Source: Flavobacteriales bacterium
GTDB lineage: Bacteria; Bacteroidota; Bacteroidia; Flavobacteriales_D; CAJJDF01
Assembly (NCBI GenBank): GCA_020630395.1
Contig: JAHDBM010000018.1
Coordinates: forward strand, 14,955 to 49,587
Length of the DNA: 34,633 nucleotides
Direction of reading: 5' to 3'
A program made the translations under genes and the position numbers. The first letter of the stretch is position 1. Every line of letters begins with the position of its first letter. Of the stretch, positions 1 through 34,633 are shown piece by piece. Below the pieces are notes generated by a model. The model did not search any database and was not told the DNA's origin. It saw only the letters and a list, made by a program, of their open reading frames with translations.

Positions 1-1553
1 TTTAACTGGTCTGTTGTTGTAATTTGTCTTTCTTCGGGCAAGTACCATGCTGCTCCTAAACTTCTACCTCTAGGCACTATGGTTACCTTTACTAAAGGAG
101 ATGCATATTTCGTTAACCAACTAACAGTAGCATGTCCTGCTTCATGATACGCAATCGTCTTTTTCTCTTGCTCAGTAAACACCTTACTTTTCTTTTCTAG
201 ACCTCCTATTAGTCTATCTACAGCATCTAAAAAGTCTTGTTTTTCGACAACTTTCTTCTTTTTACGTGCCGCAGTTAATGCAGCTTCATTACATAAATTA
301 GCAATGTCTGCTCCTGAAAATCCAGGTGTTTGCTTTGCTAAGAAATCAACATCTAATTCTTTCTCAACCTTAAGTGGTTTTAGGTGTACTAAGAAAATTT
401 CTTTTCTTTCTTTAAGGTTTGGCATTTCAACATGTATTTGTCTGTCAAAACGACCTGCTCTCATTAATGCACTATCTAATACATCAGCTCGGTTAGTTGC
501 TGCCAAAATAATAACTCCACTATTTGTACCAAAACCATCCATTTCGGTTAATAATTGATTTAACGTGTTCTCACGCTCATCATTAGAACCCATATTTGGA
601 TTTTTTCCTCTAGCTCTACCAATCGCATCAATTTCATCAATAAAAATGATACAAGGAGATTTTTCCTTAGCTTGCTTAAATAAATCTCTAACACGTGATG
701 CACCTACACCAACAAACATTTCTACAAAATCTGAACCAGACATGGAGAAAAATGGAACTTTAGCTTCACCTGCTACCGCTTTTGCCAATAATGTTTTACC
801 TGTTCCTGGAGGGCCTACCAATAATGCTCCTTTAGGTATTTTGGCTCCTAGTTCGGTATATTTTTTAGGATTTTTTAGGAAATCTACGATTTCTTCAATC
901 TCTTCTTTAGCACCTTCTAAGCCTGCTACATCAGTAAAGTTTACATCTACATTTTTGCCATTTTCGTATAGCTTAGCCTTGGATTTTCCAATGTTAAAAA
1001 TTTGTCCGGCTCCTCCACCAGCACCTCCACCTGAAACTCTTCTCATGATGAAAATCCATATAGCAATAATAATAATGAATGGTAACATCATTCCTATAAA
1101 TCCACCAAAATAATCATGCTCTTCATCAAATTCGTAATCAAATTTTTGATTAGCTGGTAACGTTTCGTTTAATCCTTTAATGGTGCTGTAATACTCATTA
1201 ACAGGTGGTGTTTTAAAAGAAAACTGAGGACCTTTTGCCGGTCTACCTAATAAATCATTTTTGGCTAATTTCTTGTAATCCTTGTTTTTTATTAGGGTGT
1301 CCTTTTTTATATATACCCTACCTTCTCCGGTATTTTTAATTACAAGCAATTTATCTACATGTCCTTTTTCTACTAACTCTTCGAACTTTTTAAGGTTAAT
1401 TTTTCTTCCTTCGTTATTATTCCCTAAAAAAGCAAAAGCTAGTATACCTACTATTGCTGCTGCATATATCCAATAAAAATTAAACTTTGGTGGTTTAATT
1501 TTACCATTAGAATTGCCTTTGTTTGTTCTATTTTCTTTTTTATTATTAGCCAT
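1..1553 (-). CDS. ftsH: ATP-dependent zinc metalloprotease FtsH (3' end cut by window edge)
   Basis: Membrane-anchored AAA+ protease that extracts and degrades misfolded or regulatory membrane proteins. I translated the minus strand: ATG at 1553, first 517 residues present, C-terminal part beyond the window. Seen in order: a Lys/Asn-rich cytoplasmic N-tail; TM1 near residues 27-43; a periplasmic FtsH_ext region; TM2 near residues 155-170 just before a Gly-rich linker; the AAA module with Walker A GPPGTGKT (about 247-254), Walker B FIDEID (about 300) and an SRH-type arginine segment (MRAGRFDRQ); and the zinc-site start HEAGH (H470, E471, H474). The third zinc ligand and C-terminal helix are off-window. 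The start lies 2 nt after the rsfS stop, so the two are very likely co-transcribed. No Shine-Dalgarno is visible, as is usual in this phylum. Family assignment is essentially certain. Confidence 0.97.
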
Positions 1554-1555
1554 TA

Positions 1556-1930
1556 TTATGCTTGATATTCAATGTTTGTAATTTTGGCATCTGCCCATAA
1601 CCCTTCTATGTCGTAAAATTCTCTTGCTTCTTTGTAAAAAATGTGAACAATAACGTTAACATAATCTATTAGAACCCATTGAGAGTTACCTATTCCTTCT
1701 TTATGAAGTGGTTTATCGTTTAAATTTTCTTGAGTTTCTTTTTCAACCGATTTTGATAAAGCATCAACTTGTGTACTAGAATCTCCATGACAAATAACAT
1801 AATAATCTGTTATTGCATTAGGGATTTCCCTTAAATCCATGACGGTAATATCATGACCTTTAACCTCTTGCATTCCTTCTACAATGGTTTCCACTAATTG
1901 CTTGTTATACCTTTCTCTATCTTGAATCAT
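1556..1930 (-). CDS. rsfS: Ribosomal silencing factor RsfS (Iojap/DUF143)
   Basis: The RsfS family binds ribosomal protein uL14 and blocks joining of the 30S and 50S subunits, lowering translation in starvation. The 124-residue protein has the usual family length. It carries the core landmarks: the VMDLREI strand, [19 protein letters not shown], and the C-terminal [14 protein letters not shown] followed by [10 protein letters not shown]. The start is ATG at 1930. The gene is the first of an rsfS-ftsH pair (2-nt gap) and is divergent from birA, with 84 bases between the assigned starts. That order is common in Flavobacteriia as far as I recall. The intergenic region has several AT-rich TAnnTTTA-like octamers on the minus strand but none correctly spaced from a TTG, so I do not call a promoter. 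Confidence 0.95.
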
Positions 1931-2014
1931 TAATACTGTTGCAATCTATTAATTTGTAAACTTAATACATTTTTTCAAGTTGATGATTTCACTTTTTAAT
2001 TATGTTATACTTTT

Positions 2015-2782
2015 GTGTTAAAACCATTAAAATTTTTACTTATAAACACATCTATTAACATTATCGAACTTGATACCATAGATAGTACGAACAATTATCT
2101 ATCCAAATTGATTTCTACGACAAATGTGACAAGTGGCACTGTTATTTTGGCACATGAACAAACAAAAGGTAAAGGACAAAGAGGAAACACTTGGGTTACA
2201 GAACCCAATAAAAATCTTACTTTCAGTATGTTTTTAACTAATTTTCATCTTTTAGTAGAAGAAAATTTTTTGATTAGTATGGCAGTAGCCAATAGTATCC
2301 ATAAAGCACTATCATCAATTGTAACTGATGTACTTATAAAATGGCCTAATGATATATTAATTCACAAGAAAAAAGTAGGTGGCATTCTCATTGAAAACAC
2401 TATACAAGGAAAATATATTAATCAAACTGTGATTGGTATAGGCATAAATGTTAATCAAACTAATTTTAATGATATAGATACGGCTACTTCTTTAAAACTT
2501 TTAACTAATAGAGAGTTTGACAAAAAAACATTGCTGTTAGAAATTTGCACTAATCTTATAGAGGAATTCAGCTTAATCAATAGCGCGACAAATAACATAC
2601 GTGAATATTATTTATCTCATTTACACGGATATAAAAAACCATTCCATTATAGAATTAACGATCAAAACATAATTGAAGGTACTATTCAACAGGTAGATTT
2701 TGATGGCAAACTACATGTTTTATCGAATGGAAAAATAATTCAGTTTTATTTTAAAGAAATAGAATTTGTACTTAATCCATAA
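2015..2782 (+). CDS. birA: Biotin--[acetyl-CoA-carboxylase] ligase BirA (no N-terminal repressor domain)
   Basis: Activates biotin to biotinyl-AMP and transfers it to the biotin carboxyl carrier protein of acetyl-CoA carboxylase. Seen: the substrate-binding opening ELDTIDSTNNYL, the adenylate loop GKGQRGNTW (family GRGRxGRxW), KWPNDI, and KVGGILIEN, in the family order. There is no winged-helix DNA-binding domain, so this is a group I enzyme without repressor function. The start is uncertain. The only in-frame standard codon is GTG at 2015, giving about 13 residues ahead of the usual family start. That GTG overlaps a TAnnTTTG-like octamer at 2008-2015, so a shorter product from a non-standard codon (for example ATT near 2054) is possible. 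The stop lies 11 bp inside the 3' end of the convergent ABC-F gene. Confidence 0.93.
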   Translation: MLKPLKFLLINTSINIIELDTIDSTNNYLSKLISTTNVTSGTVILAHEQTKGKGQRGNTWVTEPNKNLTFSMFLTNFHLLVEENFLISMAVANSIHKALSSIVTDVLIKWPNDILIHKKKVGGILIENTIQGKYINQTVIGIGINVNQTNFNDIDTATSLKLLTNREFDKKTLLLEICTNLIEEFSLINSATNNIREYYLSHLHGYKKPFHYRINDQNIIEGTIQQVDFDGKLHVLSNGKIIQFYFKEIEFVLNP

Positions 2783-4619
2783 GTTCAGCTAATTCCATCC
2801 ACCTCTCTGTTTTTTCTTCAATTTTAGCACTTAAACTTTCGGATTCTTTTCCTAATTCAATAAGTTTCTCTGGATTTTCTGAGTGGCTATACATGTCTTG
2901 TTCCAGTTGTTTTTTCTTCTTTTCTAGCTTATCTATTTCTTTTTCAAGCTTATTATACTCTTTTTTAAGATTATAGTCTACTTTTTTAGGTTGATCCTCA
3001 TAAACCTCTTTCTTTACTTCTATTTTTTTAGATTTAGCTTGATTTTTTTCTTCAATTAAATGATTTCGGTAACTGTAATAATTACCTAGGATATCTTTTA
3101 CTTGACCTTCTCCTTTTAAATAAAACATATGATCACATATTTTATCAAGGAAATACCTATCATGAGAAATAACAATTAAACATCCTGTAAACTGCTCTAA
3201 AAAATTCTCTAATGCCGCTATAGTAAATATATCTAAGTCATTAGTAGGCTCATCCATAATTAAGAAATTAGGATTACCCATTAAAATCCTAAGTAAATAG
3301 AGCCTCTTCTTTTCTCCTCCACTTAATTTATACACAAAGTTATAATGCATATTTTTTGGGAAGAAAAAACGTTCTAGCATTTGTGATGCTGTAATTGTTT
3401 TACCTTTTTCAAGCGGGATGTAATCAGCTATTTCTTTAACTACGTCTATTACTTTTTGATCGTCTTTAAAAGCTAGCCCTTTTTGGTCATAATAACCAAA
3501 AGATATAGTGTCTCCAATAACTATTTTACCAGCATCTGGTTCTAGTTTGTTTAGTATTAGGTTAACGAAAGAGGTCTTCCCTACTCCATTTTTTCCTACA
3601 ATTCCAATTTTTTCGAATCGTTTAAAATTATAAGTGAAATTATCTAGTATTTTTAAATCTCCGAATGACTTAGAGACTTTATGAAACTCTATAATTTTAG
3701 TTCCCATTCTTTGAGATTGCACACTTAACTCCAATTTGGATTTATCAATCTTAGTAGTAGCGACTTTCTTTATATCATCAAAGGCATCTACCCTTGATTT
3801 TGCTTTAGTTCCTCTTGCTTTAGGTTGTCTCCTAATCCAATCTAACTCTTTCTTAAACAAGTTATTTGCCTTATCTATTACTTGTTGTTGATTTACTAAA
3901 CGTTCTTGTCTTTTTTCTAAGTAATATGTGAAATTTCCTTTGTACTTAAATAATTGTTGATCGTCTAACTCTAATATTTGGTCACATATATTATCTAAAA
4001 AATAACGATCATGCGTAACCATAAATAAGGTTACATTTTGTTGAGTAAGGTATTTTTCTAACCATTCGATCATGTCTAAGTCAAGATGATTAGTAGGCTC
4101 ATCCAATATTAATACGTCTGGTTCATCAAATAAAACTTTAGCTAAACATAGTCTTTTGATTTCTCCTCCTGACATACCTGTTGTTGGAAGCGTAGTATCT
4201 ACGATTCCAAATGCTGACAATATTTTTGTTGCTCGTTCTTCTATATCCCAAGCATTGAGTCTTGTCATTTCTTCAATTGCTTCTTGAAAAGCTTCAGATT
4301 CGGGAGCATTGACAGCTAAATCTTCATATTTAGCTATTATATCATATTTAGGATCATTAAAAAAGAAATCCTTGACAGACATATTATCAGTTTCATCTAG
4401 TTGATCTAAAAAACCTACTGTCACATCTTTTCTCCAAACTACTTTACCGGTATCTGGAACATCTTTGCCAGTTAACAATTTTAATAAAGTCGTTTTTCCA
4501 GCTCCATTTTTAGCAACAAAGGCTAATTTTTGCCCTTTATCTATACCAAATGATACATCTTTAAACAATACTCTTTCTCCAAAAGATTTACTAATATTTT
4601 CTACTGATAGGTAATTCAT
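2772..4619 (-). CDS. uup: ABC-F family ATPase, Uup-like
   Basis: Soluble duplicated ATP-binding cassette protein without membrane segments. ABC-F proteins act on ribosomes or, for Uup, also affect DNA-level processes such as transposon excision. Two full cassettes are visible. Cassette 1 has Walker A KNGAGKTT (about 37-44), signature MSGGE and Walker B LILDEPTNHLD. Cassette 2 has KNGVGKTS (about 343), LSGGEKKR and LIMDEPTNDLD. Between them lies the charged linker typical of ABC-F, and the last ~80 residues are a Lys/Glu-rich coiled coil like the Uup C-terminal domain. I start it at ATG 4619 (615 aa); a TTG two codons upstream gives MFM but lies inside the -7 promoter box. It faces birA tail-to-tail with an 11-bp overlap. 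The exact subfamily is inferred from the coiled-coil tail. Confidence 0.93.
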   Translation of the reverse strand: MNYLSVENISKSFGERVLFKDVSFGIDKGQKLAFVAKNGAGKTTLLKLLTGKDVPDTGKVVWRKDVTVGFLDQLDETDNMSVKDFFFNDPKYDIIAKYEDLAVNAPESEAFQEAIEEMTRLNAWDIEERATKILSAFGIVDTTLPTTGMSGGEIKRLCLAKVLFDEPDVLILDEPTNHLDLDMIEWLEKYLTQQNVTLFMVTHDRYFLDNICDQILELDDQQLFKYKGNFTYYLEKRQERLVNQQQVIDKANNLFKKELDWIRRQPKARGTKAKSRVDAFDDIKKVATTKIDKSKLELSVQSQRMGTKIIEFHKVSKSFGDLKILDNFTYNFKRFEKIGIVGKNGVGKTSFVNLILNKLEPDAGKIVIGDTISFGYYDQKGLAFKDDQKVIDVVKEIADYIPLEKGKTITASQMLERFFFPKNMHYNFVYKLSGGEKKRLYLLRILMGNPNFLIMDEPTNDLDIFTIAALENFLEQFTGCLIVISHDRYFLDKICDHMFYLKGEGQVKDILGNYYSYRNHLIEEKNQAKSKKIEVKKEVYEDQPKKVDYNLKKEYNKLEKEIDKLEKKKKQLEQDMYSHSENPEKLIELGKESESLSAKIEEKTERWMELAELMD

Positions 4620-4622
4620 AAA

Positions 4623-4650
4623 CAAATATAGACATAAAAAAAGCGACCAA
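4623..4650 (-). promoter_or_regulatory. Bacteroidetes-type promoter of the ABC-F gene, overlapping a terminator
   Basis: On the minus strand TTG (4650-4648) is followed after 17 nt by a perfect TATATTTG (4630-4623). This fits the flavobacterial consensus TTG-N17..23-TAnnTTTG. The -7 box ends 3 nt before the ATG at 4619, so the predicted transcript would be leaderless or nearly so. The TTG lies in one arm of the terminator hairpin of the upstream gene. Confidence 0.7.
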
Positions 4651-4662
4651 TTTTGGTCGCTT
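4636..4662 (-). terminator. Rho-independent terminator of the fibre-like protein gene
   Basis: Perfect 10-bp inverted repeat AAGCGACCAA / TTGGTCGCTT with a 2-nt centre (4641-4662). On the minus strand it is followed by a run of seven T (4642-4636). It lies about 20 nt after the stop codon at 4682. It is GC-richer than the surroundings and clearly separates the fibre gene from the ABC-F gene. Confidence 0.85.
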
Positions 4663-4681
4663 AAATTTTACATGTAAATTC

Positions 4682-7600
4682 CTATTTAGTATACTCCATA
4701 ACTACTATGCATTTTTCTAATATTGATCCTGATGAAAAATCAGCAGAATTACCAGTGTCTAAAATTAATCTATTAAAGTCTTGAACATGAGCGCCAATTC
4801 CAAATCCCTCATCTGATTGATAAGTAGTTGAATTAACACCTTCAAATTTTCTACCACCACCATCATCAATTCTCCAGTAAACATCAAGTCTAACTATATC
4901 GTCATAAACACCTGCTGGCACGGACAAACCAACTCCATTTGTAGTCGTTCCGTTACCTGCAGCTAACCATTCAGCTTGCGTAATTGTATCTACAACTCTG
5001 AAAATCTTTTTACCATTAATCCATCTTTCACCTGTCCAGTGTTCTACTGTATCATAATCTCTTACACCCTGAACAGTATCAGTATTTTGAATAACAGTTG
5101 TATCGGTAACTAAAATTAAAGAATCAATGGGCTTAAATTCTACTTCTCCACTTATTGAATCTCTTAATGTTAACACATAACCTTCTTTTGCAGTAGTATC
5201 CATAACATCTGGAGTAGCCATTCTAATATCACTTGATACAGAAAATCTAGTTCCAGATTGAGATCCACCTCCATTACCTTCTACAAAAAACTGATTGGAA
5301 TATATTTCAAATGATTCAAAATCATTCCAGAAAAGTTCAGCTGCTCTTCCATTACCATCTACACTTCTAGCGCCAAAGATAGTATCATCATGAGAGTATA
5401 TTGAGGTTTTACTATTGTTAATTGTATTACTTAAACTATCTAAACTGTATTCAATTATGGTTCCATCAGTTGCAAAACCAGCCAGGTAATTTGTACCTGT
5501 TTTAGTTAAATCACTAGATTCCATATTACCAGCTCCATAATTGTCACTTCTAATTGATCTATCAGATGTATTTATTTCAAATACTCTGTCAGCACCTCTT
5601 CTCCAAACCACTTGACCAAAAGCATTATTTCCTGAAATAGCAGTCAATTTGTATTCCATCTCAATTCCAGTTCGATAAGCTCCATTCAACCAAAATTGAT
5701 GGATTTGATCAAAACTTTCTCTATTTAACAGTGTATTACCTGGACTACTTATTGTACCCGTACCGACCCTGTAAGCCTCAAAAGTAACACCTATATTTGA
5801 TGGTATATGATAATAATGATAAGTATCTTCCCCATTGGTTATCATTTTTTGATTATCTAAATTATTATGCACTTCAAAAAATCTTCCATTCTTATTATAC
5901 AAAAACCTATTACTATCCTCAGTTAGTTCTCCATTAGGTCCTGCAAAAATAACGGATCCTGGAGTAAATAAAGAATCAGTGTTCATTATTTCTTTAGCTA
6001 ATGAATCTTTATGTAGTTCAATAATAGTACCGTCAGTAGCAAAACCTGCTAAAAAAGGAGAATTTGTTTTAGATAAAGATGCACTTAACATATTACCCAA
6101 TCCATATTGATTAAATTGAATGGTTTTATCGTATAGAAAAGTGGCTACATCAGATCCTCCATTTGCATTTCCATTTTCTCCTTCACCTCTTAGATCAATA
6201 GTATATTTTCCCATAGGATAACCGGCTGAATTATTTTTTAAATAATGTACTTCATTATTTGCTATTCTTCCTGTTCCAGTTCCAGTTCCTGCTGAAGGTA
6301 CTCGATATGCAATTCCTCCAACATATCTATTTGAATCTAAATTTGTAAATGGTAATCTATTTTTAATTGTACCATTTGCCATCACGAAATTATAAATAGG
6401 TGCTGGACCACCACCAGTTCCTGCACCTTCATGCACTATTGCATCTCCCCACCATCTTAACCTATTATCAGTGCTTTCAAATAAATCTAAATTAGAAGTT
6501 GGAATTGATGTACCCATACCTAAATAACCTTCCTTACTAAACACAACTGTATCTCCTGATTCTAATGCTTTTCTTCCAAATATTGTTGAATCAGAATCTG
6601 ATATCCACTCATTACTAATATTTAGTGCTTTAGCTAAACTATCGATTGGTTGGGATTGAAAAGTTCCATCAGCTGTTGTGTATAGAAAATTATCTATTGC
6701 ATTGGTATCAATTCGTGTATTTTGATATGAATGAAGCCTAAAATCATCATTTGCTTTTAGCGTTAATTTTGGCACTAAGTAATTTGAAACCTGAAATACA
6801 TCCACATTAGATAAATTAGTTGTAAATGTTCTTCCTTGTATTGTAACAGCCGCTTTTTTATTTACTCCTAAAGTATTTGGATCAACATCATCAGCATCTG
6901 GTATTTGTGAACTGATAACATAATTAGATGTTCCTCCTGGCTCAGGGAATATTGACTCCTGGTATCCACCATTCGGAGCTTTTTGGAGCATCCATGTGTT
7001 TGCATAAGCTGAATTTCCGGTTTGTACAGATAACAAGGACTTCCAGTTAGCTGTATTAGAATCTGTTAATACTAAACCTGAAGCATTATTGGCTTCCCAT
7101 GATATTGGTAATGATCTATCTCCAATTCTCAGCTTATTTAGATTTTGATCCCAGAAAAAATTTAGATTTTCTTCAGCTAAACTTCCAGAACTATCTGCAA
7201 AAATAACGGATCCAGTGGTGAATATTGAATCATTGTATACAGACGAATCCTTAATAAAACCTTTAATAATATTATTATCTTCTGTAAGATATAGTGTATC
7301 ACCTATCCTCCATAAACTGTCTACATTTGTTTCAATAGAATCTTGAAGAGAGCTTAAAAATATAGAGTCTAACAAAAGACTATCTCTATTTAGCGTATAT
7401 GATGAATCATTAAAAAATATAGTATCGTTATTGCCTCCTAGTATACTATCTAATCTATAAACCCATGAACTATCCATTAGTAGAGAATCTGATAACACTG
7501 TGTAAAAAGTATCTACTCTAAGGTTAATTAAACTATCGATTAAATTAGTATCAAGAGACATGGATAACACTACCCAGTTACCATTTTCAATAAATAATGT

Positions 7601-7957
7601 ATCATTACTTAATGTTAAGTTTTGACTATCAGTATTAACAGAATCAATAAAAATGGAGTCATTGAATAATGAATCTCTTACTAAATCAATTATGGAATCT
7701 ACATTTTGACTTGTAATCCTTGATGATAAAGAATCTAATAACATATGCCTAACAACTCCTGTTGTTGGATTTACTACTAATACATGTTGTTCTGATACAA
7801 ATGCATTTAATCCTTCTACTTTTAATGGATCAGCTCCAACAGTACCAACAACATGTAGCGCATTAGTAGGTGTTGTAGTACCTATACCTACATTTTGTGA
7901 AAAGATGTTGTTAAAAAAGCAAATAATAGCTAGTAAACTTAATAAAATATGTTTCAT
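4682..7957 (-). CDS. Large secreted fibre-like repeat protein of unknown function
   Basis: 1091 residues with a Sec signal peptide (MKHILLSLLAIICFFNNIFSQ). The mature start NVGIGTTTPTNALHV is seen in many Bacteroidota secreted or tail-fibre-like proteins. Residues about 75-240 are low-complexity, rich in DSL, DSI and NDT steps. Two duplicated modules follow: GSVIFA(D/G)..G.L.E near residues 245 and 665, and NM..S.L.KT....LAGFATDGTIIE near 620 and 820. The C-terminus (about 1000-1091) ends in a compact beta-like segment with no recognisable T9SS sorting domain and no S74 chaperone domain. It has its own promoter (7978-8009) and strong terminator (4636-4662), so it is a single-gene unit. A surface fibre, adhesin or structural filament is my inference; no enzyme motif is visible. 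Confidence 0.85.
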   Translation of the reverse strand: MKHILLSLLAIICFFNNIFSQNVGIGTTTPTNALHVVGTVGADPLKVEGLNAFVSEQHVLVVNPTTGVVRHMLLDSLSSRITSQNVDSIIDLVRDSLFNDSIFIDSVNTDSQNLTLSNDTLFIENGNWVVLSMSLDTNLIDSLINLRVDTFYTVLSDSLLMDSSWVYRLDSILGGNNDTIFFNDSSYTLNRDSLLLDSIFLSSLQDSIETNVDSLWRIGDTLYLTEDNNIIKGFIKDSSVYNDSIFTTGSVIFADSSGSLAEENLNFFWDQNLNKLRIGDRSLPISWEANNASGLVLTDSNTANWKSLLSVQTGNSAYANTWMLQKAPNGGYQESIFPEPGGTSNYVISSQIPDADDVDPNTLGVNKKAAVTIQGRTFTTNLSNVDVFQVSNYLVPKLTLKANDDFRLHSYQNTRIDTNAIDNFLYTTADGTFQSQPIDSLAKALNISNEWISDSDSTIFGRKALESGDTVVFSKEGYLGMGTSIPTSNLDLFESTDNRLRWWGDAIVHEGAGTGGGPAPIYNFVMANGTIKNRLPFTNLDSNRYVGGIAYRVPSAGTGTGTGRIANNEVHYLKNNSAGYPMGKYTIDLRGEGENGNANGGSDVATFLYDKTIQFNQYGLGNMLSASLSKTNSPFLAGFATDGTIIELHKDSLAKEIMNTDSLFTPGSVIFAGPNGELTEDSNRFLYNKNGRFFEVHNNLDNQKMITNGEDTYHYYHIPSNIGVTFEAYRVGTGTISSPGNTLLNRESFDQIHQFWLNGAYRTGIEMEYKLTAISGNNAFGQVVWRRGADRVFEINTSDRSIRSDNYGAGNMESSDLTKTGTNYLAGFATDGTIIEYSLDSLSNTINNSKTSIYSHDDTIFGARSVDGNGRAAELFWNDFESFEIYSNQFFVEGNGGGSQSGTRFSVSSDIRMATPDVMDTTAKEGYVLTLRDSISGEVEFKPIDSLILVTDTTVIQNTDTVQGVRDYDTVEHWTGERWINGKKIFRVVDTITQAEWLAAGNGTTTNGVGLSVPAGVYDDIVRLDVYWRIDDGGGRKFEGVNSTTYQSDEGFGIGAHVQDFNRLILDTGNSADFSSGSILEKCIVVMEYTK

Positions 7958-7977
7958 AATAATTTTAATTGTGAGGA

Positions 7978-8009
7978 TAAAAGTAAGTTAAGAAAGCTCA
8001 ATTAACAAA
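7978..8009 (-). promoter_or_regulatory. Promoter of the fibre-like protein gene
   Basis: Minus strand TTTG (8009-8006), 20-nt spacer, then TACTTTTA (7985-7978). This matches TAnnTTTG except for A in the last position. The -33 box lies inside the last codons of the upstream GT9 gene, and the ATG is 20 nt downstream at 7957. Confidence 0.55.
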
Positions 8010-9014
8010 TGTTATTTTTCCACTTACATCAGTGATTGTTATTTGTTTCATACATGCATGATCCCCTCTATAACAAGGCTTATTACCAAAAACAGAACAT
8101 GGACTACACGCTATCTCGCTATGAAGCACTACATTATTATCTCCTATGGGTTTAAAACCCATAACTGGATGTGTGCTTCCCCAAATTGATATTGAAGGAG
8201 TACCCACTAATGATGCCATATGCATATTAGAAGAGTCCATAGTAATTATTTGATCTAGCTTACTTATTAATGTTAACTCTTGATCAAGTTTTAATTCATT
8301 TGAGGGCAAATAAATAAAAGGATGACTCTTTTTTAAATCATTTAATTGGTCCATCTCTTCTTTTCCTCCACCAAACATAAAAACCTTTACCTTTTGCTGA
8401 GATAAAAACTGAAGTAATTCATTAATTTTATCAATTCCCCAAACTTTGGTTTCATGCTTTGCAAAAGGTGCAATACCTATCCAAAATTGTTTTTTTTCAA
8501 GATTATTAGTACTTAAATAAGCATCAATATTAGCTGAAGGAATTAGCCATGGACCATTAACTAAATTTGTATCATAACCAGCATTTTTAAACACTTCTAA
8601 ATATCTATGAACTGCATGTTTTAAGGTAGTACTTTTATCGTTACTTGAAATTAATTTCTTTTTTTGCCTTCTTTCTTTATCAATTTTAAAAACTTTATTT
8701 CCAGACAGTTTAAAAAAAGTATTTAATATGTTTGTTCTCAATACATCATGTAAATCACAGATAACATCAGGTTTGTATGTATTTAGAAGTTCTTTTTGTA
8801 GTTTTTTTAGCCCGAATAATCCTTTATACTTATCTAAATTAACAGGCACTACTGTTAATCTTTCATGAGATTGAAAAAAGTGACTAAATAAAGGTCTTGT
8901 AACAAAAATAATTTCAACATCTGGATAATTTTTTAAAACAGATTGTATTCCTGGAGCAACTAAGGCTACATCTCCCATAGCTGAAAACCTGTATGCTAAA
9001 ATTTTCTTCAACAT
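7998..9014 (-). CDS. Glycosyltransferase family 9 (heptosyltransferase-like)
   Basis: GT9 enzymes transfer heptose or related sugars from ADP-activated donors to lipopolysaccharide core at the inner face of the inner membrane. The 338-residue protein starts with the GT9 signature RFSAMGDVALVAPGIQSV. Its C-terminal half carries the donor-site strand ITMDSSNMHMASLVGTPSISIWGSTHP, which is the family's D(S/T)(G/S)xxHxA..(G)xPxxxxxG pattern. A Cys cluster (CSPCSVFGNKPCYRGDHACM) near the C-terminus resembles the terminal Cys-rich segment of bacteroidal members. The start ATG overlaps the DUF4254 stop by 1 nt (TAATG), which implies translational coupling. Together these suggest a role in LPS or surface glycan assembly. 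The sugar transferred cannot be read from sequence. Confidence 0.9.
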   Translation of the reverse strand: MLKKILAYRFSAMGDVALVAPGIQSVLKNYPDVEIIFVTRPLFSHFFQSHERLTVVPVNLDKYKGLFGLKKLQKELLNTYKPDVICDLHDVLRTNILNTFFKLSGNKVFKIDKERRQKKKLISSNDKSTTLKHAVHRYLEVFKNAGYDTNLVNGPWLIPSANIDAYLSTNNLEKKQFWIGIAPFAKHETKVWGIDKINELLQFLSQQKVKVFMFGGGKEEMDQLNDLKKSHPFIYLPSNELKLDQELTLISKLDQIITMDSSNMHMASLVGTPSISIWGSTHPVMGFKPIGDNNVVLHSEIACSPCSVFGNKPCYRGDHACMKQITITDVSGKITFVN

Positions 9015-9607
9015 TACTTTTTGTACAACACAGGATTTAAACTCTCGTCATTATACATTTTCATTTGGCGATATACTTTCATATATTTTTGTCCAGATAA
9101 TATATCTTCAATTAATTGATCGAAAGCTAAACTTAAATCTGCCTTTTGCTCAAGTAAAACTGATAATTTATTTTTACATTTATTTAAGTGATTCTCATCT
9201 GTATCAGCTCTATCAACTTGCTCTTGCATGTGATATATCTTTAGTGCTAGTATAGATAATCTATCTACTACCCATGCAGGGCTTTCTGTATTTAATCTAC
9301 CCGATTTTATGTTGTTTTTTTCTCCAAAAAAACTTAAAAACCAATCATCAATTTGCTCCACTAAATCAGTTCGTTCTTGGTTAGATTTATCAATTCTTCT
9401 TTTGAGTTTAAGTCCTTCTACTGGATCAATATTGGGGTCTCTTACAATATCTTCTAAATGCCATTGAACAGTATCAATCCAATTTTTTTCACATAATAAA
9501 GCATCTATACCTTCAAAATCATGTAATAAAACGGTATCAACATCATCAGTTTCATGATATTTATCGATAGTACTTTCAAAAATGGATAAACAATGTGCTG
9601 CTTTCAT
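9014..9607 (-). CDS. DUF4254 domain protein
   Basis: 197 residues, mostly helical, soluble, with no signal peptide or membrane segment. I recognise the DUF4254 pattern from its length, the NxxRTDLVEQID motif (seen here as NQERTDLVEQID), the central SPAWVVDRLSILALKIYHM and the terminal helix EDILSGQKYMKVYRQMKMYND. The biochemical function of the family is not known to me. It abuts the thioesterase gene (stop and start adjacent) and overlaps the GT9 gene by 1 nt, so it is likely made together with the glycosyltransferase. I recall DUF4254 genes next to GT9 genes in other Bacteroidota, which points to an accessory role in glycan assembly. That is inference. Confidence 0.85.
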   Translation of the reverse strand: MKAAHCLSIFESTIDKYHETDDVDTVLLHDFEGIDALLCEKNWIDTVQWHLEDIVRDPNIDPVEGLKLKRRIDKSNQERTDLVEQIDDWFLSFFGEKNNIKSGRLNTESPAWVVDRLSILALKIYHMQEQVDRADTDENHLNKCKNKLSVLLEQKADLSLAFDQLIEDILSGQKYMKVYRQMKMYNDESLNPVLYKK

Positions 9608-10135
9608 CTAATCAATATTTTCTTCTCCAAAAAACAAAGCTTTTAATTCTGTCGCTTCATTTGGATTCATTTTTTTTGCTAAAATAAGACTTAATTGCCT
9701 TCTTCTAAGTGCACCTCCATAACGCTTTATTTCTTCATCAGTTTCGGGAACAACCTTAGGTACTTCAATTGTACGACCATGTTGATCTACTGCTACAAAA
9801 GTAGTAATTGCTTCATTAGCCTTTATTTTTTCTCCTGTTAAAAAATCTTCTACCGAAACATCTACAAAAATCTCCATTGAAGACTTAAATGCCCTAGAAA
9901 CTTTTGCTTCTAAAGTAACTGTATCACCTAATTTAATTGGTTTATCAAAAGACAAATGATTAATAGTAGCTGTTACCACTTCTCTATTACAGTGGCGTCT
10001 TGCAGATATTGAAGCAATAATGTCTATCCATGACATTAGCCTTCCTCCAAATAAATTATTATGAAAATTTGTATCGTTAGGTAACACAATATGTGTTGCA
10101 ACTGCAATTGTATCTTTTGGATTTCTTTCGCTCAT
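9608..10135 (-). CDS. Acyl-CoA thioesterase (YciA/BACH-type hotdog)
   Basis: Hydrolyses acyl-CoA to free acid and CoA. The 175-residue protein has a single hotdog domain. Visible landmarks are the N-terminal VLPNDTNFHNNLFGGRLMSWID, which holds the family Asn/His..Gly-Gly active-site stretch and the catalytic Asp, and then VTATINHLSFDKPIKLGDTV, matching the YciA/ACOT7 beta-sheet core. A C-terminal tail of about 40 residues (RRRQLSLILAKK) follows the domain, as in bacteroidal homologues. It is the first gene of a tight unit with DUF4254 and GT9. It is divergent from the membrane protein at 10244 with a 108-bp intergenic region. I see only an imperfect -7 box (GATATTTG) on this strand, so no promoter is called. 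Confidence 0.92.
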   Translation of the reverse strand: MSERNPKDTIAVATHIVLPNDTNFHNNLFGGRLMSWIDIIASISARRHCNREVVTATINHLSFDKPIKLGDTVTLEAKVSRAFKSSMEIFVDVSVEDFLTGEKIKANEAITTFVAVDQHGRTIEVPKVVPETDEEIKRYGGALRRRQLSLILAKKMNPNEATELKALFFGEENID

Positions 10136-10210
10136 GTATCGCTATTCATTAACCGTTAAACAAATATCTTAAAATAAGCGCAAACGAACTACGATTGGAT
10201 AAACTTTTAG

Positions 10211-10218
10211 TAATTTTG
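10211..10218 (+). promoter_or_regulatory. Probable -7 promoter box upstream of the 4-TM protein gene
   Basis: Perfect TAATTTTG octamer (TAnnTTTG) 25 nt before the ATG at 10244. No TTG lies at the expected 17-23 nt upstream (the nearest, at 10195-10197, gives a 13-nt spacer), so this is only a partial match. Confidence 0.4.
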
Positions 10219-10243
10219 AACAATCATATTATAATATCTACTT

Positions 10244-10687
10244 ATGTATACAGGTCTTCAACACTTACACAGTCTTAATCGATACATTATTCTTGTTCTA
10301 TTATTAGTCGTTATTTATACCTCATTTACTAAATGGAAAGGAAAAAAAATATATACCGGACTAGATAATAAACTCAATTTATTCACTTTTATTTCTGCTC
10401 ATATTCAACTAACCATTGGTTTAGTCCTATATTTTTGGAATAAGAGTGGCTTAGTGAATTTTGATAATATATCAGTAAAAATATATCGTTTTTTTACTCT
10501 TGAACATTTAGTTGGGATGCTTATCGCTATAGCCTTAATTACAATTTGTAGAATAAAAATTAAAAAAATTAGTGATCACACTAAAAAGCATAAGCAAACC
10601 TTTATATACTATTTAGTTGCTTTAGTTATCATATTTGCTTCAATTCCTTGGCCATTTAGAAATGTTGGTATTGACTCTTGGTTTTAA
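10244..10687 (+). CDS. Four-helix integral membrane protein with conserved-looking histidines
   Basis: 147 residues with four hydrophobic segments at about 14-31, 45-65, 85-104 and 118-136. There is no signal peptide distinct from TM1. Histidines sit at the membrane edges or inside helices: H7, H9, H53 in TM2 and H88 in TM3. I recall Bacteroidota relatives with the same MYTGLxHLHS opening that databases label loosely as cytochrome b-like. The paired histidines would fit haem b, but I see no definitive motif. It starts at ATG 10244 behind a TAnnTTTG box, and its stop lies 4 nt before a mini-ORF that leads directly into xth. Function unknown; a small membrane redox protein is the best guess. 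Confidence 0.85.
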   Translation: MYTGLQHLHSLNRYIILVLLLVVIYTSFTKWKGKKIYTGLDNKLNLFTFISAHIQLTIGLVLYFWNKSGLVNFDNISVKIYRFFTLEHLVGMLIAIALITICRIKIKKISDHTKKHKQTFIYYLVALVIIFASIPWPFRNVGIDSWF

Positions 10688-10691
10688 GCCC

Positions 10692-10772
10692 ATGATGGGC
10701 AACAATAACTCGAGAGAACAAGCAACCATTAATAAAACAATCGCCATAATATCAACTTACTCCTATAAATAA
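10692..10772 (+). CDS. Possible 26-codon mini-ORF abutting xth
   Basis: ATG at 10692 (or 10695) opens a 26-codon frame beginning MMGNNNSREQ and ending TAA at 10770-10772. The xth ATG follows with no gap. The start codon lies in a small hairpin, GCCCATGATGGGC (10688-10700), that begins directly after the membrane-protein stop. The gap-free chain of stop, mini-ORF and xth start fits translational coupling. It could equally be chance in an AT-rich spacer. No homology is recognised. Confidence 0.3.
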   Translation: MMGNNNSREQATINKTIAIISTYSYK

Positions 10773-11534
10773 ATGAAAATTATTTCTTATAACGTTAATG
10801 GCATTAGAGCAGCTTTAAACAAAGACTGGATTAAATGGGTAAATGCAGTTAATCCAGATATTATTTGTTTACAAGAAACAAAAGCTCAGCCTGAGCAGAT
10901 TGACACTACACTTTTTAAAGAAAATGGTTTTAATACCTACATACATTCTGCAGTTAAAAAAGGATACAGTGGAGTAGCAATTTTATCCAAAACTGAACCT
11001 AAGCATGTTGAATATGGGTGTGGTATTGAAAAATATGATAATGAAGGGCGTATTATTCGTGCTGACTTTGAAGACTTTTCTATTATTAGTGCATACTTTC
11101 CTTCTGGTAGCAGTGGTGATATTAGACAAGACTTTAAAATGGATTTTTTAGCTGATTTTTATACATACATTAAAAAGCTAAAGCAAGAAATTCCCAATTT
11201 GATAATATCTGGAGATTACAATATATGTCATAAAGCAATTGATATTCATAATCCAATTTCTAACAAAAAAAGTTCTGGTTTTTTACCAGAAGAAAGACAG
11301 TGGATATCTGATTTTATAGATTTAGGATTTATTGATTCTTTTAGATATTTTAATGAGCAACCACATCAATATACCTGGTGGACTTATCGTTTTGGTGCCA
11401 GAGGTAAAAATTTAGGATGGAGAATTGATTATCATATGGTGTCTCAAACGCTTGAAAGTAAATTAAAAAGAGCTAATATTTTATCGGAAGCTGTACATTC
11501 TGATCATTGTCCAATTTTAATTGAACTTGATTAA
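10773..11534 (+). CDS. xth: Exodeoxyribonuclease III (AP endonuclease)
   Basis: Base-excision repair enzyme that incises abasic sites and degrades 3' ends of duplex DNA, using Mg2+. The 253-residue length is typical. The endonuclease/exonuclease/phosphatase motifs appear in order: NVNGIRAAL at the N-terminus, the metal ligand in CLQETKA (E36 region), GYSGVAILSK, SGDYNICH, the WWTYRFGARGKNLGWRIDYHMVS block, and the C-terminal catalytic HSDHCPI. The start ATG is unambiguous because MKIISYNVNGIRA is the conserved family start. It is likely transcribed with the upstream membrane protein, since no separate promoter is visible in the 85-nt spacer. Confidence 0.96.
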   Translation: MKIISYNVNGIRAALNKDWIKWVNAVNPDIICLQETKAQPEQIDTTLFKENGFNTYIHSAVKKGYSGVAILSKTEPKHVEYGCGIEKYDNEGRIIRADFEDFSIISAYFPSGSSGDIRQDFKMDFLADFYTYIKKLKQEIPNLIISGDYNICHKAIDIHNPISNKKSSGFLPEERQWISDFIDLGFIDSFRYFNEQPHQYTWWTYRFGARGKNLGWRIDYHMVSQTLESKLKRANILSEAVHSDHCPILIELD

Positions 11535-11609
11535 TTCCTTAGGTCAAATGTTCTATTTACATTGAATTTTAATTATCTTTAAGTAATTCTACAACATAAG
11601 ATAATTTAC

Positions 11610-13049
11610 ATGGCAAATAACGATTTTTATTTTGATCTTCATATACACCCCTTAATTAAATCATTTAATTCTGGACATCCTAAACCCAAAGTTGATATAT
11701 GGGAAGAAATAGATCATCAAAAAGTTAGTAGTAAAGTCGCTAAAATTGCCGAAAAGAGTTCAGTACATGTAGCCAAATATTCTCAATGTAATTTTGAAAA
11801 ATTACTAGCTGGAAAAAATAGAGCGGTATCAGTTTCGCTAACTCCTGTTGAATTTGGCTTTTTAGATCATAGAAATTTACCTAAAGCTATTTCATCCAGC
11901 AAGGGTCGTAAGGAGGTGTTTTCCTTAATATCGGGAATGTCTTACGAAAAAGTATCTCATATTTTTAATCATGTAGATTATTGGGAAGAATTAAATGGAG
12001 AGTACAACTATTTGGTTAAAGGACAGGGTAAACACAAGTCTGGTGAATATTATTTAGCAAACAATTACAAAGAATTAAATAATATTATTAAAAATGAAAA
12101 TGCGATAGGTATAGTATTATCCATAGAAGGTGCTCACACTTTATTTGATAAAGAAATGTTATCAGGTAATATGACTCAAACTGCACTTAGAAAAAAATTA
12201 ATTAATCATGCTGGGCAGATGAAAAGCTGGGATCACCCCCCTTTTTTCATTACAATATGTCACCATTTTTGGAATAATCTTGCTGGTCATGCCAGAAGCA
12301 TTACCGGACCAACCTCTAACATCCTTAATCAAAACAAAGGATTAGAAAGGGGAATTAACGGAAATGGAGCAATTGTCATTCGAGAGCTTTTAAGTGGAGA
12401 TAATGGTAAAAGAGTATTAATTGACACAAAACACTTTAGTGTTAAAGCTAGAAAAGAATACTACAAGTTTGTTAAAGGCTACAATAGGATTTCTACCAGT
12501 GATAAAATTCCAATTATTCAAAGTCATGCTTCTCCTAATGGATACAAAACTATGTCTGGTTCTGTTAGAAAAAAGGACAATAAAAAGAAGCTTAAAAACG
12601 GTTATTTACACAACCTAGGAATCAACATTTCGGATGAAGAATTTGAAATAATTGGTAAAAGTGGTGGTTTAGTTGGGTTAATCCTTAATAAGGAACGAAT
12701 TTATGGAGATAAATTTAGAGCTCAAGTTGAACGTTTATCTGACCAAGAAAAAATTAAAGAAGCCTATATTAAGCTTGTTTGGGATAATCTTTTACAACCT
12801 GTAAAAGTTATGAAATCTAAAGAAGCATGGGACATGATGTGTATTGGATCTGACTGGGATGGAGCAATTACCCACCTTGATGGCTATGACGGAGCTGATA
12901 AAATGCCTCAATTTAGAGATGATTTATATACTTATTTGGATAAATATAAATATGAAAAAAATCATTGGCATGGATATAAAGCTGAGGAATTAGTAGAAAA
13001 AATAATGAAAACGAACGGAATGGACTTTTTAAAGAAGCATTTTGTGTAG
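11610..13049 (+). CDS. M19-like membrane dipeptidase family metallohydrolase
   Basis: 479 residues, no signal peptide, predicted cytoplasmic. The renal dipeptidase (M19) landmarks are present: IVLSIEGAHTL (bridging Glu E173), LIDTKHFS (H275), IPIIQSHASP (H306), the SDEEFEIIGKSGGLVGLIL helix-strand, and MCIGSDWDGAI (D415). The first metal motif is DLHIHP (H11, H13), so the usual HxD is HxH, as in amidohydrolase-superfamily enzymes. The protein is about 100 residues longer than typical M19 enzymes, with extra sequence between residues 30 and 150. Substrate could be dipeptides or another amide. It is followed, tail-to-tail, by endonuclease III after 50 bases. Confidence 0.82.
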   Translation: MANNDFYFDLHIHPLIKSFNSGHPKPKVDIWEEIDHQKVSSKVAKIAEKSSVHVAKYSQCNFEKLLAGKNRAVSVSLTPVEFGFLDHRNLPKAISSSKGRKEVFSLISGMSYEKVSHIFNHVDYWEELNGEYNYLVKGQGKHKSGEYYLANNYKELNNIIKNENAIGIVLSIEGAHTLFDKEMLSGNMTQTALRKKLINHAGQMKSWDHPPFFITICHHFWNNLAGHARSITGPTSNILNQNKGLERGINGNGAIVIRELLSGDNGKRVLIDTKHFSVKARKEYYKFVKGYNRISTSDKIPIIQSHASPNGYKTMSGSVRKKDNKKKLKNGYLHNLGINISDEEFEIIGKSGGLVGLILNKERIYGDKFRAQVERLSDQEKIKEAYIKLVWDNLLQPVKVMKSKEAWDMMCIGSDWDGAITHLDGYDGADKMPQFRDDLYTYLDKYKYEKNHWHGYKAEELVEKIMKTNGMDFLKKHFV

Positions 13050-13099
13050 TATTTAATACATTTCATTATTAAGAGTGGCTTTTAAAGCCATGATATACC

Positions 13100-13744
13100 T
13101 TACCTATACCCTTCCAAATTTGTTTTTCTCCCTATAGTTTTGGTAATGATATCTTTTTCAATATCCCAGCCTCTTGCTGGTGAGTATTCTCTACCATAAA
13201 ATATGATTTGTAAATGTAGTTTATTCCATATTTCTCTTGGGAATAAACGCTTACAATCTTTTTCGGTTTGTGTAACATTTTTACCATTAGATAATCCCCA
13301 TCTGTAAATAAGTCTATGAATATGAGTATCAACAGGAAAAGCAGGAACTCCAAATGCTTGACTCATAACAACAGAAGCTGTTTTATGTCCTACTCCAGGC
13401 AATTCCTCTAATAATTCCATATTAGCAGGCACTTCCCCATTATAGTTATCTATTAAAATATGAGATAAGTCATAAATAGCTTTAGATTTTCTAGGAGACA
13501 AACCACAAGGACGAATAATCTCCCTAATTTCATCTACTGATAGTTTAACCATATCAAAAGGATTATCAGCCCTTTCAAATAATAAAGGAGTAATTTGATT
13601 TACTCTAACATCCGTACATTGAGCAGATAATAACACTGCTATTAATAATGTGTATTCATCAGTATGATCTAATGGTACAGGAACTGTTGGGTATAATTCT
13701 TCTAACTTATCAATTACAAATTGAACTTTCTCTTGTTTTAACAT
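13100..13744 (-). CDS. nth: Endonuclease III, variant lacking the C-terminal [4Fe-4S] cysteines
   Basis: Bifunctional DNA glycosylase/AP lyase for oxidised pyrimidines. The helix-hairpin-helix LPGVGHKTASVV holds the catalytic Lys (K121), and FPVDTHIHRL holds the catalytic Asp (D139). Usual length (214 aa). The region that normally carries C-x6-C-x2-C-x5-C reads REYSPARGWDIEKDIITKTIGRK and has no cysteine; the only Cys after residue 80 is C164. I recall the same Cys-free tail in other Flavobacteriia, so this looks like a clade feature rather than a local mutation. The upstream gene on the same strand (small secreted protein) ends 9 nt before its start, so they are probably co-transcribed. Confidence 0.93.
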   Translation of the reverse strand: MLKQEKVQFVIDKLEELYPTVPVPLDHTDEYTLLIAVLLSAQCTDVRVNQITPLLFERADNPFDMVKLSVDEIREIIRPCGLSPRKSKAIYDLSHILIDNYNGEVPANMELLEELPGVGHKTASVVMSQAFGVPAFPVDTHIHRLIYRWGLSNGKNVTQTEKDCKRLFPREIWNKLHLQIIFYGREYSPARGWDIEKDIITKTIGRKTNLEGYR

Positions 13745-13753
13745 GTAACAAAG

Positions 13754-14131
13754 TTAGTTACTAGATTCTAGTTCTTCGATAATTGCTTTTAATTCTTTTA
13801 TAAAATCTTGCTGAGCTTCTTTAAACTCTTCACTTTGCATCACTTCTGATATATCTTGTTTTACCATTTGCATATCGATCTTAACTTGATTTATGATAGA
13901 ATCCATGGGTATTTGTTCAGTCATTAAAACACTATCTAACAAATGAACTGAAGATTTTAATTGTGATTTCATTTCCATTAATTCTTCTTTAGGAAACATT
14001 TCTTCAAAGTTAATTTCAGTTAAAGTAGTTTTAATTTCTTGAAAAAAATCAATAATCGTATCATTATTAGTTTGTGAAACAGAAAGTTTTACACCTAATG
14101 TAAGTAACAACAATAGTAATAGTTTACTCAT
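13754..14131 (-). CDS. Small secreted acidic helical protein, unknown function
   Basis: 125 residues. A strongly hydrophobic signal peptide (MSKLLLLLLLTLGVKLSVSQ) precedes an acidic, Met/Glu/Lys-rich region without cysteines. From about residue 30 onward it looks almost entirely alpha-helical, possibly coiled coil (LMEMKSQLKSSVHLLDSV, EEFKEAQQDFIKELKAIIEEL). No lipobox, sorting domain or enzyme motif is visible. It precedes nth by 9 nt and follows the terminator of the large T9SS protein gene, so it starts a new transcription unit. A periplasmic role is inferred. I do not recognise the family. Confidence 0.75.
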   Translation of the reverse strand: MSKLLLLLLLTLGVKLSVSQTNNDTIIDFFQEIKTTLTEINFEEMFPKEELMEMKSQLKSSVHLLDSVLMTEQIPMDSIINQVKIDMQMVKQDISEVMQSEEFKEAQQDFIKELKAIIEELESSN

Positions 14132-14179
14132 AACTCTTTTTTTAAATGATAACGTATAAATAATAGAAAATAGTATAAC

Positions 14180-14211
14180 AAAAAAAAAGGATCAGTAAAT
14201 ACTGATCCTTT
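14180..14211 (-). terminator. Rho-independent terminator of the T9SS type B protein gene
   Basis: Perfect 12-bp stem AAAGGATCAGTA / TACTGATCCTTT with a 2-nt loop (14186-14211). On the minus strand it is followed by a T-run (A on the plus strand, 14180-14188). It sits 15 nt past the stop codon of the 14227-17136 gene. Confidence 0.88.
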
Positions 14212-14226
14212 AAGTCTTAATTATAA

Positions 14227-17136
14227 TTACCTCTTCAAATGAAGATAACCTGTTTTGTCATCTTGACCTTCAATTTCTAAAATATAAAAATAGGTTGCAC
14301 TTGGCAATACATTTGATCCAATTTGAATTCCATCTGTATTTGTACGTCCATCCCAAGAATTATCATAATTCTTCATTTCATATACAATATTTCCAAATCT
14401 ATTGAAAACTTTAAACATATTTTGCGGATATATTACTAAGTTTCTAATCTCAAAAATATCATTTAACCCGTCTCCATTTGGAGAGAAAAACTGAGGTATT
14501 TCAACCTCTCTAAGACAAACTGCATTAACATTGAAAGAACATGATGATGAATTATTAGATCCATCAGTATACGTTAACGTCACAACAAAAGATTGATCTG
14601 CTACACTCAAATCAATAATTGATCCAGGGGCAGGAACCTGAGTAATGTTAGCTCCACCTCCAGTATTTGAACAATTATCGCTAGCTAGGTTAGCAAAGCC
14701 AGTATAATCTTGAACAGTATATTGACATCCTTCTGTTATGATGGTATCATTTTGATCTGCAGGACAGTTTAATGTGGCAGGAGTAACATCTTCTAATGTA
14801 ATATCAAAATCACACGTATCCATATTGTTAGCTCCATCAGTAACAATTATTCTAATTTGCTGAATAGTACCAACTCCACTTAAAACAGCTCCTGGTAAAG
14901 GAGTTTGTGTGAAAATCAAATTATTAGGTGCTGTACAATTATCAGTTCCAGAAATGCTTGGTAAATAATCTGGCACTGTATATTCACAATTAGAATCTAC
15001 ATGTACAATAGTATCATTCATACATGTTATAACTGGATCTATTCTATCTTGAAGGTTAACTACAAATGTACATTGAGATGAATTTCCTAATGAATCGGTA
15101 GCCGTTATAGTTACCACTTGATTTGTATTATGTCCAGATAATAATGTTCCTGCAACAGGACTTTGTGTAATATTAGTAACTGCACTGTAACAATTATCAT
15201 TTGCTGTTACTAATGGTATATAATCATTAAGAATTGCTTGACAATTTGCATCAACATTAACAACCTGATTTGGTGGACAAGAAACACTTGGCCCTGAATT
15301 ATCCTGGCTAACTACTGAAATAGATGATCTAGAGTTACTCACACAACTATCAGAACTAATTGTCTCGACATAAAAAGTAGTAGTACCAACAAATCCGTTA
15401 GCGTTAAAAACATAAGGAGTATATCCTAACAATGTTCCTCCAGAAGCTGCATTATAAACTGCATAGGTTGCACCTGGTGTTCCACTAGCTGTTATGGTGC
15501 TTGACCCATTAGGACAAATTGGTGATGCAGATGCACTTACTGTTGGTGCAGTTGGAATTGGATTTACAAATATTTTAAGAGAAGAAGTTGTTACATTTCC
15601 ACATAAGCCAGTGATATCAACAAAATATTCAGTAGTAACTGAAGGAGTAGCTGTAAAACTAGCTGTAGAAGGATATGGTCCGCCTGCTGGAATTGAATAC
15701 CAATTGTAGGTATAAGAACCAGTACCAAAAACTTGAGCATTTACAGTAACTGTTGATCCATCACAAATAGTAGTATCACTAGCACTAACTTGTACAACTT
15801 GAACTCCACTGTTAGCTGAAACAGTGTAGGAACAAACATCTCCAGAAAAACCATCAATCATAATATAATACGTATTACCTATAGTTAAACCAGATGCTGT
15901 TAATATTTGACTAGTAGTTGTTTCTAAGAAGTTTGAAACTTCTGAAAAGTTATCACAATTGGCCCCTGAAAAAATTTGCATTTGGAGGCCTCTGTTGTTT
16001 AAACAATCTTCAATCTCAACAGTAAATGATGCTGTAGTTGCTGCCGCTTGAAAGGTAATCCAAGAATTATTATCTATTTGTACTGGAGATGATCCAGTGT
16101 AACCATTTCCAAATGGTCCTGCTGGAATTTCATCTTTTCCAGCCATATTACCAGGTCGATCTATACTATATTGTGGACTTGTTGTCCCCCCATAACCATT
16201 AATATCACATATTTGTAGCGCATTTGGACAATCGTCATTATCAGGTGTTGATACACATATTTTAAATTTCCCTTGAGTATCATTACCATACTCCCAAACT
16301 CTAATGAACATAGTATCTCCTGGTGTATTTCCAGTTGAATATATATATGGCATTAATCTGCTAGCACCTGTTCCACCTCTATCATCATCACAAGCAACCT
16401 GTGTTAATGAAGAACAACTAGCTCCACTATATAATGCCATAGCTCCATCACCAAAATCTATACTAACAGTAGATATTTCTACATTTCCACTAGAAGGAAC
16501 AACAACTTTAAACCACATATCACCACCAGTATAACCTCCTTGGTGAGGAGCAGATCCTCCACATGTAGTAGGCGTAGGTATTGATGAACCAGCATGGTTT
16601 GAAACTAAGTATGTTTGAAAATTACATGCTGGTTCAACAGCAGGTAACACGTATGCAGAACATGGAGTTGTATTATTTGCCGGAGCTAACCCAGACACAC
16701 AAACTCTAAACGTAGAAGTTCCTGATCCTGATCTAAAATCGTATATACGTAAATAATATGTGTTTCCAATTGTTAAACCTGAATAAGAATACTTTTCATT
16801 AATACCAACAGGATTAACATCTCTGCAACCTAATGAAGATCCTGAACAACTTCCATCAAAAAGTTCAAAAACTGCATCATAACCAGCAGTAGGATCAACT
16901 TTAACTGTCATTTCTGAGCTGTTAGCGATAAAATAGAACCATACATCATCATCAGCATTTCCACTACAACCGCTCAAGGATTGAGTTGCATTAGCTGATG
17001 AGCCATTTTGATAAACACAAGTAGTAAGTGTTGGAAATAATTGTGGTGCACTAGAACAGTCATCAGTTTGAGATAATCCTGTAATGCTAATAAATAATGA
17101 GGTTAATATGCCAAACCTCCTCAAAATTTTTTTCAT
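14227..17136 (-). CDS. T9SS type B sorting domain protein with HYR repeats (surface adhesin-like)
   Basis: 969 residues. A Sec signal peptide (about 1-22) precedes three pre-peptidase-C-like beta-sandwich regions (about 25-150, 160-295, 300-445), each with the GNTYYLRI/GNTYYIMI or related strand. Two Ig-like segments follow (about 450-610), then three HYR modules (about 612-875) of the pattern CPxxxxxxxxxxCxxxxxDYxP...DNC...Q.P.PG..L. The last 92 residues are a gliding-motility-associated type B sorting domain: FFSPNGDGLNDIFEI, VFNRFGNIVYE, WDGRTN, and the terminal LHLKR. It is exported by type IX secretion and probably held at the cell surface; adhesion is inferred. The gene ends with a strong terminator. 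Many paired cysteines suggest disulfides outside the cell. Confidence 0.92.
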   Translation of the reverse strand: MKKILRRFGILTSLFISITGLSQTDDCSSAPQLFPTLTTCVYQNGSSANATQSLSGCSGNADDDVWFYFIANSSEMTVKVDPTAGYDAVFELFDGSCSGSSLGCRDVNPVGINEKYSYSGLTIGNTYYLRIYDFRSGSGTSTFRVCVSGLAPANNTTPCSAYVLPAVEPACNFQTYLVSNHAGSSIPTPTTCGGSAPHQGGYTGGDMWFKVVVPSSGNVEISTVSIDFGDGAMALYSGASCSSLTQVACDDDRGGTGASRLMPYIYSTGNTPGDTMFIRVWEYGNDTQGKFKICVSTPDNDDCPNALQICDINGYGGTTSPQYSIDRPGNMAGKDEIPAGPFGNGYTGSSPVQIDNNSWITFQAAATTASFTVEIEDCLNNRGLQMQIFSGANCDNFSEVSNFLETTTSQILTASGLTIGNTYYIMIDGFSGDVCSYTVSANSGVQVVQVSASDTTICDGSTVTVNAQVFGTGSYTYNWYSIPAGGPYPSTASFTATPSVTTEYFVDITGLCGNVTTSSLKIFVNPIPTAPTVSASASPICPNGSSTITASGTPGATYAVYNAASGGTLLGYTPYVFNANGFVGTTTFYVETISSDSCVSNSRSSISVVSQDNSGPSVSCPPNQVVNVDANCQAILNDYIPLVTANDNCYSAVTNITQSPVAGTLLSGHNTNQVVTITATDSLGNSSQCTFVVNLQDRIDPVITCMNDTIVHVDSNCEYTVPDYLPSISGTDNCTAPNNLIFTQTPLPGAVLSGVGTIQQIRIIVTDGANNMDTCDFDITLEDVTPATLNCPADQNDTIITEGCQYTVQDYTGFANLASDNCSNTGGGANITQVPAPGSIIDLSVADQSFVVTLTYTDGSNNSSSCSFNVNAVCLREVEIPQFFSPNGDGLNDIFEIRNLVIYPQNMFKVFNRFGNIVYEMKNYDNSWDGRTNTDGIQIGSNVLPSATYFYILEIEGQDDKTGYLHLKR

Positions 17137-17190
17137 TTTAAATACTTTAACAATTTATACTTTACATGAGTTATATGAAACCTTTTCTAA

Positions 17191-18957
17191 TTAAGAATAT
17201 ATTTTATTAATTAAAGTGTCATTTTTTTCAAGGATAATATTTCTTTTAAGTTTTAAAGTAGGTGTTAATTCTCCTCCTTCAATACTCCACTCTTTGGGTA
17301 AAATTTCAATTTTCTTAACTTGCTCCCATTTTGCAAAATCAACATTATAAACATTAATTTCTTCATTGATTTTAGCAATGACCATATCATTTTTCACTAA
17401 GTCGGCATGATCTTTATAAGAAATACCTTTCTCGCCTGCCCACTCCACTAATTTTTCAAATGATGGTACTACCAATGCAGCTGGATGCTTTTTATATTCA
17501 CCAATAACCATAATTTGCTCAACAAAAGGTGATAATTTAAATTTATTCTCCATTAATTCTGGTGAAACGTATTTACCTCCTGATGTTTTAAAAATTTGTT
17601 TTATTCTTCCTGTTATTTTTAAGAAATTATTTTCTACAAAAGTTCCTTTATCTCCAGTATGGAACCAACCATCAGCATCAATAGCTTCATTTGTTTGTTC
17701 CTCATTTTTATAATACCCCTGCATTACATTTGGACCTTTAACTAATATCTCTCCAGTATCACTATCTATTTTAACTTCAACAGATTTTAATACTTTACCT
17801 ACAGTTCCTATTCTAATACCATCATTAAATGCCGAATTTACAGATATTACTGGAGAAGTCTCTGTTAATCCATATCCTTCATAAATTGGTATCTCAGCAG
17901 CATAAAACACTCTCATTAAACTAGACTCTAGTGCTGCACTACCAGAAACAATCAGTTGTAAGTTTCCTCCTAAACCTTCGTGCCACTTGCTAAATATTAA
18001 TTTTCTAGCAATTTTTAATTTGAATTTATAATATGAACTTGCATTTTGCGGATCATATTTTAATCCTAAACCAACAGCCCACATGAATAATTTTGTTTTA
18101 ATTCCCCCAGCTGCTTCACCTTTAGCCATAATTTTAGCATATACTTTTTCAATAAGTCTAGGTACAGCTGTAAATATATGTGGCTTTACTTCTTTAATAT
18201 TATCTCCAATAGTCTCAATTGATTCGGCAAAGTAAATAGAAACACCTATATATTGGTATAAATAGGTAATCATACGTTCAAAAATATGACATATTGGTAA
18301 AAAGCTTAACGCCTTAGCATCAGCTGTAATTGGAACTCTATCTAAGCTATCCAATACATTACTTACAATGTTTTTATGAGTTAGCATAACTCCTTTAGGT
18401 AAACCTGTAGTTCCAGAAGTATATATAAAAGAAGCTAAATCATCTTCTTTCACATTTGCCATTAAATCATGTATCGTTTTATCATCAACATCATTACCTG
18501 CTTCAAGAATTTCTGTCCAGTGTTTAGCTCCACTTATTTCATCATACGTGTAAATAGCTTCTAATGACGGAACTTGATCTTTTATAGATGAAACTTTATC
18601 AAATAAATCTTTGTTAGATACCACACATATTTTAATCTCAGCATGATTAAAAATATATTTATAATCTTCTTCTGTTATAGTAGGATAAATTGGAACATTT
18701 ATAGCTCCTGTTTGTAAAATACCAATATCTGAAATATGCCACTCAGGTCTATTGTTAGCAGATATTAAAGCCACTTTTTCACCAGGCTTAACTCCCATTT
18801 TGACCAACCCTTTACTAAACTTCATGGCTTTATCTACATATTCTTGCGTAGATACTTTAACCCATTCTCCGTTTACTTTAGATACTAAAGCATCATCATT
18901 AGGATTTTTCTCAAGTTGGTAATAAGGGAAATCAAAAAGTCTGGTTATTTTATCCAT
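17191..18957 (-). CDS. Long-chain acyl-CoA synthetase (AMP-forming)
   Basis: Activates fatty acids to acyl-CoA via an acyl-adenylate. The 588-residue protein shows the ANL-superfamily motifs in order: P-loop YTSGTTGLPKGVMLTH (about 179-194), the GYGLTETSP motif (about 360), the HTGDKG motif (about 432), the hinge GRIKQIFKTSGGKYVSP (about 450), and a near-terminal Lys (ELTPTLKLKR) for the adenylation half-reaction. The length and IPIYPTITEEDYKYIFNHAE opening fit FAA1/FadD15-type enzymes. There is no membrane segment. It has its own promoter (18986-19016) and is divergent from the addB-like gene. A 54-nt spacer with no terminator separates it from the downstream T9SS gene, so read-through is possible. 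Confidence 0.94.
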   Translation of the reverse strand: MDKITRLFDFPYYQLEKNPNDDALVSKVNGEWVKVSTQEYVDKAMKFSKGLVKMGVKPGEKVALISANNRPEWHISDIGILQTGAINVPIYPTITEEDYKYIFNHAEIKICVVSNKDLFDKVSSIKDQVPSLEAIYTYDEISGAKHWTEILEAGNDVDDKTIHDLMANVKEDDLASFIYTSGTTGLPKGVMLTHKNIVSNVLDSLDRVPITADAKALSFLPICHIFERMITYLYQYIGVSIYFAESIETIGDNIKEVKPHIFTAVPRLIEKVYAKIMAKGEAAGGIKTKLFMWAVGLGLKYDPQNASSYYKFKLKIARKLIFSKWHEGLGGNLQLIVSGSAALESSLMRVFYAAEIPIYEGYGLTETSPVISVNSAFNDGIRIGTVGKVLKSVEVKIDSDTGEILVKGPNVMQGYYKNEEQTNEAIDADGWFHTGDKGTFVENNFLKITGRIKQIFKTSGGKYVSPELMENKFKLSPFVEQIMVIGEYKKHPAALVVPSFEKLVEWAGEKGISYKDHADLVKNDMVIAKINEEINVYNVDFAKWEQVKKIEILPKEWSIEGGELTPTLKLKRNIILEKNDTLINKIYS

Positions 18958-18985
18958 GAGTTTTAAAAGATTATTATTTAGGTTG

Positions 18986-19016
18986 CAAAAATAAGCTTTT
19001 TTATCCTATTTATCAA
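18986..19016 (-). promoter_or_regulatory. Promoter of the acyl-CoA synthetase gene
   Basis: Minus strand TTG (19016-19014), 20-nt spacer, perfect TATTTTTG (18993-18986). This is a full match to the Bacteroidetes consensus, 28 nt before the ATG at 18957. Confidence 0.7.
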
Positions 19017-19056
19017 GCAAATACCCTAAACCCCTTATTCTATTCATTTATATTAG

Positions 19057-19064
19057 TATGTTTG
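19057..19064 (+). promoter_or_regulatory. Promoter -7 box of the addB-like gene
   Basis: Perfect TATGTTTG octamer, 20 nt before the ATG at 19085. At the -33 position (spacer 19) only TTA is seen, so the promoter is probably weaker or activated. It shares a 127-bp divergent region with the acyl-CoA synthetase promoter. Confidence 0.55.
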
Positions 19065-19084
19065 TCTTAGAAAAACGATTGTAA

Positions 19085-21814
19085 ATGAACCCTTTTTTAG
19101 AGGATTTAGCATCAGAAATTTTAGATAAACATCATGATTTATCGAAGGTATTTATTGTACTGCCTTCTCAAAGAGCAGTAGTGTATCTTAAGCATCATCT
19201 CAAGAAGTTAACCGAGAGAACCATTTGGATGCCTAATATTTTTACAATCGATCAATTTATCAAATCGAACAGTAAACTTAGAGGTGTATCTGGTATTGAA
19301 TTATTAGTTCATTTTTACGAGACATATATTTTAATAGAAAAAGATGATGCTGAATCATTTGATTCGTTTAGTAAATGGGCTCCTACTCTACTTGCTGATT
19401 TTAATGAAATAGATTATTACCTCTCAAATGAACAAACGGTATTTAATGATTTAAAAAACATTAAAGAAATTGATCAATGGAGTTTTAACCTAGAAGAGTT
19501 AACGGATATCCAAAAAAAGTTTTCTCTTTTTTGGAATAAACTAACTACCTATTATAATGAATTAAACCAACTTTTATTAGCTAAAGAGCTAGGATATAAT
19601 GGTATGATTTACAAGCAGGTTGCTAATTCTATTTTTGAAGTTGTAGATTTTTATGAGCCAAAAAGCGTTTATTTTGCTGGTTTTAATGCATTATCTAATT
19701 CTGAAAAACAAATTATTCAAACGTTTGTTTCTAGCGGAAAAGGTCAATTTATTATTGATGGAGATCCTTTTTATATTGAAAATGAACATCATGAGGCTGG
19801 TTATTTTATTCGAAAAAATTTAAATACATCTTTTTTAAACTCCAATAAATGGGTGAAAAATCATTATCTGTCTGATAAAAAAGAAATCAATATTATTGCC
19901 TCTCCTTCTAATGTTAATCAAGCAAAAATTTGTGGCAACATCCTACAATCTCTATCTCAAGCTGAAATAGATAAAACAGCCATTGTTTTAGCAGATGAAA
20001 CACTATTAACACCTGTTTTAAATTCAATTCCAGCATCCATAGAAAAATACAATGTATCTATGGGGTATAATTTGTTTCAAACACCCATAGGAAACTTAGT
20101 ACAGCTTATTTTCAGTATTCAAGAGAATTATATAAAATATAACGGTCAATTATATCATGCATCTTTACTTAAGATAATAGATCATTATCTACTGAAATTC
20201 AAAAAGAAAGGAGAAGCCATTAAGCATGATATAACAAAATATAATCGTTTATTTTTATCTCCTAAATACATAAGCAAACAATCGGCTTTGGCAGGCATAA
20301 TTCCTTTAATAACTCAATGGAATTCAACTGATTTATTTAATCAATCTAAAGATTGTTTTAATTGGTTAATAAACTTTATTAAGACAACCGCTAATCCAAA
20401 TAAAGACAGCATTGAGCTAGAATATGTATTTAGTCTCCAACAGCTAATTATAAAACTTGACAAACAATTAGCTAATACTAACTATATAAACGATTTAAGC
20501 ACACTTAAAAATCTTTATAACAGACAACTTAAAAGCGAAGTAGTTTCTTTTATTGGAGAACCTTTAGAAGGTTTACAAATAATTGGAATGCTTGAAACAA
20601 GAAGTTTAGATTTTGAAAACATTATTATGTTATCGGTTAATGAAGATATTTTACCAAAATCAGAGGGAGGAAATAGCTTTATACCGTATGAGTTAAAAAA
20701 ACTTTATGGATTACCTACTTTTAAAGAAAAAGAGTCGATTTATGCTAACCATTTTTATCGATTACTCCAAAGAGCTAAACAAACACACTTAATATATAAT
20801 GAATCTACAAGTGGTATTGGACCTTCAGAAAAAAGCAGATATATCAATCAAATAAAAGAAGAACTACCTGTTTACACCTCTTCTATTACTGTAAAAGAAC
20901 TTACGCTCAATATACCAGCTTCAATACAACCTATTGATGAAATATCACTGAACAATTCACCTGATATTGTATACCAATTAAACCAAATAAATGAAAAAGG
21001 GTTTTCCCCTACTGCTCTTAGAACGTTTATTAATTGTAAGCTAGATTTTTACTATAAATATATAGTGGGTATTAGAGAAGAAGATGAGGTTAATGAAACA
21101 ATTGAAGCCAACACATTAGGCTCTATTATACATAAAGTCCTTGAAGATTTATATAAACCTCTACTAAATCAACTATTAATTATTCAAGATATTGATAAAC
21201 TGCTAGCTTCTTATGAAAAAATGCTCGAAAAAGAATTTGCTAGTCAATATGCTGTTGATTATAAAACTGGAAAAAACTTTTTGTTATTTAATGCTGCTAA
21301 AAACACTATCAAAACGTTTTTAAATCAAGAGAAAGAAATCATTAAAAAACATGAGTTAATCGTTATTGGATTAGAAGAAAAGTTTACAAAAACTACAAGT
21401 GTAAACATCAATGGCGAACCTAAGGACATTAGATTTAGAGGAACAATTGACCGAATTGACTCTTTAGATGGTAATATTAGATTAATTGACTATAAAACTG
21501 GAAAGGTTGAATCTCGTAATCTATCGCTTAATAGTATTGAAGATGCTTTTAGTAAACCTGATAAAGAAAAGGCTTTTCAATTACTTCTTTACAAAATTCT
21601 TGTTGAAGAACACTATCAAGGTCAAGAAATTACTCCAGGCATTATTTCTTTTAAATCTTTACAAAAAGGACTGTTTGAGCTTAATATTAAACATGATACA
21701 GAAGATAGCATATACTTGTTTAATTCGCTATTAGCTAATCTTTTACAAGAAACGTATGATTTATCAACAGTATTTGAGCATAGAGAAGACTCAAAGTACT
21801 GTAAATACTGTTAA
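19085..21814 (+). CDS. AddB-like PD-(D/E)XK nuclease/helicase-type protein
   Basis: 909 residues. The N-terminal half resembles the inactivated helicase domain of AddB (VFIVLPSQRAVVYLKHHL, the start of a nucleotide-binding-like fold without an intact Walker A). The C-terminal third is a RecB-type nuclease: SPTALRTFINCKLDFYYKYI, GSIIHKVLEDLY, RGTIDRID, and LIDYKTGK with D802 and K804. AddAB-type complexes resect double-strand breaks for RecA loading. No addA is in the window, although the partner could be elsewhere. The Fe-S cysteine set is incomplete: C651, C906 and C909 are present, but the protein ends at C909, so the final Cys of C-x2-C-x5-C is missing. The stop abuts the stop of the convergent pcm with no gap. 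Confidence 0.85.
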   Translation: MNPFLEDLASEILDKHHDLSKVFIVLPSQRAVVYLKHHLKKLTERTIWMPNIFTIDQFIKSNSKLRGVSGIELLVHFYETYILIEKDDAESFDSFSKWAPTLLADFNEIDYYLSNEQTVFNDLKNIKEIDQWSFNLEELTDIQKKFSLFWNKLTTYYNELNQLLLAKELGYNGMIYKQVANSIFEVVDFYEPKSVYFAGFNALSNSEKQIIQTFVSSGKGQFIIDGDPFYIENEHHEAGYFIRKNLNTSFLNSNKWVKNHYLSDKKEINIIASPSNVNQAKICGNILQSLSQAEIDKTAIVLADETLLTPVLNSIPASIEKYNVSMGYNLFQTPIGNLVQLIFSIQENYIKYNGQLYHASLLKIIDHYLLKFKKKGEAIKHDITKYNRLFLSPKYISKQSALAGIIPLITQWNSTDLFNQSKDCFNWLINFIKTTANPNKDSIELEYVFSLQQLIIKLDKQLANTNYINDLSTLKNLYNRQLKSEVVSFIGEPLEGLQIIGMLETRSLDFENIIMLSVNEDILPKSEGGNSFIPYELKKLYGLPTFKEKESIYANHFYRLLQRAKQTHLIYNESTSGIGPSEKSRYINQIKEELPVYTSSITVKELTLNIPASIQPIDEISLNNSPDIVYQLNQINEKGFSPTALRTFINCKLDFYYKYIVGIREEDEVNETIEANTLGSIIHKVLEDLYKPLLNQLLIIQDIDKLLASYEKMLEKEFASQYAVDYKTGKNFLLFNAAKNTIKTFLNQEKEIIKKHELIVIGLEEKFTKTTSVNINGEPKDIRFRGTIDRIDSLDGNIRLIDYKTGKVESRNLSLNSIEDAFSKPDKEKAFQLLLYKILVEEHYQGQEITPGIISFKSLQKGLFELNIKHDTEDSIYLFNSLLANLLQETYDLSTVFEHREDSKYCKYC

Positions 21815-22459
21815 TTACCTGTTTTTTTTCTCTAGCATGGGTACAAAACGAAAATCACCATATTCTTTCTTGGTAAATTCTTTCTCTGAAGTTCTCACTA
21901 TTAATGTCATCACTTGCTTATCTAACTCACCTACAGGAATTACCATCCTACCTCCTATTGCCAATTGATTTAATAAGTCTTTGGGAATAAATGGCGCTCC
22001 ACAGGTCACGATTATTCTATCGTAAGGCATAAAAACCTCATTACCTTTGTAACCGTCTCCATAATAAAACTTAGCTTTTACGTTCATTTTCCGCATAAGA
22101 ACTCGAGTTTTATCGTATAATTCTTTTTGTCTTTCAATAGAAAAAACCTTTGCTCCAAGCTCTACCAAAACACACGTTTGATAACCTGATCCAGTACCTA
22201 TTTCTAATACTTTATGTCCTTTTTCAACTTGTAATAATTCTGATTGAAAAGCAACCGTATATGGATGAGAAATTGTCTGGTCTGCGCCTATTGGAAATGC
22301 CTTATTACTATATGCAAACTCGACAAAAGCATTATCTAAAAAATAGTGACGGGGTATCGTTCCTATAGCAGCTAAAACTTTATCATCCTTAATTCCCTTT
22401 GCAACTAATTCTTCAACTAGTTTTCTTCTGAGTCCTTTATGTCGGTAATTATCAATCAT
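21815..22459 (-). CDS. pcm: Protein-L-isoaspartate O-methyltransferase
   Basis: Uses S-adenosylmethionine to methylate isoaspartyl residues that form in ageing proteins, starting their repair. The 214-residue length is usual. Motifs seen: IPRHYFLDNAFVEFAY, the substrate-site GADQTISHPYTVAFQ, motif I VLEIGTGSGYQT, and YDRIIVTCGAPFIPKDLLNQL with the GGRMVIPVG strand. The start ATG is 1 nt after the stop of the DPP4-type peptidase gene, so the two form one unit. Its stop abuts the stop of the convergent addB-like gene. Confidence 0.95.
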   Translation of the reverse strand: MIDNYRHKGLRRKLVEELVAKGIKDDKVLAAIGTIPRHYFLDNAFVEFAYSNKAFPIGADQTISHPYTVAFQSELLQVEKGHKVLEIGTGSGYQTCVLVELGAKVFSIERQKELYDKTRVLMRKMNVKAKFYYGDGYKGNEVFMPYDRIIVTCGAPFIPKDLLNQLAIGGRMVIPVGELDKQVMTLIVRTSEKEFTKKEYGDFRFVPMLEKKNR

Positions 22460-22460
22460 A

Positions 22461-24629
22461 TTATTTGTTATGATCTAGTACGTAATTTAATACTTTAGTC
22501 ATCAAATGCACTCTATCTTTTCCTCTTACATTATGCGGATGCATAGGATATGGGAAAAAATCTGTTTGCACCCCATTATCAATACATGCTTTTATAAACG
22601 CTAAATTGTGTTGCATAACAACTACATCATCAACTGTTCCATGAATAGTTAACAGTTTACCTTTAAGATTTTTCACGTAGTTAAGTGTACTGGTTTGTTT
22701 ATAACCTTCTGGATTTTCATCAGGAGTATCCATATATCGTTCTCCATACATTACTTCATACCATTTCCAGTCCATAACCGGACCTCCAGCTACACCTGTA
22801 GTAAAAACATTGGGGTGTTTTAGCATTAATGAAGTCGTCATGAAACCTCCGAAACTCCATCCATGAACTGCTAATCTATTAGAATCTACATAAGGTAATG
22901 TTTTTAAATATTCAACCCCAACAAGTTGATCCTCCATTTCCTTTTCCCCTAATTTTCTATGAATAACACTCTCAAATTTAAATCCTCTATTTGCTGATCC
23001 TCTCCCATCTATCGTGTAAACAACATACCCTTGATTAGCCATCCAATGCATCCAAAGGCTTGCTCCTCCTAACCAGTTATTTTTAACCAATTGTGCATGA
23101 GGTCCTCCGTATACGTATACTAAAACAGGATGTTTTATTGTACTATCAAATTGAGCAGGATAAATTAATCTTCCATGAAGGTCAAATCCATCAACACTTT
23201 TATGAGTAGTAAAAACTGTTTCTCCTATATTATATTCTTTTAATGAATTAGCACTCGCATGGATATTTACTACATCTGTGGTATTAACATTTATGACATC
23301 TGTTTTAGTATCGCTTCCTAAACTAGAGTACACATCAGTTATATATGATCCAGAGGAACTAACTTTGCAATTATGAATACCTTCTTCACTCGTAAGTAGG
23401 TTTATTTTTCCGTTTTTAACATTCACTCGATACCCCAAATTGTTTTTTGGATCGATTCCTGTTGCCATAAAATAAAAGTGAGTACCAGTATTATTATAAC
23501 CTATAACTGAAGTAATTGGAAATCCCTTACCTCCTAAAAAAGTCTTTTTTCCTTTTCGTATAGATTTATATTGCTTAAGATTACTGAGCTTGCTATATTT
23601 CATTTTGTTTAAATCAAATGTATATAATTCCATAAAACCATTGTGTTCTGAAACCCAAATAAATTCTTTATCATTAACAGGATTAAAGTAAAGAGGATAT
23701 TCTGGCTCTACCCATTTATCATTTTTAAGGTATACAAGAGATTCTGTATGCAAACCTGATTTGGCATCATATTGATTAAGCAACATTTCATTTTGTTCCC
23801 TATTTACTTGAGCCAAATATATTTTTTGATTATTTGGCCCCCAAGTTAAGTTAGTTAGGTAAGCATCATCTTTTCCTGTAGTTGATAAATATGATAACTT
23901 CTTTGTTTCTATATCATACAACCCAACTTTACCATACTCGCTTTTTTGACCAGCCATAGGGTATTTTACAGTTTTTAAAGCTCCAGGTGTTTCATTAATA
24001 TTTAAAAGAGGATAATCAGCTACATCTGTTTCATTTTTTTGATAAAAAGCTAGTTTACTTCCATCTGGTGACCAAAAAATCCCTTCTGAAATACCAAACT
24101 CATACCTATGTATTGCCTGACCAGAAATTATATTCTCATCCTCATTTGAAGTAATTGGAATCATTGAATCTATAGTAGTTGCAACAAATAAATTGTTCTT
24201 AACAGTATAAGCTACACTAAAATTTTCTTTACAATATTTAATATGTTGAGCCTGTTTTGGAAATGACAATACGAGAGCTGCTTTTGTCATTTCATTTGTT
24301 GCTCTGTACATTTTTTTTACGATTTGACTACCTACCCTGTAGACTATCCATTGATCTGATAAAGAAATTACTTGAGGTACTATTCCTTTATTTTTATCTA
24401 AATCAGATATTAATATTTCATAATCTATTACACAATCTGCAGTTTTTATTAAAATGGAAGTATCCGTAGCATAAAAATACTTATCTACATCACTTAACCA
24501 TCCCAATTGCTTAACAGTTGACGGGTATAAATCATAACCAATTATTGACTTTTCTAGTGTGAGTTCTTTTTGATTTAACCCATATTTAGCACAGATTAGC
24601 AAAACAGTAAATAAAATAATACTTTTCAT
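22461..24629 (-). CDS. Secreted dipeptidyl peptidase IV-type serine peptidase (S9)
   Basis: Cleaves N-terminal dipeptides, typically after Pro or Ala, from peptides in the periplasm or outside the cell. 722 residues from ATG 24629; a TTG two codons earlier would give MVM but only lengthens the signal peptide. The signal peptide is about residues 1-21 (MKSIILFTVLLICAKYGLNQ). An N-terminal beta-propeller of about 450 residues is followed by the alpha/beta-hydrolase. The triad sits in GWSFGGF (S592), HGTVDDVV (Asp, about 665) and PMHPHNVRG (His, about 698). The propeller WSPDGSKLAFYQKNE segment is typical of DPP4-type S9B enzymes. Promoter elements and a 5' hairpin lie upstream. Pcm follows 1 nt later. 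Confidence 0.93.
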   Translation of the reverse strand: MKSIILFTVLLICAKYGLNQKELTLEKSIIGYDLYPSTVKQLGWLSDVDKYFYATDTSILIKTADCVIDYEILISDLDKNKGIVPQVISLSDQWIVYRVGSQIVKKMYRATNEMTKAALVLSFPKQAQHIKYCKENFSVAYTVKNNLFVATTIDSMIPITSNEDENIISGQAIHRYEFGISEGIFWSPDGSKLAFYQKNETDVADYPLLNINETPGALKTVKYPMAGQKSEYGKVGLYDIETKKLSYLSTTGKDDAYLTNLTWGPNNQKIYLAQVNREQNEMLLNQYDAKSGLHTESLVYLKNDKWVEPEYPLYFNPVNDKEFIWVSEHNGFMELYTFDLNKMKYSKLSNLKQYKSIRKGKKTFLGGKGFPITSVIGYNNTGTHFYFMATGIDPKNNLGYRVNVKNGKINLLTSEEGIHNCKVSSSGSYITDVYSSLGSDTKTDVINVNTTDVVNIHASANSLKEYNIGETVFTTHKSVDGFDLHGRLIYPAQFDSTIKHPVLVYVYGGPHAQLVKNNWLGGASLWMHWMANQGYVVYTIDGRGSANRGFKFESVIHRKLGEKEMEDQLVGVEYLKTLPYVDSNRLAVHGWSFGGFMTTSLMLKHPNVFTTGVAGGPVMDWKWYEVMYGERYMDTPDENPEGYKQTSTLNYVKNLKGKLLTIHGTVDDVVVMQHNLAFIKACIDNGVQTDFFPYPMHPHNVRGKDRVHLMTKVLNYVLDHNK

Positions 24630-24637
24630 AACCAATT

Positions 24638-24655
24638 AATGTTATTATTAACATT
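24638..24655 (-). other. Inverted repeat in the DPP4-type peptidase leader
   Basis: Perfect 7-bp stem AATGTTA / TAACATT around a 4-nt loop. It ends 8 nt before the ATG at 24629 and lies in the predicted 5' untranslated region. It is AT-rich and so weak as RNA. It could be an operator half-site pair or chance. Confidence 0.35.
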
Positions 24656-24666
24656 GGCGAAGATAA

Positions 24667-24696
24667 TAAATCTAACTTGACGTATTACAGACCAAA
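24667..24696 (-). promoter_or_regulatory. Probable promoter of the DPP4-type peptidase gene
   Basis: Minus strand TTTG (24696-24693), 18-nt spacer, TAGATTTA (24674-24667), a one-mismatch match to TAnnTTTG. The -33 box falls within the 16-bp motif also found upstream of the gene at 25236-25622. Confidence 0.45.
24680..24695. repeat. Shared 16-bp upstream motif, copy 1
   Basis: ACGTATTACAGACCAA on the plus strand. It matches copy 2 (25640-25655) at 14 of 16 positions, differing only by AT versus TA at positions 5-6. It lies in the divergent region between the DPP4-type peptidase and GNAT genes, about 50 nt from the peptidase start. Confidence 0.5.
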
Positions 24697-24799
24697 CAAA
24701 TCAATTTAATTAGGTTAAGCCAAATTCTTGTAAGCAATAACACTAAATTTATCTGTTTTATTTGATACCTATTAAGCTAAAAACCGTACACCCTAACTT

Positions 24800-25255
24800 A
24801 TGAGTATAACACATGAAATAGAAATAAAAGAAATTAAACATAACAGTAACGAATATTGGGAACTGGTTAATATTAGAGAGCTTATTCTTCGTAAACCGTT
24901 AGGATTATCATTTTCTAAGAAAGAATTATTAAATGAACATCATCAAATTCATGTAGCACTTTATCACAATAACAAAATGGCTGGAGGACTAATTTTAGCA
25001 ACCAATGAGTCATTGATTAAAATGAGACAAGTATGTATTTCTTCTCATTTTCAAGGAAATGGTTATGGCAAACACTTAACTAAGTTCGCTATATATTTCG
25101 CAAAAGAGCACGGATATACACAAGTATATTGCCATGCTCGAAAAAGTGCTATTGAATTTTACACCTCATTAGGTTTTACAACCGATGGAGAAGAATTTTT
25201 GGAGGTAGGAATACCACATGTAAAAATGAGGTACACTATTCATCCTTCTTATTAG
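24800..25255 (+). CDS. GNAT family N-acetyltransferase
   Basis: 151 residues with one GNAT domain. The acetyl-CoA loop is visible in MRQVCISSHFQGNGYGKHLTKFAIYFAKEHG (the Q/RxxGxG/A pattern as QGNGYG), followed by the YCHARKSAIEFYTSLGFTTDGEEF strand-helix-strand typical of ElaA/YjdJ-like and small-molecule or protein acetyltransferases. Substrate unknown. Start at ATG 24800, in a divergent region with the DPP4-type peptidase. Its last 20 bases overlap the 3' end of the convergent secreted-protein gene at 25236. Confidence 0.9.
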   Translation: MSITHEIEIKEIKHNSNEYWELVNIRELILRKPLGLSFSKKELLNEHHQIHVALYHNNKMAGGLILATNESLIKMRQVCISSHFQGNGYGKHLTKFAIYFAKEHGYTQVYCHARKSAIEFYTSLGFTTDGEEFLEVGIPHVKMRYTIHPSY

Positions 25256-25622
25256 GATCTTCATTACAACAAACCGCTTCTAATTCAGTATTCCCAGGCG
25301 CATAATATTGACTACCTTCCATTGGACCACAATGAGCCCAATTATAACCGGACTGAAAATCTAGAAAGTGTTCTTCGTCAAGATTCATAAATAAAATAGA
25401 TTGTGTTTCATTATCATCAATAAACCCCTTAAAATTATTGGCTATTTTAATATAATCTCTTTCCATATCTACAAAATAACCTCCACTATTTTTAATAACC
25501 TGTATAAATACATATTGAGTAGTCTCAGTAAAATTAGTTTTAGTTTTCTTTGGAGGAGTTGAATTTGCTTTAGTAGATAATACAATCAAACTTATAAGTA
25601 TAAATGCTGTTAACGTTTTCAT
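25236..25622 (-). CDS. Small secreted protein, unknown function
   Basis: 128 residues with a signal peptide (about 1-21, MKTLTAFILISLIVLSTKANS). The mature protein begins with a Lys/Thr-rich stretch and continues as mixed alpha/beta (YVFIQVIKNSGGYFVDMERDYIKI). It ends with WAHCGPMEGSQYYAPGNTE and a CC pair; three cysteines in all, so a disulfide plus a free thiol, or a metal site, is possible. No family is recognised. It lies 52 nt downstream of recN on the same strand. Between them is the second copy of the 16-bp motif. Its 3' end overlaps the GNAT gene by 20 bp. Confidence 0.75.
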   Translation of the reverse strand: MKTLTAFILISLIVLSTKANSTPPKKTKTNFTETTQYVFIQVIKNSGGYFVDMERDYIKIANNFKGFIDDNETQSILFMNLDEEHFLDFQSGYNWAHCGPMEGSQYYAPGNTELEAVCCNEDPNKKDE

Positions 25623-25639
25623 AATATGTTTTTTTGGTT

Positions 25640-25655
25640 ACGTTATACAGACCAA
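25640..25655. repeat. Shared 16-bp upstream motif, copy 2
   Basis: ACGTTATACAGACCAA on the plus strand, 14 of 16 identical with copy 1 at 24680-24695. It lies 18 nt before the start of the small secreted protein gene (25622, minus). A GCCAAATT octamer follows within 10 nt (25663-25670); the same octamer follows copy 1 at 24719-24726. Confidence 0.5.
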
Positions 25656-25674
25656 CAATTATGCCAAATTAACA

Positions 25675-27324
25675 TTACATTAACAAAATTTTAGCATTAG
25701 CCTTTGCCTCATCTGTAATTTTATCTCCGCTTAACATTTTTGCTAATGCATGTATTCGCTCATCAGGTGACAAATGCTTCATTTTTGTAAAGGTTTTATC
25801 ATTCTCAATCCTTTTATATACAAATAAATGTTCATCTCCTTTTCCTGCTATTTGAGGTAAATGTGTAATTGATATAACTTGTGTTGTTTTACCAATTCTC
25901 TTCATCATTTCTCCCATTTTACCTGCAATATCTCCAGATACTCCTGTGTCAATTTCATCAAAAATAATTGAGGGCAATTGTTTATACTGAGCTAAAATCT
26001 TCTTTAAACATAGCATTAACCTAGATAGCTCTCCACCAGAAGCGACTTTATCTAGCGGTTGATGTACACCACCCTTATTTGCCGTAAACTTAAATATAAC
26101 GTTATCTTTTCCTTGAGAAGAAAAATCAACTTTTTGCGTTAACTCAATGATTAATGAGGCATTTACTAGCCCTAATTTAGCAAGTAATGGTTCTATATCC
26201 TTTTCTAACAATTGAGCAGCTTCATTTCTAGATCTACTTAAAGTATTAGACAGTTGCATTAATTCAGTTTCTTTTTGTGCTAATGACTCATTCAACTTCA
26301 TTATTTCATCATCAAAAGAATTTACAAAAGAAACTTTAGCTCTTAGCTTATCTCTTGCCTCTATAAGATCTTCTATTGAAGTACAATAATGCTTTTGATA
26401 CAAACTATTAATTGTATTCAACTGCTCTGATAAACGTTCGATTAGTATTGGATCATACACTACTTTACCCACACTGTCTTCAGCATCATGTTGTAAATCT
26501 TTTAATTCTATTTCAACAGAATTAATTCGCTCATATATTGACTCAAGAGTGGCGTTTGAATTTGAAATCTTTCCAATAAGCTGTTTCGCGCTATTAATTT
26601 TGTCTATAATACCCGATTCACTTTCTAATAAATTAATTAAACCAGTTAAACCCGAAGCAATATCTTCTGCGTTATTTAACGTGTTTAATTCTTCTTCGAT
26701 TTGCTCTTCGTTTTGCTCTTCTAAATTCAAACTCTCTAATTCATTGAGCTGAAACCTCATATAATCTAACTCATTTTTAAGTTCCAGTTCTTTTTCCCTT
26801 AACTCATCTAATTTTTTTCGAGTATGTATATAATCTTGATATTGTTTGCTATACTTAATAAGTAGGTCTTCATTATTACCAATAACATCCAATGTTTGAA
26901 GTTGAAAACCTTGTTTATTAAGTAATAATGTTTGATGCTGAGAATGAACATCAATTAACCTAATCGATAAATCTTTTAAAACCGTTAATGAAACAGGTGT
27001 ATCATTAATAAACGCTCTAGATTTTCCTGAAGGCAAAATTTCTCTTCTAAGAATAGTGTGCACATCAAAATCTAAATCATTTACATCAAAAAAAGATTTT
27101 AAATCCATTTTATGAATATTAAAAGTAGATTCAATAATACATTTCTCATTAAGATTAGATAAAACAGACGTGTCTACCCTTTCTCCTAGCGTCAACCCCA
27201 AAGCTCCTAATATAATAGATTTACCCGCTCCCGTTTCGCCAGTAATAACTGTCATTCCTTTATTAAAAGAAACTTCTAACCGATCTATTAATGCATAATT
27301 TGATATGAAAATTTTTGAAAGCAT
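25675..27324 (-). CDS. recN: DNA repair protein RecN
   Basis: SMC-like ATPase that holds broken DNA ends together during recombinational repair. The 549-residue length is normal. The N-terminal Walker A lies in VITGETGAGKSIILGAL, and the central region (about 150-370) is two long coiled coils. The C-terminal head has the signature ASGGELSRLMLCLK and the Walker B FDEIDTGVSGDIAGKMG, followed by the H-loop ISITHLPQIA. The start is ATG 27324, giving the canonical MLSKIFISNYALIDRLEV opening. It is divergent from holA with a 101-bp spacer. No clear TTG/TAnnTTTG pair is seen, and no LexA-type box is recognised. Confidence 0.97.
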   Translation of the reverse strand: MLSKIFISNYALIDRLEVSFNKGMTVITGETGAGKSIILGALGLTLGERVDTSVLSNLNEKCIIESTFNIHKMDLKSFFDVNDLDFDVHTILRREILPSGKSRAFINDTPVSLTVLKDLSIRLIDVHSQHQTLLLNKQGFQLQTLDVIGNNEDLLIKYSKQYQDYIHTRKKLDELREKELELKNELDYMRFQLNELESLNLEEQNEEQIEEELNTLNNAEDIASGLTGLINLLESESGIIDKINSAKQLIGKISNSNATLESIYERINSVEIELKDLQHDAEDSVGKVVYDPILIERLSEQLNTINSLYQKHYCTSIEDLIEARDKLRAKVSFVNSFDDEIMKLNESLAQKETELMQLSNTLSRSRNEAAQLLEKDIEPLLAKLGLVNASLIIELTQKVDFSSQGKDNVIFKFTANKGGVHQPLDKVASGGELSRLMLCLKKILAQYKQLPSIIFDEIDTGVSGDIAGKMGEMMKRIGKTTQVISITHLPQIAGKGDEHLFVYKRIENDKTFTKMKHLSPDERIHALAKMLSGDKITDEAKANAKILLM

Positions 27325-27425
27325 ACTACTAAAATAAGGTTAATACTTTTAGGTGCTTCATTTTTGACAATGGATTTTTATCTTTACATCAATTAAGTAT
27401 TTCATATCAATAATATTAATAGATT

Positions 27426-28427
27426 TTGAAGTTTGAACAAATCATAAAAGACATTAAGAATAAGGCATATAAGCCTATCTATTTTTTAATGGGAGACGAA
27501 GCCTTTTATATTGATGAAATAACCAATTTAATTGCAACATCTGTTCTGCAAGAACATGAAAAAGATTTTAATCAAACTGTTTTATACGGAAAAGACACCT
27601 CTGTTAACGAAATAGTATCAGTTGCTAAGCGATTCCCAATGATGAGTGAACATCAAGTGGTAATTGTTAAAGAAGCTCAACATATTCGTAAAATAGAAGA
27701 TTTAGATTCATACGTTAAACAACCACTTAATTCTACTATCCTTGTAATTAATTATAAGTTTAAAAAACTAGATAAAAGAAAAGCGGTTGCAAAGCTTATT
27801 GATAAAACTGGTATACTATTTTTATCTGATAAACTGAGGGATTATCAAGTGCCTAATTGGATAAATGCAAAAATAAAGGAAACCGGATTATCTATTCAAC
27901 CTAAAAACTCTTTATTACTTGCTGAATTTTTAGGAACTAATTTGAGTAAAATAAATAATGAAATCAATAAGCTTAAGCTTATTTTACCAAAAGGAAGTGA
28001 AATATCTGCTGAAGTAATTGAGAAAAACATTGGTATTAGTAAAGATTATAATGTATTTGAGCTTCAATCTGCATTAGCTAAAAAAGATATTTTAAAGGCT
28101 AATAGAATTTCTATCTATTTTGCTCAAAACCCAAAAGAAAACCCTTTGGTTGTTACTATTTCGAGTTTATTCAATTATTTTTCTAAAATATTACAGCTAC
28201 ATTTTTCCAAAAACAAAATGAACGATAATGTATTAGCTGGTGAATTAAAAGTTCATCCATTTTTTGTTAAAGAATATAAAGTTGCCGCTCAGCATTATTC
28301 TCCAAAAAAACTAGTGAAAATAGTAAGTTATTTAAGGGAATATGATTTAAAAAGCAAAGGAGTTAATAATGTAAGTACACCTGATGGTGAATTGCTTAAG
28401 GAGCTTTTGTTTAAGATTATGCATTAA
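27426..28427 (+). CDS. holA: DNA polymerase III delta subunit (clamp loader)
   Basis: Opens the beta sliding clamp within the clamp-loader complex. The 333-residue protein has the family pattern: YKPIYFLMGDEAFYIDEI near the N-terminus, KRFPMMSEHQVVIVKEAQ, the PLNSTILVINYKFKKLDKRKAVAKLI AAA-like core, GTNLSKINNEINKL, and the C-terminal helical collar domain (NVFELQSALAKKD, PLVVTISSLFNYFSKI). The start codon is TTG at 27426, giving MKFEQIIKDIKNK. No ATG is available nearby, and this opening matches the usual bacteroidal HolA N-terminus, so TTG initiation is likely. It is followed by a 185-nt spacer with a REP-like element. Confidence 0.93.
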   Translation: MKFEQIIKDIKNKAYKPIYFLMGDEAFYIDEITNLIATSVLQEHEKDFNQTVLYGKDTSVNEIVSVAKRFPMMSEHQVVIVKEAQHIRKIEDLDSYVKQPLNSTILVINYKFKKLDKRKAVAKLIDKTGILFLSDKLRDYQVPNWINAKIKETGLSIQPKNSLLLAEFLGTNLSKINNEINKLKLILPKGSEISAEVIEKNIGISKDYNVFELQSALAKKDILKANRISIYFAQNPKENPLVVTISSLFNYFSKILQLHFSKNKMNDNVLAGELKVHPFFVKEYKVAAQHYSPKKLVKIVSYLREYDLKSKGVNNVSTPDGELLKELLFKIMH

Positions 28428-28463
28428 TGTTAACAGTATAGTGAATTATTTATAATTGAATTT

Positions 28464-28504
28464 GAGATTGCTTCAATTTCATTCCATTCAATTTCGCAAT
28501 GACG
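28464..28504 (-). repeat. REP-like dispersed repeat, degenerate copy
   Basis: The arms GAGATTGCTTC (28464-28474) and CGCAATGACG (28495-28504) match the two ends of the widespread bacterial palindromic element that on the other strand reads CGTCATTGCGA...GAAGCAATCTC. The centre is unusual: a 9-bp direct repeat TTCAATTTC (28472-28480 and 28487-28495) replaces the usual GC-rich core. It lies between the convergent holA and T9SS type A genes. The match to the element is from memory, not a search. Confidence 0.6.
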
Positions 28505-28549
28505 ATTTTATTGGTTAATAGTATAAAAAGATAATCAATAAAGCACTAT

Positions 28550-28586
28550 CACGAGCTTGGCGACAGAAAAGCGAAGTGACTAATCA
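28550..28586 (+). repeat. Possible second REP-like fragment
   Basis: A GC-richer patch of about 35 bases in an AT-rich spacer. It contains GCGAAGTGACTAATC, which resembles the CGAAGTGAC..AATC part of the same repeat family in the opposite orientation to the copy at 28464-28504. Too degenerate to be sure. Confidence 0.3.
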
Positions 28587-28612
28587 TTGAATTTTGAAAT
28601 AACTTGAATAAC

Positions 28613-30472
28613 TTAATTCTTAACAACCTTCTTAGTCAAGATTTTCTCTTTGTTACTGTATATCCTCAATACATAAACCCCAGGAGTTAGTAGTTCAGTA
28701 GAAAATTGAATTCTATTATCTCCAGCTTTGGCTATGTCTTCATACAAAACTTTAACTAACTTTCCATTTCTATCTAATAATTCGGCTTTAATTTCTTTCT
28801 CTGCATCTAAAGAAAAATGTGCTTCCATATAGTCTTTTGTAGGATTAGGAAAAGCTACTCCGTTTTGTTGAGGAGTTAATGTAGTAGGTCTTTCATCAAA
28901 ACAATCACCAGGTAAATAAATCTCAGATGCCCAACTGTTATTATCTCTAGACAGAGATCCATAATAGCCTGTTAACCATACTTTACAAGACTCATTGTAT
29001 TTTCTTTGTAAACCAAAATAATCACCCCATCTTTGATTTGGACTAAACTGACTTGCCACAATATTATCTCCTTTTTTAAGGATTTTAAGCTTAGAATAGT
29101 TGTCACCATCAAAATATATTGCAGAATGACCTGGGTAATACCATTTTGAGCTATGATTAAAACCAATTAAAGCTTTTTTCTCATTAGGAACAATGCCTCC
29201 ATAAACAATATTAGGATAGCCTAATTCCAAACTATCATGATAAATATAATTTCCTTTAACAGTAGTCGGGTTTTCTGAAGGGTTTTCAATTACACCATGA
29301 TAAACAGCTACATGCCCGGTTGGAGGATGTAAACAATTTTGAACAAACTGTATTGTTTTATTCTCCAAAATCCCGCCTAGCACTCTTGAGTCATTTGTTT
29401 GAAAAAAACGATTAGAACCTTGCATTTGATTAGCTCTTGGTGCTAAATAATAAGGTAAATCAGCTTTTAATAAATGAACGTTTAACTGAGATGTTCCACT
29501 AGCTACTGAGTTGGTAACTTCAATTAAATAAATAGAATCACTTTGAGTTGCAAAATTTCTGTTTGATAAAAAATACTGATTAGGTCCTTTTAAATCAAAA
29601 CCACCCCTAACAGGATGCATATTTCTAATATTGATACCTCCTTCACTAATCTCTGACCATAAATCGGTAGCAACAACAGTGTCTCCTGCATAACCATCTA
29701 CTTTATCCAATTGCCATATAACGGTTTGCTTAAAAGAAGTTTGCCAAGGACCACCTTCCACTAATAAATTCATTGTAATAAATAAATCATTATTAGTTAA
29801 TGAAATAGCTGGGTAATCACTCCATGAAGTATCGTTTAAAGGATTTCCTGATAGCGCATAAATATTCCAAGGATCCATTGGGTTAGATGTAGAAGAAAAG
29901 CACGTAATGATATTACTAGTCGCTACAGTACTTCCAACTAAAAAAACCAAAATAAACCTATCTTCAACAGGATCATATATCATTTTAGGATCAAAACTAT
30001 GACCAGTATATCCCGATAGTTGATCTCTAAAAAAATTAAGTGAAACTTCAGCTATCATAGTATCTGCTTCAGTATCTTGAATAAATATTGCAGAGTTAAA
30101 AGCAGAAATTAAAATACCATCATTAGAAATTGCCATTGAATTATCGTTAGGTATTCCATGTCCGCCAGCATTGGTTAAAAAAGATTTACCCAATTTAAGC
30201 GTATCTTCTGATGTAATTGACCTATTGGTGATTGTTCTTCCTGTTTTAGGATTATTTGCTTCAATCTCTAGTTTTTTTCTTAATAAAAAACTTCTGTAAG
30301 AATCTCCATCAGGTGATGGAGCAATCATATGCTGAACTTGAACTGCCCAATCTTTCGTTTTGGCCTCTTTTAAATCAATTTGCTTGACAAACGAAACATT
30401 AACTGCCTGTTTTTGTTGACTGTAAACAATAGAAGTAAACAGTAACAAGAAGGTTATAACACTATATTTCAT
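28613..30472 (-). CDS. T9SS type A sorting domain secreted protein
   Basis: 619 residues from ATG 30472. A longer frame to 30535 adds 21 residues before an obvious signal peptide (MKYSVITFLLLFTSIVYSQQ) and overlaps the upstream sanA-like gene, so I reject it. After the signal lies a long beta-rich region (NPMDPWNIYALSG, TSWSDYPAISLTNNDLFITMNL, NQRWGDYFGL) resembling secreted beta-propeller proteins. The last ~85 residues are a type A sorting domain (AFPNPTKDYMEAHFSL, LLDRNGKLVKVLYE, GVYVLRIYSNKEKILTKKVVK). It is exported through the outer membrane by T9SS. There is no catalytic motif that I recognise. It follows the sanA-like gene by 37 nt and may be in its operon. Confidence 0.9.
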   Translation of the reverse strand: MKYSVITFLLLFTSIVYSQQKQAVNVSFVKQIDLKEAKTKDWAVQVQHMIAPSPDGDSYRSFLLRKKLEIEANNPKTGRTITNRSITSEDTLKLGKSFLTNAGGHGIPNDNSMAISNDGILISAFNSAIFIQDTEADTMIAEVSLNFFRDQLSGYTGHSFDPKMIYDPVEDRFILVFLVGSTVATSNIITCFSSTSNPMDPWNIYALSGNPLNDTSWSDYPAISLTNNDLFITMNLLVEGGPWQTSFKQTVIWQLDKVDGYAGDTVVATDLWSEISEGGINIRNMHPVRGGFDLKGPNQYFLSNRNFATQSDSIYLIEVTNSVASGTSQLNVHLLKADLPYYLAPRANQMQGSNRFFQTNDSRVLGGILENKTIQFVQNCLHPPTGHVAVYHGVIENPSENPTTVKGNYIYHDSLELGYPNIVYGGIVPNEKKALIGFNHSSKWYYPGHSAIYFDGDNYSKLKILKKGDNIVASQFSPNQRWGDYFGLQRKYNESCKVWLTGYYGSLSRDNNSWASEIYLPGDCFDERPTTLTPQQNGVAFPNPTKDYMEAHFSLDAEKEIKAELLDRNGKLVKVLYEDIAKAGDNRIQFSTELLTPGVYVLRIYSNKEKILTKKVVKN

Positions 30473-30509
30473 AAATTCCCTAATTTCTTCAACTATGAAA
30501 ATAGGTTGT

Positions 30510-31154
30510 TTACAGCTCAATCTCAATTTTTTCACCTAAAAACTTAGGAGTTGTTTTCAACAAGTAAATGTCTAAAACTGCTTTATACTTTGCTAAAAAC
30601 TCTCTAAGCTTCATTCTTTTACTTAAAACAGGAGATTTAGCGTTATAACCTATTGCCTCTATACCATTAGTTCTGGCAATAAATACAGCACGTTCGTTAT
30701 GAAATTGTTGAGATATTATAGTAAAGGAATGCTGCCCAAAAACTTTTTCAGCTCTTATCATGGAATCAAACGTTCTTAAACCTGCATAATCCATAGTAAT
30801 ATGATTTTCCTTTACTCCTAATGAAACTAAATAATCTTTCATCTGTTGAGGCTCATTATAACCATCTACATGATTATCTCCACTAACCAAAATATGCTTT
30901 ATTTTTTTATGTTTATACAACTCATAAGCCGCATCCATCCTATGCTTAAAATAAGGATTTACACCTCCTAATCTGCCGTATTTTGAAGTTCCCAATACCA
31001 CACCAACATTATTAGTTGGAATATTAGAATGCTCATTATACATATAATCATTAGAAGTTGATAAAACATGATAATATGAAAACACCATTGACATGCCAAT
31101 AATAACAGCAATAGCAACAAAGGTCAACAATATTTTTTTTATCATTTTAATCAT
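30510..31154 (-). CDS. SanA/YdcF-type DUF218 envelope protein
   Basis: 214 residues. One N-terminal TM anchor (about 6-26, IKKILLTFVAIAVIIGMSMVF) is followed by a DUF218 domain: VGVVLGTSKYGRLGGVNPYFKHRMDAAYELY, HILVSGDNHVDGYNEPQQMKDYLVSLG, DYAGLRTFDSMIRA, and QFHNERAVFIARTNGIEAIGY. E. coli SanA affects vancomycin exclusion and envelope permeability; the molecular activity is unclear. The start ATG overlaps the stop of the upstream GT2 gene (ATGA, 4 nt), so the two are translationally coupled. A start three codons later (MIKKIL) is possible but less supported. Periplasmic domain by topology inference. Confidence 0.9.
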   Translation of the reverse strand: MIKMIKKILLTFVAIAVIIGMSMVFSYYHVLSTSNDYMYNEHSNIPTNNVGVVLGTSKYGRLGGVNPYFKHRMDAAYELYKHKKIKHILVSGDNHVDGYNEPQQMKDYLVSLGVKENHITMDYAGLRTFDSMIRAEKVFGQHSFTIISQQFHNERAVFIARTNGIEAIGYNAKSPVLSKRMKLREFLAKYKAVLDIYLLKTTPKFLGEKIEIEL

Positions 31155-32395
31155 GATCGCTTGGCTTCAATAACTCTTAAATGTAGTAATAATGATTTTT
31201 TATCTAACTTATCATTTGCAGGCTGGATATTCATCCATTTACATAACTCTAAAACCTCTCCTTTTATTTCTTTGTTGGGATATCCATTATCTCTAGCAAA
31301 ATGAACAAACTTTAACACTTTAAATGCATCAAAAAATTGAAAAAATCTTTTCTTGAAAGATTTAAAATCTGTTGTATTGTTCTTAATTTCATTTACTTTA
31401 TCATGAAATGCAATCGAATTATTAAATTGATTTAATACTTCACGTTTTGATTTGTAATCATTTGATTCATAAATTAATAGCAAATCGTCAATTAATGATT
31501 TCAATATATCAAACACCTTAACATCATAAGTTGGGTATTGTGTATAATTATCTGAATTTAAAAAGTCATGCATTGCTTTTCCTGTTCCAAAAGGAACCCT
31601 ATCGGATGTTCTTGGAGATGGAAAAACACATGTAGTGTTTAATTCTGTGAAACCACCTAAAGAGATAATTTTATGAAGAAAATAAAAATCCTCACCAGCT
31701 TTTCGCTTATTCATACCTCCTTGTTTTTGATAAGTCAATGATCGAACTGCCATGCTAGAACCAACTGTATGATAACCATAAGGGAAGCCTGCATAAATTA
31801 GCCCAAGATTATAATACCTTAAAAATAATTCATAATTAATAATTCCACTGTAATGCAAATCTGTGTATTCATCACCTTCTAATGGATGCTGATACTGTAT
31901 AGCACAACCAGGTGTTTTAGTCTCCATTTGAAAATGATGTTCAATTGCTTGAAAGTAATTAGATGCCACTTTACAATCTGCATCTAAACACACAATTACA
32001 CCATTTTGCTTGTCTATTTTATCAAATCGATTAACTGCTTCATCCATTCCAATTTTTCTAGCTAACCCAACACCTGCATGTTTTTTAGGCAATGTTACTT
32101 CAACTATTGTGAAACAATTAAAAAATGGCTTATTGACTGATAACCAAACCCCTACTTCTTCTTTAGTCTGTTGATTTCTAACTATAATCGATTCCTCTGC
32201 TATCTCACTATGATTTATTACAATAATAACCTCTACTTCTAATGTAGGTTGCTCGCAAATCTGTAAAGCATCTAGTGTTTCGCATATATTGGGCTCATTA
32301 TGACATGGTATGACCACTATAATATTAAGATCATCAGAAACTGGATGAATAATTTTAGGTTCTTGAAACCCATATTTCTCCAAATATGCATTCAT
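31151..32395 (-). CDS. Glycosyltransferase family 2
   Basis: 414 residues. GT-A fold opening LNIIVVIPCHNEPNICETLDAL, a DxD motif in VCLDADCKV (about 140-150), and the acceptor-site motif GMNKRKAGEDFYFLHKI with the ED pair. No membrane segments are visible, unlike many polysaccharide synthases of this family. The C-terminal ~120 residues are helical and Lys/Phe-rich (FKSFKKRFFQFFDAFKVLKF), possibly membrane-peripheral. Donor and acceptor are unknown. It is coupled with a sanA-like envelope gene through a 4-nt overlap, suggesting a role in cell-surface glycans. Divergent from gcvT, 97-bp spacer. Confidence 0.88.
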   Translation of the reverse strand: MNAYLEKYGFQEPKIIHPVSDDLNIIVVIPCHNEPNICETLDALQICEQPTLEVEVIIVINHSEIAEESIIVRNQQTKEEVGVWLSVNKPFFNCFTIVEVTLPKKHAGVGLARKIGMDEAVNRFDKIDKQNGVIVCLDADCKVASNYFQAIEHHFQMETKTPGCAIQYQHPLEGDEYTDLHYSGIINYELFLRYYNLGLIYAGFPYGYHTVGSSMAVRSLTYQKQGGMNKRKAGEDFYFLHKIISLGGFTELNTTCVFPSPRTSDRVPFGTGKAMHDFLNSDNYTQYPTYDVKVFDILKSLIDDLLLIYESNDYKSKREVLNQFNNSIAFHDKVNEIKNNTTDFKSFKKRFFQFFDAFKVLKFVHFARDNGYPNKEIKGEVLELCKWMNIQPANDKLDKKSLLLHLRVIEAKRS

Positions 32396-32429
32396 ATTAT
32401 AAAAGTAATTTTTTGAACAAGAAAAACTA

Positions 32430-32459
32430 TTGAAAAATGCTCCTTAACTTCTATATTTA
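32430..32459 (+). promoter_or_regulatory. Probable gcvT promoter
   Basis: TTG (32430-32432), 19-nt spacer, TATATTTA (32452-32459), one mismatch to TAnnTTTG. It lies 33 nt upstream of the ATG at 32493. No glycine riboswitch is visible: the leader is too short and AT-rich. Confidence 0.5.
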
Positions 32460-32492
32460 TATTAAATAATTGATTTAATAACATTATACAAC

Positions 32493-33575
32493 ATGAAAAA
32501 GACAGCTTTAACAAGTGTACACATAGATAGTGGTGCTAAAATGGTAGAATTTGCAGGATATTATATGCCTTTACAATACGAAGGTTTATCTATTGAACAT
32601 GAAACTGTTAGAAAGGCTGTAGGTGTATTTGATGTTTCTCACATGGGAGAGTTTTTAATTGAAGGTCCTCATGCTCTTGAATTAATTCAAAAAGTTACCT
32701 CTAATGATGCATCTAAATTAACTGTTGGTAAAGCACAATACAGTTGTTTACCTAATGATAAAGGCGGAATTGTAGACGATTTAATCGTATATAGAGTTAA
32801 AGAAGAAACGTATTTATTAGTTGTAAACGCTTCTAATATGGAGAAAGATTGGAATTGGATTAAGTCTAATAATACAATGGGAGCAGAAATGAAAGATCTT
32901 TCTATGGATTATTCTCTACTAGCAATACAAGGACCTAAAGCAGTTGAAGCTATGCAAAGTTTAACATCAGTTAATTTAGCCGATATTAAATTCTATAATT
33001 TCGAAGTAGGTCCATTTGCTGGAATAGATCATGTTATCATATCTGCTACAGGATATACTGGAAGTGGTGGTTTTGAAATATACTGTAAAAACAGTGAAGC
33101 AAAACAAATTTGGGCTAAAGTATTAGAAGCAGGGGCTGATTTTGGTATAAAACCTATAGGTTTAGCTGCAAGAGATACCTTAAGACTTGAAATGGGATAC
33201 TGTTTATATGGCAATGATATTGATGACACTACTTCTCCTCTTGAAGCTGGATTAGGTTGGATTACTAAATTCTCAAAAGATTTTATCAATTCTGAAGCAC
33301 TTGCAAAACAAAAAGAAGAAGGAATCACTAAAAAATTAGTTGGCTTTGAAGTATTAGAAAAAGGGATTCCAAGACAAGGATACGAACTTAAAGATGCTAA
33401 CGATAATGTAATTGGAAATGTAACATCTGGTACTATGGCTCCATCCTTAGATAAAGGGATTGGAATGGGATATGTTGCTAAAGAGTTTGCTAAAGCTGAT
33501 ACTGAAATATTTGTACAAATTAGAAAAAAACAAGTAAAAGCTAAAGTGATTAAATTCCCTTTTTATAAAGGTTAA
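32493..33575 (+). CDS. gcvT: Aminomethyltransferase (glycine cleavage T protein)
   Basis: T-protein of the glycine cleavage system: transfers the methylene group from aminomethyl-lipoyl H-protein to tetrahydrofolate with release of ammonia. The 360-residue length is normal. Motifs: [27 protein letters not shown] at the N-terminus, [21 protein letters not shown] (the catalytic-Asp region), [12 protein letters not shown] and [21 protein letters not shown], and the C-terminal barrel [21 protein letters not shown]. No gcvH or gcvP is adjacent, as is common in Bacteroidota. The next gene downstream on the same strand begins 63 nt later. Confidence 0.97.
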
Positions 33576-33638
33576 CCATTGATTAACATCATTGAAGCAA
33601 AATTATCGTTACTTTAAAGTAAGATCAAATTTATTATT

Positions 33639-34633
33639 ATGAGGGTATTTATTGTACTTATTTTATCATTTGCCATTTTATGTGGGTTTTATATTAATGA
33701 AACCCCACAAACTGGTATTCATGGGAAAAAAGTTATTTGGGGATTTTATGGTCATAAAAAAATAAATAGACTAGCAGTTTTTACCTTACCGCCAGAATTA
33801 TTTTCTTTTTACAAAGAACATATCGAGTTCATTACCGAACACGCAGTAGATCCAGATAAAAGAAGATATGCTACTGAAGGTGAAGCACCAAGACACTACA
33901 TTGATATCGATCATTATGCGCATGATTCAACTGATCCTTTTGATGTTGTACCTCAAAAATGGACGGATGCCATTCTTAAATATAGCGAAGATACTTTGCA
34001 AGCATATGGTATTGTCCCATGGCATTTACAAACCATGCTAAACAGACTTACCAAGTCTTTTACGAATATGGATTTTGATAAAATTTTACGAAATTCTGCT
34101 GAAATTGGCCACTATATTGGTGATGCATGTGTTCCATTGCATACTACTGAAAATTATAACGGACAATTAACGAACCAAAAAGGAATTCATGGATTTTGGG
34201 AATCTCGTGTTGTTGAACTCTTCTCAGATGATTATGATTTTTTTGTTGGTCAAGCTGAATATATCGAAGACCCATTGGCTTTTACTTGGGAGCGTGTAAA
34301 AGAAAGTCATTATGCTGTTGATTCTGTTTTGTCTTTTGAACGAAAACTAAGTGACTCCTACCCTAGTGACCAAAAATACGCATACGACAATAGAGGAAAT
34401 AGAACCATAAAAACATACTCTAGAGAATACAGCAAAGCGTATCAAGACATGTTAGACAACATGATTGAAAGACGAATGAAAGTTGCTGTTAAAGCATTAG
34501 GTAGTTTATGGTACACTGCATGGGTAAATGGTGGCAAACCAGATATGAGTAAATTAGATGATAAAAAAATATCTGAACAGCTAAAAAAAGAAATCGAAGA
34601 AGAGAATAAATCATTCGAACAAGGTGGTAATAT
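33639..34633 (+). CDS. Zinc phospholipase C / S1-P1 nuclease-like protein (3' end cut by window edge)
   Basis: I translated this partial frame from ATG 33639: 331 codons, open to the edge. The N-terminus is a hydrophobic export signal (MRVFIVLILSFAILCGFYI). Metal-site residues of the alpha-helical zinc phospholipase C/S1-P1 fold are recognisable in order: WGFYGHKKIN (W34, H39), D71, RHYIDIDHYA (H86, D91), PWHL (H129), IGHYIGDACVPLHT (H158, D162) and GIHGFWESR (H184, E188). It therefore probably binds three zinc ions and cleaves phosphodiester bonds of lipids or nucleic acids outside the cytoplasm. Which substrate cannot be told. It follows gcvT by 63 nt. The final coding part, including any sorting domain, is missing. 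Confidence 0.85.
   Translation, partial: MRVFIVLILSFAILCGFYINETPQTGIHGKKVIWGFYGHKKINRLAVFTLPPELFSFYKEHIEFITEHAVDPDKRRYATEGEAPRHYIDIDHYAHDSTDPFDVVPQKWTDAILKYSEDTLQAYGIVPWHLQTMLNRLTKSFTNMDFDKILRNSAEIGHYIGDACVPLHTTENYNGQLTNQKGIHGFWESRVVELFSDDYDFFVGQAEYIEDPLAFTWERVKESHYAVDSVLSFERKLSDSYPSDQKYAYDNRGNRTIKTYSREYSKAYQDMLDNMIERRMKVAVKALGSLWYTAWVNGGKPDMSKLDDKKISEQLKKEIEEENKSFEQGGN

Follow-up and report, generated by a model that had tools for sequence, protein, structure and literature searches.

A -7 box abutting an ABC-F start codon in a Flavobacteriales bacterium predicts a near-leaderless transcript, and the layout recurs among ABC-F orthologs

The window is the whole stretch of 34,633 nucleotides analysed here, taken from a contig of a Flavobacteriales bacterium (JAHDBM010000018.1). 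Two co-directional genes on its minus strand are separated by a short region that carries a hairpin, a T-tract and a promoter-like box. The features are as follows.

4682..7957, minus strand: upstream co-directional gene, 1091 aa, with an N-terminus that resembles a signal peptide
4662-4641, minus strand: inverted repeat AAGCGACCAAAATTGGTCGCTT, 9-bp stem, loop AAAT (4653-4650)
4650-4648, minus strand: TTG, 17 nt (4647-4631) before the -7 box, claimed earlier as a -33 element
4640-4636, minus strand: T-tract T5, directly after the hairpin
4630-4623, minus strand: -7 box TATATTTG, fitting the Bacteroidota consensus TAHHTTTG without mismatch and separated from the ATG by 3 nt
2772..4619, minus strand: gene for a 615-aa ABC-F ATPase, ATG at 4619-4617 with the predicted +1 at 4619

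Read along the minus strand, the order is hairpin, T5, ATGTC, TATATTTG, TTT and the ATG at 4619. The hairpin starts 19 nt past the upstream stop codon, and 5 nt separate the T-tract from the -7 box. An earlier sequence-only reading of this locus had listed the hairpin, the TTG, its 17-nt spacer, the -7 box and the ATG, and all of its coordinates hold when checked against the sequence. It had also put the TTG in the distal arm of the hairpin; this is true of two of the three bases, the first T being a loop base in the fold. An out-of-frame ATG lies right past the T-tract (window 4635). Its short frame overlaps the ABC-F start, and read-through transcripts would meet this ATG first.

The 615-aa protein is an ABC-F ATPase. 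Pfam identified PF00005 in two stretches together with PF12848 (the ABC_tran_Xtn linker) above the gathering score, and a C-terminal ABC_tran_CTD domain is also present. The ABC-F family model NF000355 scored 398 bits, above its cut-off of 380. The NCBIfam models for EttA and Uup scored below their cut-offs (PRK11819, 443 of 599 bits; TIGR03719, 437 of 807; NF050005, 397 of 900), and the solved relatives of the protein are EttA, Uup, YheS and YbiT. We take the ATG at 4619 as the correct start because most orthologs begin with MN(Y/F/V/L)LSVE or similar at this point. For the 1091-aa upstream protein, no NCBIfam or Pfam family was matched at an E-value of 0.001, the sole PHROGs match had an E-value of 0.035, and a solved relative was not found at E-values up to 1. 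By eye, it is a large protein with repeats of the VGIGTTTP type.

The hairpin at 4641–4662 and its T5 are the intrinsic terminator of the 1091-aa gene. The stem has 9 bp, five of them G-C pairs. Among 18 terminator-like sites in positions 1–20000 of the window (shuffled sequence gave 6.6 sites on average), it has the most G-C pairs, and one other site exceeds it in total pairs (11 vs 9). The 71 nt around it fold with an energy of -18 kcal/mol (z -4.4). Since the hairpin lies on the same strand as the ABC-F gene and ends 21 nt before its start, it could instead act in the ABC-F transcript, as a leader or attenuator. We consider this highly improbable: the hairpin begins within 19 nt of the upstream stop, and inspection by eye found no TAnnTTTG between that stop and the hairpin.

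Promoters of the Bacteroidota primary sigma factor (sigma-ABfr) consist of a -33 TTTG and a -7 TAnnTTTG, and the latter is matched by the box at 4630-4623. We measured how often such a box stands close to a start codon in the same genome, using a first sample of 784 kb with 546 genes (open frames of at least 120 codons, each taken from its first ATG). An exact TAHHTTTG was located 3 nt before the ATG in three genes and 4 nt before it in eight, that is, in 11 of 546 genes vs about 0.7 expected (0.33 per position). Only four genes in all had it at 5–12 nt, and 40 had it at 13–30 nt. There are thus two classes of TAHHTTTG before ATGs: the near class, which is real in this genome and to which the box of the window belongs, and the boxes at 13–30 nt, which are those of ordinary leadered genes. 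Fresh sequence of 382 kb (274 genes) from the same genome yielded six near boxes (one at 4 nt, two at 5, three at 6 and none at 3) and 14 boxes at 13–30 nt, so the near class is present again, placed less sharply. In the window and the other own-genome stretches (L213-L257 and L336-L355) taken together, an exact box at 3–6 nt was counted in 18 of 818 genes. A crude count of TAHHTTTG-N4-ATG over the whole genome, coding sequence included, showed no excess over the reversed pattern (54 vs 50); the genome is AT-rich. On the gene-based counts, it is very unlikely that the -7 box of the ABC-F gene is a chance match.

Within the window, the nth gene (13744) has an exact TAHHTTTG 4 nt before its ATG. 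Elsewhere in the genome, the same is seen for recQ-, purT-, lpxD- and queE-like genes (6 nt in one of them); these names, like that of nth, are presumed from the N-termini. The string TAHHTTTA forms a similar near peak (3, 8, 3 and 3 of the 546 genes at 3, 4, 5 and 6 nt). As it is as frequent as TAHHTTTG at this distance, the last -7 base may be G or A here.

The +1 of sigma-A promoters is usually a purine. In Flavobacterium johnsoniae, the -7 box spans -12 to -5 and is followed by 4–5 nt to +1 (PMC6847099, in the part consulted), and the box of F. psychrophilum occupies the same positions in the available part of PMC9723704. With the published gap, transcription of the ABC-F gene would begin on the T (gap 4) or the G (gap 5) of the ATG. 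Only with a gap of 3 would it begin on the A, which is the fourth position counted from the last G of the box and, at that gap, the closest purine. We therefore place the predicted +1 at A4619, with a leader of 0 nt. Since a sigma-A-type -7 box abuts the start codon, a near-leaderless transcript is predicted. This had been proposed in the sequence-only reading, and it is borne out, as a prediction, by the near class in the same genome and by the recurrence among orthologs described below. The gap itself speaks against it: 3 nt is one below the published range, and the window alone has it among the 40 orthologs with this layout. The other ABC-F genes of the genome do not share the arrangement. 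Two lack a near box (L002 and L005), the exact box of L004 stands at 15 nt, and the start position of L003 was not resolved. General leaderlessness of the ABC-F genes of this genome was accordingly rejected.

The earlier proposal went further, taking the TTG of the hairpin as a true -33 element, so that termination and initiation would share DNA and influence each other. A TTG does stand 17 nt before the box. The chance of finding one is 2.2% at one fixed spacing and 6.6% at N17–19. Upstream of the 72 exact boxes among the 818 own-genome genes, TTG occurs at N17 once (1.47 expected), at N19 four times and at N20 eight times, and this enrichment marks N19–20 as the -33 spacing of this genome. 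The window has AAT and AAA at N19 and N20; its TTG is found at N17 only, and the usual spacing therefore lacks a -33 TTTG or TTG. Two other lineages with both a terminator and a box, genus g15 of family f3 (G019) and the Saprospiraceae locus L088, have by eye no TTG at N17–21. According to the part of PMC6847099 consulted, F. johnsoniae promoters did not reveal a clear -33 motif, and many promoters of the phylum have a weak -33 element or none. We reject the terminator arm as a -33 element; its double use is probably a coincidence, and a functional TTG is distinctly unlikely.

One further observation had favoured shared DNA. In the first own-genome sample, we noticed post hoc that TAHHTTT[GA] at 3–6 nt was commoner where a terminator ends within 40 nt of the ATG (6/17 genes) than in the others (23/527). 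The association was not replicated: it was 0/4 in the fresh sequence of the same genome (6/21 vs 35/797 combined), and other stretches and genomes gave 1/21 vs 67/1129. That terminators squeeze promoters into leaderlessness is therefore unproven as a general rule. At least 5 of 124 ABC-F orthologs have a terminator within 60 nt, a lower bound because the scan, which allowed loops of 3–8 nt, misses a larger-loop hairpin seen by eye in genus g15 of family f3.

Close relatives do not share the box. A genome of the same genus (G001) has the N-terminus of the ABC-F protein (L298) on a different contig from the rest of the gene. Residues 1–75 are encoded on L298 (G001:C45), after which the frame on that contig diverges and stops. 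Residues 133–615 are encoded at a contig end (L089, G001:C110). The split reflects either an assembly break or a disrupted gene. Upstream of the L298 ATG, inspection by eye shows an open frame for a long, repetitive protein and, roughly 100 nt from the ATG, a short hairpin followed by a T-tract. The 112 nt next to that ATG contain no exact TAHHTTTG. In the sister genus g2 of the same family, the ABC-F start lies 2–3 nt behind a long upstream ORF with no near box (4/4 genomes). The sequence-only reading had expected the box to be conserved in close relatives. Locally this fails, in the same-genus ortholog and in the four others of the family. The box does recur in other families of the order. 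The absence from both genera indicates that the arrangement is recent in the lineage of the window.

These comparisons lend some weight to a different account, in which most ABC-F transcripts come from read-through or from a more distant upstream promoter, and the box either marks a minor start or matches the consensus by chance, the sequence being AT-rich. The box is conserved neither in the genus nor in the family, the gene of the sister genus abuts the upstream ORF and is presumably co-transcribed with it, and the whole-genome pattern count showed no excess. We nevertheless hold this account to be unlikely. Chance would supply under about one in ten of the boxes at 3–4 nt (0.66 expected of 11), and the interval from the upstream stop to the hairpin holds no TAnnTTTG by eye. 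A strong terminator also lies between the two genes, which argues against coupling by read-through. Control of ABC-F expression by upstream transcription or by 70S initiation is a speculative suggestion.

We then compared orthologs across the order. An ABC-F match at E ≤1e-140 was obtained in 131 of 150 genomes, and 124 of these had a readable start. Seven were dropped as the N-terminus was missing (G001, G031, G033, G050, G065, G083 and G137; G001 was read apart, as above). When one mismatch is allowed, a box stands 3–6 nt before an in-frame ATG or GTG in 40 of the 124 orthologs, from 16 of 52 genera, and it is exact in 22 of the 40, from 11 genera. When the 120 nt upstream were shuffled 200 times, the mean was 3.1 orthologs with a box and the maximum 8. 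Other offsets in the same orthologs gave 1 (7–10 nt), 3 (11–14 nt) and 11 (19–22 nt). The gap is 4 nt in 23 of the 40 orthologs, 5 nt in 13 and 6 nt in three, the window supplying the remaining one. Most of them belong to family f10 (32/40 orthologs), followed by f3 (4/22), f8 (2/3), f5 (1/1) and f1 (1/5). None was found in f9 (0/40), in which ABC-F genes often abut an upstream gene or are ordinarily leadered, or in the remaining six families (0/13).

Some f10 genera show the box once the start is shifted to an upstream in-frame ATG or GTG, and background genes were allowed the same shift. Under this generous rule, 38 of 279 background genes from stretches of three f10 genera (g51, g44 and g23) show the layout, vs 32 of 40 ABC-F orthologs (Fisher 2e-17, relatedness ignored); counted by genus, the layout is found in 12 of 17 (Fisher 5e-7 against the background). 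As a control gene we used nth, which is itself near-leaderless in the genome of the window (gap 4). The layout was present in one of 29 nth orthologs, these being the loci of the best 29 of 137 genomes with a match (150 searched). Of 23 genomes in both sets, seven have the layout at the ABC-F gene alone, one at both genes and none at nth alone (sign test 0.016). The near-leaderless promoter layout is a known minor type in the phylum that recurs in ABC-F genes more than in the control genes examined.

Outside the order, 6 of 33 named loci have the layout, three of them with an exact box. This set was defined by record title, some titles saying only Bacteroidetes (L079 groups with Flavobacteriaceae in the tree), and two loci without a resolved start (L045 and L076) were counted as lacking the layout. 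At the Saprospiraceae locus L088, a terminator ends 22 nt before the ATG and TACATTTG stands 4 nt before it. FastTree was given 100 ABC-F proteins (22 from the genome search and 78 of 80 named loci, L030 and L032 being left out) and kept 99. With 14 of these labelled as having the layout, the tree requires at least about 11 changes of state, an approximate figure given the method, the long branches and two weak labels (L023 and L063, each with one mismatch and gap 3). So many changes suggest that the layout is labile and arises repeatedly.

Several side observations were made in these sets. In genera g24, g29 and g33 of family f3, a TAnGTTTA-like string was seen by eye 3–6 nt before most ABC-F starts (L173, L178, L182-L184, L192, L193, L195 and L206); these strings were not counted as boxes and could be a variant -7 element. 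Over whole genomes of families f9 and f10, TAHHTTTG-N4-ATG outnumbers its reversed form by 61 to 0 (G082), 71 to 7 (G055) and 108 to 15 (G013), and TAHHTTTG-N20-ATG by 12 to 1 in G082. In some lineages of these families, a sizeable share of promoters may be leaderless. The ABC-F protein of L015 (CP034120.1), titled Glaciecola amylolytica, groups with Fluviicola, and the record may be mislabelled.

Our preferred reading, to which we assign a probability of about 0.7, is that the sigma-A-type -7 box 3 nt from the ABC-F ATG drives a leaderless or near-leaderless mRNA, past the terminator of the upstream, putative surface-protein gene. RNA polymerase coming from the upstream gene would halt at the hairpin. 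New initiation would occur at the -7 box, with +1 on the A of the ATG or within 1–2 nt of it, and the resulting ABC-F mRNA would be essentially without a leader. The TTG of the hairpin would most likely be no -33 element, and the T-tract (about -17 to -23) would serve at most as an AT-rich spacer. Promoter activity, the exact start and leaderless translation at the ABC-F gene are what we infer from the arrangement of these elements.

To our knowledge, Bacteroidota mRNAs lack Shine-Dalgarno sites, and the ABC-F gene is a concrete leaderless candidate in such a phylum. Among the literature matches listed, no title names a leaderless ABC-F gene or a terminator arm serving as a promoter in the phylum. 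A survey based on the Pribnow box reported leaderless genes in 1 of 37 Bacteroidetes/Chlorobi genomes, and the consulted part of it allows that non-Pribnow signals may escape (PMC3160421). The strong excess of TAHHTTTG-N4-ATG over the reversed control in several lineages suggests that such surveys miss leaderless genes in Bacteroidota. The recurrence in ABC-F orthologs, which the background sample and the one control gene appear to support, is to us the most interesting residue of this work. If it reflects selection, a translation factor would be linked to how its own mRNA is initiated. Leaderless expression could then be a selected property of an ABC-F subfamily in part of the Flavobacteriales, near-universal in one family (32/40) and re-evolved elsewhere, including the lineage of the window, with synthesis responding to the initiation state (for example 70S or IF3 availability). 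We regard this as doubtful; if true, the mRNA of a factor acting on the ribosome would bypass leadered initiation.

Leaderless mRNAs are a measured minority class in Flavobacterium and Bacteroides, and the predicted 0-nt leader resembles them. In the parts of the sources consulted, they make up 5.5% of mRNAs in F. psychrophilum (PMC9723704), about 3.7% of 5′ UTRs are under 10 nt in B. thetaiotaomicron (PMC7366714), and 87% of leaders exceed 10 nt in F. johnsoniae (PMC6847099). The 5′ ends were measured in those species, whereas here the end is predicted from sequence alone. The gene resembles sigma-ABfr promoters in its exact TAHHTTTG on the coding strand, at a distance from the ATG that is a real class in its own genome. 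It differs from them in the 3-nt gap to the purine, compared with 4–5 nt in the consulted part of PMC6847099, and in having no TTG at the enriched N19–20 of its own genome. The hairpin is like other intrinsic (Rho-independent) terminators, with a perfect G-C-rich stem and a T-tract right past a stop codon, and is unusual in that the -7 box of the next gene follows the T-tract after 5 nt. The protein shares with Uup, EttA and related ABC-F ATPases the two ABC ATPase stretches, the ABC_tran_Xtn linker and the ABC_tran_CTD domain, and it is set apart from EttA and Uup by scoring under the NCBIfam cut-offs of both.
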